Part shown: piece by piece, positions 1 to 64,000 of the stretch
Layout of the letters: each line of letters begins with the position of its first letter
Position numbering within the stretch: the first letter of the stretch is position 1
NCBI GenBank assembly: GCA_021201315.1
Contig: JAJQFG010000074.1
Location: 252 to 64,251, forward strand
Direction of reading: 5' to 3'
Source: Erysipelotrichaceae bacterium
Lineage (GTDB): Bacteria; Bacillota_I; Bacilli_A; Erysipelotrichales; Coprobacillaceae
DNA: 64,000 nucleotides
Notes under the pieces: generated by a model
Told to the model about the DNA's origin: nothing
Databases searched by the model: none
Seen by the model: only the letters and a program-made list of their open reading frames with translations
Program-made: the position numbers and the translations under genes

Positions 1-54
1 AGCGCACCCCTGATAAGGGTGAGGTCGATGGTTCAAATCCATTCAGGCCCACCA
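1..54 (+). tRNA. tRNA-Ile (GAT), 5' part cut by window edge
   Basis: The visible part runs from within the D arm to an encoded CCA at 52-54. It matches base for base the 3' part of the complete tRNA-Ile at 74-150, including the anticodon loop with GAT. The 5' acceptor strand lies outside the window. Two identical tRNA-Ile genes in a row suggest a recent duplication inside a tRNA cluster, possibly downstream of an rRNA operon (not visible). Confidence 0.93.
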
Positions 55-73
55 TTAATACTGTAAATTATAT

Positions 74-150
<77 letters not shown>

Positions 151-160
151 TATAATTTTT

Positions 161-233
161 GGGGCTTTAGCTCAGATGGGAGAGCGCCTGCTTTGCACGC
201 AGGAGGTCAGCGGTTCGATCCCGCTAAGCTCCA
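161..233 (+). tRNA. tRNA-Ala (TGC)
   Basis: The acceptor GGGGCTT pairs with AAGCTCC (one G-T pair), the anticodon stem CCTGC/GCAGG encloses TGC at 194-196, and the T arm is GCGGTTCGATCCCGC. No CCA is encoded: the discriminator A at 233 is followed by a T run, so CCA must be added after transcription, unlike the two tRNA-Ile genes. Confidence 0.97.
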
Positions 234-246
234 TTTTTTTAATACG

Positions 247-267
247 CGTTACGTTGTAACGTTTTTT
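247..267 (+). terminator. Terminator of the tRNA cluster
   Basis: The stem CGTTAC/GTAACG with a 3-nt GTT loop is followed by six T. It sits only 5 nt before the Shine-Dalgarno AAGGAG (273-278) of the next gene. That gene therefore depends on read-through or on a promoter inside the tRNA region. Confidence 0.8.
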
Positions 268-283
268 GTTTTAAGGAGAAGTT

Positions 284-1039
284 ATGGAAAAATATATTTG
301 TGCTATTATTATTTCATTTTATATATATGGTTTTGCTGGATGGATATGGGAATCATTTTTAATGCCTTTAATAGAACATTATAAGATAAAAAATAGAGGA
401 TTCCTTAATGGTCCGGTTATTCCTATTTATGGTGTTGGTGCTGTTACTGTTTTTCTTTTGTTTTCAGCAAGAGAAAGTTATTTATCCATTTTTATCGAAG
501 GTGGATTTGTAGCTTGTGTGATTGAATATGTAACATCATGGGCGATGGAAAGTTTATATCATCGAAGATGGTGGGATTATAGTAATCGTGCTTTTAATGT
601 GAATGGTAGAGTTTGTTTGGAAGGTTTTGTTGCTTTTGGAGTTTTTAGTATAGCGTGTGTTAAATATGTTCAACCTTATTTATTTAATAGGTTATTACAA
701 TATTCAATTATTCCTTTAGTTATAGTTGCAACTGCATTATCAACTATCTTTATCAGTGATTTAGTGACAACTATTATTGCTTTAGCACATTTGGATGAAA
801 GATTGGATGAAACAATTGAATTAATTGAAGAATATAGTGAAAAAATGCGTCTTGATATGGAAGAAAGACAAAAAGATTTCTCTGAATTATTAGAAACAAT
901 TCGTCAGGAAAATGGCATTCAATATCAAAAGTATGTGCAACATACGGGCTACTCTTTACGCCACATTTTTAATGCGTTTCCAAATATTATAGATGATCAA
1001 CATCATGATAAGGTAAAAGACAATGAAGAAAACAAATAG
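284..1039 (+). CDS. Putative ABC-transporter type IV membrane protein (CmpB family)
   Basis: A 251-residue integral membrane protein. The N-terminal half has several hydrophobic segments and the family-typical stretches GFAGWIWE, RGFLNGPVIPIYG and an R-W-WDYS motif, which match the CmpB-like family PF06541. Residues after about 165 are a soluble, charged, probably coiled-coil tail. The molecular role of the family is unknown. The start at 284 has AAGGAG 6 nt upstream. The 3' end overlaps the next gene by 17 nt, so the two are probably co-translated. Confidence 0.8.
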   Translation: MEKYICAIIISFYIYGFAGWIWESFLMPLIEHYKIKNRGFLNGPVIPIYGVGAVTVFLLFSARESYLSIFIEGGFVACVIEYVTSWAMESLYHRRWWDYSNRAFNVNGRVCLEGFVAFGVFSIACVKYVQPYLFNRLLQYSIIPLVIVATALSTIFISDLVTTIIALAHLDERLDETIELIEEYSEKMRLDMEERQKDFSELLETIRQENGIQYQKYVQHTGYSLRHIFNAFPNIIDDQHHDKVKDNEENK

Positions 1040-1994
1040 TATAATACAATCAATAAATGGTTTATCTTATGGTTATTTTTTGACTTATGCATTAGGTACA
1101 ATACTTATTATGACATCACAATTTGTTCATTTAGAAATATTATCAACTATTGGTAGTGTTATGCAATCATTGACAGGAATAGGGATTGCAATCGGAATAG
1201 GTATAAGTTTAAAAGTAAAAGGTATAGATATGCTATGTATGGTTATTAGTGGAAGTATCGCATCTTATTTTAGCTCTTATCTAATCGTTATATATTTAGC
1301 AGTTTTATTATCTGCTCTAGTGATACAATTACTAGATACATATTTTGATATATGGTTAAAACCATTGATTGTTATTATTATTTCTACACTATTAGCTTAT
1401 TTTTTGAATTCATATATCAATAGTTTTATGATGTATCTAGGAAATTATTTCAATACTCAAATGAATAATGATTCATTGATTATAAGAATTATTATGAGTA
1501 TGATTATTGCCATTGTAATGGGATTATTGATTCCTATATTAGGTCCAACTATTTGTACATTATTGAATCTTAATAGTCTTGTTTGTGGTATTGTTTTATC
1601 AGGTGGTTGTAGTTATACCATAGGACTAGCAGTTATGGGATTAAAAGATAATCATATTGGTGATACAATAGCTACTGCTATAGGAACACCGTTATTACAA
1701 TTTGCAAATGTTATTAAAAAACCAATACTACTGATTCCACTGATGATATCAAGTGCTATTTCAGGAATGCTCACAGGTTGTGTTTTTATGATAGAAGCAT
1801 CAACAACAGCTGGTTATGGTTTAATGGCACTACAAGGATTGATTGATACTATAAATTATAATAATTCAGTATATATGCCAGCTACATTACTCATAAACAT
1901 TGCATTACCAATTGTTATTTCTTTAATTATGATTCAACTATTATATCGTTTAAAACTATTGAAACGTGGAGACTTAAAGATTGAACATCTTTAA
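1023..1994 (+). CDS. PTS EIIC-like membrane protein (PTS_EIIC_2 type)
   Basis: A 323-residue polytopic membrane protein with about nine hydrophobic segments. The opening NGLSYGYFLTYALGTIL, the central glycine/proline-rich IPILGPTICTLLN and the late segment AIGTPLLQFANVIKKPI resemble the stand-alone EIIC_2 family (PF13303), proposed regulators or transporters related to sugar PTS permeases. No EIIA, EIIB or sugar enzyme gene is adjacent, so the substrate is unknown. It starts inside the end of the upstream gene (17-nt overlap). Confidence 0.72.
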   Translation: MKKTNSIIQSINGLSYGYFLTYALGTILIMTSQFVHLEILSTIGSVMQSLTGIGIAIGIGISLKVKGIDMLCMVISGSIASYFSSYLIVIYLAVLLSALVIQLLDTYFDIWLKPLIVIIISTLLAYFLNSYINSFMMYLGNYFNTQMNNDSLIIRIIMSMIIAIVMGLLIPILGPTICTLLNLNSLVCGIVLSGGCSYTIGLAVMGLKDNHIGDTIATAIGTPLLQFANVIKKPILLIPLMISSAISGMLTGCVFMIEASTTAGYGLMALQGLIDTINYNNSVYMPATLLINIALPIVISLIMIQLLYRLKLLKRGDLKIEHL

Positions 1995-2001
1995 GTTTTT
2001 C

Positions 2002-2030
2002 TTTTCAATAGTCTATTTTTAGCTTATAAT
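2002..2030 (+). promoter_or_regulatory. Likely murE promoter
   Basis: A -35 box TTTTCA and a perfect -10 box TATAAT are separated by 17 nt. The predicted transcript starts near 2037, giving a leader of only about 10 nt that still contains the GGTGAGA ribosome site. Confidence 0.6.
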
Positions 2031-2047
2031 AACTTCGGTGAGATACA

Positions 2048-3502
2048 ATGAAATTAGAAAAATTATTAACAGAAATAGATTATACTTTATTACAAGGTGA
2101 TTTAAATACAGATGTTGTACAAATAGACTATGATTCTCGAAAAGTCATCAATAATAGCTTATTTGTATGTATTGTTGGTGCGAATGTAGATGGTCATAAT
2201 TTTATAGATAGTGTTATCGATCAAGGAGCAAAAGTCATAGTGGTTGAAAAAGAAGTTTCTTATCAATCAGGTATAACTTATATTAAGGTAGAGAATTCAC
2301 GTATTGCTTTAGCATTACTATCATCTGCATTTTTTGATTACCCTAGTAGAAAAATGACAGTAATAGGTATTACAGGTACCAAAGGTAAAACTACAACATC
2401 CTATATGCTTGAATCCATACTTACAAAGGCACATAAAAAAGTAGGTCTTATTGGTACCATTGGTTCTATAGTGAATGGTGTGTTTCATGAAACAAAAAAT
2501 ACAACACCAGAATCTTTTGAACTTCAAAGTCTTATGTATGAAATGGTTGAAAATGGTTGTGAATATTGTGTGATGGAAGTTTCATCACAAGGTTTAATGT
2601 TGCATCGTGTTGCAGGAATTGATTTTGATTATGGTATTTTTACCAATCTATCACCTGATCATATTGGTAAGAATGAACATAGAGATTTTAATCATTATAT
2701 GAGTTGTAAAAAGATGCTTTTTCAAATGTGTAAAGTTGGTATTTTTAATAAAGATGATGAACATTACTTAGATATGATTGATAATGCAAAATGTCAAATA
2801 TTGACATATTCTATTCATCAAGACAGTGATTTACAAGGTTATGATATTCATTTATCTCAAGGAGAAGGAACGTTGGGTGTATCTTTTAAAACCCGAGGAC
2901 TCATCAATGATACTTTTGAAACTGACATTCCTGGAGAGTTTAGTGTTTATAATTCTTTAGTAGCTATTATGATTTGTCAACAATTATCTATAGAAACGCC
3001 TTATATCAAGCAAGCTTTAAAACTTGTAAGAGTTAGTGGTAGAGTAGAAATTGTTCCTATACATCAACCTTATACAGTCATTATTGATTATGCTCATAAT
3101 GCATTGTCATTCGATAGTATTTTATCAACGATTAGTGCTTATCATCCTCATCGCCTTATCTGCGTTTATGGAGCAGGGGGAAAGCGTGATAAAAAAAGAC
3201 GTTATGACGTTGGTGAGGTTGTAGCTAAATATCATGCTTATTCTATTTTAACAGCCGATAATCCTAGAGGAGAAAGTGTTCATGATATATGTATGGATAT
3301 TGTTGAAGGTATTAATCGTATAGGTGGAGATTATACAATTATTGAGGATCGTAAAGATGCTATTCACTATGCTTTATCTATAGCGCAAAAAGATGATGTT
3401 ATATTATGTTTAGGTAAAGGTCATGAAACATATCAAATCATAGATAAAGAACCAATACCATTTAGTGAAAAAGAAATAATAAAAAAATACTATAACATAT
3501 AA
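2048..3502 (+). CDS. murE: UDP-MurNAc-tripeptide synthetase (MurE), predicted meso-diaminopimelate-adding
   Basis: A 484-residue cytoplasmic Mur ligase that adds the third amino acid to UDP-MurNAc-L-Ala-D-Glu in peptidoglycan synthesis. The ATP-binding loop GTKGKTT is at residues 110-116 and the Mur ligase GKGHET motif lies near 456-461. The specificity motif DNPR is at 404-407; in this family DNPR marks meso-DAP ligases, while lysine ligases differ there. The assignment of DAP is an inference from that motif. The GGTGAGA site sits 5 nt upstream of ATG. The gene ends in a strong terminator hairpin that overlaps the start of the next gene. Confidence 0.93.
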   Translation: MKLEKLLTEIDYTLLQGDLNTDVVQIDYDSRKVINNSLFVCIVGANVDGHNFIDSVIDQGAKVIVVEKEVSYQSGITYIKVENSRIALALLSSAFFDYPSRKMTVIGITGTKGKTTTSYMLESILTKAHKKVGLIGTIGSIVNGVFHETKNTTPESFELQSLMYEMVENGCEYCVMEVSSQGLMLHRVAGIDFDYGIFTNLSPDHIGKNEHRDFNHYMSCKKMLFQMCKVGIFNKDDEHYLDMIDNAKCQILTYSIHQDSDLQGYDIHLSQGEGTLGVSFKTRGLINDTFETDIPGEFSVYNSLVAIMICQQLSIETPYIKQALKLVRVSGRVEIVPIHQPYTVIIDYAHNALSFDSILSTISAYHPHRLICVYGAGGKRDKKRRYDVGEVVAKYHAYSILTADNPRGESVHDICMDIVEGINRIGGDYTIIEDRKDAIHYALSIAQKDDVILCLGKGHETYQIIDKEPIPFSEKEIIKKYYNI

Positions 3503-3557
3503 AAAGACTTTTTATCATATAGTATCTTGGTGATACATATGAAAAAAGTCTTTTTTT
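3501..3557 (+). terminator. Long hairpin plus T7 after murE that contains the next gene's start codon
   Basis: Left arm 3501-3526 and right arm 3532-3555 pair over about 24 bp with two single-A bulges and a 5-nt loop (TTGGT, 3527-3531), followed by a T run (3551-3557). The ribosome site GGTGA (3529-3533) lies in the apical loop and top of the stem, and the ATG at 3539-3541 is fully paired with 3516-3518. Hairpin plus T tract is the form of an intrinsic terminator, but its position could also make it a translational or transcriptional attenuator of the deacetylase. Confidence 0.72.
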
Positions 3558-4933
3558 CTTTATCAATCTTCTTTGGATTGTTATTGATATATCTTTTATA
3601 TCAACAACCTCGTATTCATTTTATTCAAGATGAAATTCATTTATCATTATATGATACTATAGAACCATATGATTATATTGAATCTATATCTCATATAGAT
3701 ATAGAAGAATTAACCATTGATAATCAAGTGAATAATAAAGCATTAGGCGAATATACAATTTATTATCAATATCATCAATATACATTTTCATTAAAGATCT
3801 ATATTGATGATACAATATCACCCGAATTTGAAACCATCGATCAAGTCATATTACGCAACGAAACATTAGATCCTTATGATTTGGTTACACAAATACAAGA
3901 CGAATCTGCTACAACTGTTTATTTTAAAGAAGACTATATTTTTAACGAAATAAAAACATATGAAGTCCATATTATCGTGGAAGATGCCTATCATAATACA
4001 ACAGAAAAAATAGTTTATGTCAAAGTAGAAGAATCTGATACCAATCCACCTACATTAAGTGGAATTAATAAATTAACATTATTACTAGGTGATGAAATAG
4101 ATTTGAATACAGGTATAACCATTGAAGATGATCATGACGATAACCCAACTTATACAATTGATGATTCCTCACTCAATTTGAAACAAATAGGAGAATATAC
4201 GGTATATTATCATGTTTTAGATAAATATGGTAATGAAGAAACATATAGTAGAGATATTGAAATATTAAGTCCATACGATAATAGAGAAGCAACAAAAGAT
4301 GGGATAAAAACATGCTATTTGACATTTGATGATGGACCATCATCAAACACTAAAGAAATATTAGAGATCTTAGATAAATACAATATTAAAGCTACTTTCT
4401 TTGTGACAGGCACTTCACCAGATTATTTCAATTATATTAAAGAAGCATATGAGAATGGTCATGTTATAGGTTTACATTCTTATAGTCATGATTATGAATA
4501 TATTTATACTTCTGTAAGAAATTATTTGAATGATCTTAATAAAATCAAAGAAGTAGTTTATCAACAAACAGGAGAATATACAAAGTATATACGATTTCCT
4601 GGTGGATCAAGTAATCTGGTGTCTAAAAAATATAATGTAGGCATTATGCGTGTCCTAACAAAGAAAGTGATTGATTTGGGTTATCAATATTATGATTGGA
4701 CATCGATTAATGGCGATGGTGAAGGTATTAAGACAGTAGATGGCTTAATTGATAAAGCATTAGAAGAAATTGACGGTAAAGAAGATATTATGTTTTTGAT
4801 GCATGACAGTGGGACACAGGATAATACGGTTACTGCTTTGCCTGATATTTTGGATGAATTGATAGAAAGAGGCTATGAATTTAAAACAATTGATGATACA
4901 TCTCCTACTTTTCATCATACGATACAAAATTAA
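3539..4933 (+). CDS. Membrane-anchored polysaccharide deacetylase (NodB domain)
   Basis: A 464-residue protein with an N-terminal membrane anchor (about residues 2-22), two bacterial Ig-like segments resembling DUF5011 (about 60-250) and a C-terminal NodB deacetylase domain. Metal and catalytic motifs are present: TFDDGP (262-267), HSYSH (313-317), R-F-P-G-G (from 352), DWTS, and the final H-D-S (H422). It probably removes acetyl groups from peptidoglycan or another wall glycan outside the membrane. A TTG at 3527 in frame is less likely than ATG 3539, which has GGTGA 5 nt upstream. Both sit inside the hairpin described separately. murE just upstream supports a wall role. Confidence 0.88.
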   Translation: MKKVFFSLSIFFGLLLIYLLYQQPRIHFIQDEIHLSLYDTIEPYDYIESISHIDIEELTIDNQVNNKALGEYTIYYQYHQYTFSLKIYIDDTISPEFETIDQVILRNETLDPYDLVTQIQDESATTVYFKEDYIFNEIKTYEVHIIVEDAYHNTTEKIVYVKVEESDTNPPTLSGINKLTLLLGDEIDLNTGITIEDDHDDNPTYTIDDSSLNLKQIGEYTVYYHVLDKYGNEETYSRDIEILSPYDNREATKDGIKTCYLTFDDGPSSNTKEILEILDKYNIKATFFVTGTSPDYFNYIKEAYENGHVIGLHSYSHDYEYIYTSVRNYLNDLNKIKEVVYQQTGEYTKYIRFPGGSSNLVSKKYNVGIMRVLTKKVIDLGYQYYDWTSINGDGEGIKTVDGLIDKALEEIDGKEDIMFLMHDSGTQDNTVTALPDILDELIERGYEFKTIDDTSPTFHHTIQN

Positions 4934-5004
4934 TATTTTCATATTTTGAAAATATGCAATTTAAAAAAGAAATTTGGGACTTTTATAGCGTATATAAATA
5001 GTAG

Positions 5005-5069
5005 GAGGTATTTTATGTCTTCCTAAAATACAAGTAAATAATAGTTAAGCAACTAAGGTTGCTTTTTTT
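5005..5069 (+). other. Strong ribosome site, 3-codon minigene and terminator (remnant or leader)
   Basis: AGGAGG near 5004-5009 is followed by ATG-TCT-TCC-TAA and then a clear intrinsic terminator, AAGCAAC/GTTGCTT with loop TAAG and T run (5047-5069). The initiation signal is intact but the reading frame ends after three codons. It is either the scar of a deleted gene or a leader minigene. The rest of 4934-5132 shows only an AT-rich dyad near 4940-4956 and no other gene. Confidence 0.4.
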
Positions 5070-5132
5070 ATTTGCTGGAAAAGAGGTACGCATGAAACGA
5101 TAAGATATAATAAATATCTAAGTAGAGCTTAT

Positions 5133-5715
5133 TTGAGATTGTTCAAATTATTCAATATAAAATTATATGATGAATATATTGACGAAGTAGCAACGATTCA
5201 TCGGCCTAAAGAAGATAAAGGATTAACTAATGAAGAATTTAAAGAATTAAAATTAAAAATACGTTCTTTGGGTTATGATACTAACAAACAACTAAGAGAT
5301 TTTGATGGAGATACAGAATTGCCTATTGACTGTTTATAAAAATCGTTGGTTGTAAGAGAAAGCATCATTAATGCAGTATGTCACAGATCATATTTAAGTG
5401 AATCATGTGTTCAAATATCAATTTTTGATGACAGAATTGAAATATTATCTCCTGGAATGCTTTATCAAGGAATGAGTATTGAAAATATGAAATTGGGTAG
5501 TTCAGTTTTGCGTAACAAAGCAACAGGAAAGACTTTTCTCTATTTGATTTGATTGAACAATGGGAACAGGTGTCCCACGCATTATCAGACAATGTGAGGA
5601 ATTTGGCTTGAAAGAACCATGTTTTGAAGAATTTGGCACCTCATTTAAAGTTGCATTATTTAGAAACAACAAATATAATAATCTTATTAAAGATGCGTCA
5701 AATGATTTATTATGA
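5133..5715 (+). pseudogene. Decayed ATP-binding transcriptional regulator (AlbA/HATPase_c_4 type)
   Basis: Remnant of a putative regulator of the divergent AAA / HATPase_c_4 family. Translated segments include RESIINAVCHRSY, ISIFDDRIEILSPG and, in another frame, MGTGVPRIIRQCEEFGL, which follow one another in the order seen in intact members. There is an in-frame TAA at 5337-5339, a second stop at 5550-5552 and a frameshift near 5555-5565. The N-terminal domain is missing, and the beginning (from a TTG at 5133) is not clearly homologous. No functional product is expected. Confidence 0.78.
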
Positions 5716-5739
5716 TTCAAATATTACGTCATTTGACAC

Positions 5740-5774
5740 AAAAAAGGTGCTTACGCTTTAGCATAAACACCTTT
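5740..5774 (-). terminator. Terminator of the flavin reductase gene
   Basis: Read on the minus strand, AAAGGTG and CACCTTT pair around the stop codon of the gene and are followed by a T run (A run at 5740-5745 on the plus strand). Confidence 0.7.
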
Positions 5775-6254
5775 AATTTTTGCTATATATATTGTGTGAT
5801 AATCTTTTTCAGGATAATTTTTATTATCCACATCTTTATTTAAGAAACATTCTTCCTTAATTGTATCAGCATATAGCTTTTCAACAATGAAAACTAATTT
5901 TGCTTCTTCAAATGTTGGAACATCGTCAATAAATGTTACATGAAAATTAACATCTTTAATTTTATCTGTATCTCTACCTGAAACACTTCCTAATACACCT
6001 AATTCTTTCTTTTTGCCATCAAAGAAAGATAAAGAAAAACAATCTTCTCTATCCACAAATTCTTTAGTATAACGTTGAGGACGAATATAGGCAGTAACAA
6101 CATGTTCATTCCATAATTGACCGACACCACCCCAAGAAGCAGTCATGGTATTTACTTTTTCTTCATTACCTGCACTAATAAGCATCCAATCATTACCAAT
6201 GGCAGTAAAAGGATTCATATTCAAATCTTTGATATCTATTTTTTTAAAACTCAT
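5751..6254 (-). CDS. Flavin reductase-like domain protein
   Basis: A 167-residue FMN-binding protein of the flavin reductase-like family (PF01613). Characteristic stretches are NTMTASWGG, HVVTAYIRPQRYT and GRDTDKIK. It probably binds FMN and may reduce flavin with NAD(P)H for a partner enzyme; the partner is not visible here. Two ATGs are possible. ATG at 6260 lies only 1 nt from GGAGG, while ATG at 6254 has 7-nt spacing, so the latter is chosen. It is transcribed alone, convergent with the decayed regulator. Confidence 0.87.
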   Translation of the reverse strand: MSFKKIDIKDLNMNPFTAIGNDWMLISAGNEEKVNTMTASWGGVGQLWNEHVVTAYIRPQRYTKEFVDREDCFSLSFFDGKKKELGVLGSVSGRDTDKIKDVNFHVTFIDDVPTFEEAKLVFIVEKLYADTIKEECFLNKDVDNKNYPEKDYHTIYIAKIKGVYAKA

Positions 6255-6375
6255 AATCATACCTCCTTGTTATCACATTATAGCATAATTATATGAAAAC
6301 AAACAAGAAATATGAAACATACAAAATAAGTACGATTATTCTAAATATAGTGTAAAATAAAAATAGGTGGGATAA

Positions 6376-7053
6376 ATGAAAATACTAATATGTGTTAAGG
6401 ATAAGAAGTCTCAGATTAAAATTATAAGATTAATTCAATTGATGAAATGTGAAGAAAAGGTTGACTTAGAGTGTCGTGCGACTTTGCATGTTAAAAAGTG
6501 GAAGTATAATATAGCATTTATTGATTTGGGAATGGATAATCATAGAGCTTTTAAGTTAGGGAGAAAATTGTATAAATTAAATCATTGTGCTACTTTTTAT
6601 ATGTTTAAAGATTTCACTTATATTCATGAATTTTTTCATGCAGGTGGTTTTCATCGTATCTTAAACGATGGTGAGCCTTTAGATTTAGAGAAATTAAAGT
6701 GTGCTTATGAATATTATTTGTGTGTTAGTTGTAAAGTTGTTTTAAAAGTTCATAATAAAAACTTCATGTTTAATCCTTCTCACATTCAATATATAGAGCA
6801 TTATAAACGCTATATGATGATTGTTATTGAAAGAAACCGATATAAAGGGTTTATTGAAAACTATGAAATCATTATGAAACGTTTGAAAATATTCCATTTC
6901 TTCCCATCACATCCACATTATTATTTAAATCCTCGCTTTATTTTAGAATATCAATTTCATAAAATATGGATGCATAATAATGATTATTTACCAACAACTT
7001 TACGTAATATTGATATTAAAAGAGCTGTTATGGAAGCAGCTGATTCGTTTTGA
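6376..7053 (+). CDS. LytTR-type regulator with an atypical receiver-like domain
   Basis: A 225-residue protein. The C-terminal 100 residues follow the LytTR DNA-binding pattern (HIQYIEHYKRYMMIV, then a late FFPSHPHYYLNPRFI and YLPTT). The N-terminal 110 residues resemble a response-regulator receiver: FIDLG around residue 57 could supply the phosphoacceptor Asp, but the acidic pair expected near residues 7-9 is absent (ICVKDK). No histidine kinase is adjacent. It may therefore act without phosphorylation. The gene ends in TGA, evidence for the standard genetic code. Confidence 0.68.
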   Translation: MKILICVKDKKSQIKIIRLIQLMKCEEKVDLECRATLHVKKWKYNIAFIDLGMDNHRAFKLGRKLYKLNHCATFYMFKDFTYIHEFFHAGGFHRILNDGEPLDLEKLKCAYEYYLCVSCKVVLKVHNKNFMFNPSHIQYIEHYKRYMMIVIERNRYKGFIENYEIIMKRLKIFHFFPSHPHYYLNPRFILEYQFHKIWMHNNDYLPTTLRNIDIKRAVMEAADSF

Positions 7054-7063
7054 TATCTTATAC

Positions 7064-7092
7064 TTGAAAAAATAAAGTAAAAATGGTAATAT
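7064..7092 (+). promoter_or_regulatory. Promoter of the purine operon
   Basis: TTGAAA and TAATAT are separated by exactly 17 nt. The expected transcript start, about 7099, coincides with the beginning of the riboswitch. Confidence 0.7.
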
Positions 7093-7098
7093 GCACTT

Positions 7099-7195
7099 AG
7101 TTATACAACTGACGGAAGTGGAATGGACCACATGGAGTATAATGTTTAGAGTCGACCGTCTGGGCAAAAATGCTTGGATGAGTAGGCTCTTTTTT
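7099..7195 (+). ncRNA. ZTP (pfl) riboswitch with terminator expression platform
   Basis: The leader carries the two conserved halves of the pfl motif: an upstream ACTGACGG...GGACCACATGGAG segment and the downstream CCGTCTGGGCA core (7156-7166). A hairpin pairing 7149-7166 with 7171-7189, followed by T6 (7190-7195), uses the same CCGTCTGGGC strand. Ligand-bound aptamer and terminator are therefore mutually exclusive. ZTP/ZMP binding should permit transcription of fhs and pur genes when 10-formyl-THF is short. The aptamer call rests on the conserved core and context. From 7196 to 7289 I see only AT-rich leader. Confidence 0.88.
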
Positions 7196-7289
7196 AATTA
7201 TCGAAAAAATATCTATGAAAATAGATAGATTTATGGTATAAAGTAAGTGTTAAAAGTCCTTGAAAAAATTTAAAGAAGAGGTGTAAAAA

Positions 7290-8960
7290 ATGTTGACAGA
7301 TGTAGAAATCGCCCAAGCGGCAGAAATGGAACCAATTGTTAAGATAGCGGATAAGGTTGGTTTAAGTGAAGATGATTTGGAGCTTTATGGTAAGTATAAA
7401 GCAAAAGTATCTTTAGAAGCTATTAATAAGCTTCAAAATAATGAAAATGGGAAATTGGTTTTAGTAACTGCTATTAATCCAACACCTGCTGGTGAGGGAA
7501 AGACAACAACAATGATTGGCTTATCACAAGCTTTAAATAAGTTGGGTAAAAAATCTGTTGTAGCAATGCGTGAACCAAGTTTGGGGCCATGTTTTGGTAT
7601 TAAAGGTGGTGCAGCAGGAGGAGGATATGCTCAAGTTGTACCAATGGAGGATATTAATTTACATTTTACAGGAGATATTCATGCGATTACAACTGCTAAT
7701 AATTTAATTGCAGCGATGCTTGATAATTCAATTCAACAAGGAAATCCTTTGGATATTGATACAAGACAGATTGTTTGGAAACGTTGTGTTGATTTGAATG
7801 ATCGTGCTTTAAGAAATATTGTTGTTGGTTTAGGTGGCAAGATGAATGGTGTGCCTAGAGAAGATGGTTTTGATATAAGTGTAGCTAGTGAAGTTATGGC
7901 TATTCTTTGTTTAGCAACTTCATTAGAAGATTTGAAAAAACGTGCAGGAGCTATGATTGTAGCTTACAATCATGCTGGTGAGGCTATTACGGTTAATGAT
8001 ATTGGTGCTACAGGGGCTGTAACATTGTTATTAAAAGATGCGATTAAGCCTAATTTGGTACAAACATTAGATCATACACCTGTATTTGTTCATGGTGGTC
8101 CTTTTGCCAATATTGCCCATGGATGCAATAGTGTTATGGCTACAAATTTAGCGATGAAATTAGGGGATTATGCGATTACTGAAGCAGGTTTTGGTGCTGA
8201 CTTAGGAGCTGAAAAATTCTTAGATATCAAATGTCGTCAAGCAGGTTTAAAACCAGATGCTGTTGTTATTGTAGCAACTGTTAGAGCTTTGAAGATGCAT
8301 GGTGGCGTTGCTAAAAAGGATTTAGGTGAAGAGAATTTAGATGCTTTAAGAAAAGGTATTGAAAACTTAGAGAAGCATATTGAAAATATAGGTAAATATC
8401 ATTTACCATCAGTGGTTGCAATTAATGCATTTCCAACTGACACCGAGGCTGAACTTCAATTATTAAAAGAGATTTGTCAAGCTAAGGGTGTTGATGTAGC
8501 TATTAGTGAAGTTTGGGCTAAGGGAGCAGATGGTGGTATTGAATTAGCTGAAAAGTTATTAGAAGTCTTAGAAACAAAAGAAGCACATTTTGCTCCAATC
8601 TATGATTTGGATTTACCAATTGATGAAAAGATTCGTACAATTGCTAAAGAAATCTATGGTGCTGACGATATTATACTTACAAAGAAAGTGGTTAATAAAA
8701 TTAAGAAATATGAAAAGCAAGGATTAGGAAAATTACCTATCTGTATTGCTAAAACACAATATTCATTATCTGATGATCCTACTTTACTAGGAAGACCTAC
8801 AGGATTTAAAGTTACAATTAATGACTTGATTCCAAATACTGGTGCTGGTTTCTTAGTAGCTATTAGTGGTGATATTATGCGTATGCCAGGACTTCCTAAA
8901 GTTCCTGCTGCTGTCAATATGGATATTGATGAGAATGGAAAAATTGTTGGATTATTCTAG
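7290..8960 (+). CDS. fhs: Formate--tetrahydrofolate ligase
   Basis: A 556-residue cytoplasmic enzyme that makes 10-formyl-THF from formate, THF and ATP. The ATP-binding motif [11 protein letters not shown] is at about residues 64-74. [18 protein letters not shown] and the long conserved C-terminus ([12 protein letters not shown]) are typical, and the length equals that of the family. It is the first gene under the ZTP riboswitch and supplies the cofactor for PurN and PurH downstream. An AGAGGTG site precedes the ATG, and 9 nt separate it from purE. Confidence 0.97.
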
Positions 8961-8969
8961 GAGGTATGC

Positions 8970-9458
8970 ATGAAAGTTGCAATTATTATGGGATCTACAA
9001 GCGATTTATCAAAGGTAGAGCCTGCTATAGGGATTTTAAAGGATTATGGTGTTGAAGTAAATGTGCGTTGTTTATCAGCACATCGTGCTCATCAGGCTTT
9101 AAGTGCTTTTATTGAAGAAGCCAATAGTGATGGTACAGAAGTTATTATTGCAGCTGCTGGAATGGCAGCAGCATTACCGGGGGTTGTAGCTTCTCAGACT
9201 GTATTACCAGTGATTGGTGTACCTTTATCAGGATCAAATCTAGAAGGTATGGATGCATTATTATCTATTGTCCAAATGCCTTCAGGTATACCAGTGGCTA
9301 CAGTAGCTATTAATGGTAGTAAGAATGCTGCATATTTAGCATTATCTATTATGTCTATTAAACATAATGATATTAAAGAAAAACTATTAGCATATCGTAA
9401 AGATATGGAAGAAGCAGCATTAAAAGCGAATGAAGAAGTTATTAATAAATATCAATAG
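8970..9458 (+). CDS. purE: 5-(carboxyamino)imidazole ribonucleotide mutase / AIR carboxylase
   Basis: A 162-residue PurE that carboxylates the imidazole ring in step six of purine synthesis. MGSTSD (7-12) and the catalytic SAHR (36-39) are present, as is LLSIVQMPSGIPVATVAI. The usual AAHLPG reads AAALPG (66-71), so the second conserved histidine is an alanine. No purK lies in the operon, so whether it uses N5-CAIR or AIR plus CO2 cannot be told from the sequence. AGGAGG sits 6 nt upstream of ATG. Confidence 0.93.
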   Translation: MKVAIIMGSTSDLSKVEPAIGILKDYGVEVNVRCLSAHRAHQALSAFIEEANSDGTEVIIAAAGMAAALPGVVASQTVLPVIGVPLSGSNLEGMDALLSIVQMPSGIPVATVAINGSKNAAYLALSIMSIKHNDIKEKLLAYRKDMEEAALKANEEVINKYQ

Positions 9459-9470
9459 GAGGGTTAATCA

Positions 9471-10175
9471 ATGGCAGAATTATTATATGAAGGAAAAGCC
9501 AAACAAGTATACAAAACAGAAAAGGAAGATGAATATATCATTCACTACAAAGATGATGCCACTGCAGGTAATGGTGTGAAACATGATCAATTTGAAGGAA
9601 AAGGTGTTTTAAATAACACTATCTCATGTATTATCTTTGATATGTTAGAAGAAGCTGGTATTGAAACACATATGATTGAAAAAATCAATGATCGTGATAT
9701 TAGAGTTAAAAAAGTAGACATTTTTCCATTAGAAGTTATTATTAGAAACATTACAACTGGATCATTCTGTAAACGATTAGGAGCTCCAGAAGGTATTGTT
9801 TTAGATGAACCAATCTTTGAATTAAGTTATAAGAATGATGAATATGGTGATCCTTTAATTAATGATGATCATGCTGTTGCTTTAAAACTCGCTACTAGAG
9901 AAGAATTAGCTTATATTAAAGAAACAACTTTAAAAATCAATGAATTATTAAAAGAATTCTTTTTACAATTTAATTTAAAACTCGTAGATTTTAAAATTGA
10001 ATTTGGTAAAACACTTGATGGTAAGATTTTATTAGCTGATGAAATATCTCCAGATTCTTGTCGTTTATGGGATGTAGATACCAATCAAAAATATGATAAA
10101 GATGTTTTTAGACAAGATATTGGTGATTTAATTGATACATATAAAGAAGTATTAGCTCGTATGCAAAGCAAATAG
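9471..10175 (+). CDS. purC: Phosphoribosylaminoimidazole-succinocarboxamide synthase
   Basis: A 234-residue SAICAR synthetase joining aspartate to CAIR with ATP. The N-terminal LLYEGKAKQVY and DDATAGNGVKHD stretches, the IIRNITTGSFCKRLG substrate region and DEISPDSCRLWD near the end are diagnostic. It lies 12 nt after purE and 9 nt before purM with an AGGAGG-type site, so it is part of the same transcript. Confidence 0.97.
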   Translation: MAELLYEGKAKQVYKTEKEDEYIIHYKDDATAGNGVKHDQFEGKGVLNNTISCIIFDMLEEAGIETHMIEKINDRDIRVKKVDIFPLEVIIRNITTGSFCKRLGAPEGIVLDEPIFELSYKNDEYGDPLINDDHAVALKLATREELAYIKETTLKINELLKEFFLQFNLKLVDFKIEFGKTLDGKILLADEISPDSCRLWDVDTNQKYDKDVFRQDIGDLIDTYKEVLARMQSK

Positions 10176-10184
10176 GAGAGAATT

Positions 10185-11210
10185 ATGGATTATAAGAAAG
10201 CAGGCGTTGATATAGAAGCTGGTTATCAATCAGTACAACTTATAAAAGATGCTGTTAAATCGACTTATCGACCTGAAGTATTAGGTGGTTTAGGAGGATT
10301 TGCAGGGGCATTTGATTTAAGCAATATTAAAAATATGGAAGAACCAGTTTTATTATCTGGGACAGATGGTTGTGGTACAAAGGTCAAATTAGCCTTTATC
10401 ATGGATAAACATGATACCATAGGTATCGATGCTGTGGCTATGTGTGTGAATGATATTGCTTGTTCTGGTGGTGAACCATTATTCTTTTTAGATTATATTG
10501 CATGTGGTAAGAACTATCCAGAAAAGATTGCGACAATTGTTGGTGGAGTGGCTGAAGGCTGCAGACAAAGTGAATGTGCTTTGGTTGGTGGTGAAACAGC
10601 TGAACATCCTGATTTGATGCCAGTAGATGAATATGATTTGGCTGGTTTTGCGGTTGGGGTTGTTGATAAGAAAGATATTATTGATGGCTCAACGATAAAA
10701 GAAAATGATGTTTTGATTGGTTTAGCATCTAGTGGTGTTCATAGTAATGGTTTTTCGCTGGTTAGAAAAGTGTTTGAAATGAGTGAAGCATCATTGAATA
10801 CTTATTATGATGAATTAGGTAGAACATTGGGTGAAACTTTATTAGAACCAACACGTATCTATGTGAAAGCATTAAAGAATATTAAAAATCATGGTATCAA
10901 AGTGAAAGGTTGTTCTCATATAACTGGTGGTGGTTTCTATGAAAATGTACCTAGAATGTTACCAGATGATGCCTTCGCCATTATCAAAAAAGACAGTTAT
11001 CCAGTACCTCCAATTTTTGATATGATTGCTAAAAATGGTCAAGTTGAAGAACATATGATGTATAATACATTTAATATGGGAATTGGTATGGTGATTGTAG
11101 TTGACAGCGATGATGTGGATACAACATTAAAAGCAATTGAAGAAACTAACGATAAAGGTTATGTGATTGGTCATATTGAAAAAGGAAACAAGGGAGTAGA
11201 ATTATGTTAA
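10185..11210 (+). CDS. purM: Phosphoribosylformylglycinamidine cyclo-ligase (AIR synthetase)
   Basis: A 341-residue ATP-dependent enzyme that closes the imidazole ring. It has the N-terminal [12 protein letters not shown], the glycine-rich [24 protein letters not shown] and the conserved [14 protein letters not shown]. Length matches the family. The stop overlaps the purN start by 7 nt, which suggests translational coupling of cyclo-ligase and GAR transformylase. Confidence 0.97.
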
Positions 11211-11794
11211 AGAGAATAGCGGTACTTGTTTCTGGAGGTGGAACGAATCTTCAATCATTGATCGATCACCAAGATGAATTTAATGGTGAAATAGTTTTGG
11301 TTGTTTCTTCACGTAAGAAGGCTTATGGATTAGAAAGAGCAAAAAAAGCTGGTATTGAAGCAGAATGGATTAAAGATCAAGGTGTTTTATTAGATAGATT
11401 ACAAGAAGAAAAAATTGATTTAATTGTTTTAGCTGGTTATTTAGCGATTGTCAGTGATGAAATTATAGCAGCTTATAAAAATAAGATTATTAATATTCAT
11501 CCATCACTTATTCCTTCATTTTGTGGGCCTGGTTATTATGGTTTACATGTGCATGAGGAAGCTTTTAAACGTGGTGTGAAAGTGAGTGGAGCTACTGTTC
11601 ATTTTGTCAGTGAAGTAGTTGATGGTGGACCAATTATACTTCAACAAGCGATTGATGTATCAAAATGCCAATCACCAGAAGAGATGCAAACATTAATTTT
11701 AGATAATATTGAACATAAAATATTACCAGAAGCAGTAAGATTATTTTGTTTAGATAAATTAAAAGTTGAAAACGAAAGGGTTGAAATTTTATGA
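11204..11794 (+). CDS. purN: Phosphoribosylglycinamide formyltransferase (GART)
   Basis: A 196-residue folate-dependent transformylase using 10-formyl-THF made by Fhs. It shows the phosphate-binding [10 protein letters not shown], the catalytic N-x-H in [10 protein letters not shown] and the late Asp in VVDGGPI. It overlaps purM by 7 nt and purH by 4 nt (ATGA). It ends in TGA, another sign that TGA is a stop in this genome. Confidence 0.96.
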
Positions 11795-13314
11795 AAAGAG
11801 CTTTAGTTTCAGTTACAAATAAAGATGGTATTGTAGAATTTTGTCAAGGATTAGAGAGTCTTGGTTTTGAAATTGTTTCTACAGGAGGAACACTCAATAA
11901 ATTAAAAGAAAATGGTATTAATGCCATTGCAATTGATGATGTGACTGGTTTTCCAGAAATCTTAGATGGTCGTGTTAAAACATTACATCCAAAAGTTCAT
12001 GGTGGTTTATTATTTAAGAGAGATGACCCTGAACATGTGCAAACAGTTAAAGAAATGGGCATTGAACCAATTGATTTAGTTTGTGTTAACTTATATGAAT
12101 TTGAAAAAGCATTGAAGCAACATAAACCAATGGAAGAAATGATTGAAAATATTGATATTGGTGGACCTTCTATGATTAGAAGTGCTGCTAAGAACTTTAA
12201 AGATGTACTTATTGTCACTGATCCCAGTGATTATGATGCTGTCTTAGATGCGATAAAAAATGAAACAGATGATTATGACTTTAGATTAAATCTAGCTTAT
12301 AAAGCATTTAGTAAAACAGGTGCTTATGATGCCATGATTTCACGTTATTTTGCAGGTGTTGTAGGCGAAGAATTTCCTGATACACTTAATATTTCATTAA
12401 AGAAAACAGAACATTTACGTTATGGTGAAAACTCACAACAACAAGCTAATAAATATGAAGATTCATTTATTCAAGAATCATTATTAGATTATGAACAATT
12501 AAATGGTAAAGAAATCTCATTCAATAATGTCAATGACTTATATGGAGCTGTAGCCTTAGTTAGAGAATTTGGTGATCAAATTGTCACTGCTGCAATTAAG
12601 CATTCTACACCTTGTGGTGTGGCTGTTGGTGAAACAGGTTATGATTCTTATATGCGTGCTTATGAAGCAGATCCACAATCAATCTTTGGTGGTATCGTTG
12701 CAGTTAATTATAAAATCGATGCAGCTACTGCAACCGAAATGAAGAAAATTTTCTTGGAAATTGTTGCAGCTCCAGATTTTGATGATGATGCTTTAGAAAT
12801 TCTTAAAAAGAAAAAGAACTTACGTATCTTAAAACTCAATCATTTAGATGCTAGAGAAGCTAAATATGATATCAAATACTTAGAAGGCAAAGTATTAGTA
12901 CAACAATTAAATACTAAAATGATTGATGAAATGAAAGTAGTTACTACTGCTCAACCTACAGAGTCACAAATCTCTGATATGGAATTTGGTATGAAAGTTG
13001 TTAAGTATGTTAAATCAAATGCCATTTGTATTGTAAAGGATGGCCGTACTTTAGCTATTGGTGGTGGACAAACATCACGTGTATGGGCATTAGAAAATGC
13101 TATTCACAATAATCCTGATAAGGATTTCAATGGTGCTGTTTTAGCTAGTGATGCTTTCTTCCCATTCAATGATTGTGTGCAAGTTGCTGCAGATGCAGGC
13201 ATTAGTGCCATTGTACAACCTGGTGGTTCTATTAGAGATCAAGATTCTATTGATTTATGCAACGAAAAAGGCATTCCTATGGTCTTTAGTGGATATAGAC
13301 ATTTTAGACATTAA
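11791..13314 (+). CDS. purH: Bifunctional AICAR transformylase / IMP cyclohydrolase
   Basis: A 507-residue two-domain enzyme for the last two steps to IMP. The N-terminal MGS-like cyclohydrolase domain has STGGTLNKL and GRVKTLHPKVHGG. The C-terminal transformylase has LRYGENSQQQA and the catalytic K-H in AAIKHSTPCGVA, and ends in the family-typical GYRHFRH. The AICAR it consumes is the precursor of ZTP, the ligand of the operon's riboswitch. It starts within the purN stop (ATGA). Confidence 0.97.
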   Translation: MKRALVSVTNKDGIVEFCQGLESLGFEIVSTGGTLNKLKENGINAIAIDDVTGFPEILDGRVKTLHPKVHGGLLFKRDDPEHVQTVKEMGIEPIDLVCVNLYEFEKALKQHKPMEEMIENIDIGGPSMIRSAAKNFKDVLIVTDPSDYDAVLDAIKNETDDYDFRLNLAYKAFSKTGAYDAMISRYFAGVVGEEFPDTLNISLKKTEHLRYGENSQQQANKYEDSFIQESLLDYEQLNGKEISFNNVNDLYGAVALVREFGDQIVTAAIKHSTPCGVAVGETGYDSYMRAYEADPQSIFGGIVAVNYKIDAATATEMKKIFLEIVAAPDFDDDALEILKKKKNLRILKLNHLDAREAKYDIKYLEGKVLVQQLNTKMIDEMKVVTTAQPTESQISDMEFGMKVVKYVKSNAICIVKDGRTLAIGGGQTSRVWALENAIHNNPDKDFNGAVLASDAFFPFNDCVQVAADAGISAIVQPGGSIRDQDSIDLCNEKGIPMVFSGYRHFRH

Positions 13315-13321
13315 TATAAGT

Positions 13322-13348
13322 GGTGTTATCTTAAAATAAGATAGCACC
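13322..13348 (+). other. Intercistronic hairpin between purH and purD
   Basis: A 12-bp stem (one G-T pair) pairs GGTGTTATCTTA with TAAGATAGCACC around a 3-nt loop. No T tract follows (TTATGTAG), so it is unlikely to terminate fully. It may act as an RNA-processing or mRNA-stability element dividing the operon. Confidence 0.6.
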
Positions 13349-13377
13349 TTATGTAGTTAGAGAGAGGAGCGAATACA

Positions 13378-14631
13378 ATGAAGGTTTTGGTTATTGGTAG
13401 TGGTGGTCGTGAACATGCGATTGCTTATGCATTACATAAAAGCGAAAAAGTAGATGAAATTCATGCCATTCCTGGTAATCCAGGCATAGCAGAAATTGGG
13501 ACATGTCATGAAGTTAGTGTAGAGGATTTAGATGGTATTTTAAAGTTTGTTGAAGATAATCATATTGATTTTACGGTTATTGGTCCAGAAGTTCCATTAT
13601 GCATGGGGTTAGCTGATTTATTAGAAGATCATGGACATAAGGTTTTTGGCCCTAGAAAAGAAGCTGCTAATTTAGAAGGTAGTAAAGCTTTTTCTAAGGA
13701 TTTTATGGAAAGACATCATATTCCTACAGCTGCTTATAAAGAAGTCAATAGCTATGATGAAGCTATAGTTGCTTTAAATAGTTTTGATTATCCTGTAGTT
13801 GTGAAAGCAGATGGTTTGGCTGCTGGTAAGGGTGTTGTTATTTGTGAAAATGAGGATGAAGCCAAAGCAGCTTTAAAAAACTTAATGGTTGATGGTGCAT
13901 TGGATGGGGCTGGAAGCAAAGTTGTATTAGAAGAATTTTTAACAGGTTTTGAATGCTCATTATTATGCTTTGTGGATAATGATACCATTGTACCAATGGT
14001 ATCAGCTAAAGATCATAAACAAATCTATGACAACAACAAAGGTCCTAATACTGGTGGTATGGGTACAGTTTCACCTAATCCATTTTTACCAGAAGGTATG
14101 GATGAAATCTTTAAAACTGAAATATTAGATCCATTTATGCAAGGATTAAAAGAAGATCATTTAGATTTTAGAGGAGTTATATTTATTGGTTTAATGATTG
14201 AAAATAATCAACCTAAAGTCTTAGAATTTAATGTCCGTTTTGGTGATCCTGAAACTCAAGTTATATTACTAAGATTAGAAAGTGATTTATTTGATATTAT
14301 GTATGGCGTATCTACCAATACTTTAAAAGATGTTGAAGTAAAATGGTCTAATCAACAAGTCACTTGCTTAGTACTTGCAAGTGGTGGTTATCCAGCAAGC
14401 TATCCTAAAGGAAAAGTGATTACTGGGTTAGATCAAGTAGATGATGATATTGTTGTTTTCCATGCAGGTACTGCTATTAAAGATAATAACATTGTTACTA
14501 GTGGTGGACGTGTACTAAATATTTGTGCTATGGGTAAATCACTAGAGGAAACTAGAGAAAAAGTTTATAAAGCTGCAGAAGTGATTGATTTTGATGGCAA
14601 ATATTATCGTCATGATATTGGATTACATTAA
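13378..14631 (+). CDS. purD: Phosphoribosylamine--glycine ligase (GAR synthetase)
   Basis: A 417-residue ATP-grasp enzyme catalysing step two of purine synthesis. It has the N-terminal VLVIGSGGREHAIA, the ATP-grasp loop VVKADGLAAGKGVVI (about 140-154), GGMGTVSPNP and EFNVRFGDPETQ. It is separated from purH by 63 nt containing the stable hairpin and has a GAGAGGAG site upstream of ATG. Confidence 0.97.
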   Translation: MKVLVIGSGGREHAIAYALHKSEKVDEIHAIPGNPGIAEIGTCHEVSVEDLDGILKFVEDNHIDFTVIGPEVPLCMGLADLLEDHGHKVFGPRKEAANLEGSKAFSKDFMERHHIPTAAYKEVNSYDEAIVALNSFDYPVVVKADGLAAGKGVVICENEDEAKAALKNLMVDGALDGAGSKVVLEEFLTGFECSLLCFVDNDTIVPMVSAKDHKQIYDNNKGPNTGGMGTVSPNPFLPEGMDEIFKTEILDPFMQGLKEDHLDFRGVIFIGLMIENNQPKVLEFNVRFGDPETQVILLRLESDLFDIMYGVSTNTLKDVEVKWSNQQVTCLVLASGGYPASYPKGKVITGLDQVDDDIVVFHAGTAIKDNNIVTSGGRVLNICAMGKSLEETREKVYKAAEVIDFDGKYYRHDIGLH

Positions 14632-14642
14632 GAGGTGAGAAG

Positions 14643-17600
14643 ATGAGTAAGGTTTATCGTGTTTATGTTGAAAAGAAAGAAGCTTATGAAGTAGAAGCAA
14701 AAGAAGTTTTTAATAATGTTAAGAGTCAATTAAAATTAGACAATCTAACAAATTTACATATTATTAATCGCTATGATGTTCAAGGCATTAATGAAGATGT
14801 TTTAAATCAAGGTATTCCTACTATCTTAAGTGAACCGATGGTAGATAAAGTTTATTTAGAAGAACTTCCTGAAAGTAATCATCAAGTATTTGCAATTGAA
14901 TTTTTACCTGGTCAATATGACCAAAGAGCAGATGCATGTGAACAATGTTTTCAATTATTAACAGGTGAAAAGAATGTTAAAGTTAAATGTGCAAAAGTCT
15001 ATGTTATTGAAGGAAATATTAATGATGATGATTTAAAACGTATTCAACATTATTTAATTAATCCTGTTGATCAACGTTTAGCTACGTTAGAAAAACCTGA
15101 TGATTTAAGTGATGCAAAAGTTCATATTGATTTTGTACCTGTTATCAATGGATTTATTGGTTATACAGATGATGAACTTGCTCAATATATCAAGGACAAT
15201 GGTATGGCGATGAATCTAGATGATTTAAAAGTTACTCAAGATTATTATCGTGATGAAGAAAAAAGAGATCCTACAGAAACTGAACTTAAAGTTTTAGATA
15301 CTTATTGGTCAGATCATTGCCGCCATACTACTTTTGGTACCATTATTACAGATATTGATATTGAAGATGGTGCTTTTAAAGAAGTATTAAATCAAGATAT
15401 TGAATCTTATAAAGCATCTAGACATGTTGTCTATGGTGTAGATAGTGATAGACCATTAACATTAATGGATTTAGCAACCATTGCGATGAAAGAATTACGT
15501 AAAGATGGTTTGTTGGATGATATGGAGGTTAGTGAAGAAATCAATGCATGTTCTGTTGAACTTCAAGTTCATACTAGTGATGGTGATGAAGATTGGCTTT
15601 TAATGTTTAAAAATGAAACACATAATCATCCTACTGAAATAGAACCATTTGGTGGCGCAGCCACTTGTTTAGGTGGAGCCATTAGAGATCCATTATCAGG
15701 AAGAGCTTATGTATATCAATCAATGCGTATTACTGGAGCAGGTGATCCTAGAAAATCATTAGATGAAACCATTCCAGGTAAGCTTCCTCAACGTAAAATA
15801 TGTGTTGAAGCAGCTCAAGGTTTCTCAAGTTATGGGAATCAAATTGGTTTAACAACTGGTTATGTGCATGAAGTATATGATGAAGGCTTTCTAGCAAAGC
15901 GTATGGAAGTAGGAGCTGTTGTTGCAGCTGCACCAAAAGAACAAGTTAAACGTTTAATTCCTGAAAAAGGTCAAATTGTCTTATTAATTGGTGGAAGAAC
16001 AGGTAGAGATGGTATTGGTGGTGCTACTGGTTCTTCTAAGAAACATGAACTAAAAACAACAACAACTGCTGGTGCAGAAGTCCAAAAAGGAAATCCTGTT
16101 GAAGAAAGAAAAATACAAAGATTATTTAGAAATAAAGAAGTTTCTAAAAGAATTGTGCGTTGTAATGATTTTGGTGCTGGTGGTGTTTGTGTAGCTGTTG
16201 GAGAATTAGCTCCAGGACTAGATATAGAGTTAGATGCTGTTTTAAAGAAATATGAAGGTTTAACGGGAACAGAACTTGCAATATCTGAATCACAGGAACG
16301 TATGGCTATTGTTATTAATCAATGTGATGAAGATTTTATGAAACAAGCATGTTTTGATGAAAACCTAGAGGTTGTAAGGGTGGCAACGGTAACAGATACA
16401 AATCGTTTAGTCATGCATTATATGGGTCAAACAGTAGTAGATATTGATCGTGCTTTCTTAGATAAAAACGGTGCTAAACGTTATCAAGATATTCATATAG
16501 ATTTACCTGATTTCTTACATACACCTATGAATGATCAATTTGTTCAATCATTTACAATGGCTACTCAAGAAGTGCTTAAGAGCTTATCAGTATGTAGTCA
16601 AAAGGGTTTGATTGAAAGATTTGATTCATCTATTGGTAATGGTACAGTATTATCACCTTTTGGTGGAAAAACATTAAGAACTGAAACAGAGGGTATGGCT
16701 GCTTTAATTCCAGTATTAGGTAAAGAAACGACAACTTGTTCATTAATGAGTTATGGTTATAATCCTGAAATTGCTAAGTGGTCACCATATCATGGGGCTA
16801 TGTATGCTATTATTGAATCAGTTGCTAAAATTGTAGCTATGGGTGGTGATTACCATAAGATTCGTTTCTCATTCCAGGAATATTTTGAAAAATTAGCTGA
16901 TAATCCTTCTCGTTGGGGTAAACCATTAGCTGCTTTGTTAGCTGCTAATCGTGTTCAAAAAGAATTGATGTTACCTTCTATTGGTGGTAAAGATTCTATG
17001 TCAGGTTCATTTGAAGATTTGGATGTTCCACCAACATTAGTATCATTCTCAATTGTCGGTGCTGATGTCAATGATATTATTACCCCTGAATTAAAAGGAC
17101 CTAATCACATATTAGTAGAAGTGCTTATTCCAAAAGATAGTTTCTTTGTATTTAATTTTGATATTTTAAAATCACAATATGACTCAATCATGAAACTTAT
17201 GAAAGCTGGTAAAGTATATAGCGCTTATACTGTTAAAGATGGTGGTATTATTGAAGCTGTATATAAAATGGCTTTTGGTAATAATATTGGTGTTCATATT
17301 GATGATTCATTACCTTTAAGAACATTATTAAGAAAAGATTATGGTAATATTATTTTAGAAATTGATGGTGAATCATTATCATCATTAGAAAATTATCGTG
17401 TTATTGGTAATACTGTATCAACACCAGAAGTTATTTACAAACAAGAAACAGTAACTTTAGATGATGCTTATGCTATATATAACTCAGTATTAGATGATGT
17501 CTATCCAACAACGGCAGTTGCGCCAACAACGGATATGATTGTTAAAGACTGTACAACACGTACACCATTACATGCATCAAAAGTTTATGATGAAGTCAAC

Positions 17601-18398
17601 GTTGTTATTCCAGTATTCCCAGGAACCAACTGTGAATATGATTCTGCTAGAGCATTTACTAATGCTGGGGCAAAAGTCACAACAGTTATTATAAGAAATA
17701 AAACTGAAGAAGATATTAAAAAATCTGTTGATGAATTAGAAGCAGCTATTAGAAAAGCTCAAATCATTATGTTGCCTGGTGGTTTCTCTGCAGGAGATGA
17801 ACCAGAAGGCTCTGGCAAATTCATTGCCACAGTATTACGTAATCCAAAATTAAAAGATGCTATTACAGATTTATTAGATAATCGTGAAGGTTTGATGATT
17901 GGTATTTGTAATGGATTCCAAGCACTTGTTAAATTAGGTCTACTTCCTTATGGTGAAATTAAAACCATGAATGAAGATGATCCAACATTAACATTCAATA
18001 CAATTAATCGTCACTTATCACAAATGGTCAATACACGAATCGCTTCCGTTAAATCTCCTTGGTTAGCTAATGTAGAAGTTGGTGATATTCATACCATTCC
18101 TATTTCTCATGGTGAAGGTAGATTTGTAGCACCAAAACAAGAAATAGAAAAATTATTTGAAAATGGACAAGTATTTACTCAATATGTTGATCCTGATGGT
18201 AATCCTACTATGGAATCTCCATATAATCCTAATGGCTCTATGTGTGCTATTGAAGGTATTTTGTCTGCAGATGGTAGAATCTTAGGTAAAATGGGCCATA
18301 GTGAACGTCAAGGTATCAATAGAAATAAGAATATTTATGGTGAAATGGATCAGAAGTTATTTGAAGCTGGTGTTAATTATTTTAAAGGTGGGAAATAA
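14643..18398 (+). CDS. purL: Phosphoribosylformylglycinamidine synthase, single-chain
   Basis: A 1,251-residue FGAM synthase with all parts in one chain: PurS-like N-terminus, linker (YWSDHCRHTTF), two AIRS-type halves (ETHNHPTEIEPFGGAAT; GGKDSMSGS) and a C-terminal glutamine amidotransferase. The latter keeps FPGTNCEYD, LPGGFSAGDE, the nucleophile Cys in GICNGFQAL and the His in SHGEGRF. It uses glutamine and ATP to convert FGAR to FGAM. The single-chain form is typical of some clostridial and erysipelotrichial lineages rather than of Bacillus, which uses PurSQL. It abuts purB with no gap. Confidence 0.96.
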   Translation: MSKVYRVYVEKKEAYEVEAKEVFNNVKSQLKLDNLTNLHIINRYDVQGINEDVLNQGIPTILSEPMVDKVYLEELPESNHQVFAIEFLPGQYDQRADACEQCFQLLTGEKNVKVKCAKVYVIEGNINDDDLKRIQHYLINPVDQRLATLEKPDDLSDAKVHIDFVPVINGFIGYTDDELAQYIKDNGMAMNLDDLKVTQDYYRDEEKRDPTETELKVLDTYWSDHCRHTTFGTIITDIDIEDGAFKEVLNQDIESYKASRHVVYGVDSDRPLTLMDLATIAMKELRKDGLLDDMEVSEEINACSVELQVHTSDGDEDWLLMFKNETHNHPTEIEPFGGAATCLGGAIRDPLSGRAYVYQSMRITGAGDPRKSLDETIPGKLPQRKICVEAAQGFSSYGNQIGLTTGYVHEVYDEGFLAKRMEVGAVVAAAPKEQVKRLIPEKGQIVLLIGGRTGRDGIGGATGSSKKHELKTTTTAGAEVQKGNPVEERKIQRLFRNKEVSKRIVRCNDFGAGGVCVAVGELAPGLDIELDAVLKKYEGLTGTELAISESQERMAIVINQCDEDFMKQACFDENLEVVRVATVTDTNRLVMHYMGQTVVDIDRAFLDKNGAKRYQDIHIDLPDFLHTPMNDQFVQSFTMATQEVLKSLSVCSQKGLIERFDSSIGNGTVLSPFGGKTLRTETEGMAALIPVLGKETTTCSLMSYGYNPEIAKWSPYHGAMYAIIESVAKIVAMGGDYHKIRFSFQEYFEKLADNPSRWGKPLAALLAANRVQKELMLPSIGGKDSMSGSFEDLDVPPTLVSFSIVGADVNDIITPELKGPNHILVEVLIPKDSFFVFNFDILKSQYDSIMKLMKAGKVYSAYTVKDGGIIEAVYKMAFGNNIGVHIDDSLPLRTLLRKDYGNIILEIDGESLSSLENYRVIGNTVSTPEVIYKQETVTLDDAYAIYNSVLDDVYPTTAVAPTTDMIVKDCTTRTPLHASKVYDEVNVVIPVFPGTNCEYDSARAFTNAGAKVTTVIIRNKTEEDIKKSVDELEAAIRKAQIIMLPGGFSAGDEPEGSGKFIATVLRNPKLKDAITDLLDNREGLMIGICNGFQALVKLGLLPYGEIKTMNEDDPTLTFNTINRHLSQMVNTRIASVKSPWLANVEVGDIHTIPISHGEGRFVAPKQEIEKLFENGQVFTQYVDPDGNPTMESPYNPNGSMCAIEGILSADGRILGKMGHSERQGINRNKNIYGEMDQKLFEAGVNYFKGGK

Positions 18399-19784
18399 AT
18401 GGATAAACAAATATTTGAAAGTATGACATTATGTCCTTTAGATGGACGTTATAGTGGTATTAAAGAGGAATTAGGTGATTATTTTTCAGAGTTTGCTTTA
18501 GTTAAGTATCGTGTGCTTGTAGAAACACAATGGCTAAGATTTTTAATTGAAAATGTGGATAATGAAATATTAGCTAAATTTAATAAAGAAGAAATGCATA
18601 TTATTGAAGATATTGGTTATAACTTTGATTATGAAGCATTTATGCGTGTAAAAGAAATTGAAGCCACAACAAGACATGATGTTAAAGCTGTTGAATACTT
18701 TATTGATGAAACATTAAAAGATTTAGATTATGATTATTTAATTAGCTTTGTTCATATTGGTTGTACTTCAGAAGATATCAATAATACATCCTATGCTTGT
18801 ATGATTAAAAATGGTTTAAACAAAGTATGGTTACCAAAAGCCAAACAACTTAGAGATATCATAGACAAATGGGCCAATGATCATAAAGACGATGCGATGC
18901 TTGCCCATACGCATGGACAACCTGCAACACCTACAACAATTGGTAAAGAATTCAAAGTCTATGCTTATCGTATGACATCTAGCATTGAAAATATTGAAAG
19001 TATTCCTATTAAAGCTAAATTTAATGGGGCAACAGGAAACTACAGTGCAATACTTACAGCTTTCCCTAATCTAGATTGGCCTGCACTCTCTAAAAAGTTT
19101 GTTGAAGAATACTTAGGATTAACTTTTAATCCACTCACAACACAAATTGAAAGTCATGACTATACATGTCATATCTTAGATGGTATTCGTCATTTCAACA
19201 ACATTGTTGTAGATTTTGATGTTGATATGTGGCTTTATATTTCTATGGAATACTTTAAACAAATACCTGTACAAGGTGAAGTAGGAAGCTCTACAATGCC
19301 TCATAAAGTCAATCCTATTCGTTTTGAAAATAGTGAAGCTAATGTTGATATGTCTAATAATATTTGTATGGCATTATCTAATAAACTACCTAAATCACGT
19401 ATGCAAAGAGACTTATCAGACTCTTCATCTCAACGTAACTTAGGTTTAGCCTTCGGCTACTCACTTCAAGCAATGAATGAAACCATCAATGGATTAGCTA
19501 AATGTGTAGTTAATAAAGATAAACTTGCATCTGATCTCAATGATAAATGGGAAGTTTTAGCTGAACCAATTCAAACAATGTTAAGAAAATATGGTGTTCC
19601 AGACGCTTATGATACATTAAAGGCACTTACAAGAGGAAAGAGTATTTCTAAAGAAGATATTCTAAAATTCGCTGAAAGTCTTGATATGTTATCAGATGAA
19701 GATAAGGCAACGCTTGTCAATATGACACCTGCTTCTTATATTGGTAAAGCCAGTGAATTAGCTGATATAAAGTTAAAAGATTAA
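18399..19784 (+). CDS. purB: Adenylosuccinate lyase
   Basis: A 461-residue fumarase/aspartase-superfamily enzyme that releases fumarate from SAICAR and adenylosuccinate. The signature SSTMPHKVNPI is followed by RFENSEAN, with HTHGQPATPTT and TRHDVKAVEYF also present. The larger size and this signature variant match the PurB class seen in gamma-proteobacteria and some Firmicutes. It is the last gene of the operon and is followed within 6 nt by a strong terminator. Confidence 0.96.
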   Translation: MDKQIFESMTLCPLDGRYSGIKEELGDYFSEFALVKYRVLVETQWLRFLIENVDNEILAKFNKEEMHIIEDIGYNFDYEAFMRVKEIEATTRHDVKAVEYFIDETLKDLDYDYLISFVHIGCTSEDINNTSYACMIKNGLNKVWLPKAKQLRDIIDKWANDHKDDAMLAHTHGQPATPTTIGKEFKVYAYRMTSSIENIESIPIKAKFNGATGNYSAILTAFPNLDWPALSKKFVEEYLGLTFNPLTTQIESHDYTCHILDGIRHFNNIVVDFDVDMWLYISMEYFKQIPVQGEVGSSTMPHKVNPIRFENSEANVDMSNNICMALSNKLPKSRMQRDLSDSSSQRNLGLAFGYSLQAMNETINGLAKCVVNKDKLASDLNDKWEVLAEPIQTMLRKYGVPDAYDTLKALTRGKSISKEDILKFAESLDMLSDEDKATLVNMTPASYIGKASELADIKLKD

Positions 19785-19790
19785 AAAATG

Positions 19791-19825
19791 GAGACATGAA
19801 TCTTTGATGGATTTATGTCTCTTTT
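19791..19825 (+). terminator. Terminator of the purine operon
   Basis: GAGACATGAATC (19791-19802) pairs with GATTTATGTCTC (19810-19821) around a 7-nt loop, with one G-T pair, followed by TTTT. Confidence 0.88.
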
Positions 19826-19857
19826 ATGTTATAATAATAAGTAAAGGAAGTGATATT

Positions 19858-21438
19858 ATGGGAATTTATCTTAATCCAGATAATACTGATTTTAAAGAAC
19901 TAAGAAATTCAGCTATATGTGTAGATAAATCTTTATTGATTGAATATACAAATAGTGTCATGAATACTAAAGATAAATTAATATGTGTTTCTAGACCTCG
20001 TAGATTTGGAAAAAGTACAGATGCTAATATGTTGGTGGCTTATTATTCTAAAGGTTGTGATTCAATTTCTTTGTTTTCAGATTTAAAAATATCACAAACA
20101 CCTACTTATAAGGATCATCTTAATCAACATAATATCATTTTTGTTAATATGCAAGAGTTTTACGATAATTCTGATACAATTTATGACATGAAAAATCGAT
20201 TGAGTCAGATGCTTTTAATAGAATTAAAACAAGTATTTGATAATATTTTTTATTATGATGATAAAGACTTGATTTTATCTTTAAAAAATATCTACGATCA
20301 AATTAAGCAAAAATTTATTTTTATTATTGATGAATGGGACTGCGTACTAAGAGATAAAGATGCTTCACAAAAAGATAAAACCACTTTTTTGACTTTTATG
20401 AATTCTTTATTTAAAGATCAAACATATATTGAATTAGTTTATATGACAGGTATTTTACCAATAAAAAAATATAGTAATCAAAGTGCTCTTAATAGTTTTG
20501 ATGAAATGTCGATGCTTAATCCTACACCTTTTGAAGAATTTATGGGATTTACTGAAAATGAAGTTATAGAGTTGTGTAATCAATATCAAATGGATTTTGA
20601 TGAAATGAAATTATGGTATGATGGCTATCATTTTAAAAATGGCATATCCATATATAGTCCTAGATCGATTAGTAAAGCACTTAGAATAGGATCATGTGGT
20701 AATTATTGGAGTAAGACATCTTCTTTTGAAAATTTAAGATATTATTTTAATCAAAATATAGATGGTATCAAAGAATCGATTGTACAATTATTAGCAGGTG
20801 ATATGATAAAAATTGATCCAGATATATTTAACAATGATGCTTCGGAAATACACAGTAAAGATGATGTATTAACTTTTTTAGTCCATTTAGGATATTTAGG
20901 ATATGATGAAACAGAAAAGAAAGTTTATATTCCTAATAAAGAAGTCTCAGATTCATTTGTATCAACAATGCGAAAAAGCAAATGGGAGAATGCTATATAT
21001 TTCCTAGAAAACTCTGATAAATTGTTTGAAGCTACTTGGAATCAAGATGAAGAAATTGTCGCTGAATATATTGAAAAAGCGCATCAGGAAGTATCCATAC
21101 TTCAATATAATGACGAAAATGCTTTAGCATATACAATATATTTAGCTTATATTACAGCTAAAGACTATTATACAGTCGTGCGTGAACTTCCAAGTGGGAA
21201 TGGTTTTGCAGATATAGCATTTATACCAAAAAATGATAAACCAGCATTATTAGTAGAACTTAAATGGAATAAGGATGTTCAGACAGCTATTAATCAAATC
21301 ATAGATAAACAATATCCAGCTGTATTAGAACACTATAAAGATAATTTATTGTTAGTTGGTATTAGTTATGAAAAAGATAGCCAATCTAAAGATCATAAAA
21401 AACATACATGTAAGATTATCCATCTAATGAATAAATAA
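19858..21438 (+). CDS. AAA-ATPase-like / PD-(D/E)XK nuclease-like protein, copy 1
   Basis: A 526-residue protein with an N-terminal AAA-ATPase-like domain (PF09820 type: Walker A in RPRRFGKST near residues 43-51, Walker B in FIFIIDEWD) and a C-terminal PD-(D/E)XK nuclease-like core (FADIAF...LLVELKW). The biological role of this family is unknown; it is often multicopy. An upstream in-frame ATG at 19804 lies inside the pur terminator, while ATG 19858 has AAGGAAGTG, so the latter is chosen. The gene is followed after 13 nt by a second, mostly identical copy that even repeats the ribosome site. Confidence 0.85.
   Translation: MGIYLNPDNTDFKELRNSAICVDKSLLIEYTNSVMNTKDKLICVSRPRRFGKSTDANMLVAYYSKGCDSISLFSDLKISQTPTYKDHLNQHNIIFVNMQEFYDNSDTIYDMKNRLSQMLLIELKQVFDNIFYYDDKDLILSLKNIYDQIKQKFIFIIDEWDCVLRDKDASQKDKTTFLTFMNSLFKDQTYIELVYMTGILPIKKYSNQSALNSFDEMSMLNPTPFEEFMGFTENEVIELCNQYQMDFDEMKLWYDGYHFKNGISIYSPRSISKALRIGSCGNYWSKTSSFENLRYYFNQNIDGIKESIVQLLAGDMIKIDPDIFNNDASEIHSKDDVLTFLVHLGYLGYDETEKKVYIPNKEVSDSFVSTMRKSKWENAIYFLENSDKLFEATWNQDEEIVAEYIEKAHQEVSILQYNDENALAYTIYLAYITAKDYYTVVRELPSGNGFADIAFIPKNDKPALLVELKWNKDVQTAINQIIDKQYPAVLEHYKDNLLLVGISYEKDSQSKDHKKHTCKIIHLMNK
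20313..21258 (+). repeat. ~946-bp direct repeat, copy A (within AAA copy 1)
   Basis: Matches 21901-22846 at a constant offset of 1,588 bp, with no mismatch seen by eye, while flanking sequence differs on both sides. It covers Walker B through the nuclease core. Confidence 0.85.
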
Positions 21439-21451
21439 AGGAAGTGATATT

Positions 21452-23023
21452 ATGGGAACCTATCTTAATCCAGGTAATACTGATTTTAAAGAACTAAGAA
21501 ATTCAGCTATATGTGTAGATAAATCTTTGTTGATAGAATATACAAATAGTGTCATGAACACGAAGGATAAATACATATGTGTTTCTAGACCTCGTCGATT
21601 TGGAAAAAGTACAGATGCTAATATGTTGATAGCTTATTATTCCAAAGGTTGTGATTCAATTTCTTTGTTTTCAGATTTAAAAATATCACAAACCAAAATG
21701 TATAATGAACATCTTAATAAACATCAAGTTATATTTATGAATATACAATCTTTTTATGACATGTCTGATTCAGTTTCTGAAATGAAGGAATTGATAATTG
21801 AAGAACTCATAGATGAAATCAGTCAAACATACAAAGTAGTATGTAAAAGAAAAAAATTACCTTTATTCTTAAATGCTGTATATCAACAAACACAGAATAG
21901 ATTTATTTTTATTATTGATGAATGGGACTGCGTACTAAGAGATAAAGATGCTTCACAAAAAGATAAAACCACTTTTTTGACTTTTATGAATTCTTTATTT
22001 AAAGATCAAACATATATTGAATTAGTTTATATGACAGGTATTTTACCAATAAAAAAATATAGTAATCAAAGTGCTCTTAATAGTTTTGATGAAATGTCGA
22101 TGCTTAATCCTACACCTTTTGAAGAATTTATGGGATTTACTGAAAATGAAGTTATAGAGTTGTGTAATCAATATCAAATGGATTTTGATGAAATGAAATT
22201 ATGGTATGATGGCTATCATTTTAAAAATGGCATATCCATATATAGTCCTAGATCGATTAGTAAAGCACTTAGAATAGGATCATGTGGTAATTATTGGAGT
22301 AAGACATCTTCTTTTGAAAATTTAAGATATTATTTTAATCAAAATATAGATGGTATCAAAGAATCGATTGTACAATTATTAGCAGGTGATATGATAAAAA
22401 TTGATCCAGATATATTTAACAATGATGCTTCGGAAATACACAGTAAAGATGATGTATTAACTTTTTTAGTCCATTTAGGATATTTAGGATATGATGAAAC
22501 AGAAAAGAAAGTTTATATTCCTAATAAAGAAGTCTCAGATTCATTTGTATCAACAATGCGAAAAAGCAAATGGGAGAATGCTATATATTTCCTAGAAAAC
22601 TCTGATAAATTGTTTGAAGCTACTTGGAATCAAGATGAAGAAATTGTCGCTGAATATATTGAAAAAGCGCATCAGGAAGTATCCATACTTCAATATAATG
22701 ACGAAAATGCTTTAGCATATACAATATATTTAGCTTATATTACAGCTAAAGACTATTATACAGTCGTGCGTGAACTTCCAAGTGGGAATGGTTTTGCAGA
22801 TATAGCATTTATACCAAAAAATGATAAACCAGCATTATTAGTAGAATTAAAGTGGAACAAGGATGTTCAGACAGCTATTAATCAAATCATAGATAGGCAA
22901 TATCCTGCTGTATTAGAACATTATAAAGATAATTTATTGTTAGTCGGTATTAGCTATGAAAAAGATAGTCAATCTAAAGAACATAAAAAACATACTTGCA
23001 AGATTATAAAGGTTACTGATTAA
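21452..23023 (+). CDS. AAA-ATPase-like / PD-(D/E)XK nuclease-like protein, copy 2
   Basis: A 523-residue paralogue of the preceding gene with the same domain order and motifs. The first ~77 residues are nearly the same. Residues about 78-150 diverge strongly in sequence and slightly in length. From FIFIIDEWD onward the proteins are identical almost to the end. This pattern suggests duplication followed by gene conversion, or replacement of the middle segment that sits between Walker A and Walker B. Function unknown. Confidence 0.85.
   Translation: MGTYLNPGNTDFKELRNSAICVDKSLLIEYTNSVMNTKDKYICVSRPRRFGKSTDANMLIAYYSKGCDSISLFSDLKISQTKMYNEHLNKHQVIFMNIQSFYDMSDSVSEMKELIIEELIDEISQTYKVVCKRKKLPLFLNAVYQQTQNRFIFIIDEWDCVLRDKDASQKDKTTFLTFMNSLFKDQTYIELVYMTGILPIKKYSNQSALNSFDEMSMLNPTPFEEFMGFTENEVIELCNQYQMDFDEMKLWYDGYHFKNGISIYSPRSISKALRIGSCGNYWSKTSSFENLRYYFNQNIDGIKESIVQLLAGDMIKIDPDIFNNDASEIHSKDDVLTFLVHLGYLGYDETEKKVYIPNKEVSDSFVSTMRKSKWENAIYFLENSDKLFEATWNQDEEIVAEYIEKAHQEVSILQYNDENALAYTIYLAYITAKDYYTVVRELPSGNGFADIAFIPKNDKPALLVELKWNKDVQTAINQIIDRQYPAVLEHYKDNLLLVGISYEKDSQSKEHKKHTCKIIKVTD
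21901..22846 (+). repeat. ~946-bp direct repeat, copy B (within AAA copy 2)
   Basis: Second member of the 1,588-bp-offset direct repeat; see copy A. Silent sites are also unchanged, pointing to very recent duplication or ongoing conversion. Confidence 0.85.
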
Positions 23024-23053
23024 TTATTGAACTACAAGTTCAATTTAAATTCG

Positions 23054-23082
23054 TTGATAATTTCTGGAGATTGTGATACACT
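23054..23082 (+). promoter_or_regulatory. Promoter of the type III antitoxin RNA/toxin operon
   Basis: TTGATA and TACACT are separated by 17 nt. The predicted start near 23089 lies about 20 nt before the first 35-bp repeat. Confidence 0.6.
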
Positions 23083-23109
23083 ATATGTGGATGAAGAAAT
23101 CCTAAAAAA

Positions 23110-23214
23110 GCGGGAGTACCCTAGCCGTAGTGGGAATGAAAAAAGTGGGAGTACCCTAGCCATAGTGGGAATGAAAAAAGTGGGAGTACCCTAGCCATAG
23201 TGGGAATGAAAAAA
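23110..23214 (+). repeat. Three tandem 35-bp repeats
   Basis: Units lie at 23110-23144, 23145-23179 and 23180-23214. Units 2 and 3 are identical; unit 1 differs at two positions. The core is GGGAGTACCCTAGCC followed by TAGTGGGAATG and A6. There is no spacer between units, so it is not a CRISPR array. Confidence 0.97.
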
Positions 23215-23217
23215 GGG

Positions 23218-23245
23218 AAGGACTAGTATTAAAGTGCTAGTCCTT
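23218..23245 (+). terminator. Attenuating hairpin between antitoxin repeats and toxin gene
   Basis: AAGGACTAG (23218-23226) pairs perfectly with CTAGTCCTT (23237-23245) around a 10-nt loop. The T tract is short (CCTTTA), consistent with partial read-through that keeps toxin expression low relative to the antitoxin RNA. Confidence 0.8.
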
Positions 23246-23271
23246 TATCGTAAAGTTAGGAGGTATTATTG

Positions 23272-23769
23272 ATGGATGGTTGTAGATTAAAATTATATTG
23301 CATAGAAGATGATTATATTGATTATTTGCGTCAGTTTGATGATAAAGTACCATATAATAAACATAAAACCCGACCATTTGTTGGTATTGTTTATATCCAT
23401 CATGGTTATCGTTACTTTGCGCCATTGTCTTCTCCAAAACCAAAACATGTTAGAATGAATGAGCGTGCAATTGATATATGGAAAATTTCAAATGGAAGTT
23501 TAGGGATAGTGAATTTTAATAATATGGTGCCATGTCCGAGTGGGGTATTAACTGAGATACTTCCTACAGTAACAGATACGAAATACAAAATATTATTAGA
23601 AAATCAGATTAAAGCCATAAATAATGAAAGAGGATCATTGTTAAAAAAGGTGAGAAGATTTCATGATCATTACGAAAAAGGTCTTTTATCAATTAATGTA
23701 ATCAACAGATGTTGTGATTTTCAATTATTAGAAGAAAAATGTGATGAATATATGACTGTTAGTGTTTAA
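23272..23769 (+). CDS. toxN: ToxN/AbiQ-family endoribonuclease toxin (type III TA)
   Basis: A 165-residue protein of the ToxN/AbiQ fold. Family stretches are visible in order: YIDYLRQFDDKVPY (15-28), RPFVGIVY, YFAPLSSPKPKH (48-59) and LGIVNFNNMVPCP. The S-S-P-K at 53-56 aligns with the T-S-P-K active-site block of known ToxN, and K25/K32 lie where a catalytic lysine is expected. It should cleave mRNA and its own repeat RNA at A-rich sites; known relatives cause abortive phage infection. ATG 23272 has AGGAGG with 8-nt spacing; a TTG at 23269 is possible. The repeat RNA lies directly upstream. Confidence 0.9.
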   Translation: MDGCRLKLYCIEDDYIDYLRQFDDKVPYNKHKTRPFVGIVYIHHGYRYFAPLSSPKPKHVRMNERAIDIWKISNGSLGIVNFNNMVPCPSGVLTEILPTVTDTKYKILLENQIKAINNERGSLLKKVRRFHDHYEKGLLSINVINRCCDFQLLEEKCDEYMTVSV

Positions 23770-23773
23770 ATGA

Positions 23774-23833
23774 ATATGGGTTTCTGGCCGCTTGAGGCTG
23801 GATGTGCAGAATGATGCGGGCCCATATCTTTTT
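23774..23833 (+). ncRNA. GC-rich structured RNA or complex terminator after the toxin gene
   Basis: ATATGGGT (23774-23781) pairs with GCCCATAT (23820-23827) and is followed by T5. Inside are two smaller hairpins, GGCC/GGCT and GCA/TGC, giving a three-way-junction-like fold. Its GC content stands out from the flanks. It could simply terminate toxN, or be a small RNA processed from that transcript. Confidence 0.5.
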
Positions 23834-23854
23834 ATATATTTTTCATAAAAACAC

Positions 23855-23885
23855 TTGAGTATATACAAGGTATATAGTTTAAAGT
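23855..23885 (+). promoter_or_regulatory. MerR-type promoter with 19-nt spacer
   Basis: TTGAGT and TAAAGT are separated by 19 nt, and a dyad CTTGAGTATATACAAG spans the -35 and spacer. Long spacers with such dyads are typical of promoters activated by MerR-family regulators. Confidence 0.6.
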
Positions 23886-23907
23886 ACTAGGTGAAAGAGG
23901 TGGAAAC

Positions 23908-23973
23908 ATGAAAACTAATGAAGTTGAAAAGATTACTGGTTTATTTATATTATTGTTTTATTTTATAAAATGA
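23908..23973 (+). pseudogene. Truncated start of a MerR-family regulator
   Basis: A good ribosome site (AGAGGTGG) and ATG are followed by 21 codons. The first twelve (MKTNEVEKITGL) fit the opening of a MerR winged helix; then the frame turns into unrelated AT-rich codons and stops. The promoter and initiation region survive while the gene body is deleted. Confidence 0.55.
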
Positions 23974-23987
23974 TAAAGTAGATAATA

Positions 23988-24015
23988 TTGAATTTAATTG
24001 ATTATATGGTATAAT
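23988..24015 (+). promoter_or_regulatory. Likely promoter of the secreted Ig-like protein gene
   Basis: TTGAAT and a perfect TATAAT are separated by 16 nt, about 43 nt before the ATG at 24058. Confidence 0.55.
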
Positions 24016-24057
24016 TTTATTTATAGAATTCGTCTAAAAGTGAAGGGAAGAGAGAAT

Positions 24058-24555
24058 ATGAACAGGCGAAAGATTTTGAATAAAATTATAGTATGTATTT
24101 TAACAGTGTTTATTAGTACGATGATGATGACAGGTACATCATCAATCAACAGTTTACCTTCTGTTGTAATTGTGGATGTTGATGCCGCAACAATTAAGCT
24201 CAATAAAACAACACTTACTTTAACAAAAGGTAAAACAGCAACCTTAAAGATTTCAGGAACATCAAAAAAGGTCACTTGGTCTTCAAGCAAGAAAAGTGTT
24301 GCAACAGTTAATTCTAGTGGTAAAGTCACTGCAAAGAAAGCAGGAACTGCTACTATCACAGCTAAGGTTAACAACAAAAAATATACTTGTAAGGTAACAG
24401 TAAAAGATAGTACATCTACAACAGTTTATATAACAAATACAGGAAAATGTTATCATAAATCAGGATGCAGGTATTTGAAAAAAAGTAAAATAGCTATATC
24501 TAAAAGCAAAGCCAAAAGCCAAGGATATAAAGCATGTAGTGTATGTAATCCTTAA
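24058..24555 (+). CDS. Secreted Ig-like (Big_2) protein with cysteine-containing C-terminal domain
   Basis: A 165-residue protein. A basic start (MNRRK) and a hydrophobic stretch to about residue 28 form a signal peptide or anchor. Residues about 46-116 form a Big_2 Ig-like domain with the VTWSSSKKSVATV pattern. The C-terminus (about 122-165) has four cysteines in a GKCYHKSGCRYL...ACSVCNP layout, resembling a small metal-binding Ada-like fold often found on secreted Firmicutes proteins. Binding partner unknown. ATG 24058 is preferred over an upstream in-frame ATG because of the signal sequence and the GGGAAGAGAG site. Confidence 0.75.
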   Translation: MNRRKILNKIIVCILTVFISTMMMTGTSSINSLPSVVIVDVDAATIKLNKTTLTLTKGKTATLKISGTSKKVTWSSSKKSVATVNSSGKVTAKKAGTATITAKVNNKKYTCKVTVKDSTSTTVYITNTGKCYHKSGCRYLKKSKIAISKSKAKSQGYKACSVCNP

Positions 24556-24579
24556 AGACGTTTCAAAAACGTCTTTTTT
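24554..24579. terminator. Bidirectional terminator between Ig-like and LysR genes
   Basis: AAAGACGTT pairs with AACGTCTTT around a 4-nt loop, with T-rich flank on the plus strand and A-rich flank serving the minus strand. It ends at the stop codon of the convergent LysR gene. Confidence 0.82.
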
Positions 24580-25453
24580 ATTGACAAAATGTTTGACATG
24601 CTTCTATGAATTTAAGAGCTAATGGTGTTAAATATTTGTTTTTATGATAAATAATATGATAATTTCTTTCGATATGTAATGCATCAATAGGAATGGTTGT
24701 AATACGTTTTTCATCTAAGGCAGGTTTGATCAACAAATAAGGTAAAGTAGAAATACCTAGATTATTTTCTACAGCACGAATAATAGCCTGTGATGATGTA
24801 CTTTGCCATGATGGTTCAATATTCAATTGATGGGATACAAAGATACTATTAACCAATTTATAAACAGAGCTACCTTCTTCACGCATAATGAAATTTTCAT
24901 TTTTAATATCATCTAAGGTTGGATGCTCTAATTGTGTTAAAGGATTATCAGGTGAACAAATGGTATAGAGGTGATCTTTCATAAATGGTATTTTGATTAT
25001 GTCATCATTGATAGGATCTGTTTCAATAATCGCTAAATCTATATCATTTTGATAAATAGCCTGTTCAATATATTGTGAGTTATTGATGGTAATATGAAAC
25101 TGAATATCTGGATATTGTGTTTTAAATAACTTTAAAATATCAGGAAGTATATAATTACCTATTGTAATGGAACTACCTATTTTTAATTCCATAGATTCAT
25201 TATTCATCATACTTTCTTCCATTTCATCATATAAATCAATTACATGTTTAGCATATTGATAATATGTATGAGCCACGTCAGTAGGGTAGAGATGCTTGTT
25301 AATACGATCAAATAGTTTGGTATTGTAATGTTCTTCAATTTCTTTAATCGCTAAAGAAATTGAAGGTTGCGCAATATATAATTCTTTAGCAGCTTGTGAC
25401 ATATTTTGGGTTTCATAAACTTTAATAAATATTTGTAAATGTCGTAGATTCAT
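24578..25453 (-). CDS. LysR-family transcriptional regulator
   Basis: A 291-residue regulator with an N-terminal winged helix-turn-helix (MNLRHLQIFIKVYETQNMSQAAKEL form, then QPSISLAIKEIE) and a two-lobed effector domain. It is divergent from a chromate-transporter-type gene pair with a 97-bp shared promoter region, so it most likely controls that pair. The effector is unknown. The start has GGAGG upstream. Confidence 0.9.
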   Translation of the reverse strand: MNLRHLQIFIKVYETQNMSQAAKELYIAQPSISLAIKEIEEHYNTKLFDRINKHLYPTDVAHTYYQYAKHVIDLYDEMEESMMNNESMELKIGSSITIGNYILPDILKLFKTQYPDIQFHITINNSQYIEQAIYQNDIDLAIIETDPINDDIIKIPFMKDHLYTICSPDNPLTQLEHPTLDDIKNENFIMREEGSSVYKLVNSIFVSHQLNIEPSWQSTSSQAIIRAVENNLGISTLPYLLIKPALDEKRITTIPIDALHIERNYHIIYHKNKYLTPLALKFIEACQTFCQ

Positions 25454-25464
25454 AATGCCTCCAT

Positions 25465-25515
25465 ATATAATAAAAATCTTATAATAAATATATAATAATA
25501 ATATTTTTATTATAT
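25465..25515. promoter_or_regulatory. Inverted repeat in the LysR/ChrA divergent promoter
   Basis: A perfect 13-bp inverted repeat (25465-25477 and 25503-25515, ATATAATAAAAAT and its complement) spaced by 25 nt. Candidate LysR operator; its AT-only content lowers certainty. Confidence 0.4.
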
Positions 25516-25550
25516 GTCAATATATGTTAAGATGACATCGGGTGAGATAG

Positions 25551-26096
25551 ATGAATAAGAAATCATTGTTGAAATTGTTTATATCAACGTTTTATTTAAG
25601 TGCTTTTACGTTTGGCGGAGGTTATGTTATTGTGACATTAATGCGTAAAAAGTTTGTAGACGAATATCATTGGATTGATGAGGATGAGATGCTTGATTTA
25701 ATAGCGATAGCACAATCGGCTCCAGGAGCGATTGCAGTGAATGGGTCGATTGCGATAGGTTATAAGTTATCAGGTGTTGTTGGCGTTATTGTGAGTGTTA
25801 TAGGAACAATATTGCCACCATTTATGATTATTACAGTGGTATCTTTGTTTTATGAAGCTTTTAGAAGTAATTTGTATATTTCTTTGATGCTTGAAGGGAT
25901 GCAAGCAGGGGTGGCTGCAGTGATTGGCTCAGTTGTTTATGAGTTGGCTTCAGGTATTGTGAAAGAGAAAAATATACTTTATATGATGATTATGATAGCT
26001 TCTTTTATAGCAGCTTATTTTTTGGATATTAATGTGATTTATATTATTATTGTATGTCTGCTTATTGGTTTAATTCAATGGAGGGTGTCAAAATGA
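25551..26096 (+). CDS. Chromate transporter family protein (short-chain CHR, subunit 1)
   Basis: A 181-residue membrane protein consisting of one CHR domain: FGGGYVIVTLM near residue 22 and QSAPGAIAVNGSIAIG near 53-68 are the signature, followed by hydrophobic helices. Short CHR proteins work as pairs. The true substrate may not be chromate; the family name comes from resistant bacteria. It overlaps the second subunit by 4 nt (ATGA) and is divergent from the LysR gene. Confidence 0.88.
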   Translation: MNKKSLLKLFISTFYLSAFTFGGGYVIVTLMRKKFVDEYHWIDEDEMLDLIAIAQSAPGAIAVNGSIAIGYKLSGVVGVIVSVIGTILPPFMIITVVSLFYEAFRSNLYISLMLEGMQAGVAAVIGSVVYELASGIVKEKNILYMMIMIASFIAAYFLDINVIYIIIVCLLIGLIQWRVSK

Positions 26097-26647
26097 TATA
26101 CATTGAATTATTTTTAAGTTTTTTACAAATAGGTGCTTTTAGTTTTGGTGGTGGTTATGTTTGTTTGCCATTGATTCAAAAACAAGTTGTAGATATTCAT
26201 CAATGGTTAACCATGAGTGAGTTAACTGATTTAATAACGATATCACAAATGACACCAGGACCAATTGCAGTTAATTCTGCTACCTTTGTTGGTGAAAAAA
26301 TAGTTGGTATACCAGGAGGAATAGCTGCAACATTAGGATGTATTCTACCTTCACTCATATTAGTTAGTATCATTGCTTATTTCTATTTAAAATATCGTCA
26401 TTTAGATTTCTTACAAAGAATATTAAAAACACTAAGACCAGCAGTAGTTGCGATGATAGCTTCATCAGGTCTAACTATATTATTAAGTGCCTTATTTGGA
26501 AATGCTATCATATTCAATAATCTAAAAGTATATATGTTAGTTATTTTTGGTATATGTGTTGTTTTATTAATGAAATATAAGATGAATCCAATTATAGTAA
26601 TGCTTCTAGCAGGAGTATTGAATTTAGTGTATAATGTAATTATATGA
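26093..26647 (+). CDS. Chromate transporter family protein (short-chain CHR, subunit 2)
   Basis: A 184-residue partner of the preceding CHR protein with SFGGGYVCLPLIQKQVVD and QMTPGPIAVNSATFVG. Several helices follow. ATG 26093 has GGAGGG 7 nt upstream and overlaps the previous stop; an upstream in-frame start at 26054 has no ribosome site. The two half-proteins probably form one antiparallel transporter. Confidence 0.88.
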   Translation: MIYIELFLSFLQIGAFSFGGGYVCLPLIQKQVVDIHQWLTMSELTDLITISQMTPGPIAVNSATFVGEKIVGIPGGIAATLGCILPSLILVSIIAYFYLKYRHLDFLQRILKTLRPAVVAMIASSGLTILLSALFGNAIIFNNLKVYMLVIFGICVVLLMKYKMNPIIVMLLAGVLNLVYNVII

Positions 26648-26660
26648 AAGGAGAATTTAG

Positions 26661-27290
26661 ATGTATACCTATTTTCCAAGTTGTAATTTTACCAGAGCTT
26701 CTATGAAAACAGCTATAAAAGTAAGACAATATTTTAAAGAAAGAATGAATGTGGGAGGATGCTGCCTGCATGATTGTAAAACATATAATGATGATGATAT
26801 TGGTATTATTGTATGTCAAAGATGTCGTCAGGAATTTGAGCCTAAATTAAATGTTATTTCAATATGGGAATATTTGGATCAGGATGAAGACTTTGTATTT
26901 CCTAATTATCGTGGCATAAAGATGAATATACAGGATTGTTATAGAGATAGAAATCACCCTGAAGTCCATGAAGCCATGCGTTCTATCTTAAGAAAAATCA
27001 ATATTGATTATGTAGAAATAGAGAATAACAGAGAAAATGCGGATTTTTGTGGCACATTATATTGTCAACCTGAATCAGAAGCATTAAAAAAAGAATTAGA
27101 AAAATATCCTAATACCGAAACACTTAATTTACCTGAAGAAATAAAAGAAGCTTTAATGAAAGAACATGTATCACAATATACTCAAGAATATATTGTATGT
27201 GATTGTAATCGCTGTTTAAAAGGTATTCAATTAGGTGGAGGTAAAGGTATTCATTTATTAGATTTAGTGTTTGGAGATGTACAATTATGA
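26661..27290 (+). CDS. Cysteine-rich CCG-domain-like protein (HdrB/GlpC-like)
   Basis: A 209-residue soluble protein with many cysteines. YFPSCNFTRAS at the start, a CC pair in GGCCLHDC, and a second half with DCYRDRNHPEVHEAMRSIL...ENADFCGTLYC follow the two-repeat plan of the CCG domain (heterodisulfide reductase B / glycerol-3-phosphate dehydrogenase C). The usual CCG is FCG here. It may bind a non-cubane iron-sulfur cluster or a thiol substrate. It overlaps the following gene by 4 nt and lies 13 nt after the CHR pair, so all may share a transcript. Confidence 0.5.
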   Translation: MYTYFPSCNFTRASMKTAIKVRQYFKERMNVGGCCLHDCKTYNDDDIGIIVCQRCRQEFEPKLNVISIWEYLDQDEDFVFPNYRGIKMNIQDCYRDRNHPEVHEAMRSILRKINIDYVEIENNRENADFCGTLYCQPESEALKKELEKYPNTETLNLPEEIKEALMKEHVSQYTQEYIVCDCNRCLKGIQLGGGKGIHLLDLVFGDVQL

Positions 27291-27898
27291 AATTAACAAA
27301 TGATAAAAATCATCAATATATTAAAGATCATATAGATAGTATTCAAAGCCAGGCTATGTTTGAATATGATGTTTTAGAACATCCAAAATGGATAAAAGGA
27401 AACGATGATATTTATGTAAGCATTGTTTTAAAAGATTTTGATGCTCATCATTTAATAGAATTAACACTATTATCAGTATGTTCTTTAGCTGCTTTAATGG
27501 AACATTATCGTGTTGTACCAAAGTACCAATATCCAAATAATCTTTTATATAATCATCAACAAATAGGCATGATTGATATTGAAGAATTAGATGAACATAC
27601 CTATATTATTGACTATTACTTACATGTTAATGCAACTAATCAAATGTCACTTAAAACAGCCAGCAAAAAACGCTTTAAAATCAAAAGTCCTGCAGTATTG
27701 GTACAAACTTATTTTAAAGTCTACTATCATTTTTATGAAACTCAAGATTTCCATCAAGTCATTGAATATACCAATACTTTAGCTTACTATCAGGGAAACA
27801 TTGAATATCAAGGTAGTATGCATACATTTTCTCAAATGGATGATAATGGTTATATTACCATGGATAATGAAAATATTTGTATCTTAGATTTTGAATAA
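27287..27898 (+). CDS. Biotin/lipoate-ligase-fold protein with degenerate active site
   Basis: A 203-residue protein whose middle follows the biotin protein ligase pattern: an IYVSIVLKDF strand, a helix, then YQYPNNLLYNHQQIGMIDIE and an IIDYYLHVNAT strand (compare KWPNDLL..KK.aGIL.E and iGiGiNvN). The GRGRRG loop is missing (HPKWIKGN) and the catalytic lysine of the PND..K motif is glutamine, so ligase activity is doubtful. Assignment is by pattern only. It is coupled (ATGA) to the CCG-domain gene, implying a joint role. Confidence 0.5.
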   Translation: MKLTNDKNHQYIKDHIDSIQSQAMFEYDVLEHPKWIKGNDDIYVSIVLKDFDAHHLIELTLLSVCSLAALMEHYRVVPKYQYPNNLLYNHQQIGMIDIEELDEHTYIIDYYLHVNATNQMSLKTASKKRFKIKSPAVLVQTYFKVYYHFYETQDFHQVIEYTNTLAYYQGNIEYQGSMHTFSQMDDNGYITMDNENICILDFE

Positions 27899-27907
27899 TC
27901 ATATATT

Positions 27908-27936
27908 TTGACAATAGTATTTTCATCCTATATAAT
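27908..27936 (+). promoter_or_regulatory. Perfect sigma-70 consensus promoter
   Basis: TTGACA and TATAAT are separated by exactly 17 nt, the only full-consensus promoter noticed in the window. It drives the small peptide gene at 27973. Confidence 0.88.
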
Positions 27937-27972
27937 ATAGTTAGTTAGCTAAAGCTAACTTAGGAGGATATT

Positions 27973-28059
27973 ATGGAATATATGATTGGTGCAATGATTA
28001 TTATAAGTCATATCATCATAACATCTTTGATTAAAAAGTGGTGTTATAAACAAGTATAA
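27973..28059 (+). CDS. 28-residue hydrophobic peptide (possible toxin-like or membrane peptide)
   Basis: A 28-codon ORF (MEYMIGAMIII at the start, KKWCYKQV at the end): one hydrophobic segment followed by a basic tail. It has its own perfect promoter, a 5' leader that begins with the hairpin GTTAGC/GCTAAC (27945-27960), AGGAGG with proper spacing, and its own terminator. The layout and composition resemble type I toxin peptides or small regulatory membrane peptides. No antisense RNA promoter was convincingly seen. I recognise no family. Confidence 0.6.
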   Translation: MEYMIGAMIIISHIIITSLIKKWCYKQV

Positions 28060-28079
28060 AGATATGATTACTACAGAAT

Positions 28080-28113
28080 AAGCTCATAATCAATTTGATG
28101 ATTATGAGCTTTT
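28080..28113 (+). terminator. Terminator of the small peptide gene
   Basis: A perfect 13-bp stem (28080-28092 with 28099-28111), 6-nt loop, then TTT. It lies 21 nt after the stop codon. Confidence 0.85.
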
Positions 28114-28122
28114 ATAGTCCTT

Positions 28123-29120
28123 GTGAATTTAGCAAATACCAACAAAAATTATCTATACTTTGTAGAAGTGAAAGAAATAGACAAACCTATTGCTAAAGTT
28201 GTGATTATTAAAGTTGTTAAAGCTAATATCTGTGGGACTGATGTTGGTGCTTACATCAATGGAGGCTATGCTGTAGGAATTTATCCTGGAAATCAATTAG
28301 GTCATGAATTTGTAGGCAGGATTGTAGAAGTTGGTAGTGAAGTTAAAGATTTAGCCATTGGTCAAAGAGTAACAGTTAATCCGACAAGTAGAATACCATT
28401 ATCATGTGATATGAATTCAACAGAGATTGCTGATATGTTTGGAGCGTTTTTTGAATATGTATATGTTGAAGAAACACAAAAAATTTCAATGTGTTTGTAT
28501 TATCTGAAATATTATCTTATGATGCAGCTGTTTTAACAGTATTACTAAGTGTTTTTACACATGGTGTTGCTTTATCAAGAATCAAACCTGGACGAAAGGC
28601 ATTAGTATATGCTGCTGGTACAATTGGTTTATTAGCTGTTGTTGCATTACAAAAATAAGGAATTACAGATATTATTGTAAGTGATATGAATGATTTCAAA
28701 TTAGAGCATGTGAAGATGATAGGTGCTATAATTTTTAATTCTACAAATGGAAATTTAGTAGAATTTGTGAAAGATACGTAGAGTACTTTAAATGGTAATG
28801 TCAGTGAAGAAACATGGAATGTTGATGTTGTGATTGATTGTGAAGGTGCACCTTTTATCACAAAAGAATTTATGGATAATGATAAGGTATTATCTAAGTT
28901 AATCATAGTTTTAATAAATATGAGTGCAGTAACTGTTAATCCATTCTATTTATTAGCTAAAGAAGTAGAACTTATTGGTTCTAGAGGTTATACGCCTGAA
29001 GATACTTTATTAGCCATTGAAACTATCAATGATGATAATTGACAATTAAATAAGATTATTACGCATAAGTTTGATCATGATAAGCTGCCACAGACTTTTG
29101 AAACAGCCAGTGATGTATAA
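28123..29120 (+). pseudogene. Zinc-dependent alcohol/sorbitol dehydrogenase, degenerate
   Basis: Translated pieces in successive frames give the order of a medium-chain Zn dehydrogenase: ANICGTDVGAYING (zinc ligand Cys), GHEFVGRIVEVGSEV, then the Rossmann part RKALVYAAGTIGLLAV, IVSDMNDFKLEHVK, and the C-terminal KEVELIGSRGYTPED. The frame breaks near 28500, and there are in-frame stops near 28658, 28780 and 29041. No start codon with a ribosome site remains. It does not encode an active enzyme. Confidence 0.85.
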
Positions 29121-29240
29121 CGCAGGCTATTAAAGTAGTGATTGAACATAAATAAAAAGTTATATTTTTTTGCTAATTGCATTTTAACTCGAAATTTGTT
29201 AGTATTAATATATAAACATAATTTTTAAGGAGGTTTTTTT

Positions 29241-30140
29241 ATGAAGTATATATTGCTAGATACAAACATCCTCATTTATCGTGAAGGTGAAAAAGAATTA
29301 AATAGTGAAATTCAAACACTTTCAAGACTTTTGATGGACTCTACTGAATATCATTTATGTATTCATCCATTGACTATGGATGAATTATCTAAACATAAGG
29401 ACCAATCACAAAAAGAAGTTATTCAATCAAAAGTAAGTACTTATAAAATATTAGAACAACCACCTAAACCATCACTAGAATTCAATATGATTCTAAGTCA
29501 AAATAACTCTCATGACTATGTTGATAATAATTTACTTTATGCTGTATATAAGAATTGTGTAAGTTACTTAATTACTAATGATAAGGGAATGTTGAAAAAA
29601 TCAAAAAAGATAAATATCGAAAACAGAGTTTTATCAATATCACAAGCAATTAATATTGTTTCAGTTGATGATCCTATTATACAAAAAACACCATCATTTG
29701 TTTGTGAAGAATATTTATACAATGTTGATACCTCTGATTCTTTTTTTGATTCATTAAGAAATGATTATTATCAATTTGATAACTGGATTAAAAAAAAGAA
29801 ACTTGAACATAGCAAAGCTTGGCTGACATACACAACTGATAATAAAGTCGGTGCATTTCTCAATTTAAAAATTGAAAATGAATTTGAAATATATAATGAT
29901 TTTATAAAACCATTTAAAAATGGTAAAAGATTAAAAATTTCCACCTTCAAGGTTCAGGATAATGGAAAATTAATTGGAGAAATATTCATTAAAATTATAT
30001 TTGACACTGCCTTAAAAAACAATCTTAATGAAATTTATGTTACAATTTTTGATAAACAAGAGAAATTAATAGATTTGTTCAAAGAATATGGATTTTTTTA
30101 TACACGTATAAACATACAAAAAGAAATGATGGAAGCGTAA
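29241..30140 (+). CDS. PIN domain - GNAT-like fusion protein
   Basis: A 299-residue protein. The N-terminal ~135 residues form a PIN nuclease: LLDTN (D7), the acidic MDELSKH (E about 48), SHDYVDN and LITNDKG supply the usual metal-binding acidic residues. The C-terminal part (about 170-299) has a GNAT-like order with strands KVGAFLNLKI and LKISTFKV, then GEIFIKIIF and an LIDLFKEYGF helix-turn near the end. An RNA target is plausible. It is the first gene of a three-gene run with EVE-like and ASCH proteins. AAGGAGG precedes the ATG. Confidence 0.72.
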   Translation: MKYILLDTNILIYREGEKELNSEIQTLSRLLMDSTEYHLCIHPLTMDELSKHKDQSQKEVIQSKVSTYKILEQPPKPSLEFNMILSQNNSHDYVDNNLLYAVYKNCVSYLITNDKGMLKKSKKINIENRVLSISQAINIVSVDDPIIQKTPSFVCEEYLYNVDTSDSFFDSLRNDYYQFDNWIKKKKLEHSKAWLTYTTDNKVGAFLNLKIENEFEIYNDFIKPFKNGKRLKISTFKVQDNGKLIGEIFIKIIFDTALKNNLNEIYVTIFDKQEKLIDLFKEYGFFYTRINIQKEMMEA

Positions 30141-30178
30141 CAAGTGAAGGTGTTTATGTAAGAACTATAAAAGAGAAT

Positions 30179-30724
30179 ATGACAAATTATCCAATAATCA
30201 AATTTGATAACCAAAATATCTATATTATCCCAATCCAAAATCATTATGCTCATATGTTATTTCCTGATGTTTTTGCAAACAACCAATTATCAATTAATGA
30301 TTTAAATGGTACATCTACTTATAGTAATTGTATAAAAAAAGCATATATATCAAAAAGTAAAATATCAAAATTAAAGAAAAATGATATTTTAATATTTTAT
30401 GCTAGCCAAGTAACAAAAAAGATTGTTTGTATTGGTATTATAGATGATGTTTTTATTTCAAATGAAGAATCATATGATGTTTTTAAAAATATTGTATCTA
30501 GAAGAACTGTTTACTCAGATGAGTATTTAGAAAAAGCTTACCAAGAAGGATATTTAGTTATCATGTTTAAATATTTTGTTAACTTAAAAAATCATATCCC
30601 GCTTGATTTAGCTATACATAATGGAATAATAAAAAGCGCTCCCCAATCAATTCAAAGTATGAGTATTGAAAATTTCAAAAAAATTGTTGAATTAAGTGGA
30701 AGTGAGAGACAAATTAAAATATAA
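30179..30724 (+). CDS. EVE/PUA-like domain protein
   Basis: A 181-residue protein. The section SKISKLKKNDILIFYAS...KIVCIGIIDDVF fits the core of PUA-like/EVE-type folds that read modified nucleobases. The N-terminal YIIPIQNHYAHMLFPD segment is also found with such modules. It has no obvious catalytic motif. It follows the PIN-GNAT gene by 38 nt and precedes the ASCH gene by 29 nt in the same direction, so it is probably a functional partner. The ribosome site is weak. Confidence 0.6.
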   Translation: MTNYPIIKFDNQNIYIIPIQNHYAHMLFPDVFANNQLSINDLNGTSTYSNCIKKAYISKSKISKLKKNDILIFYASQVTKKIVCIGIIDDVFISNEESYDVFKNIVSRRTVYSDEYLEKAYQEGYLVIMFKYFVNLKNHIPLDLAIHNGIIKSAPQSIQSMSIENFKKIVELSGSERQIKI

Positions 30725-30753
30725 TCTAAATAATGTAGAAAGGAGATTATATT

Positions 30754-31128
30754 ATGTGCAAAGTATTGCTACCAATTAAACCAAAATACGCAAAAGAAAT
30801 TTTTGAAGGTACTAAAACTATTGAATATCGAAAAAAGAAATTTAAAAGAAATGATGTTGATAAAATTGTTATATATGTTACTTCACCAATAAAAAAAGTA
30901 ATAGGAGAAGTTGAATTATTAGATATTGCTGTCGATACTCCTTTAATTATTTGGGACAAAACATTTCAAAATGGAGGTATTGATAAGCAATCGTATGATC
31001 AATACTTTAAAAATCACGACCTAGCTGTAGCTTATATTCTTGGAAAAACTAATATTTATTCTGAAAGCAAAAGTTTGAAAGATTTAAATATAAATTATTA
31101 TCCTCAATCCTACGTTTACTTAGATTAA
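30754..31128 (+). CDS. ASCH domain protein
   Basis: A 124-residue ASCH (PUA-related) protein. The motif G-T-K-T-I-E-Y-R (about residues 23-30) inside YAKEIFEGTKTIEYRKKKF, then DKIVIYVTSPIKKVIGEVEL, is the classic ASCH core. Some ASCH proteins (YqfB) hydrolyse N4-acetylcytidine. Here the lysine is kept but the threonine nucleophile position is Glu, as in the larger RNA-binding ASCH group, so binding rather than hydrolysis is more likely. It is the last gene of the PIN-GNAT cassette and has AGGAGA upstream. Confidence 0.82.
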   Translation: MCKVLLPIKPKYAKEIFEGTKTIEYRKKKFKRNDVDKIVIYVTSPIKKVIGEVELLDIAVDTPLIIWDKTFQNGGIDKQSYDQYFKNHDLAVAYILGKTNIYSESKSLKDLNINYYPQSYVYLD

Positions 31129-31185
31129 GTACTTGCAAAAATCTTATAAGATTATCTAAGTATAATGAAATATATGGAAGAGATA

Positions 31186-31224
31186 AAAATGTACATAATT
31201 TAGATTATGTACATTTTCATTTTT
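31186..31224 (+). terminator. Terminator after the PIN-GNAT/EVE/ASCH cassette
   Basis: A perfect 14-bp stem (31186-31199 with 31204-31217), 4-nt loop, then a T-rich tail. A smaller palindrome, AATCTTATAAGATT, lies at 31140-31153. From 31225 to 31324 I see a TTTAC-containing repeat (TTTACGTTA, TTTACATTA) but no gene. Confidence 0.8.
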
Positions 31225-31324
31225 GGCAAAGTAATGTAAAGTTTACGTTAAGATTTGAGTGGGTATATTTACATTATATGAATTCTATGTTAAATTTTTT
31301 TCATAATTGAGGAGGCTTTATATT

Positions 31325-32998
31325 ATGGAACTCACGAATGTATTCTCTTTGCTAGGAGGATTAGCATTATTTCTTTATGGTATGAATATGATGTCTGACG
31401 GCCTTGAATTAGCTGCAGGAGACAGAATGAAAACAATATTAGAAAAACTTACAACCAATCGCTTTTTAGGTGTTGGTGTTGGTGCTTTAATTACAGCAGT
31501 GATACAATCATCATCTGCGACAACGGTTATGGTTGTAGGTTTTGTTAATGCAGGATTGATGAACTTACAAAATGCTGTTTGGGTTATTATGGGTGCCAAT
31601 GTTGGTACAACTATTACTGGACAGTTGATTGCTTTAAATATTACTGAATTTGCACCAGTTATTGCATTTATAGGTGTGGCTTTAATTGTGTTTGTTAAAA
31701 ATAAGAAAACTGATGCCATTGGTCAAGTTATTGCAGGTTTAGGTATATTATTTATGGGTATGGAAATGATGTCATCAGCGATGACACCACTTCGTGATTC
31801 ACAAGTATTTATTGATTTAGTCAGTACTTTTGAAAATCCATTTATTGGTATTATTGCAGGTGCATTATTTACAGCAGTGATTCAATCATCATCTGCATCT
31901 GTAGGTGTTATGCAAGCTTTAGCATTGAGTGGTGTGATTGGTCTACCACAAGCTGTTTATGTTTTATTTGGACAAAATATTGGTACTTGCATTACTTCAA
32001 TACTTGCTTCTATTGGTGCTAATCGTAATGCCAAACGTGCAACAGTGATTCACTTGTCATTTAATGCTATAGGTACAGTTATATTTGTAATATTAAGTAT
32101 GGTAACACCTTTTGTATCCATTATGGAATCATTAACACCTAATGTAGCTTCACAAATAGCCAATGTCCATACAGTATTCAATATTACAACAACCTTGTTA
32201 TTACTTCCAATTGGTAAACAATTAGTACGCTTATCTTATTTCATCTTACCTGAAAGAAAAGGTGAAGATGGTAGGATGGATACAGAATATCTTGATCAAA
32301 GTATCTTTACAAGTGAATATCGTTTAGGTATTGGAACCATTGCTAATACACAATTATTCAATGAGATGCAAAATATGCTTAATGTAGCACTAGATAATGT
32401 AAGAAAATCATTTGAATTAGTCGTTGATTTTAAAGAAGAAAAATACGAAAAACTACTGAAAAATGAAGACTATATCAATTATCTTAATAAAGAAATTGTT
32501 GACTATACAACTGTAGCTATATCAAGTGATATTTCTCAAGAAAGCGCAGCTGGTATTGCAATATTTATGAAATGCTCTGCTGATTTAGAAAGAATAGGTG
32601 ATCATGCAGTGAATATTGCTCAACGTGCCCAATTATTAGATAATGAAGATCGACATTTCTCCAAAGAAGCTTTAAATGAAATCAGTATCATGAGTAGTTT
32701 ATGTACCAATATTTTAGAAGAATTGAAGATTATGAATTATGTTGATTTTAAGCATATCATTGATAAAGTTGATGTAATAGAAGAAAGTATTGATAAAACG
32801 CATAATGAATTTGCAGTTAATCAACTGATTCGTTTAAAAAATAAAGAATGTTCAACCGAAAACAGTGTTGTATTCACTAAAATTCTTACAGATTATGAAA
32901 GAATTGGTGATCATAGCTTAAATATTGCCCAAAGTATTCATAAAATTAGAGAAGTAAGATCTGCTATGAAAATGGTTGAAGCTCAGGAAATGAGTTAA
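31325..32998 (+). CDS. Na/Pi cotransporter family protein with PhoU-like C-terminus
   Basis: A 557-residue membrane protein with two inverted-repeat transport units marked by TAVIQSSSATTVM (about 62-74) and TAVIQSSSASVGV (about 182-194), the QSSS motifs of sodium-dependent phosphate transporters (PF02690). The C-terminal ~210 residues are PhoU-like helices (LERIGDHAVNIA, YERIGDHSLNIA). It likely imports or exports phosphate with sodium. ATG 31325 has GGAGG; an upstream in-frame start at 31307 overlaps the ribosome site. Confidence 0.92.
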   Translation: MELTNVFSLLGGLALFLYGMNMMSDGLELAAGDRMKTILEKLTTNRFLGVGVGALITAVIQSSSATTVMVVGFVNAGLMNLQNAVWVIMGANVGTTITGQLIALNITEFAPVIAFIGVALIVFVKNKKTDAIGQVIAGLGILFMGMEMMSSAMTPLRDSQVFIDLVSTFENPFIGIIAGALFTAVIQSSSASVGVMQALALSGVIGLPQAVYVLFGQNIGTCITSILASIGANRNAKRATVIHLSFNAIGTVIFVILSMVTPFVSIMESLTPNVASQIANVHTVFNITTTLLLLPIGKQLVRLSYFILPERKGEDGRMDTEYLDQSIFTSEYRLGIGTIANTQLFNEMQNMLNVALDNVRKSFELVVDFKEEKYEKLLKNEDYINYLNKEIVDYTTVAISSDISQESAAGIAIFMKCSADLERIGDHAVNIAQRAQLLDNEDRHFSKEALNEISIMSSLCTNILEELKIMNYVDFKHIIDKVDVIEESIDKTHNEFAVNQLIRLKNKECSTENSVVFTKILTDYERIGDHSLNIAQSIHKIREVRSAMKMVEAQEMS

Positions 32999-33004
32999 TT
33001 TAGG

Positions 33005-33036
33005 ATAAAGAAAGCTGATGCTTTCTTTATTTTTTT
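33005..33036 (+). terminator. Terminator of the Na/Pi cotransporter gene
   Basis: A perfect 11-bp stem ATAAAGAAAGC/GCTTTCTTTAT with TGAT loop, followed by six T. Confidence 0.9.
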
Positions 33037-33068
33037 ATGATATAATGATTTTTGTAAGGAGGCTCATT

Positions 33069-34352
33069 ATGTTAAAAAGAATGAAACCTGTACAAATGAT
33101 TATTTCTGGTTTTTTAAGTATTATTTTTATTGGTAGTATCTTATTAGCATTGCCTATATCACATAGTCATTATGTTAATTTGTCTTATATAGATGCCTTG
33201 TTTACATCAGTGAGTGCTGTTTGTGTTACTGGTTTAGTGGTTGTTGATACATCTGTTACGTTTAATGTTTTTGGTAAGATTGTGATAGCTTTGCTTATTC
33301 AAATAGGTGGATTAGGTGTGGCTTGTATGAGTGTTTCTTTAGCGTTGTTTTTTGGTAGACGTATTGGTATATATCAAAGACAATTGATTAAGGAATCGTG
33401 GAATATGAATAGTTATGAAGGCTTAGTTGTTTTAGTAAAAATGGTTTTAAAGATTACTTTTGTGATTGAAGGTGTTGGTGCTTTGTTGTCATTGGTTGTA
33501 TTTATTCAAGATTATCCATTGATAGAAGCATTAGGTATTAGTATTTTCCATGCAATAGCTTCTTTTAATAATGCTGGCTTTGATATTATTGGTAGTTCTA
33601 GTTTGATTCAATATCAACATCATATTTATTTAAATATGGTTACAGCAATTATGATTATTTTAGGTGGTATTGGTTTTATGGTGATGCTTGATGTTTATCG
33701 CAAGAAAGATTTTCGCCATTTGTCTTTACAATCAAAAGCAGTTATATCAACTACGACTGTTTTAATATTTGGTGGTATGATGTTACTTAAATGTAGTGAA
33801 AATATATCATGGCTTGGTGCTTTTTTTCAAAGTGTTACTGCAAGAACAGCAGGTTTTGCGACTTATAATTTAGGTGATTTTTCTAATGCCGGACTTTTGA
33901 TTATGATGATTTTGATGTTTATTGGGGCATCATCAGGTTCTACTGGTGGTGGGTTAAAAACCAATACCATATTTGTGATTGCTTGTGAAATCAAAAGTAC
34001 TATTTTGCATACGCATTGTACAGCCTTTAAAAGAGAAATCAATGAAATGCTTATTCAACATGCTTTTGTATTATTAGGTATTTCATTTAGTGTTGTGCTA
34101 TTATGTACATATTTTGTGTCTTTGTTTAATCCAGAGTTTTCTTTGTCACAAATATTATTCGAAAGTGTTTCAGCTTTTAGTACAACAGGTTTATCTACTG
34201 GTATTACAAGTATGTTAAGTAGAGGATCAAAAATTGTATTAATGATAACAATGTTTACAGGTAGAGTTGGTGCTTGGAGTATTTTAACGATTGGTGGACG
34301 TAAGGAATTATCAGAAGTTCATTATAGTCAAGAAGATATTATGATAGGATAG
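33069..34352 (+). CDS. ktrB: Potassium uptake channel subunit, TrkH/KtrB family
   Basis: A 427-residue membrane protein. Four pore-loop motifs of the K+ filter are visible: SAVCVTGLVVVD, ASFNNAGFDIIG, ARTAGFATYN and SAFSTTGLSTGI. The short length and partner gene fit KtrB rather than TrkH. ATG 33069 has AAGGAGG; a longer in-frame start lies in the preceding terminator. The regulatory subunit gene follows after 8 nt, forming a two-gene K+ uptake operon. Confidence 0.94.
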   Translation: MLKRMKPVQMIISGFLSIIFIGSILLALPISHSHYVNLSYIDALFTSVSAVCVTGLVVVDTSVTFNVFGKIVIALLIQIGGLGVACMSVSLALFFGRRIGIYQRQLIKESWNMNSYEGLVVLVKMVLKITFVIEGVGALLSLVVFIQDYPLIEALGISIFHAIASFNNAGFDIIGSSSLIQYQHHIYLNMVTAIMIILGGIGFMVMLDVYRKKDFRHLSLQSKAVISTTTVLIFGGMMLLKCSENISWLGAFFQSVTARTAGFATYNLGDFSNAGLLIMMILMFIGASSGSTGGGLKTNTIFVIACEIKSTILHTHCTAFKREINEMLIQHAFVLLGISFSVVLLCTYFVSLFNPEFSLSQILFESVSAFSTTGLSTGITSMLSRGSKIVLMITMFTGRVGAWSILTIGGRKELSEVHYSQEDIMIG

Positions 34353-34360
34353 GTGATAAT

Positions 34361-35020
34361 ATGAATGAGAGTTTTGCGGTGATTGGTTTAGGTAGATTTG
34401 GGATGGCTTTAGCGATTTCTTTAGCAAATGCTGGTAAAGAAGTTATTGGTATTGATATGGATGAAGAACGTGTGAAGGAATTTAGAGATTATAGTGATTA
34501 TGCTTATGTAGCTACCAGTATGAGTAAAAAAGTATTGCAGGAGATTGGTGTGCAGGATTGTGATGTAGCTATTGTATGTATGGGTAGTCAATTAGAAACA
34601 AGTATTTTGACAACATTGAATGTTATTCATTTAGGAGTTAAAGAAGTTATTGCCAAAGCAACCAATGAAGCCCATGGTGAAATATTAGAAAAATTAGGGG
34701 CACAGGTAGTCTATCCTGAACATGATATGGGCGAACGTTTAGCCAGTAAGCTTATAAATAAGAATTTGGTTGATTTTATTAAGTTGGATTCAGGTATTGA
34801 TATTAGTGAAGTTGTGATTGGTAAAAAGATGATTGGACATTCTTTGATAGATTTACGTGTAAGAGAGAAGTTTCATATCAATATTGTTGGTTTGATTCAA
34901 GGGAAAAAAGCGATTGTAGATATTGATCCTAATTATCAATTTCAAGCTGATGATAAGGTTATTCTTATTGGACAATTAAAACATATAGAAAAATTCATTA
35001 ATCATTATTCAGGCAATTAA
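34361..35020 (+). CDS. ktrA: Potassium uptake regulatory subunit, TrkA/KtrA family
   Basis: A 219-residue cytoplasmic protein with an N-terminal Rossmann RCK domain (GLGRFGMALA, acidic end of strand 2 in VIGIDMDEERV) binding nucleotide and a C-terminal RCK-C domain (about 140-219). It gates KtrB in response to nucleotide. A single RCK-N/RCK-C unit is the KtrA form. It is followed by an AGGCAA/TTGCCT hairpin and T run. Confidence 0.94.
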   Translation: MNESFAVIGLGRFGMALAISLANAGKEVIGIDMDEERVKEFRDYSDYAYVATSMSKKVLQEIGVQDCDVAIVCMGSQLETSILTTLNVIHLGVKEVIAKATNEAHGEILEKLGAQVVYPEHDMGERLASKLINKNLVDFIKLDSGIDISEVVIGKKMIGHSLIDLRVREKFHINIVGLIQGKKAIVDIDPNYQFQADDKVILIGQLKHIEKFINHYSGN

Positions 35021-35033
35021 TTTTGCCTTTTTG
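35011..35033 (+). terminator. Terminator of the ktr operon
   Basis: AGGCAA (35011-35016) pairs with TTGCCT (35023-35028) and a T run follows; the ktrA stop codon lies in the loop. The rest of the gap to 35229 is AT-rich. A possible ridA promoter is TTGCCT-17 nt-TAAAAT (35177-35205). Confidence 0.7.
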
Positions 35034-35229
35034 TATACCAAATATTTCTTCCCCACAAATCCACAAAATTCGACAAAATAATTTGATATTTAACCAAAAA
35101 TAATACATAAAATGATATATTTTGTATACTTTGCATTTAACAACATGACAAATATGTCTTATTTTTTACAAAAGTTTTGCCTATATAATTTTCTCATGAT
35201 AAAATGATGAGCATAGGAGGAATAAATAA

Positions 35230-35607
35230 ATGAAACAAGTTGTAAAAACAAATAAAGCTCCAGGAGCTATTGGACCTTATAGTCAAGGTATTGATTTAGG
35301 AAATCTTATTTTCTTCTCTGGTCAAGTTCCACTTATTCCAGAAACTGGTGAAATGGCCACTGGAGGTATTGAAGGACAAGCAAAACAAGCTTTTGAAAAT
35401 GTTAAAGGACTATTAGAGAGTCAAGGATTGGATTTCTCAAATGTTGTTAAAACAACTGTATTTTTAGATGATATGGGTGATTTTAACACAGTCAATGAAA
35501 TATATGCCCAATATTTTGTAGAACCTTATCCAGCAAGAAGTGCTGTAGAAGTTGCAAAATTGCCAAAAGGAGCATTAATTGAAGTCGAAGTTATTGCTGC
35601 AAAATAA
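35230..35607 (+). CDS. ridA: RidA family reactive imine/enamine deaminase
   Basis: A 125-residue small trimeric enzyme that hydrolyses 2-aminoacrylate and related imines formed by PLP enzymes. The start APGAIGPYSQGI, the middle TTVFLDDMGDF and the end YPARSAVEVAKLPKGALIEVEVIA, with the catalytic arginine, match the family. AGGAGG precedes the ATG. The next small gene starts directly after its stop. Confidence 0.95.
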   Translation: MKQVVKTNKAPGAIGPYSQGIDLGNLIFFSGQVPLIPETGEMATGGIEGQAKQAFENVKGLLESQGLDFSNVVKTTVFLDDMGDFNTVNEIYAQYFVEPYPARSAVEVAKLPKGALIEVEVIAAK

Positions 35608-35608
35608 T

Positions 35609-35929
35609 GTGGCTATTGTAGCAGAACGTTATGGTGATTCGGTTAAGATATATTTTGGCGATGGGCATTATGAGATCTCGGACGAAAGAATTGAAGATTA
35701 TCTTTTAAAAGAAAAAAGTAAGGTAAAATATAAAAATCCTATAGATGTCTATGGACAAAAGCTTTATCCTACAAAAAATCGTAACGAAAAAGATTGCATA
35801 TGGATTAATCTAGACTATTTAGACAATAGGGATGAAGATTACATTATGATGCTCAAAAATAGAGATGTCTTCGATATAGCTGTAAAGATGTTTTTGAAAA
35901 ATAAAGAAATTCAGTTAAAAAATGCTTAG
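35609..35929 (+). CDS. Small conserved-looking protein of unknown function
   Basis: About 106 residues if it starts at GTG 35609, one base after the ridA stop; a TTG at 35579 is an alternative. No clear ribosome site, so translational coupling to ridA is likely. Acidic-basic mixed, soluble; an N-terminal strand-rich part (VAIVAERYGDSVKIYFGDGHYEI) is followed by a helical end. I recognise no family. It ends at a shared terminator. Confidence 0.6.
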   Translation: MAIVAERYGDSVKIYFGDGHYEISDERIEDYLLKEKSKVKYKNPIDVYGQKLYPTKNRNEKDCIWINLDYLDNRDEDYIMMLKNRDVFDIAVKMFLKNKEIQLKNA

Positions 35930-35948
35930 TTTAAAACTAAGCATTTTT
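35918..35948. terminator. Bidirectional terminator, ridA unit and uppP
   Basis: A perfect 14-bp stem (35918-35931 with 35935-35948) with a 3-nt loop. Arms begin with A5 and end with T5, so it can serve the ridA unit on the plus strand and uppP on the minus strand. Confidence 0.9.
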
Positions 35949-35950
35949 GT

Positions 35951-36790
35951 TTATAATAATATCAATGAAATTAGTCCCATAACGAAACAATAAATTGAAA
36001 AATAATTCATTTTGCCTTTATTTAATATTCTAAATAAAATATGTAAAGCAATATAAGTTACTATAGCACTAACAATAAATGATATCAAATAAGGTAACCA
36101 CAATGTAGCAAGCGTACTACTTGCCATAAAATCACCAATCTTTAAAATAATGGCACCAAAACTAACTGGCATAAACATAAAAAATGAAAAATCTCTAGCT
36201 GTCTTTTGATCCAAATCACCTAAAATACCACCAGTAATCGTAGCCCCACTACGAGAAATACCAGGAAGCAAAGCTATCAACTGAAAAGCACCCATACGCA
36301 AAGCATCCCATAAATTCAAATTCTTTTTATGTCTTTTACCATTATAGCCCTTCTTATGAATCAACATCAAAAAACATGATGTTATAAGCAAAGTACAGCC
36401 AACAAGTTTAACATTTGAAAACGCAACTTCAATATAATCATTAAACAAAACACCACCAATAGCTGCAGGAATCGTTGCGACTATTAGTAACATACAATAA
36501 CGAAAATCTCTAATCTTATTATCTCTTTGTGAAGGAACACAAATATAAGTGAAAAATGAAGTAATTAATCTTATAAGATCTTTACGATAATAAAACATAA
36601 TAGCTAATAACGAACCTGTATTCACCAAAACTTCAAATGTAATATCAGTACTAGGAAAAGTCCAACCTAAATGCGTAAAAATACTCTTAAAAATAACCAA
36701 ATGTCCACTACTAGAAATAGGAATAGGTTCACTTAACCCTTGAATAGCACCTAAAATCGCATAAACTAAAATATTTTCTAATAATTCCAC
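35951..36790 (-). CDS. uppP: Undecaprenyl-diphosphatase
   Basis: A 279-residue integral membrane enzyme recycling the lipid carrier for wall synthesis; it also gives bacitracin tolerance. The motifs AIQGLSEPIPISSSGHLVI (near the start; classic is GLTEFLPISSSGHL) and LLPGISRSGATI are present with eight-helix hydrophobicity. The start is a GTG: GTG at 36790 has AGGTG 6 nt upstream, whereas the longer GTG at 36799 overlaps that site. The SEPIPISSS variation suggests an atypical subgroup. Confidence 0.93.
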   Translation of the reverse strand: MELLENILVYAILGAIQGLSEPIPISSSGHLVIFKSIFTHLGWTFPSTDITFEVLVNTGSLLAIMFYYRKDLIRLITSFFTYICVPSQRDNKIRDFRYCMLLIVATIPAAIGGVLFNDYIEVAFSNVKLVGCTLLITSCFLMLIHKKGYNGKRHKKNLNLWDALRMGAFQLIALLPGISRSGATITGGILGDLDQKTARDFSFFMFMPVSFGAIILKIGDFMASSTLATLWLPYLISFIVSAIVTYIALHILFRILNKGKMNYFSIYCFVMGLISLILL

Positions 36791-36905
36791 AATATTCACC
36801 TCTTATCTATTATATATGAAAAACACTAAAAAATATAGAAATATTTATAAAAGCACATATATTGAGAAATACTAATCATAGAATAATAAAGTGGAGGAAT
36901 ATGAT

Positions 36906-37472
36906 ATGTTTATTGTCAATTATGTCTATGAAGATGAAGAATTATTAGAACCCTATGAATGGGAAGATAACGATACTTATAAGCAATACTATTATTTACC
37001 AATTTATAAAGTATCTTCAAAACAATTACATGATTTTATTTATGCTAGAATAAAACTCATGTATGATGATTATGATACATTTGTAGTTTCTGATGGTCAT
37101 TATAGTATCGTTATTGAATTAAATGAAGATAGCATATATAGAAGAGGAACCTTGGATTATCATCAACAAAATAAAATCCAAAAAATTGTGAATACTTTAA
37201 ATGAGACAAATTTCTCATATATTGTCTTAGCGGAAGCTTATGAAAAGGAATTTGGACTAACAAGAAATGAAAGATTAAAGAAGATGTGTATTGAAGAAGT
37301 CATAGATGAAATATTTTTAACACATCATGATTTATTTAATAAGTTATGTGATGAACTAAATATTAATGAAGATAATATGAGTGATAATTATTTAATGTTA
37401 AAGAAACGTTTAGAAAAAGGTTATACATCATTACATGAAATACTTTATCATGAATTGGTATTAAAAAAGTAA
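36906..37472 (+). CDS. DUF3603-like protein of unknown function
   Basis: A 188-residue acidic soluble protein. VSSKQLHDFIYARI, FVVSDGHYSIVIELNEDG-like and the late FGLTRNERLKK followed by an acidic helix resemble the order in the DUF3603 family of Firmicutes. The role is unknown. ATG 36906 has GGAGG with 9-nt spacing; a GTG at 36891 just precedes that site and is less likely. Confidence 0.5.
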   Translation: MFIVNYVYEDEELLEPYEWEDNDTYKQYYYLPIYKVSSKQLHDFIYARIKLMYDDYDTFVVSDGHYSIVIELNEDSIYRRGTLDYHQQNKIQKIVNTLNETNFSYIVLAEAYEKEFGLTRNERLKKMCIEEVIDEIFLTHHDLFNKLCDELNINEDNMSDNYLMLKKRLEKGYTSLHEILYHELVLKK

Positions 37473-37480
37473 GCTTGCGC

Positions 37481-38233
37481 TTACAATTCATTATGTATTA
37501 AACTAAGAATCATTTCTACAAAAACCATTGATATACTTTGAATATCAAAAACAGATTGATTTTTAAAAGTATGTCCTGGTAATACAATCTTATGTGTAAA
37601 AAATTTACCTAATTCACCGTTTTCATTCATTGTAATAAGATATGATTTTTCAGGTAATGTTTTTATGAGATCAGGAATATGACGTTGTAGTTCACTTTTT
37701 TGACCTGACAAGGAAAAATGAATAACCATGGCTTCATTATTAATAACACGACTATTATGACCTATGGTAATATAATCAGTAAGAACATGATTTTGAATCC
37801 CTAGATCTAATAGCCCCATAGATAAATGCATAGCAGGTAATGATGAATAATAAATACCAGAAATATATATAATCTGATTATTTAATAAATCATTAACCAA
37901 TTTTATAACTATATCTCTATCTAAATTTCTAAATTGACTAAAAACCTGATTATAAGTGCTCATAAGTTGATTCAACAAATCTGATGAATCAAGAGGATGA
38001 TGACTTGTGTGAATATATTGAATCATTTCATAACGGAAATCTTTATAACCTTTAAATCCTAATGATTGACAAAAACGTAATACAGCAGAAGTGGATGTAT
38101 CAGTTTCGGTTGCTAATTTTGAAATTGTATGTGTTTCCACATATTCAGGATTCATTAAAATAAAATTGGCAACTTTTTGTTCTGTTTTAGAGAAGTTATC
38201 TTGATTAAGTTTTATTGTATCTATAATATTCAT
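37481..38233 (-). CDS. RpiR/MurR-family sugar regulator (HTH + SIS)
   Basis: A 250-residue regulator. The N-terminal helix-turn-helix (SKLATETDTSTSAVLRFCQSLG form, residues about 36-60) is typical of RpiR. The C-terminal SIS domain (IIYISGIYYSSLPAMHLSM, then VIHFSLSGQ) should bind a phosphosugar. It is divergent from a GH1 phospho-glycosidase gene whose promoter contains repeated ATTATCAT sites, so it probably controls that gene. ATG 38233 has GAGGTG; a longer start at 38263 lacks one. Confidence 0.9.
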   Translation of the reverse strand: MNIIDTIKLNQDNFSKTEQKVANFILMNPEYVETHTISKLATETDTSTSAVLRFCQSLGFKGYKDFRYEMIQYIHTSHHPLDSSDLLNQLMSTYNQVFSQFRNLDRDIVIKLVNDLLNNQIIYISGIYYSSLPAMHLSMGLLDLGIQNHVLTDYITIGHNSRVINNEAMVIHFSLSGQKSELQRHIPDLIKTLPEKSYLITMNENGELGKFFTHKIVLPGHTFKNQSVFDIQSISMVFVEMILSLIHNEL

Positions 38234-38300
38234 CTTATTCACCTCATAGTTATTATAAAACAATTTTTATAAAATTCAAATTGTATTAATTGCACATGAT

Positions 38301-38362
38301 ATGATAATATTATCATAATTATTTGACAAAATTATCATATAGTTGTAATATAGAATTATCAT
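38301..38362. promoter_or_regulatory. Promoter with repeated operator half-sites for the GH1 gene
   Basis: The promoter is TTGACA (38323-38328), 17 nt, TAATAT (38346-38351). A perfect 16-bp palindrome ATGATAATATTATCAT lies at 38301-38316, and ATTATCAT recurs at 38331-38338 (in the spacer) and 38355-38362 (after the -10). These are likely binding sites for the divergent RpiR-type regulator. Confidence 0.7.
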
Positions 38363-38379
38363 AATGAGGAGGAATAAAT

Positions 38380-39846
38380 ATGAGTCGATTACCAGAAGGT
38401 TTTTTATGGGGTGGTGCAACAGCTGATTTTCAATACGAAGGTGGATTTAATGAAGGTGGTAGAGGACTTTTATCACATGATTATGAAACAGATGGATCTG
38501 TTGAAAATCCTAGACATCATACTATGAAAATGAATGATGGATCTATTATTAGACCAAAGAGTTCATTTTTCCGTGCTGATAATGTACCTGAGGAAGCAGA
38601 GCCTGTGTTTTTAGAGGATGAATATTATCCTAGTCATAGGGCTGTTGATTTTTATCATCATTATAAAGAAGATATTGAATTGATGGCAGGTATGGGTTTT
38701 AATGTTTTTAGATTTAGTATTTGTTGGAGTAGGATTTATCCTACTGGGGATGAAGAGTTTCCTAATGAAGAAGGTTTAAAGTTTTATGATGATGTGATTG
38801 ATGAATTAGAAAAGTATGGTATGCAACCACTTATTACCATTTGTCATGATGAATTGCCTATGGCATTAGCTTTAAAATATAATGGTTGGGCATCTAGACA
38901 TGTGATTGATTGTTATGTAAAGTATTGTAAGACATTATTTGAAAGATATGGAGATAGATGTAAGTATTGGTTAACTTTTAATGAGATTAATGCAGTTAGA
39001 GGTTTTGGACCATGTGGTACAAGAGAAAGTGATGGTTATACACGTTATTTAGGTGCACATAACATGTTTGTTGCAAGTGCCAAAGCGGTTAAAATGGGTC
39101 ATGAAATGATGAAGGGTAGTATGTTTGGTGCTATGTATGCGATGAGTGAGTTATATCCAGCTACTTGTAAACCAGAAGATATGTTTCATCATATGCAAGA
39201 AAGAAGAGAAAACTGGTATTTTATTGATACGATGGCTAGAGGTTATTATCATCCTTATGTTAAGGAAATATGGAACCATCATCATGTTGGAACATTGGAT
39301 ATTAGTGAAGAAGATAAGAAGATTTTATTTGCAGGTCAATTAGATTTTGTATCATTTTCATATTATCGTTCTAATACGACTAAAGCAGGTGATCCTTGGT
39401 TTAATGTTGGTGGTAGTTCTAATCCATATTTGGAAAATACACCTTGGGGATGGCCAATTGATGCTTTGGGTTTAAGATATTGTATGAATGAGATTTATGA
39501 TCGTATTCAAAAACCAATCTTTATTGTAGAGAATGGTTTAGGTGCGATAGATGAAGCTGATGAGCATGGTTATGTAGAAGATGATTATCGTATAGATTAT
39601 CTTCAAAAACATTTATCAGCTATGGCTGATGCGATTAATATAGATGGTGTAGATTGTATTGGTTATACAATGTGGGCACCAATTGATTTGGTTTCACTTT
39701 CAACAGGTGAAATGAAGAAACGTTATGGTTTTATATATGTTGATATGGATGATAAGGGGCATGGTACATTAAAACGTACTAAGAAAAAGTCTTATAATTG
39801 GATGAAACATATTATAGAAACCAATGGTGAAGCGTTAGACGAATAA
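38380..39846 (+). CDS. Glycoside hydrolase family 1, likely 6-phospho-beta-glucosidase
   Basis: A 488-residue GH1 enzyme. N-terminal FLWGGATADFQYEGG, the acid/base Glu in LTFNEIN, and the nucleophile Glu in FIVENGLG are present. KKRYGFIYVD near the end carries the Lys-Tyr pair used by phospho-glycosidases to hold the 6-phosphate. Substrate is probably a PTS-imported beta-glucoside phosphate, although no PTS gene is adjacent. AGGAGG site upstream; single-gene unit divergent from the RpiR regulator. Confidence 0.93.
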   Translation: MSRLPEGFLWGGATADFQYEGGFNEGGRGLLSHDYETDGSVENPRHHTMKMNDGSIIRPKSSFFRADNVPEEAEPVFLEDEYYPSHRAVDFYHHYKEDIELMAGMGFNVFRFSICWSRIYPTGDEEFPNEEGLKFYDDVIDELEKYGMQPLITICHDELPMALALKYNGWASRHVIDCYVKYCKTLFERYGDRCKYWLTFNEINAVRGFGPCGTRESDGYTRYLGAHNMFVASAKAVKMGHEMMKGSMFGAMYAMSELYPATCKPEDMFHHMQERRENWYFIDTMARGYYHPYVKEIWNHHHVGTLDISEEDKKILFAGQLDFVSFSYYRSNTTKAGDPWFNVGGSSNPYLENTPWGWPIDALGLRYCMNEIYDRIQKPIFIVENGLGAIDEADEHGYVEDDYRIDYLQKHLSAMADAINIDGVDCIGYTMWAPIDLVSLSTGEMKKRYGFIYVDMDDKGHGTLKRTKKKSYNWMKHIIETNGEALDE

Positions 39847-39877
39847 GAGATGATTTTATAAAAAATCATCTCTTTTT
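39846..39877. terminator. Bidirectional terminator between GH1 gene and trpS
   Basis: A perfect 12-bp stem (39846-39857 with 39862-39873) with 4-nt loop and T run. It overlaps the end of the convergent trpS gene. Confidence 0.88.
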
Positions 39878-40864
39878 GATTGTTATACCAATTTTTCTTT
39901 CAACTTTAGCTAATTTCTTTCTAGCAATAGGTCTTGCTTTAGCAGCTCCTGCTTCTAATACATCATCTAAATAACTACCAGTAGTAATTTCTTTATAACG
40001 TGTTTGGATTCTTTCTAATTCTTCTCCTACAATTTCAGCTAAATCATTCTTAAAGACACCATAACCACAACCTTCATATTGTTTTTCAATATCTTCAATG
40101 GTTCTATTAGAAATAATAGAATAAATCTCTAATAAATTAGAAATACCAGGTTTATTCTCTCTATCATAATAAATACGACTATCACTATCAGTCACTGCTG
40201 ATTTAATTTTCTTCTTAGATACATTAATATCATCTAAAATATAAATAGTCCCTTTATTAGTTTCTTCACTCTTAGACATCTTCTTAGTAGGATTTTGTAA
40301 ATCCATGATTCTGCCTCCAACCTTAGCAACCAAAGGTTCAGGTAACTTAAATGTATCACTATAACGCTTATTAAATCTTTCAGCTATATCTCTACATAAT
40401 TCTACATGTTGTTTTTGATCCTCACCAACAGGTACATAATCAGGATCATATAATAAAATATCAGCATTCATTAAAGAAGGATAATTAAAAATACCAGCAC
40501 CAATACCTTCATCTTTACCTAATTTTGATACTTTATCCTTATACTGTGTCATTCTTGATAATTCACCCATAGACACCATACATCCCAAATACCAACCTAA
40601 TTGTGCATGTTCATACACATCTGATTGTAAAAACAATGTTACCTTTTCAGGATCCAATCCTGCAGCAATATATAAAGCAATCAAATCCCTAGTATTTTGT
40701 CTTAATTCTTTTGGTTCTTGATAAATTGTCATAGAATGCAAATTTGCAATAAAAATAAACATCTCATACTCATCCTGATAAGAAACAAAAGGCTTAATAG
40801 CTCCAATATAATTTCCTAAAGTAACTCTCCCTGTAGGCTTAATCCCACTCAACATTCTCTTCAT
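39866..40864 (-). CDS. trpS: Tryptophanyl-tRNA synthetase
   Basis: A 332-residue class I synthetase charging tRNA-Trp. SGIKPTGRVTLGNYIGA holds the HIGH-equivalent, and KKMSKSEE is the KMSKS loop. Length is the family norm. It is preceded by a T-box leader on the same strand, so transcription rises when tRNA-Trp is uncharged. AGGAGGAAAG lies upstream of ATG. Confidence 0.96.
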   Translation of the reverse strand: MKRMLSGIKPTGRVTLGNYIGAIKPFVSYQDEYEMFIFIANLHSMTIYQEPKELRQNTRDLIALYIAAGLDPEKVTLFLQSDVYEHAQLGWYLGCMVSMGELSRMTQYKDKVSKLGKDEGIGAGIFNYPSLMNADILLYDPDYVPVGEDQKQHVELCRDIAERFNKRYSDTFKLPEPLVAKVGGRIMDLQNPTKKMSKSEETNKGTIYILDDINVSKKKIKSAVTDSDSRIYYDRENKPGISNLLEIYSIISNRTIEDIEKQYEGCGYGVFKNDLAEIVGEELERIQTRYKEITTGSYLDDVLEAGAAKARPIARKKLAKVERKIGITIKKR

Positions 40865-40882
40865 AACTTTCCTCCTATAAAT

Positions 40883-41101
40883 AAAAAAGTCCTCCTATAA
40901 AGGACGACTAAGCGCGGTACCACCTTAATTTATGCGAAGCATACACTCTCATCTTAACGCGATCAACGATAAATGACTCATGCCATCTATAACTCCAGAA
41001 CCCCAATTTCATTCATACTCATGACTTGTTTTCACCATCCACAAGCTCTCTTATTCAATCCTATGAAATACTTCATTCCTTCTTAGTTTTTCTTATTATA
41101 A
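40883..41101 (-). ncRNA. T-box leader of trpS
   Basis: On the minus strand the leader ends with the T-box sequence AAGGTGGTACCGCG (plus-strand 40913-40926), followed by a terminator: AGTCGTCCT/AGGAGGACT (arms at 40901-40909 and 40888-40896, one mismatch) and a T run at 40883-40888. Upstream are a GGTG box and stem I sequence containing TGG triplets. I did not fix the exact specifier codon; the Trp call follows from the downstream gene. Confidence 0.9.
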
Positions 41102-41107
41102 ATAGCT

Positions 41108-41135
41108 TTTATATAAAAATCAATAGCTTTATCAA
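41108..41135 (-). promoter_or_regulatory. Promoter of the trpS T-box transcript
   Basis: On the minus strand TTGATA (41135-41130) and TATAAA (41113-41108) are separated by 16 nt, placing the start near 41101. Confidence 0.65.
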
Positions 41136-41193
41136 AAAAAGAAATTTACAAATAATTTAAAAGTTGTATAATACTAGAAATGGAGATGATGTT

Positions 41194-41643
41194 ATGATAA
41201 GAATTTATACAGCACCTAGTTGTGCATCTTGTAGAAAAGTAAAAGCTTGGTTAAAAGAGCATCAAATTCCTTATGTTGAAAAGAATATCTTTTCAACACT
41301 ATTAAGAGAAGGAGAACTTAGAGAACTATTAGAACGTAGTGAAAATGGTACCGATGATATTATTTCTAAAAGATCTAAGATCATTAAAGAAAATAAAGTT
41401 AATATAGATGATATGTCAGTCAATGAACTGATACATTTTATCCAAGAAAATCCTTCTATATTAAAACGTCCAATCATCATAGATGAAAGACGTTTTCAAG
41501 TAGGTTATAATGCTGAAGAAATAAGAGCATTCATTCCTCGTGAACTTAGAAGATTACAAGAATGTAATAGTAGTGATTATTGTCCACAATTTACAGATAT
41601 TAAACAAGAATATTATAAAGATAAGTGTTTAGAGAAGAAATAG
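41194..41643 (+). CDS. spx: Spx/ArsC-family redox regulator
   Basis: A 149-residue Spx protein that binds the RNA polymerase alpha subunit and redirects transcription under disulfide stress. The redox switch C10-x-x-C13 is present and the C-terminal core LKRPIIIDERRFQVGYNAEEIRAF is typical of Spx rather than arsenate reductase. ATG 41194 has GGAGATG upstream; a longer start at 41164 has no support. Single-gene unit. Confidence 0.92.
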   Translation: MIRIYTAPSCASCRKVKAWLKEHQIPYVEKNIFSTLLREGELRELLERSENGTDDIISKRSKIIKENKVNIDDMSVNELIHFIQENPSILKRPIIIDERRFQVGYNAEEIRAFIPRELRRLQECNSSDYCPQFTDIKQEYYKDKCLEKK

Positions 41644-41669
41644 GCAGTATTATGTCTATTTTTATTTTA
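41638..41669 (+). terminator. Terminator of spx
   Basis: A 9-bp stem (41638-41646 with 41653-41661, one G-T pair), 6-nt loop and T-rich tail; it includes the stop codon. Confidence 0.7.
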
Positions 41670-41690
41670 TATTTTATGGCACAGAACTAA

Positions 41691-41746
41691 AATTTATGTG
41701 CATTTCACATAAATTCTTGATTATTTACAAGCATTGGTTTTATAAT
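41691..41746 (+). promoter_or_regulatory. Promoter of the giant adhesin with upstream operator-like dyad
   Basis: TTGATT (41717-41722) and TATAAT (41741-41746) are 18 nt apart. A perfect 10-bp inverted repeat AATTTATGTG-CATTT-CACATAAATT (41691-41715) ends 1 nt before the -35 box. Its TGTG-N5-CACA core looks like a regulator site of the Crp/Fnr style, but no regulator is identified. Confidence 0.6.
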
Positions 41747-41767
41747 ATAATAATAAGGAGAAAAAGC

Positions 41768-42946
41768 ATGAGTAGAAGAGAGAAAAACATACTTTTCAAG
41801 ATTTCTAAGATTATCTTATCTCTAGTAATGATTATTTCATTATTTGATATTTCTAGCATAAATACTTATGCTACTGAAGTAGAAGAAGAGCAAGAAACAG
41901 AAGAAATCGTTGATAGTAGTGAGGAAACAGAAGAAACTGAAGAAACAAGTGAATTGGTTACTTATACAGCTGAAGCTGGTGATATAAAGGTTAGTGTGGA
42001 AACTTACTCAGATGCTTTGCCAGAAAATGCAGAATTGGTAGCTACACTTTATGATGAAGATAGTGATGAATATAGTGAAGCTAGTGATATTATTGAATTG
42101 GATGATGATTCAAGTATGGTAGCTTTAGATATTTTATTTATGGTTGATGGGGAAGAAGTTGAACCAACTCAAGAAGTTAGTGTGACTATTGATGCGTCTG
42201 CAGTTATTGATGAAGATGTTGACGCATCAACCATTGAAGTACAACACTTAGAAGAAAATGATAATAATATAACACCTACACTTGTAGCTGATAGTCAAGA
42301 AGAATCAGAAGGTACAATCACAGATGCCATTGCTGAATTTACTGTTGACAGCTTTTCTACTTTTACAATTACTTGGAGCGCCGGGGGGGGAGGAAATACA
42401 AAAAGACAACAAATAACTGCTACAACATACTTAACAGGCACTTCAACAACAATAGGAAGTGGAAATACTACTATATCAGCTAATTCAGGAACCACTGTAG
42501 ATTTAACAAGTAGTAATTCAGATTTAGCTATTGATGGTTATACTTTAACAAGTGCTAAAATTACTTATAATGGTACAACTTATGATGCTACTGATATAAC
42601 TGTGGAAATATCAGTTTCTACAACAGGTCAAGGATGGCAGCAAACTACTACCACTACTTATACAGTAACTTACACTGATTCTTCTGGTACAACACATAAT
42701 CTTGTTAGTAATTCACAAACTTCTCCTACTATAACAATTGCTTTATATTATACACCAGATCCTTCTATAACAATTAGCGAAGATTCAGGAAATGATACTG
42801 ATGGATATACATTAAGTGCTAAAACAGATTCTTATTATGATTATGATACTGATGACGATGGAACTTCTGATATAATATGGTCTTTAGACAATGATAGCAA
42901 GGCAACTATTACTGATAATAGTGATGGAACTATTACAGTTAAATGA
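41768..42946 (+). CDS. Giant CnaB adhesin, N-terminal part up to in-frame TGA
   Basis: 392 codons. The start is a signal peptide (MSRREKN, hydrophobic helix, predicted cleavage after INTYA), then an acidic Glu/Thr-rich stretch and beta-rich segments, the last resembling an Ig-like domain (IIWSLDNDSKATITDN). A G8 tract lies at 42383-42390 within codons for AGGGG. The TGA at 42944-42946 interrupts the frame in the middle of the Ig-like segment; the identical frame then continues to 62569. AAGGAG precedes ATG 41768; an earlier in-frame ATG (41696) lies inside the promoter. If TGA is a true stop, this fragment is secreted but not anchored. Confidence 0.85.
   Translation: MSRREKNILFKISKIILSLVMIISLFDISSINTYATEVEEEQETEEIVDSSEETEETEETSELVTYTAEAGDIKVSVETYSDALPENAELVATLYDEDSDEYSEASDIIELDDDSSMVALDILFMVDGEEVEPTQEVSVTIDASAVIDEDVDASTIEVQHLEENDNNITPTLVADSQEESEGTITDAIAEFTVDSFSTFTITWSAGGGGNTKRQQITATTYLTGTSTTIGSGNTTISANSGTTVDLTSSNSDLAIDGYTLTSAKITYNGTTYDATDITVEISVSTTGQGWQQTTTTTYTVTYTDSSGTTHNLVSNSQTSPTITIALYYTPDPSITISEDSGNDTDGYTLSAKTDSYYDYDTDDDGTSDIIWSLDNDSKATITDNSDGTITVK
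42383..42390 (+). repeat. G8 homopolymer tract in the adhesin 5' region
   Basis: Eight consecutive G in very AT-rich DNA, inside the coding frame at about codon 206. Slippage would shift the frame of the whole gene. Confidence 0.95.
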
Positions 42947-45900
42947 GCTGATGATGTAACACCTGGTGATACTGTAACAGTTACAGCAAAAGCTACAAAT
43001 GAAGAGGGTACAGAAGTTGTTGATACTTATACTTTAACTTATGGCATAGAAACTTTAACGATTACTGTAAAAAATAGTTCTAATAATAATCGTACATTAG
43101 AAGGTGCAACTGTTGAATTATACGATGAATCAGGTAATCTTGTAGCAACCGGAGATACTGATTCTAATGGACAAGTGACTTTTTCTGTTATACCAGGCGA
43201 TTATACTGTAAAAGCATATTATGTAAGTAATAGTACAACATATACTGGTACAAATAGTGAAGTTACTGTAAATGAAGGATTGGCAAATTCTGCAACTGTA
43301 ACTGTTGCTTCTGGATATTCAGTTGATCATATTGATATATCAATATTAGCTAAAGCAACTATTACATTAAATGGAAATCCACTTACAGAAACTATCACAT
43401 TGACACAAGATGATTTTAATGGGAAGAATGATACTATATGGTCTATAACAACTAGTACAGGAGATACTTATATTATTTCAGGTTTAAGTACTAGTACTGA
43501 TTCTTCAAATACAAGTCAAATACGTTTTGATGGGGTATTTCCTATAGGTGATAAAGATAATCCGGTATATTATACTTTTACTTTTGTTAAAATGGTGACA
43601 TTTACAGATAGTAATGGAAAGACCTATGAAGTTGAAATGACATTTTCTGCTACATTTAGTTATTGGGATGATGATAATGAATGCCCAGGGCTTGGAGGTA
43701 ATTGGTCAACAAATAAGAAATATCAAAATGGTTCAGGTATGGATTTTACATTATCTGCTGAAGCAACTGCTAATACAATGACAGTATATAAATATGTCGA
43801 AGATACTAAAGGTAATTATTTAGATGCATCAGATACAACTTATGAGTTTACAATATATAAATTTAATATTTCAACAAATGAATATGAAGTATATAAAACC
43901 ATAACATTAAATCCAACTTCAAATGGACTTGCTATGAATACTTTCCAAATTGAAGATGGAACATATTATATAGAAGAAAGTAGTTATTCTAGTAGTGTAA
44001 CAGTATCGAATACTTCATATCCTTATCAAAGTACTAATATTACCATAGCAAAAGATGGTGAAACTATTTACAATGGAGATGTTATAAAAAGTGATACATT
44101 TATAGTAAGTGGTAATGCTATTACAGTTTCTGTAACGAATTATTATGAACCAGTTACAAGTATTCCTATAACAAAAGTATGGGTTGATGATGGTTCATCA
44201 ACACCAGATTCTATATCAGTAGATGTTTATCAAAGTGTTACTGTTAATGGTGAAACGGCAACTAATAAATACGGTACTTATACATTAACTTCAACAGGAA
44301 CCGATGTTAATGTAACAGTTGATAATAATGGTAATTGGACTTATACGGTAGAGAATTTACCTATGTATGATTCATCAGGAAATGAATATACATATACTAT
44401 TAAAGAAGTTTCTGTAGAAGATTATAGTAGTAACATTATAAAAAACGATGATGGTAGCTATACTATTACCAATACGGAATTAACAAGTATTCCTATAACA
44501 AAAGTATGGGTTGATGATGGTTCATCAACGCCAAATTCTATATCAGTCATACTAAATCAAAGCGTTATTATTAATGGTGAAACAACAACCAATGAATACG
44601 GTACTTATACATTAACTTCAACAGGTACTGATGCTAATGTAACGGTTGATAATAATGGTAATTGGTCTTATACAATTAGTGATTTACCTAAGTATGATGC
44701 TAATGGTGTTGAATATACTTATACAATTGATGAAGATTCAATAACTGGATATAGTAGTGTCATTACAGGAAATGCTAGTACAGGCTATATAATCATGAAT
44801 ACTGAAACAACAGAAATAACAGCAACGAAAGTATGGGATGATAATAGTGATGTTAATTCAACAAGACCTGATTCTATTACATTAGAGTTATTAGCAAATA
44901 GTACAATTGTTAAGGATACAGTTACCTTAACTGGAATTGGTAATACCTGGACATATCAATTTACTAATTTGGATAAATATGATTCAGACGGCAAAGAAAT
45001 ATCTTATACAGTTCGAGAACTTGATGGTACTAATGTAATTTCAGATCTTACAACTTTTTCGGGTAAAAACGGATCAACATATCTTGTGACATATGATGAT
45101 ACTAATAATACAATAACGAATACATTACAAGCTGGAAATTTATCAATTAGTAAAACATTACATGGTGGGGACACAAGTACAGAATTTGAGTTTACTGTTA
45201 CATTAAATGATGATAATACTAATAATTATACTTATGCTACTACGACTACTGATGGAACCAGTACTTCAAATGGAACAATAAAATTTACAAATGGGGTTGC
45301 TACAGTATATTTAAAAGGTGGAGAAACATTAACAATTATTGGACTTCCAACTGGAACAGAATATACAGTAACAGAATCTAATTCAAGTGGTTATATACTT
45401 GTGTCAGGCAGCAATACAAAGGGAACAATTACGACTGGTGGAACTTCTTCAGCATCATTTGTAAATAGTGAATCAACTGATATTACTGTTACAAAGTTAT
45501 GGAATATAGCAGCAGGATATTCGATTACCTCATATCCTGATACGACACTTGTTTTAACTGGAACTGCAACAAATGGATATACTCAAACATATCTTATAAC
45601 TTCTACTGATAATGAAGTAACTATAGACAATTCAACTGGAGAATGGTCATATACATTTGAAGATCTTCCATTGTATACAAGTGATGGATATGAAATAACA
45701 TATACAGTTTCTGAATCTGGTGTGAATGAGTACTCTTTGATTACACTGGAAGGAAAAACATACTATGTGACAGTAACAGAAAATCAGAACAGTTATACAG
45801 TTACAAACAATTACCCTACTACAAATGTACAAATCACAGGAACTAAGACATTAACGCTTAATGAAAAAGCACTGGATTTAAGTGGTTATACATTCGATTT

Positions 45901-48900
45901 TACAATAACTGAAGTAGCAGATGCATCAGGTACAGAAAAGACAGGAGGATATACATCACAAGGAACATATAGTGTAGATAGCACAAACAATACTATAGGC
46001 AATATATTATTTAGCATCAATTATACGACTTCTGATATTGGAACACATTATTATAAAATTACAGAAAACTCTAGTAATTATAATTATGTTACTGATGCTT
46101 CTAGCTCATATATTGTAGAGGTGGTTGTAGGGAAAGATACAGATGGTAATTTAACTACAGAGGTAACATATTTAAATAATAGTATCAACTTTGAAAATAC
46201 TATTGACACAGGAAGTCTATCAATAACAAAGAAACTTAATAATGAATATGTAACTGATACTAGTACAAAATTCCCATTTGCTATCACATTAACTAATACT
46301 TCAGTAAATGTTAATGGAACTTATGATTATACTATTAGTGATTCATCAGGTACTGCATCAACAGGTAAAATAACATTTGCTAGTGGCACTGCATCAGTAT
46401 TGCTCTTAGCAGGACAGACAATTACAATTGCAGGACTACCAGTAGGTACAACATATTCGATAACTGAAAACGAAACAACTGGATATGAAAATGTCACAAC
46501 TGATAATACATCAGGAACAATCAGTACATCAGAATCATCTGTGACATTTACGAATAAGGCTATAACTGAGGTAAAAGTCACAAAAGCATGGAATGACAAT
46601 AGTAAAAGTCATACAAGCGATGAAATCATAGTCAAGCTTATGAATGGTACAACAGAAGTGACTACAGCTACCTTGAATAATAGTAATAGCTGGTCATATA
46701 CATTTACAAATCTTGATAAGTATGACGCTGATGGTAAGGAAATTGAATATACTATTGAAGAAGTTTCTATAAATGGATACAACAGCGTCATTACAGGAAG
46801 TGCTTCAGCAGGCTATAAGATCACAAATACTGAAACAACTGAAATAACGGCAACAAAGGTATGGGAAGATAATAGTAATATTAATTCAACAAGACCTACT
46901 TCCATTACATTAGAGTTATTAGCTAATGGAAATGATGTTGTAAAAACAGTCACTTTAACTAAGGACTCTTCAGGTGTTACTGTAGATTCAACAAGAAATC
47001 AGTGGACATATACATTTAGTGATTTAGATAAGTATGATTCATCTGGTAATCTGATTACTTATACAGTTCGTGAACTTAATGGTAATACTGTTATAGGTAA
47101 TGGAAATACAATTTTAGGTGATAATGGATCAACATATAGCGTAACATATAATGATACTTCCAATACAATAACTAATACATTACAAGCTGGAGATTTATCT
47201 ATTAGCAAAACATTATATGGCAATGATACAACTACAGAATTTGAATTTACTATTAAATTAGATGATACTAATAATAATTATACTTATGCTACTACTACAT
47301 CTGATACAATAACATTCACAAATGGAGTTGCTACAGTAAATATAAAGGCTGGAGAAACATTGACAATTATTGGGCTTCCAACAGGAACAAAGTATACAGT
47401 AACAGAAACAAGTAAAAGTGGTTATACACTTGTATCAAGCACTGGAACAACAGGAACAATTGAAACTGGCAAAACATCATCAGCAAGCTTTGTAAACAAT
47501 GAATTGACTAATGTCACTGTAACGAAGATATGGGATGATAACGATAATATCAATAGTACTAGACCTGACACCATTACATTAGCTTTATATACAAAAACAA
47601 CAACATTGAATGCAAGCAGTGGAGAAGAAGAAACTGAATATACTTATATGTGTAAGTATGTAACTTTAACTAAAAATAGTGATGGAACAGTATCAGCTGT
47701 TGAGACAGATGTTTCAACTGGAACTACTACCTCTTCAAATGCAACTGTTACTAGTAATAATAAGTGGTCTTATACTTTTACAGGCTTGGAAAAATATGAT
47801 TCAAACGGAAATGAAATCGTATATGTTTTTCGAGAAATATCTGATGGAACACTTAGTACGATATATGCTGAAGGTAACACCTTTGCTGGTAATAATAATG
47901 TCTTATATACTGTAAGTTATAATGAAGATAGTAATATTGTAACAAATACATTAAGTACAGGGAATCTATCTATTAGTAAGACTGTATATGATGATTCAAG
48001 TAGCGATACATCATTTGATTTTAGTATAGTTCTAACAAGAGATGATAATGGAAATACGACTTATGTTAGTGGAATATATAATTATATTATTAGTGATTCA
48101 TCAGGTACGGTATCAACAGGTACGATAACATTTGGTTCAGATGGAAAAATTGAAGCAGTGAAAGGGACAGCTGCGACTTCTATTCAATTGACAAATGGTC
48201 AAACAATCACAATCTATGGACTTCCAACTGGAACAATATATACAGTAACAGAGGCAAGTACAAATGATTATGTTTTAATTACAGATAACGCCCTTACTGG
48301 AACAATTGCAAAGGATAGTACATCTTCAGCACGTTTTATAAATAGTAAATCAACTGATATTATTGTTACAAAGTTATGGGATATAGCAAGTGGATATACA
48401 ATTGATTCATATCCTGATACGACACTTGTTTTAACTGGAACTGCAATAAATGGATATATTCAAACATATCTTATAACTTCTACTGATAATGAAGTAACTA
48501 TAGACAATTCAACTGGAGAATGGTCATATACATTTGAAGATCTTCCATTGTATACAAGTGATGGATATGAAATAACATATACAGTTTCTGAATCTGGTGT
48601 GAATGAGTACTCTTTGATTACACTGGAAGGAAAAACATACTATGTGACAGTAACAGAAAATCAGAACAGTTATACAGTTACAAACAATTACCCTACTACA
48701 AATGTACAAATCACAGGAACTAAGACATTAACGCTTAATGAAAAAGCACTGGATTTAAGTGGTTATACATTCGATTTTACAATAACTGAAGTAGCAGATG
48801 CATCAGGTACAGAAAAGACAGGAGGATATACATCACAAGGAACATATAGTGTAGATAGCACAAACAATACTATAGGCAATATATTATTTAGCATCAATTA

Positions 48901-51900
48901 TACGACTTCTGATATTGGAACACATTATTATAAAATTACAGAAAACTCTAGTAATTATAATTATGTTACTGATGCTTCTAGCTCATATATTGTAGAGGTG
49001 GTTGTAGGGAAAGATACAGATGGTAATTTAACTACAGAGGTAACATATTTAAATAATAGTATCAACTTTGAAAATACTATTGACACAGGAAGTCTATCAA
49101 TAACAAAGAAATTTAATAATGAAAATGTAACTGATGATACTCAATTTTCGTTTGCTATCACATTAACTAATACTTCAGTAAATGTTAATGGAACATATGA
49201 TTATACTATAACGAATTCATCTGGTATAGTATCAAAAACTGGTAAGATAACAGTTGCTAATGGTGTTATATCAGCAGTTGATGGAACAACTACTACATCA
49301 GTATCATTATTAGCTGGACAGACAATTACAATTACAGGGTTGCCAGTCGGTACAACATATTCTGTAAGCGAAAATGATATGACTGGATATGAAAATGTCG
49401 ATTATAGTGGTACCTCAGGAACAATAACTACGAATGAATCATCAGCAATATTTACAAACAAAGCAGTTACAGACGTAGCAGTGACAAAAGTATGGAATGA
49501 CAATAATAACATTAACGATACTAGATTAGATATTATTACACTAGCGTTATATACGAGTGATGGAGTTTATGCAAATAAATATGTAAACATAACATCTGAT
49601 TCTATTGGAAATCTATCAGCTGAAGAAACTGATACAACAACGTCAACCAGTATTGATACTTCTTCAAATATAATAGTCAATAATGACAATAGCTGGTCAT
49701 ATACTTTTATAGGATTAGATAAATATGATTCAAGTGGGAATGAAATCACATATGTCATTAAAGAAGTATCATTGAATAATGATGGAACAATTAAAACATC
49801 ATATGCTAGTGGTGATACATTTACTGGTTATAATGGTGGTGTTTATACTGTTAGTTATGTTAATAATACTGTAACAAATACCTTAAATACGGGAGACTTA
49901 TCTATTAGTAAGACTGTATATGAAGATTCAACTAGTAATACGTTATTTGATTTTAGTATAGTTTTAACAAGAGTAGAAAACAGTAGCCCTGTATATGTTA
50001 GTGATACGTATAATTATATTATTACAACTGATGGTTCAACTGAAACGAAATCAGGTACAATAACATTTGGTTCTAATGGAACAATAGAAAAAGTAGATAA
50101 CAATTCTGCAACAACTATTCAGTTAAAAGGTGAACAGACTATAACGATTTATGGATTGTTAAATGGGACAACCTATGAAGTAAAAGAATCTAGTGCAAGT
50201 GGTTATGTGCTTGTGTCAAGCAGAAATACAACAGGAACAATTGTAACGAATGGAACGTTATCAGCAAGCTTTGTTAACAGTGAATCAACTAATATTGTTG
50301 GAACAAAAGTATGGAAAGACAATAGTGATGCGTATGGAACACGACCAGCATCAGTAACAGTCAATCTGCTTCAAAACGGTACACAGATTAATTCAACAAC
50401 AGTAACCTCAAGTGATGGTTGGAAATATACATTCGATAATCTTGCCAAGTATGACAGTGCAGGTAAACTTTATGAATATGCAGTTACAGAGGAAGCTGTA
50501 TCAGGATATGAAACGGTTGTTACAGGAAATGCGATAGATGGATATACTGTCACAAATACACTGACCGATACAACAAGTGTAGAAGTTAATAAAGTATGGA
50601 AAGACAACGGCAATGCGTATAATACGAGACCAACATCAATAACAGTCAATTTGCTTCAAAATGGAACAATTATTAAAACTGTTGATGTGACAGGTGATTC
50701 TTTAAGCAGTGACTGGTCATATACGTTTAACAATCTTGACAAGTATGACAGCGATGGAAAGATGTATACATATACAGTTACAGAGAATTCGGTTGAAAAC
50801 TATACAACAAGCATTGATGGAACAACCATCACTAATACATTAACAGGTATAACGAGTGTAGAAGTTAATAAAGTATGGAAAGACAACGGCAATGCGTACA
50901 ATACGAGACCAACATTAATAACAGTCAATTTGCTTCAAAATGGAACGATTATTAAAACTGTTGATGTGACAGGTGCTTCTTCAAGCAGTGAATGGTCATA
51001 TACGTTTGACAATCTTGACAAGTATGACAATGATGGAAAGAAGTATACATATACAATTACTGAAGAAGCTGTTTCAGGCTATACAACAAGCATTGATGGA
51101 ACAACGATTACAAATACACTGACTGATATAACAAGTGTAGAGGTTACTAAAGTATGGAAAGACAATAGTAATGCATATAATACAAGACCGACATCAATAA
51201 TAGTCAATTTGCTTCAAAATGGAACAGTTATTAAAACTGCTGAGATGACAGGTGATTCTGCAAGTAGTGACTGGTCGTACACATTTAAAGATCTTGATAA
51301 GTATGATAGTACTGGCACGCTTTATAAATATACAGTTACAGAGGATGAAGTATCAGGTTATACAACAAGCATTGATGGAACAACGATTACAAATACACTA
51401 ACTGGAACAACAAGTGTAGAAGTTACTAAAGTATGGAAAGACAATGGAAATGCATACAATACAAGACCAACATCAATAACAGTTAATCTGCTACAGAATG
51501 GAACAACCATTAAAACAGTTGATGTGACAGGTAATTCTTTAAGCAGTAGCTGGTCATATACGTTTAATAATCTTGCCAAGTATGATAGTGATGGAAAGAA
51601 GTATACATATACTATTACAGAAGAAGCTGTTTCTGGTTATATAACAACCTATAATGGCTATAACATAACCAATACAATAACAGGAACTGTAGATATAAGT
51701 GGAGAAAAGACATGGATTGATGGAAACAAGAATCATGACAATGAAAAAGAGATTACGCTGACATTAACGAGAGTAAGTGCCAAGGCAGGCTCAACAAGCG
51801 AGACAGTAACAGCAACTGTTGAATGGAGTGGAAATACCTATACATATAGCAATCTTCCAAAATATGATTCAGAAGGCTATGAATATACATACACAGTAAC

Positions 51901-54900
51901 CGAAGCAGTAATTAGTGGATATAAAACGACTTATGATGGTTTTAATATAACAAATACACAATTAACAGATATTACGGTTACAAAAGTATGGAAAGATAAC
52001 AGTGATGCTTATGATACAAGACCAAATTCTGTTACAGTTGTGTTATATGCTAATGATAGTCAAGTTGTAGATACAGTTGCTTTATCTGGAACTGATGATA
52101 CATGGACATATACATTTAGTAACTTAGATAAGTATGATTCTAAAGGTGACGAAATTAAATATACAGTTCGTGAAGTTATTGTAAATGCAGATGATAGTAA
52201 GACAGTTGTTTCTAGTATTTCAGGTGAAAACAGTTCAACATATACTGTAAAGAATGAAGATACTGATACTGGTACAACCATCACGAATACACTAACTGGT
52301 ACAACTAAAGTTACTGTTACGAAAACATGGAATATCAAAGATAATATTGTTAATGAACCAACATCTAATATTGCTATTACATTAACAGGCAGTGATGGTT
52401 CAACATATAACGGTACATTAAGCTCAACTAACTGGACATGGACAAAAGAAGATCTTCCATTATATACAAGTGAAGGAAAATTAATAACTTATTCTGTTGT
52501 AGAAACTAATGCCAATGGTCATTTGGTAGATATCGATGGTTTAACATATTATGTTGAATATAACAGTACTACTGATGCTGATGGTAATACCATCTTAAAC
52601 ATCACTAATAATTATCCATATATTTCTACACAAATTGTTGGTAGTAAGACTTTAACGTTGAATAACACAAATCTGGATTTAGAAGCTAATCAATTTGAAT
52701 TCCTGATTACTGAAGTTGATAGTGAAGGTAATATATTATATGATTCTGATAATGATGTATTATATAGTGAATCTACAACCAATAGTGCAGATGGAAGTAT
52801 TGTATTTGATCTTTATTATACTTTTGATGATGTAGGTACTCATTATTATAAGATTACAGAAGTCAAAGGAAATGATGATAACATTTCATATGATATCAAT
52901 AGCTCTTATATGGTAAAAGTTGTAGTGACTGAATCAAATGGAACATTGAATGTTTCAGAGCCTGAATATTTAGATGGAAGTATAACATTTGAAAATACAG
53001 TTATTAGAGGTTCATTAACGATTAATAAGACAGTTGAATCTAATGATTCAAGTATGTCATTAGATAGAACATATCAGTTCACAGTTACAACAGGTTCAGC
53101 TGATACAAATGATTTAGTTTATTATGATAAAGATGGCAATAGTTCAGATAGTGAAGTCTATGTAGAATTAACAACTAATAGTTCTGGTAATGGAGATGTT
53201 ACAATTGGTAATTTACCAGTAGGAACATATACAGTTACAGAAGTGAATGGAGCTATTGATGGATATATTTTAGATGTAACTGATAATGGTATCATTAGTG
53301 TGACTTTAGATGAAGATCATACAGATATATCAGCTAACTTCACAAATACATATTCACAGTTGACAGATATTACGGTCACAAAAGTATGGAAAGATAATGG
53401 TAATGCATATAAGACAAGACCAACATCAATAAATATCAATCTACTTCAAAACGACTCAATCATCAAAACTGTTGAAGTCAAAGCCGATACTAATGGTGAC
53501 TGGTCATATACATTTGAAGATCTCGATAAATATGATAACACTGGTACGCTCTATAAATATACGGTTACAGAGGAAACAGTATCAGGTTATGAAACAGCTA
53601 TTACTGGAGATGCAACAGATGGATTTACTGTCACAAATACATTAACAGGTACAACTAAGGTTACAGTTACAAAAGAATGGAATATTAATGTTACTGGTGT
53701 AACTGAACCAACAACTGATATTGATGTTACATTAACAGGTAGTGATGGTTCTACATACAGTGGTATATTAAGTTCATCTAACTGGACATGGGCAAAAGAA
53801 AACCTTCCATTATATACAGATGAAGGAGTATTGATAACTTATTCAGTTGTTGAAACTGCAGCTAACGGCTCTTTAGTAGATATCGATGGTCTAACATATT
53901 ATGTTGAATATGATAGTAGTACTGATTCTAATGGAAATACTATCTTAAATATCACGAATAACTATCCATATATTTCTACAACAGTTGTTGGTTCAAAGAC
54001 TTTAACGTTGAATAACACAAATGTGGATTTAGAAGCTAATCAATTTGAATTCCTGATTACAGAAGTAGATAGTAAAGGTAATACAATATATGATGTGAAT
54101 AATGATGTATTATATAGTGATACAACTACAAATAGTGCTAATGGAAGTTTTGCATATGATATTTATTATACATCTGGTGATGTAGGTACTCATTACTATA
54201 AGATTACTGAAGTCAAAGGTAATGATGAAACTATTGCATATGATACAAATAGCTCATATATGGTAAAAGTTGAAGTAAGTGAATCCAATGGTACATTGAA
54301 TGTTTCAGAGCCTGAATATTTAGATGGTAGTATTACATTTACAAATACAGTTATTAGAGGTTCATTAACGATTAATAAGACTGTTGAATCCAATGATCCA
54401 AGTATGTCATTAGAAAGAACATATCAGTTCACTATTACAACGGGTTCTACAGATACAAATGATCTTGTATATTATGATAGTGATGGCAATGTTTCACAAG
54501 ATAAAGTCTATGTTGAATTAAAGACTAATAGTTCTGGTAATGGAGATGTTACAATTGATAATTTACCTGTTGGAACCTATACTGTTACAGAAGTGAATGG
54601 TGCTATTGATGGCTATGATTTAGATGTCACTGATAATGGTATCATTAGTGTAACATTGGATGAAGATCATACTGATTTAACTGCAGATTTCACTAATACA
54701 TATTCACAATTAACAGATTTCACTGTTACAAAAGTATGGAAGGATAACAGTGATGCATATGATACAAGACCTGATTCAGTTATAGTTGTATTATATGCCA
54801 ATGGAACTGAAGTCAAAGATACAGCCACTTTAAGTGGTACTGATGATACATGGACATATACATTTAGTGACTTAGATAAGTATGATTCTAAAGGTAACGA

Positions 54901-57900
54901 AATTAAATATACGGTTCGTGAAGTTATTGTAAATGCAGATGATAGTAAGACAGTTGTTTCTAGTATTTCAGGTGAAAACAGTTCAACATATACTGTAAAG
55001 AATGAAGATACTGATACTGGTACAACCATCACAAATACTTTAACTGGTACAACTGATGTTACAGTCACAAAAACATGGAATATCTATAATCATATTGTAA
55101 CTGAACCAACATCTAATATCGCTATTACATTAACAGGCAGTGATGGCTCTACATATAGTGGTACATTAAGTTCAGCTAACTGGACATGGACAAAAGAAGA
55201 TCTTCCATTATATACAAGTGGAGGAGAATTAATTACTTATTCAGTTGTAGAAACAAATGCCAATGGACATTTGGTAGATATTGACGGTTTAACATACTAT
55301 GTTGAATATAACAGTACTACTGATGCTGATGGTAATACTATCTTAAACATCACTAATAATTATCCACATATTTCTACAACAGTTGTTGGTACAAAGACTC
55401 TAACATTGAATGGAAAAGAAGTTACATTAGAAGATGATCAATTTGAATTCTTGATTACAGAAGTTGATAGTCAAGGCAATATATTATATGATTCAGATAA
55501 TGATGTATTATATAGTGACACAACTACAAATAGTACAGATGGAAGTATTGTATTTAATCTTTATTATACTTTTGATGATGTAGGTACTCATTATTATAAG
55601 ATTACTGAAGTCAAAGGAAATGATGATAACATTTCATATGATACTAATAGTTCATATATGGTAAAAGTTGAAGTAACTGAATCCAATGGTACATTGAATG
55701 TTTCAGAGCCTAAATATTTAGATGGAAGTATTGAATTTGAAAATACAGTTATTAGAGGTTCATTAACGATTAATAAGACTGTTGAATCTAATGATTCAGA
55801 TATGTCTTTAGAAAGAACATATCAGTTTACTGTTACAACAGGTTCTGTAGATACAAATAATCTTGTATACTATGATAAAGATGGAAATAGTTCAGATAGT
55901 GAAGTCTATGTTGAATTAAAGACTAATAGTTCTGGTAATGGAGATGTTACAATTAATAATCTGCCAGTAGGAACCTATACTGTTACAGAAGTGAATGGAG
56001 CTATTGAAGGCTATGATTTAGATGTTACTGATAATGGTATCATTAGTGTAACATTGGATGAAGATCATACTGATTTAACTGCAGACTTTACAAATACATA
56101 TTCACAGTTGACAGATATTACGGTCACAAAAGTATGGAAAGATAATGGTAATGCATATAATACTAGATCTGAATCTATAACGGTTAATCTGCTACAGAAT
56201 GGAACAACCATTAAAACAGTTAATGTGACAGGAGATTCTGCAAACAGTGAATGGTCATACACATTTGAGAATCTAGATAAATATGACAGCAGCGGAAAGC
56301 TTTATACATATACAGTTACAGAGAATGAAGTATCAGGATATAAGACAGCAATTATAGGAGATGCAGTAGATGGATTTACTGTCACAAATACTTTGACAGG
56401 TACAACTAAGGTTACAGTTACAAAAGAACGGAATATAAATGCTACTGGTGTAACTGAACCAACAACTGATATTGATGTCACATTAAAAGGCAGTGATGGT
56501 TCTACATATAGTGGTACATTGAGTTCAACTAACTGGACATGGACAAAAGAAGGTCTTCCATTATATACAACTGAAGGCGAATTAATTACTTATTCTGTTG
56601 TAGAAACCAATGCTAAAGGACATTTGGTAGATATCGATGGTCTAACATATTATGTTGAATATGATAGTACTACTGATTCTAATGGAAATACTATCTTAAA
56701 TATTACGAACAATTATCCATATATTTCTACAACAGTTGTTGGTAGTAAGACTTTAACATTAAATGGAAAAGAAGTTGCATTAGATGATGATCAATTTGAA
56801 TTCTTAATTACTGAAGTAGATAGTCAAGGCAATACATTATATGATACTGATAATAATGTATTATATAGTGATACAACTACTAATAGTAAAGATGGAAGTA
56901 TTGTATTTGATTTATATTATACACCTGATGATGTGGGTATTCATTATTATAAGATTACTGAAGTTAAGGGTAGTGATGATACGATTGCTTATGATACTAG
57001 TTCATATATGGTTATGGTTGAGGTAACTGAATCAAATGGAACATTGAATGTTTCAGAGCCTGAATATTTAGATGGAAGTATTGAATTTGAAAATACAGTT
57101 ATTAGAGGTTCTTTAACGATTAATAAGACTGTTGAATCCAATGATTCAAATATGTCATTAGAAAGAACATATCAGTTCACTATTACAACAGGTTCTACAG
57201 ATACAAATGATCTTGTATATTATGATAGTGATGGCAAAGCTTCACAAGATAAAGCCTATGTTGAATTAAAGACTAATAGTTCTGGAAATGGAAATATTAC
57301 AATTAATAATCTACCAGTAGGCACCTATACTGTTACAGAAGTGAATGGAGCTATTGAAGGCTATGATTTAGATGTTACTGATAATGGTATCATTAGTGTA
57401 ACATTGGATAAAGATCATACTGATTTAACCGCAAACTTTACGAATACATACTCACAGTTAACAGATATTACAGTTACAAAGGTATGGAAAGACAACAGTG
57501 ATGCTTATGATACAAGACCAAATTCTATTACAGTTGTATTATATGTCAATGGAACTGAAGTTAAGGATACAGTCACTTTAAGTGGAACTGATGATACATG
57601 GACATATACATTTACTGGCTTAGATAAGTATGATTCTAAAGGTGACGAAATTAAATATACGGTTCGTGAAGTCATTGTAAATGCAGATGATAGTAAGAGT
57701 GTTGTCTCTAGTATTTCAGGAAAGAATAGCTCAACATACACTGTTATAAGTAAAGATACTGATACTGGAACAACTATTACGAATACATTAACTGGTACGA
57801 CAAGTGTTACAGTCACAAAAACATGGAAAATTTATGTTGATAATGTTACAGTACCTACTACTGATATTGATGTGACTTTAATAGGCAGTGATGGTTCTAC

Positions 57901-60900
57901 ATATAGTGGTACATTAAGTTCAACTAACTGGACTTGGACAAAAGAAAATCTTCCATTGTATACAGATGAAGGAGAATTAATCACTTATTCAGTTGTTGAA
58001 ACCAATGCCAATGGTCATTTGGTAGATATTGATGGTTTAACATATTATGTTGTATATAGTAGCACTACTGATGCTGATGGTAATACTGTCTTAAATATCA
58101 CAAACAGTTATCCATATAAATCTGTTGAAATTGTTGGAACAAAGACTTTAACATTGAATAACACTAATGTGGATTTAAAAGCTGATCAATTTGAATTCTT
58201 GATTACAGAAGTTGATAGTAATGGCAATACATTATATGATTCTAATAATAATGTATTATATAGTGATACAACTACAAATAGTGCAGATGGAAGTATTGTA
58301 TTTGATCTTTATTATACTTTTGATGATGTAGGTGTTCATTATTATAAGATTATTGAAGTCAAAGGTAATGATGAAACTATTGCATATGATACAAATAGTT
58401 CATATATGGTAAAAGTTGAAGTAACCGAATCAAATGGAACATTGAATGTTTCTGAACCTGAATACTTAGATAATGATATTACATTTGAAAATACTGTTAT
58501 TAGAGGTTCATTAACGATTAATAAGACTGTTGAATCTAATGATTCAAGTATGTCATTAGAAAGAACATACAAGTTTACTGTTACAACAGGTTCTACAGAT
58601 ACAAAAGACCTCGTATATTATGATAAAGATGGCAATGCAACAGATAGTGAGGTTTATGTTGAATTAAAGACTAATAGTTCTGGTAATGGAGATGTTACAA
58701 TTAATAATCTACCAGTAGGTATATATACAGTTACAGAAGTGAATGGTGCTATTGATGGATATACTTTAGATGTAACTGATAAAGGTATTATTACAGTTAC
58801 ATTGGATGAAGATAACACTGATGTATCAGCTAACTTTACAAATACCTATTCACAATTAACTGATATTACGGTTACAAAAGTATGGAAAGACAATGGAAAT
58901 GCATATAATACTAGACCTGAATCTATAACGGTTAATCTGCTACAGAATGGAACAACCATTAAAACAGTTAATGTGACAGGAGATTCTGCAAACAGTGAAT
59001 GGTTATACACATTTGAGAATTTAGATAAGTATGACAGCAGCGGAAAGCTTTATACATATACAGTTACGGAGAATACTGTTTCTGGATATGAAACAAGCAT
59101 CGATGGAACAACAATTACCAATACTTTAACAGGTACAACCAATGTTACTGTTACAAAAACATGGAACATTAAAGATGATACAGTAACTGTACCAACAACT
59201 GACATTGATGTTACATTAAAAGGTAGTGATGGTTCTACATATAGTGGTACATTAAATTCAACTAACTGGACATGGACAAAAGAGAATCTGCCATTATATA
59301 CTGATGAAGGCGTTTTGATTACATATTCAGTTGTAGAAGCAAATGCCAAGGGTCATTTGGTAGATATCGATAATCTAACATACTATGTTAAGTATGATAG
59401 CACAACAGATACTGATGGTAATACTATCTTAAATATTACAAATAATTATCCATATATCTCTACTGAAGTTGTTGGTAGTAAGACTTTAACATTGAATGGA
59501 AAAGAAGTTGCATTAGATGATGATCAATTTGAATTCTTAATTACCGAAGTAGATAGTAAAGGTAATACATTATATGATACTGATAATGATGTATTATATA
59601 GTGAAACTACTACAAATGGTGCTGATAGTAGTATTGTATTTGATCTTTATTACACTCCTGATGATGTGGGTATTCATTATTATAAGATTACTGAAGTTAA
59701 GGGTAGTGATGATACGATTGCTTATGATACTAGTTCATATATGGTTATGGTTGAAGTAACTGAATCCAATGGAACATTGAGTGTTTCAGAGCCTGAATAT
59801 TTAGATGGAAGTATTGCATTTGAAAATACGGTTATTAGAGGTTCTTTAACAATTAACAAGACTGTTGAATCCAATGATTCAAGTATGTCATTAGAAAGAA
59901 CATATAAATTTACTGTTACAACTGGTTCATTAGACACAAATGATTTAGTTTATTATGATAAAGATGGCAATGCAACAGATAGTGAAGTTTATGTTGAATT
60001 AATAACTAATAGTTCTGGTAAAGGATTTATTACAGTGGATAATTTACCAGTAGGAACCTATACTGTTACAGAAGTGAATGGAGATATTGATGGCTATGAA
60101 CTTGATGTTACTGATGATGGTATCATTAGTGTAACATTAGATGAAGATCATACTGATTTAACTGCAGACTTTACGAATACATATTCACAGTTAACCGATA
60201 TTACAGTTACAAAAGTATGGAAAGACAATAGTGATGCCTATGATACAAGACCTGATTCAATTACAGTTGTATTATATGCCAATGGAACTGAAGTTAAAGA
60301 TACAGTCACTTTAACTGGAACTGATGATACATGGACATATACATTTAGTAATTTAGACAAGTATGATTCTAATGGTGATGAAATTAAATATACAGTCCGT
60401 GAAGTTATCGAAAACGTAGATGGTAGTAAGAGTGTTGTTTCTAGTATTACTGGAGAGAATGGCTCAACTTATATTGTGACAAATAAAGACAGTGATACTG
60501 GAACAATTATTACCAATACTTTAACTTCTACAACTGAGTTAACTGTTACAAAGGTATGGCATATTGATGGTGATGAGGTTTTACCAGTACCTATTACTAT
60601 TGCTTTATATGCTAATGAAGAAAAGGTAAAAGAAATGACGATTTCATCAATTACTGATGGTGTTACAGTTAATAGCGATGGAAGTTGGAGTTATACATTT
60701 ACTGATTTAGATGAATATGATGCTAATGGTACATTGATTGATTATTCTATTAAAGAAGTAGGAGAATCAGATGGTATTATGAAAGTCATATATGATGATG
60801 GTAGTGTAGCTGTGTTTGGTGTGTCATATGATGAAGAAACCAATACGATTACAAATAGTTATCCAGTTCGTATGGATATTGCGATTGTTAAGGAATGGCA

Positions 60901-62569
60901 TATTGTAGCTAATGACGTTAATATTGATGATGTTGTGATTGATGCAACATTATATGCTGATGGAAAAGAAGTTGGAACAACGCAATTAATCAAAGATAAT
61001 GATTGGAAAGATACAACAACATTTGCAAATATGCTTAAATACAATAATAATGGTGAGGAAATAGAATATAGTGTCATTGAAACGATTGATGGTGTTAGTG
61101 TTAATGATGATCATGAAATTGATATAAAAGTTAACATTGATGGTGAAAGCGAAACACTTACTTTCTCAACTGATTATGATGGATTAGCATATGATGAAGA
61201 TTTGGATATGTATGTTCTTACAATTAAAAACAGTTATCCACCAACAACAAATATCACGATTCATAAAGTATGGGCTAATGATAATGAGGAAACAAGACCT
61301 GATTCAATAAGTGTTACTATATATGGAACAGTTAATGGTGAAGATTATGGTCAACCAATTCATTTAACATTAACATCAGATGATTATACAGTGAATACTG
61401 ATGACAGCTGGACATATATTTATGAAGGTTTAGATAAGTATGATTCTAATGGCAATAGAATTAGCTATGAAGTCATTGAAGATACAGTAGATGGATATAT
61501 AGCAAGCTATAAACAAGATGATGAATATACAACTACGATTACAAATTATTATATAGAAACTGAAAAAGATGTATTAGATAGTAATGGTAATTCTATTAAT
61601 GATGGTATGATACAAGTTGGAGATACACTTACTTATACTATTGAATATACAAATATTACTACAAATGAACAATCAATCGTGATTAGTGATGCTGTTCCTG
61701 AAGGAACTACTTATGTAGAAAATAGTGCCAAAGCCACTATTGATGGTATTGAATCCACAGATATAAGTATTGTAGAAACAGATGGAAAGATTACATGGAC
61801 ATTGGATGCATTAGAAGCTGGTTCAACAATTAAGGTAAGTTTTGATGTCGTTGTTGATAATACAGCTGTTGAAAGCAATACAATTACTAACACGGCAACA
61901 GTATCTATCAATCATGAATATGAATTTGATACGAATACTGTTACAAATGATGTTCCTAAGGAACCAGTCAAAGATGTATTAGATAGTGATGGCAATTCTA
62001 TGAATGGTGAAACTGTACAAGCAGGTGATACATTAACTTATGTTATTAGTTATACAAATGTTACATCAGATGAACAATTCATTGTGGTTAGTGATGATGT
62101 TCCAAAAGGTACAACCTATGTTGAAAATAGTGCTAAAGTTACTATTGATGGTATTGAATCAACAGCTGTTGTGATTAGTGAAATTAATGGAAAATTGACT
62201 TGGACATTGGATGCATTAGATGCTGGTTCGACCATTGAAGTAAGTTTTGACGTCACAGTTAATGAAAGTATTTCAGGAAGTATGATTGAAAATACAGCTT
62301 ATGTACAAATTGACAATAGTACAATCATTCAAACAAATACAGTCACAACTGAAGTTCATGAAACACCAACGACTGACATACCTGAAGAACCAACGACACC
62401 AAGTGAAACACCAGAAGAAACACCAAATACTCCAACAACTACAACATCTCAAACTACATATGTACAAACAGGTGATGATAGTCATTACGAATTTTGGATG
62501 AGTATGATGGGATTGGCTTTCATTGGTATAAGTTATATCTATTATTCTAAAAAACGTTATCATGTTTAG
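42947..62569 (+). CDS. Giant CnaB/FctA adhesin, main part with cell-wall sorting signal
   Basis: About 6,540 codons in the same frame as the signal-peptide part; the first non-ATG start inside (GTG 43175) has no ribosome site. By motif count it holds about 31 CnaB-type modules (TKVW...KYD..G..Y.YTV.E...ITNT, with Lys/Glu/Asn expected to form isopeptides), about 8 FctA-like pilin modules (GSKTLTLN...HYYKITE) and about 12 SpaA-like modules (GSLTINKTVES or SISKT). Two DUF11-like domains (61560-62340), a Pro/Thr linker, the sorting motif YVQTGD (62459-62476), a hydrophobic helix and the basic tail KKRYHV follow. Probably a wall-anchored stalk for adhesion. Confidence 0.9.
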   Translation, partial: ADDVTPGDTVTVTAKATNEEGTEVVDTYTLTYGIETLTITVKNSSNNNRTLEGATVELYDESGNLVATGDTDSNGQVTFSVIPGDYTVKAYYVSNSTTYTGTNSEVTVNEGLANSATVTVASGYSVDHIDISILAKATITLNGNPLTETITLTQDDFNGKNDTIWSITTSTGDTYIISGLSTSTDSSNTSQIRFDGVFPIGDKDNPVYYTFTFVKMVTFTDSNGKTYEVEMTFSATFSYWDDDNECPGLGGNWSTNKKYQNGSGMDFTLSAEATANTMTVYKYVEDTKGNYLDASDTTYEFTIYKFNISTNEYEVYKTITLNPTSNGLAMNTFQIEDGTYYIEESSYSSSVTVSNTSYPYQSTNITIAKDGETIYNGDVIKSDTFIVSGNAITVSVTNYYEPVTSIPITKVWVDDGSSTPDSISVDVYQSVTVNGETATNKYGTYTLTSTGTDVNVTVDNNGNWTYTVENLPMYDSSGNEYTYTIKEVSVEDYSSNIIKNDDGSYTITNTELTSIPITKVWVDDGSSTPNSISVILNQSVIINGETTTNEYGTYTLTSTGTDANVTVDNNGNWSYTISDLPKYDANGVEYTYTIDEDSITGYSSVITGNASTGYIIMNTETTEITATKVWDDNSDVNSTRPDSITLELLANSTIVKDTVTLTGIGNTWTYQFTNLDKYDSDGKEISYTVRELDGTNVISDLTTFSGKNGSTYLVTYDDTNNTITNTLQAGNLSISKTLHGGDTSTEFEFTVTLNDDNTNNYTYATTTTDGTSTSNGTIKFTNGVATVYLKGGETLTIIGLPTGTEYTVTESNSSGYILVSGSNTKGTITTGGTSSASFVNSESTDITVTKLWNIAAGYSITSYPDTTLVLTGTATNGYTQTYLITSTDNEVTIDNSTGEWSYTFEDLPLYTSDGYEITYTVSESGVNEYSLITLEGKTYYVTVTENQNSYTVTNNYPTTNVQITGTKTLTLNEKALDLSGYTFDFTITEVADASGTEKTGGYTSQGTYSVDSTNNTIGNILFSINYTTSDIGTHYYKITENSSNYNYVTDASSSYIVEVVVGKDTDGNLTTEVTYLNNSINFENTIDTGSLSITKKLNNEYVTDTSTKFPFAITLTNTSVNVNGTYDYTISDSSGTASTGKITFASGTASVLLLAGQTITIAGLPVGTTYSITENETTGYENVTTDNTSGTISTSESSVTFTNKAITEVKVTKAWNDNSKSHTSDEIIVKLMNGTTEVTTATLNNSNSWSYTFTNLDKYDADGKEIEYTIEEVSINGYNSVITGSASAGYKITNTETTEITATKVWEDNSNINSTRPTSITLELLANGNDVVKTVTLTKDSSGVTVDSTRNQWTYTFSDLDKYDSSGNLITYTVRELNGNTVIGNGNTILGDNGSTYSVTYNDTSNTITNTLQAGDLSISKTLYGNDTTTEFEFTIKLDDTNNNYTYATTTSDTITFTNGVATVNIKAGETLTIIGLPTGTKYTVTETSKSGYTLVSSTGTTGTIETGKTSSASFVNNELTNVTVTKIWDDNDNINSTRPDTITLALYTKTTTLNASSGEEETEYTYMCKYVTLTKNSDGTVSAVETDVSTGTTTSSNATVTSNNKWSYTFTGLEKYDSNGNEIVYVFREISDGTLSTIYAEGNTFAGNNNVLYTVSYNEDSNIVTNTLSTGNLSISKTVYDDSSSDTSFDFSIVLTRDDNGNTTYVSGIYNYIISDSSGTVSTGTITFGSDGKIEAVKGTAATSIQLTNGQTITIYGLPTGTIYTVTEASTNDYVLITDNALTGTIAKDSTSSARFINSKSTDIIVTKLWDIASGYTIDSYPDTTLVLTGTAINGYIQTYLITSTDNEVTIDNSTGEWSYTFEDLPLYTSDGYEITYTVSESGVNEYSLITLEGKTYYVTVTENQNSYTVTNNYPTTNVQITGTKTLTLNEKALDLSGYTFDFTITEVADASGTEKTGGYTSQGTYSVDSTNNTIGNILFSINYTTSDIGTHYYKITENSSNYNYVTDASSSYIVEVVVGKDTDGNLTTEVTYLNNSINFENTIDTGSLSITKKFNNENVTDDTQFSFAITLTNTSVNVNGTYDYTITNSSGIVSKTGKITVANGVISAVDGTTTTSVSLLAGQTITITGLPVGTTYSVSENDMTGYENVDYSGTSGTITTNESSAIFTNKAVTDVAVTKVWNDNNNINDTRLDIITLALYTSDGVYANKYVNITSDSIGNLSAEETDTTTSTSIDTSSNIIVNNDNSWSYTFIGLDKYDSSGNEITYVIKEVSLNNDGTIKTSYASGDTFTGYNGGVYTVSYVNNTVTNTLNTGDLSISKTVYEDSTSNTLFDFSIVLTRVENSSPVYVSDTYNYIITTDGSTETKSGTITFGSNGTIEKVDNNSATTIQLKGEQTITIYGLLNGTTYEVKESSASGYVLVSSRNTTGTIVTNGTLSASFVNSESTNIVGTKVWKDNSDAYGTRPASVTVNLLQNGTQINSTTVTSSDGWKYTFDNLAKYDSAGKLYEYAVTEEAVSGYETVVTGNAIDGYTVTNTLTDTTSVEVNKVWKDNGNAYNTRPTSITVNLLQNGTIIKTVDVTGDSLSSDWSYTFNNLDKYDSDGKMYTYTVTENSVENYTTSIDGTTITNTLTGITSVEVNKVWKDNGNAYNTRPTLITVNLLQNGTIIKTVDVTGASSSSEWSYTFDNLDKYDNDGKKYTYTITEEAVSGYTTSIDGTTITNTLTDITSVEVTKVWKDNSNAYNTRPTSIIVNLLQNGTVIKTAEMTGDSASSDWSYTFKDLDKYDSTGTLYKYTVTEDEVSGYTTSIDGTTITNTLTGTTSVEVTKVWKDNGNAYNTRPTSITVNLLQNGTTIKTVDVTGNSLSSSWSYTFNNLAKYDSDGKKYTYTITEEAVSGYITTYNGYNITNTITGTVDISGEKTWIDGNKNHDNEKEITLTLTRVSAKAGSTSETVTATVEWSGNTYTYSNLPKYDSEGYEYTYTVTEAVISGYKTTYDGFNITNTQLTDITVTKVWKDNSDAYDTRPNSVTVVLYANDSQVVDTVALSGTDDTWTYTFSNLDKYDSKGDEIKYTVREVIVNADDSKTVVSSISGENSSTYTVKNEDTDTGTTITNTLTGTTKVTVTKTWNIKDNIVNEPTSNIAITLTGSDGSTYNGTLSSTNWTWTKEDLPLYTSEGKLITYSVVETNANGHLVDIDGLTYYVEYNSTTDADGNTILNITNNYPYISTQIVGSKTLTLNNTNLDLEANQFEFLITEVDSEGNILYDSDNDVLYSESTTNSADGSIVFDLYYTFDDVGTHYYKITEVKGNDDNISYDINSSYMVKVVVTESNGTLNVSEPEYLDGSITFENTVIRGSLTINKTVESNDSSMSLDRTYQFTVTTGSADTNDLVYYDKDGNSSDSEVYVELTTNSSGNGDVTIGNLPVGTYTVTEVNGAIDGYILDVTDNGIISVTLDEDHTDISANFTNTYSQLTDITVTKVWKDNGNAYKTRPTSININLLQNDSIIKTVEVKADTNGDWSYTFEDLDKYDNTGTLYKYTVTEETVSGYETAITGDATDGFTVTNTLTGTTKVTVTKEWNINVTGVTEPTTDIDVTLTGSDGSTYSGILSSSNWTWAKENLPLYTDEGVLITYSVVETAANGSLVDIDGLTYYVEYDSSTDSNGNTILNITNNYPYISTTVVGSKTLTLNNTNVDLEANQFEFLITEVDSKGNTIYDVNNDVLYSDTTTNSANGSFAYDIYYTSGDVGTHYYKITEVKGNDETIAYDTNSSYMVKVEVSESNGTLNVSEPEYLDGSITFTNTVIRGSLTINKTVESNDPSMSLERTYQFTITTGSTDTNDLVYYDSDGNVSQDKVYVELKTNSSGNGDVTIDNLPVGTYTVTEVNGAIDGYDLDVTDNGIISVTLDEDHTDLTADFTNTYSQLTDFTVTKVWKDNSDAYDTRPDSVIVVLYANGTEVKDTATLSGTDDTWTYTFSDLDKYDSKGNEIKYTVREVIVNADDSKTVVSSISGENSSTYTVKNEDTDTGTTITNTLTGTTDVTVTKTWNIYNHIVTEPTSNIAITLTGSDGSTYSGTLSSANWTWTKEDLPLYTSGGELITYSVVETNANGHLVDIDGLTYYVEYNSTTDADGNTILNITNNYPHISTTVVGTKTLTLNGKEVTLEDDQFEFLITEVDSQGNILYDSDNDVLYSDTTTNSTDGSIVFNLYYTFDDVGTHYYKITEVKGNDDNISYDTNSSYMVKVEVTESNGTLNVSEPKYLDGSIEFENTVIRGSLTINKTVESNDSDMSLERTYQFTVTTGSVDTNNLVYYDKDGNSSDSEVYVELKTNSSGNGDVTINNLPVGTYTVTEVNGAIEGYDLDVTDNGIISVTLDEDHTDLTADFTNTYSQLTDITVTKVWKDNGNAYNTRSESITVNLLQNGTTIKTVNVTGDSANSEWSYTFENLDKYDSSGKLYTYTVTENEVSGYKTAIIGDAVDGFTVTNTLTGTTKVTVTKERNINATGVTEPTTDIDVTLKGSDGSTYSGTLSSTNWTWTKEGLPLYTTEGELITYSVVETNAKGHLVDIDGLTYYVEYDSTTDSNGNTILNITNNYPYISTTVVGSKTLTLNGKEVALDDDQFEFLITEVDSQGNTLYDTDNNVLYSDTTTNSKDGSIVFDLYYTPDDVGIHYYKITEVKGSDDTIAYDTSSYMVMVEVTESNGTLNVSEPEYLDGSIEFENTVIRGSLTINKTVESNDSNMSLERTYQFTITTGSTDTNDLVYYDSDGKASQDKAYVELKTNSSGNGNITINNLPVGTYTVTEVNGAIEGYDLDVTDNGIISVTLDKDHTDLTANFTNTYSQLTDITVTKVWKDNSDAYDTRPNSITVVLYVNGTEVKDTVTLSGTDDTWTYTFTGLDKYDSKGDEIKYTVREVIVNADDSKSVVSSISGKNSSTYTVISKDTDTGTTITNTLTGTTSVTVTKTWKIYVDNVTVPTTDIDVTLIGSDGSTYSGTLSSTNWTWTKENLPLYTDEGELITYSVVETNANGHLVDIDGLTYYVVYSSTTDADGNTVLNITNSYPYKSVEIVGTKTLTLNNTNVDLKADQFEFLITEVDSNGNTLYDSNNNVLYSDTTTNSADGSIVFDLYYTFDDVGVHYYKIIEVKGNDETIAYDTNSSYMVKVEVTESNGTLNVSEPEYLDNDITFENTVIRGSLTINKTVESNDSSMSLERTYKFTVTTGSTDTKDLVYYDKDGNATDSEVYVELKTNSSGNGDVTINNLPVGIYTVTEVNGAIDGYTLDVTDKGIITVTLDEDNTDVSANFTNTYSQLTDITVTKVWKDNGNAYNTRPESITVNLLQNGTTIKTVNVTGDSANSEWLYTFENLDKYDSSGKLYTYTVTENTVSGYETSIDGTTITNTLTGTTNVTVTKTWNIKDDTVTVPTTDIDVTLKGSDGSTYSGTLNSTNWTWTKENLPLYTDEGVLITYSVVEANAKGHLVDIDNLTYYVKYDSTTDTDGNTILNITNNYPYISTEVVGSKTLTLNGKEVALDDDQFEFLITEVDSKGNTLYDTDNDVLYSETTTNGADSSIVFDLYYTPDDVGIHYYKITEVKGSDDTIAYDTSSYMVMVEVTESNGTLSVSEPEYLDGSIAFENTVIRGSLTINKTVESNDSSMSLERTYKFTVTTGSLDTNDLVYYDKDGNATDSEVYVELITNSSGKGFITVDNLPVGTYTVTEVNGDIDGYELDVTDDGIISVTLDEDHTDLTADFTNTYSQLTDITVTKVWKDNSDAYDTRPDSITVVLYANGTEVKDTVTLTGTDDTWTYTFSNLDKYDSNGDEIKYTVREVIENVDGSKSVVSSITGENGSTYIVTNKDSDTGTIITNTLTSTTELTVTKVWHIDGDEVLPVPITIALYANEEKVKEMTISSITDGVTVNSDGSWSYTFTDLDEYDANGTLIDYSIKEVGESDGIMKVIYDDGSVAVFGVSYDEETNTITNSYPVRMDIAIVKEWHIVANDVNIDDVVIDATLYADGKEVGTTQLIKDNDWKDTTTFANMLKYNNNGEEIEYSVIETIDGVSVNDDHEIDIKVNIDGESETLTFSTDYDGLAYDEDLDMYVLTIKNSYPPTTNITIHKVWANDNEETRPDSISVTIYGTVNGEDYGQPIHLTLTSDDYTVNTDDSWTYIYEGLDKYDSNGNRISYEVIEDTVDGYIASYKQDDEYTTTITNYYIETEKDVLDSNGNSINDGMIQVGDTLTYTIEYTNITTNEQSIVISDAVPEGTTYVENSAKATIDGIESTDISIVETDGKITWTLDALEAGSTIKVSFDVVVDNTAVESNTITNTATVSINHEYEFDTNTVTNDVPKEPVKDVLDSDGNSMNGETVQAGDTLTYVISYTNVTSDEQFIVVSDDVPKGTTYVENSAKVTIDGIESTAVVISEINGKLTWTLDALDAGSTIEVSFDVTVNESISGSMIENTAYVQIDNSTIIQTNTVTTEVHETPTTDIPEEPTTPSETPEETPNTPTTTTSQTTYVQTGDDSHYEFWMSMMGLAFIGISYIYYSKKRYHV
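45530..46225 (+). repeat. ~0.7-kb near-identical repeat in the adhesin, copy 1
   Basis: Matches 48407-49102 at an offset of 2,877 bp (959 codons). Only two mismatches are seen near the left end. It covers a TKLW CnaB-type module and an FctA-like module. Confidence 0.88.
48407..49102 (+). repeat. ~0.7-kb near-identical repeat in the adhesin, copy 2
   Basis: Second copy of the 45530-46225 block. Neighbouring modules are clearly more diverged, so the block was duplicated or converted recently. Confidence 0.88.
50576..51691 (+). repeat. Four tandem 279-bp CnaB units
   Basis: The marker AGTGTAGAAGTT (variants) occurs at 50576, 50855, 51134 and 51413, spaced exactly 279 bp (93 codons). Each unit encodes NKVW/TKVW-KDNxNAYNTRP, a CnaB module. 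A related module precedes at about 50286. Confidence 0.9.
51971..60199 (+). repeat. Three 2.7-kb super-repeats (A-B units) in the adhesin
   Basis: The marker D-ITVTKVWKDN starts at 51971, 53369, 54719, 56117, 57467, 58865 and 60200. Units alternate between an A form (SDAYDTRP, VVLYANGT) and a B form (GNAYNTRP, NLLQNGT). A-to-A distances are 2,748, 2,748 and 2,733 bp; B-to-B distances are 2,748 and 2,748. Each half contains CnaB, short CnaB (TGSDGSTYSGTL), FctA-like and RGSLTINKTVES modules. A fourth A module starts at 60200 and then the pattern diverges. Confidence 0.92.
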
Positions 62570-62576
62570 TATTTAT

Positions 62577-62598
62577 GAGGCACCCTTAAAGGTGCCTC
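62577..62598 (+). terminator. Hairpin after the adhesin gene
   Basis: GAGGCACC pairs with GGTGCCTC around a 6-nt loop. The following TAAATATATT is only moderately T-rich. Confidence 0.65.
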
Positions 62599-62656
62599 TA
62601 AATATATTCATGGAAAAAAGCCATAAAATAGTTTATAATAGATTTGAGGTGATACT

Positions 62657-64000
62657 ATGAATTATTTAAACACATACGAATTTATTGAATTATTTGATGA
62701 AACTGTTCATGATAATATTTATGTAGATAAATCATTACTCATTGATAAAATATCAGCATGTATTAGTAAACGTTCTGAAAAATTTATATGTATTACTCGT
62801 CCTCGTAGATTTGGAAAAACTTATAATGCTAATATGTTAGCAGCTTATCTTACAAAAGGATATGATACAAGATCTTTATTTGATCATTTAAATATTGCTA
62901 AGACAGATAATTATTTAAAACATCTTAATCAATATAATGTTTTATATATCAATATGAGTATAATGGGAGATGAATGTTCTTCTTATAAAGAATATATTAC
63001 ACGAATAAAAAGTAATATTATTTCAGACCTTAAATTGCAATATCATATAGATTTACCAGAAGGATTACCTATCTGTGACTATTTTAAAGAAACCAAAGAT
63101 TCTTTTATATTCATTATCGATGAATGGGATAGTATTTTTTATGAGGATTTTATGGATGAATTTCAAAATAAAAAATATTTAAAATTTTTAAAAGAACTTT
63201 TTAAAGATATGCCTTATGTTCAATTAGCTTATATGACAGGAATATTACCTATCGCTAAATATTCATCTGGATCAGAGTTGAATAATTTTAAAGAATATAA
63301 TTTTATCAATGATCGTAAATACACTGCTTTCTTTGGCTTTACTGAATTAGAAGTTAATCAGCTTTGCAATGAATATTCAGAAATTTCTTATCAAGAATTA
63401 GAGTATTGGTATGATGGTTATTATACGATGGATAATAAAAAGCTTTTTAATCCACGTAGTGTTTCCAATGCGCTAAGTAATGGTTATTGTGATAATTATT
63501 GGACAGAAACAGGTCCAATGAGTGAAATATCAGATTGTATTAAAAATAATGTCGATGCTGTTAAAAAAGATATCGTACAATTAGTATCAGGTATTCCAGT
63601 TAAAATTAAGCTTGAAGGCTATAGTGCTACTGATAAAGAATTAAAATCAAGAAATAATATTTTATCAGCTATGACTATATTTGGTTTTTTAACATATCAT
63701 CATGGGTGTCTTTATATACCTAATCATGAGTTAATGCTTAAGTATGAACAGGTATTATCTCAAAAGAATATGGGTGGCGTTTATGATGTGGTAAAACGTA
63801 GTGAACAAATTTTAGAAGCCACTTTGACTCAAGATGAAGTAACACTAGCTAAGATGATAGAAGAAGCACATGATAAGGAAATAGATTTGTTTAGCTATAA
63901 TAATGAAAATAGTATGGCATGTTTATTGACGTTGTGTTATATCAAAGCTAGAGATGATTATGATATTAGACGTGAAGATAAGAGTGGTAAAGGCCGTTGT
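62657..64000 (+). CDS. AAA-ATPase-like / PD-(D/E)XK protein, copy 3, cut by window edge
   Basis: 448 codons are visible, open to the window end. It is a diverged relative of the genes at 19858 and 21452: ITRPRRFGKTYNANMLAAY (Walker A), FIFIIDEWDS (Walker B), MTGILPIAKYSSGSELNNF, and WYDGYYTMDNKKLFNPRS follow in the same order. The last visible residues, KSGKGRC, correspond to the start of the nuclease core (GNGFAD in the others), which must lie beyond the window. GAGGTGA precedes the ATG. Function unknown. Confidence 0.86.
   Translation, partial: MNYLNTYEFIELFDETVHDNIYVDKSLLIDKISACISKRSEKFICITRPRRFGKTYNANMLAAYLTKGYDTRSLFDHLNIAKTDNYLKHLNQYNVLYINMSIMGDECSSYKEYITRIKSNIISDLKLQYHIDLPEGLPICDYFKETKDSFIFIIDEWDSIFYEDFMDEFQNKKYLKFLKELFKDMPYVQLAYMTGILPIAKYSSGSELNNFKEYNFINDRKYTAFFGFTELEVNQLCNEYSEISYQELEYWYDGYYTMDNKKLFNPRSVSNALSNGYCDNYWTETGPMSEISDCIKNNVDAVKKDIVQLVSGIPVKIKLEGYSATDKELKSRNNILSAMTIFGFLTYHHGCLYIPNHELMLKYEQVLSQKNMGGVYDVVKRSEQILEATLTQDEVTLAKMIEEAHDKEIDLFSYNNENSMACLLTLCYIKARDDYDIRREDKSGKGRC

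Follow-up and report, generated by a model that had tools for sequence, protein, structure and literature searches.

Sequence evidence for a chromosomal ToxIN-family type III toxin-antitoxin system in an Erysipelotrichaceae bacterium

Does the segment from 23054 to 23769 of the window (the whole stretch of 64,000 nucleotides that was analysed) encode a type III toxin-antitoxin system, and is its antitoxin RNA of a new kind? The original prediction classified the segment as a ToxIN/AbiQ-like locus, and this classification is right: it is very likely a chromosomal type III toxin-antitoxin system of the ToxIN family. The locus is a canonical member, with its novelty confined to the repeat sequence, which is own to every cluster. 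It is a clean addition to the ToxIN family from an Erysipelotrichaceae-related lineage and leaves our knowledge of type III systems unchanged.

Gene order and the toxin

Type III toxin-antitoxin loci are defined by their gene order (PMC5086642), and the segment has exactly this order from 5′ to 3′: a promoter-like site, three repeats, a hairpin, an AGGAGG motif and toxN, all of them located where they had been predicted. The nearest relative is the locus L004 in the Erysipelotrichaceae bacterium U.2_7 MAG (JAJQGQ010000159, genome G021), the toxin of which is 74% identical. The features are as follows.

23054..23082, + strand: promoter-like site TTGATA-17 nt-TACACT, second hexamer preceded by TG (consensus scan, 9/12; kept in L004)
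23110..23144, + strand: toxI repeat copy 1, with C1-G16 as outer pair of stem 1 (sequence)
23145..23179, + strand: toxI repeat copy 2, with U1-A16 as outer pair of stem 1 (sequence)
23180..23214, + strand: toxI repeat copy 3, same sequence as copy 2 (sequence)
about 23217..23246, + strand: hairpin between toxI and toxN, putative intrinsic terminator acting as attenuator, T tract weak (folding; equivalent in L004)
23258..23263, + strand: ribosome-binding site AGGAGG, 8 nt before the ATG at 23272 (sequence)
23272..23769, + strand: toxN, predicted type III endoribonuclease toxin of 165 amino acids (PF13958, PADLOC, PDB sequence matches, active site)

Both the AGGAGG motif and the 165-residue open reading frame are thus present as predicted, and the comparison of the product with Pfam, PADLOC and PDB sequences is decisive for its assignment to the ToxN/AbiQ family. 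The profile search that had been proposed as a check matched the Pfam family ToxN_toxin (PF13958) over the full profile length with an E-value of 8.9e-41 (140 bits, cut-off 25). The PADLOC model for AbiQ was matched with an E-value of 3.9e-39, and the PDB sequences 4ato, 2xd0, 7d8o and 4glk, all of them ToxN/AbiQ proteins of solved structure, were matched with 1.9e-19, 1e-17, 2.7e-17 and 1.2e-11, respectively. The proposed check also named CptN and TenpN, but membership in these families was not found: PF13958 was the only Pfam model above its cut-off, and no other type III toxin family was reported by PADLOC or NCBIfam. NCBIfam gave no model match for toxN at all, which does not count against the membership.

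The active-site block LSSPKPKH, another part of the prediction, is present in the product. Alignment with the relatives showed that the catalytic positions K33, T52, S53 and K55 of the P. atrosepticum toxin correspond to R34, S53, S54 and K56 in the window, in keeping with a ToxIN toxin. Arginine at the Lys33 position, as in R34, is likewise found in E. coli ToxIN clusters 4 and 5 (PMC8860590), and serine at the Thr52 position is found in AbiQ, Ser and Thr being interchangeable (PMC5086642). Tyr29 of P. atrosepticum ToxN has no aligned residue in the window toxin, nor in many of the relatives.

The promoter claim was borne out in part. A consensus-like site is present and is also kept in L004, but with 9 of 12 consensus positions it is a weak match that alone is not clearly above chance; the promoter consensus scan revealed nine sites of such quality in the region, with 5.9 expected (sd 1.9). 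Between array and toxN lies an inverted repeat of the Rho-independent terminator type, with a predicted fold of −17.8 kcal/mol (z −5.5; none of 200 shuffles was equally good), which agrees with the predicted hairpin. Its T tract, predicted to be weak, consists of TTT only, and the hairpin is therefore missing from the list of the terminator scan. L004 has an equivalent hairpin between array and toxin gene.

The toxI array and its predicted pseudoknot

The original prediction of three spacerless 35-bp repeats ending in A6 was confirmed at 23110-23214. The three copies are 35 nt long, carry A6 at the 3′ end and follow each other with no spacer; an additional A6 is located immediately before copy 1. 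In the 700 bp upstream of toxN the tandem score is 71, compared to a maximum of 11 in 200 shuffles. Short repeats arranged in tandem immediately before the toxin gene are a hallmark of the ToxIN family. A genome-wide search found the repeat only at this locus, and the Rfam search gave nothing real (best E 1.8), with no ToxI model matching. The scan of viral contigs for the repeat motif found none, and hence gave no sign of a phage-encoded mimic of this ToxI.

The RNA had been suggested to be a new antitoxin variant. It does have a repeat sequence of its own, but ToxI repeat length and sequence are particular to each toxin cluster (PMC8860590, PMC5086642), and an unfamiliar repeat is therefore a weak argument for novelty; the variant is new only in this trivial sense.

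For the structural comparison, repeat positions were numbered as in PMC8860590 and the register across arrays was assigned by hand; the P. atrosepticum ToxI row serves for orientation only. The window repeat fits an H-type pseudoknot with stem 1 Y1 G2 G3 / C14 C15 R16 (YGG/CCR), stem 2 CCC/GGG, and U12, G21 and U22 at the stem junction (U·U:G). In the hand-set register this pairing is possible in all window copies. Within the array, C1-G16 of copy 1 is changed to U1-A16 in copies 2 and 3, and such a compensatory difference among the copies of a single array supports the pseudoknot there. All 26 units compared from related arrays keep the three stem 2 pairs (hand-set register, one row for orientation only), and the middle pair is C-G, U-A or G-C across these units, a covariation that depends on the same hand-set register. 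Only 17 of the 26 units have a canonical outer pair in stem 1, and this pair is thus not general to the family. The window repeat shares its predicted pseudoknot plan, its U-U:G positions and its A-rich tail with ToxI and with the arrays that belong to related toxins.

Pseudoknot prediction on a single repeat, also proposed originally, showed that H-type pairing is possible, but the best-pseudoknot scores of the window repeats are only modestly unusual, with 6 and 11 of 300 shuffles scoring as high or higher. Thermodynamic folding of single repeats, which cannot represent pseudoknots, yielded z-scores of +0.3 and +0.5 against shuffles and nothing beyond. Since the single-repeat scores are only modest evidence, we place the weight on the compensatory change and on the relatives.

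Three other arrays (L033, L035 and L036) each contain three units that have diverged in sequence, with both predicted pseudoknot stems still paired. In L033, stem 2 reads CTC/GAG, CTT/AAG and CGC/GCG in the successive units. Judged by their predicted pairing, such diverged-but-paired units amount to naturally occurring evidence that ToxI forms a pseudoknot.

Besides the toxN of the window, the genome (2.99 Mb, 136 contigs) contains two further ToxN genes, L002 (C51:59908-60414) and L003 (C83:49173-49670), whose arrays consist of 35-nt and 36-nt repeats, respectively, unrelated in sequence to those of the window. The L002 array is interrupted by a run of 100 N that is probably a gap in the assembly. 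With three ToxIN loci whose repeats are unrelated, the genome offers a convenient natural example of RNA antitoxins that exist in parallel and are possibly insulated from each other. A reading that goes further combines two proposals: that the window ToxI is a structurally distinct sub-class, with stem 1 cut to three canonical pairs, a G-G mismatch and an extra A in place of the fourth pair (4-13) that normally closes this stem, and A19 changed to U, and that the genome keeps three mutually insulated ToxIN pairs. We consider the two together rather doubtful; if they were true, the species would be a natural set for the divergence of orthogonal RNA antitoxins.

Proposed mechanism, genomic setting and role

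As far as sequence can tell, the anatomy of the locus supports the standard type III scheme. One promoter would drive a transcript of three 35-nt toxI repeats, and the hairpin would end most transcripts before toxN, so that antitoxin RNA would exceed the toxin. ToxN, presumably an endoribonuclease preferring A-rich sites, would cut the precursor in the A6 tracts, releasing 35-nt monomers. Each monomer would fold into an H-type pseudoknot, bridge two ToxN molecules and block the active sites of both, the most likely assembly being a 3:3 ring. If the ToxI supply were lost, for instance by phage shut-off of host transcription, ToxN would be free to cut RNA, which would stop growth and phage propagation. 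We infer cleavage, complex, toxicity and phage defence of this locus from the family. Its role is probably protection against viruses, by analogy to the characterised relatives ToxIN and AbiQ, which act as abortive-infection systems (PMC5086642).

The toxIN locus is located between purB and a LysR gene. In the window, toxIN is accompanied in this interval by two copies of the ATPase gene, a remnant of a MerR gene and a gene for an Ig-like protein; on the purB contig of G021, toxIN occurs together with one ATPase gene, a MerR gene and an extra gene. The corresponding interval of the congener G022 has only a truncated ATPase ORF, a short fragment, and no toxIN. Because the gene content differs, the interval is a site of gene turnover. 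This variation among congeners would fit a selfish retention role, and plasmids can be stabilised by type III systems (PMC5086642), which might suggest that the system mainly serves to stabilise the island (addiction) or acts in a stress response, with the molecular mechanism unchanged. Addiction and phage defence are inseparable by sequence, but with the characterised ToxIN and AbiQ being abortive-infection systems (PMC5086642), we regard a main role other than phage defence as somewhat unlikely.

It is far less probable that the locus is a degenerate, inactive relic in a decaying island and no longer a toxin-antitoxin pair. The gene debris in the interval, with the MerR remnant downstream and the duplicated AAA-ATPase/PDDEXK genes upstream, would be in line with decay, as would the weak promoter and the lack of the locus in G022. 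Against it, the toxin ORF is intact with its catalytic positions kept, repeat pairing has been preserved through compensatory change, and a close relative keeps the gene at 74% identity together with an intact array. It is extremely improbable that the 35-bp repeats have nothing to do with toxN and are instead CRISPR-like or protein-binding iterons. Operator arrays can take the form of short tandem repeats before a gene, but the window repeats lack spacers, their predicted pairing is that of a ToxI pseudoknot and they are joined at A6. The rest of the genome contains no copy of them, and their placement and layout correspond to those of the arrays preceding many independent ToxN genes.

Directly upstream of toxIN (19804-23023) are two tandem, near-identical AAA-ATPase_like/PDDEXK_9 genes (PF09820, PF08011). 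G021 and G023 have one such gene at the corresponding place, which is truncated in G023. Further downstream (29241-31128) are small genes, including those for an ASCH-domain protein and for a PIN-plus-acetyltransferase-like protein that matches the PADLOC candidate defence family PDC-M11A (4.8e-97).

Relatives and comparison with known systems

Relatives of the ToxIN locus on plasmids (Lactococcus, Fusobacterium and Sutcliffiella, Bacillaceae being among them) encode toxins that are 36-46% identical; their repeats, 36-39 nt long, follow the same plan and carry A-rich tails. Two phage records encode ToxN genes 34-37% identical to the window toxin, and the scan of viral contigs for close relatives of this toxin found none.

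More unusual than the ToxIN locus itself are side observations on an RNA downstream of toxN and on ToxN relatives that have just one ToxI unit or lack an array. Upstream of the ToxN homologues L010, L016, L017, L026, L021 and L034 there is apparently a single ToxI-like unit with a hairpin instead of a tandem array. In the homologues L029-L032 and L005-L008 the active-site block is kept, and the 450-700 bases before the gene contain no array of repeats; these toxins are candidates for lacking a type III antitoxin or having a diverged one.

A conserved RNA element is predicted directly after toxN in the window (23773-23835) and also in L066-L070 and L072-L075. In it, a closing stem of the type GAUAUGGG/CCCAUAUC and two hairpins inside this stem form a three-way junction; a U tract is also present, and seven of the predicted pairs of the element are changed on both sides (covariation). 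Of the 43 family genomes, 10 (five genera) contain the element, never in more than one copy; the controls gave zero matches, and no Rfam family matches it. Several relatives have a promoter-like site before this RNA; in the window the end of toxN replaces its upstream part.

Among the known systems, CptIN and TenpIN share the general type III layout with the window locus but differ in the toxin, which here matches only PF13958. The best PDB match, 4ato, is the ToxN of the Bacillus thuringiensis ToxIN system, which is of the same family and has the same gene order. The Bacillus thuringiensis toxin cleaves in A runs (A/AAAA; PMC5086642), which fits the A6 junctions of the window array; the window toxin has diverged from it in sequence, and we infer its RNase specificity.

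The E. coli ToxIN (PMC8860590; 7d8o) has the same pseudoknot plan including U12, U22, G21 and the two central stem 1 G-C pairs. The window repeat differs from it at position 19, with U instead of A, and at pair 4-13, where G and G face each other as a mismatch and position 13 is preceded by an extra A, in place of the canonical pair of E. coli ToxI. The nearest toxin in the plasmid collection is the ToxN/AbiQ-family toxin of Lactococcus lactis plasmid pCV56A (NC_017483), which is 46% identical; it is preceded by three 36-nt repeats with a GG/CC stem 1, a CTC/GAG stem 2 and an A-rich tail, and differs from the window locus in the 36-nt instead of 35-nt unit, the other stem 2 and its location on a plasmid. 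Closest of all is L004 of U.2_7: its repeat is near-identical, and it shares the promoter-like site, the hairpin and the ATPase gene upstream, but it has two repeats instead of three and an extra gene following toxN.

Follow-up and report, generated by a model that had tools for sequence, protein, structure and literature searches.

A single in-frame TGA in a giant Cna_B-repeat adhesin gene of an Erysipelotrichaceae bacterium, most probably a recent nonsense change

The gene of a giant adhesin in the genome of an Erysipelotrichaceae bacterium is interrupted at codon 393 by an in-frame TGA. Very probably this stop arose by a recent nonsense substitution, which would leave a truncated secreted stub and an untranslated remainder of 19.6 kb. 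Three explanations had been offered in the original prediction, i.e. a nonsense change, readthrough of the stop, or a sequencing error. The first of these is the best supported one, since relatives are intact, decoding in the genome is standard, no second lesion is found downstream, and other genes of the same genome are interrupted as well. This reading rests on the consensus sequence of one genome of the species.

The Interrupted Reading Frame

The window, which is the whole stretch of 64,000 nucleotides that was analysed, contains the adhesin gene with the following features:

41164..41643, plus strand: upstream neighbour gene, which marks the same locus in a congener (G002)
41691..41715, plus strand: perfect inverted repeat with arms of 10 nucleotides and a 5-nucleotide spacer, in the stretch that separates the adhesin gene from its upstream neighbour
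41768..42943, plus strand: upstream open part, whose 392 codons encode a signal-peptide-like start, an N-terminal region and the beginning of an Ig-like domain
42383..42390, plus strand: run of eight G within the upstream open part; as read, it keeps the frame
42746..43078, plus strand: Ig-like beta-sandwich domain containing the stop, from a five-copy alignment and the predicted fold of a relative
42944..42946, plus strand: in-frame TGA at codon 393, from translation and codon counts; a sense codon in relatives
42947..62569, plus strand: downstream part, 6,540 sense codons plus TAG

From ATG 41768 to the TAG at 62569 the frame comprises 6,934 codons including the terminal stop. Translation and codon counts bore out the claim that it holds a sole internal stop, the TGA at 42944–42946. 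In total one TGA, no TAA and one TAG, the terminal one, are found in this frame, and the remaining two frames of the same strand contain 496 and 1,192 stops between 41768 and 62569. A non-coding frame of about 6,900 codons would by chance contain far more than one internal stop, so the region is one reading frame with a single lesion. ATG 41768 is the correct start rather than ATG 41696, the first ATG of the mechanically derived ORF: the former is preceded by AAGGAG with a duplex energy of −7.9 kcal/mol, while the latter scores only −0.9 as a ribosome site.

The signal peptide and the wall anchor which had been assigned to the two parts are both recognisable by eye. Residues 1–36 look like a signal peptide, and the C-terminus, with VQTGD, a hydrophobic stretch and a basic end, resembles a sortase signal; a Pfam search of the adhesin reported no anchor family. 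The upstream part is 57–60% identical to relatives. Downstream of the stop follow a prealbumin-like domain, about 31 Cna_B-type repeats, which exceed the Pfam cut-off, an antigen I/II C2-like domain and the wall-anchor-like tail.

Some further features of the locus were inspected. The eight-G tract is the window's sole homopolymer of G or C to reach six bases, is absent from two relatives, and might be a slippage site. In the genome, with a GC content of 30%, runs of eight or more G occur at four places, and only the one in the window lies well inside a long frame; phase variation by G runs was therefore dropped as a general mechanism. Inverted repeats were listed with regard to a recombinase-driven upstream inversion, and none was convincing. 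The upstream neighbour gene is, as we take from its sequence, ArsC/Spx-like. The gene downstream of the adhesin (window positions 62657–64000) has a copy with 82% identity on another contig, C123 (locus L022, 2031–3374), and this contig ends in the N-terminal part of another adhesin.

The Stop-Bearing Domain and Its Intact Relatives

The domain containing the stop measures about 110 residues, and no Pfam family exceeded its cut-off there. For the copy of an intact relative a seven-strand beta sandwich was predicted with a mean pLDDT of 73, and a Foldseek search with it returned weak Ig-like matches (best E 0.016). The label Ig-like given in the original prediction thus stands as far as the predicted fold is concerned and is without a Pfam match; the name appears reasonable, not proven.

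At the column of the stop a sense codon is found in all four other copies of the domain which were aligned, and when the copy of the window is read through under code 4 the five copies share one conserved residue at this column. In the congener G002 the adhesin lies at a syntenic locus, 3.35 kb of the upstream flank (window 38317–41662) being 90% identical to its contig C230, and the frame is open across the stop column up to the end of the contig. A paralogue on contig C97 of the bacterium's own genome likewise has a frame open across this column. At the G002 locus a tyrosine-recombinase gene (L018, 3910–4974; Phage_integrase family) lies directly upstream of the adhesin, and at the C97 locus (L019, minus strand) a similar recombinase ORF is seen by eye just upstream; in the window, unlike in G002, the flank is followed by the adhesin with no recombinase gene in between. 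Also in G002 an upstream gene, named GH1-like by resemblance (L018, 446–1919), is split into two frames.

The N-terminal part of the adhesin matches one of three congeners and, across all genomes searched, six of 98 including its own, the others mostly weakly. Since so few genomes are matched, the gene is accessory as judged by sequence comparison. Viral contigs, searched for exact matches to 23 bases whose end lies within the stop codon, yielded nothing, and a plasmid search was equally negative.

Sequencing and Assembly

An error of sequencing or assembly is an unlikely source of the stop, and so is a minority allele taken into the consensus, even though the assembly is a draft of 2.99 Mb in 136 contigs (the window being positions 252–64251 of contig C109) with scaffold gaps of 100 N beside and inside adhesin loci. 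The end of contig C123 (L022) and the start of contig C136 (L053) moreover have a stretch of 56 bases in common, beyond which the sequences diverge on both sides; this points to an unresolved repeat or, alternatively, to recombined N-terminal modules. The 201 bases around the stop, however, match only themselves and one stretch of 36 bases with 86% identity in the whole genome, and no 15-mer starting in 42801–43100 recurs in the window. As the site is unique by both counts, collapse of a repeat in the assembly is an improbable source of the stop. The further interrupted genes of the same genome likewise speak against an error.

Other Interrupted Genes in the Same Genome

A Cna_B search of the genome gave 56 domain matches in four genes. 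One of these, an adhesin gene on the 7-kb contig C136 (L053), has two in-frame stops, TAG at 5008–5010 and TGA at 5680–5682, in a frame which is otherwise open up to an anchor-like tail. The search was extended to related genomes, 13 of at least 19 others with matches being taken (G017, G020, G026, G028, G034 and G041 were left out). With 275 hits in 35 regions of 14 genomes two stops were found, both in the C136 gene, which corresponds to two in 54 hits of the own genome versus none in 221 hits of the 13 other genomes. On this result the idea that stops are usual across the family of Cna_B adhesins was rejected. As only stops inside Cna_B hits or in the stretches between them are detected in this way, the stop of the window itself is invisible to the survey.

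A control for interrupted genes of other kinds covered 452,985 bases in 26 loci of the own genome. It surveyed in-frame stops, not frameshifts. Of the 112 same-frame neighbour pairs obtained, 36 looked coding in both members. In 28 of these a supported start lay within 20 codons and they were left uninspected. The other eight were inspected or already known, seven having no supported start within 50 codons and one having a start at +34; two of the eight (L055 and L130) were judged by eye to be separate genes. Besides the two adhesins the following interrupted genes emerged:

L123, 10781: GH1 glycosidase gene with an in-frame TGA
L122, 7961–7963, minus strand: AAA-ATPase/PD-(D/E)XK gene with an in-frame TAG
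L124, 790: PD-(D/E)XK transposase-like gene with an in-frame TAG, its downstream part without a Pfam match

Together these are six stops in five genes, three TGA, three TAG and no TAA. The stop site of the window is thus not special within its genome. Three stops in 40 kb of adhesin DNA versus three in 413 kb of other DNA gave p 0.012 in a Fisher test, a value which is indicative only because the sample was not random, adhesin loci having been included on purpose, and because two of the three adhesin stops sit in one gene.

Decoding of the UGA Codon

A profile search of the genome found prfB, encoding release factor 2, at 506 bits, well over the cut-off of 370, and in the window TGA terminates genes in the ATGA overlaps at 11791–11794 and 27287–27290. 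From these two findings UGA is a working stop. The anticodons UCA, CUA and UUA of suppressor tRNAs occur in none of 41 tRNAs, as determined by ARAGORN on loci covering the 41 matches of the genome search, and the one copy of tRNA-Trp has the anticodon CCA; the set of 41 looks incomplete in that some expected tRNAs are absent, and a tRNA may have been missed. The components of selenocysteine insertion stayed below their cut-offs in the own genome, selB with at best 194 of 242 bits and tRNA-Sec with at best 42.7 of 47 bits. The RNA following the stop (42941–43040) folds no better than shuffled sequences (z 0.06) and thus gives no sign of a stimulatory structure. UGA as a sense codon was rejected on the prfB match and the lack of UCA among the 41 tRNAs, a suppressor tRNA on the lack of any suppressor anticodon in this set, and selenocysteine recoding on the sub-threshold selB and tRNA-Sec together with the missing structured element after the UGA. 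Recoding at codon 393 therefore has no support.

Programmed or leaky readthrough of the UGA, which would yield some full-length adhesin and had been the second option of the original prediction, found no positive evidence in the tests of release factor, tRNAs, selenocysteine machinery and RNA structure, and it is very unlikely. Low-level misreading of UGA is general in bacteria, and three observations fit readthrough: the undamaged downstream frame, the C136 adhesin with its TAG and TGA in an otherwise open frame, and the absence of TAA among the six stops. The last is weak evidence of anything: of all single substitutions that would turn a codon of the window gene into a stop, about half give TAA, but among transitions only 60 of 235 do. 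Readthrough is further opposed by the occurrence of both TAG and TGA, which no single recoding covers, by the glycosidase, AAA/nuclease and PD-(D/E)XK genes in the interrupted set, and by relatives which carry no stop at this column. Its probability is nevertheless not set at zero, as an excerpt of PMC6540521 describes pseudogenes some of which still express full proteins via frameshifting or tRNA suppression.

A special form of this idea would be that UGA and UAG stops in giant adhesins and a few other genes act as a tolerated or used low-level brake, which is still less probable than readthrough as such. That rare readthrough would then place few full-length adhesins on few cells, with the frame kept under selection, is just as improbable; such selection would account for the lack of additional lesions.

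Age of the Lesion

No second lesion is present in the 6,540 codons downstream of the stop. There 2,833 of 58,860 single substitutions (4.8%) would create a stop, and from zero further stops at most about 61 unconstrained downstream substitutions, or 0.3%, have occurred since the lesion (95%). This result fits a recent lesion and a frame under continuing constraint equally, and the data do not separate the two; the intact remainder, counted in favour of a nonsense change, also fits a frame which is still used. Preference is given to a recent lesion, as there is no support for decoding beyond the TGA.

Start Sites Downstream of the Stop

The claim that the downstream part has no ribosome site held near its beginning, where the best score among nine in-frame starts up to 43934 was −3.0 kcal/mol; genes of the window mostly score between −5 and −10, with four of the 15 listed between −3.8 and +1.0. 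A short secreted protein followed by a separately started giant protein can practically be dismissed: although GTG 43175 opens an ORF of 6,464 codons, it lacks a good ribosome site (−2.4 kcal/mol), the stop cuts one domain which is whole in relatives, and the relatives have a single frame.

Proposed Course of the Gene Loss

With the recent nonsense change as the preferred reading, a single substitution would have turned codon 393 of an accessory, wall-anchored giant adhesin with Cna_B repeats into an ordinary UGA stop. Translation from ATG 41768 would end there through release factor 2, and the product would be a protein of 392 residues with a signal peptide and without a wall anchor, to be lost to the medium or degraded. 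From the remaining 19.6 kb, with no good ribosome site near its start and no signal peptide, no surface adhesin would be made. The change is presumably real and fixed in the strain, and loss of the adhesin was presumably neutral or favoured; the fate of the stub outlined above is also a presumption. When the strain is annotated, the ORF of about 6,500 codons beyond the stop should not be counted among its functional surface proteins. The case is most likely a common kind of gene loss rather than a new decoding trick, and a wider importance would come only from demonstrated readthrough.

Comparison with Known Systems

Literature searches for such a case in Erysipelotrichaceae, and for a giant adhesin with a premature stop, gave nothing closer than the following systems among the matches listed. 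In Listeria monocytogenes premature-stop alleles of internalin A (InlA) are, according to an excerpt of PMC10299213, nonsense changes leading to a truncated surface adhesin, and a study cited there refers in its title to truncated and secreted InlA. The present gene is alike in that a nonsense change truncates a surface adhesin. It differs in that InlA is an established invasin, surveyed across strains of a pathogen, whereas the present gene is read from the sequence of one genome of a gut-type bacterium. FnbA and FnbB of Staphylococcus aureus strain Newman are likewise described as nonsense-truncated adhesins in an excerpt of PMC3369899; they belong to another adhesin family and host, and in the present adhesin the stop is followed by about 94% of the frame. 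The giant adhesin SiiE, a very large Ig-repeat protein that is degraded in particular lineages (PMC6540521, in excerpt), resembles the present gene in size, repeats and degradation. SiiE, however, belongs to a Gram-negative bacterium and leaves the cell through type I secretion (PMC7302871, in excerpt), while the present protein has a wall-anchor-like tail of Gram-positive type and Cna_B repeats. Nonsense loss of surface adhesins is thus already well known, and the present case is probably a further example, which would add a Gram-positive gut-type bacterium to those in which a large adhesin was lost through a nonsense change.
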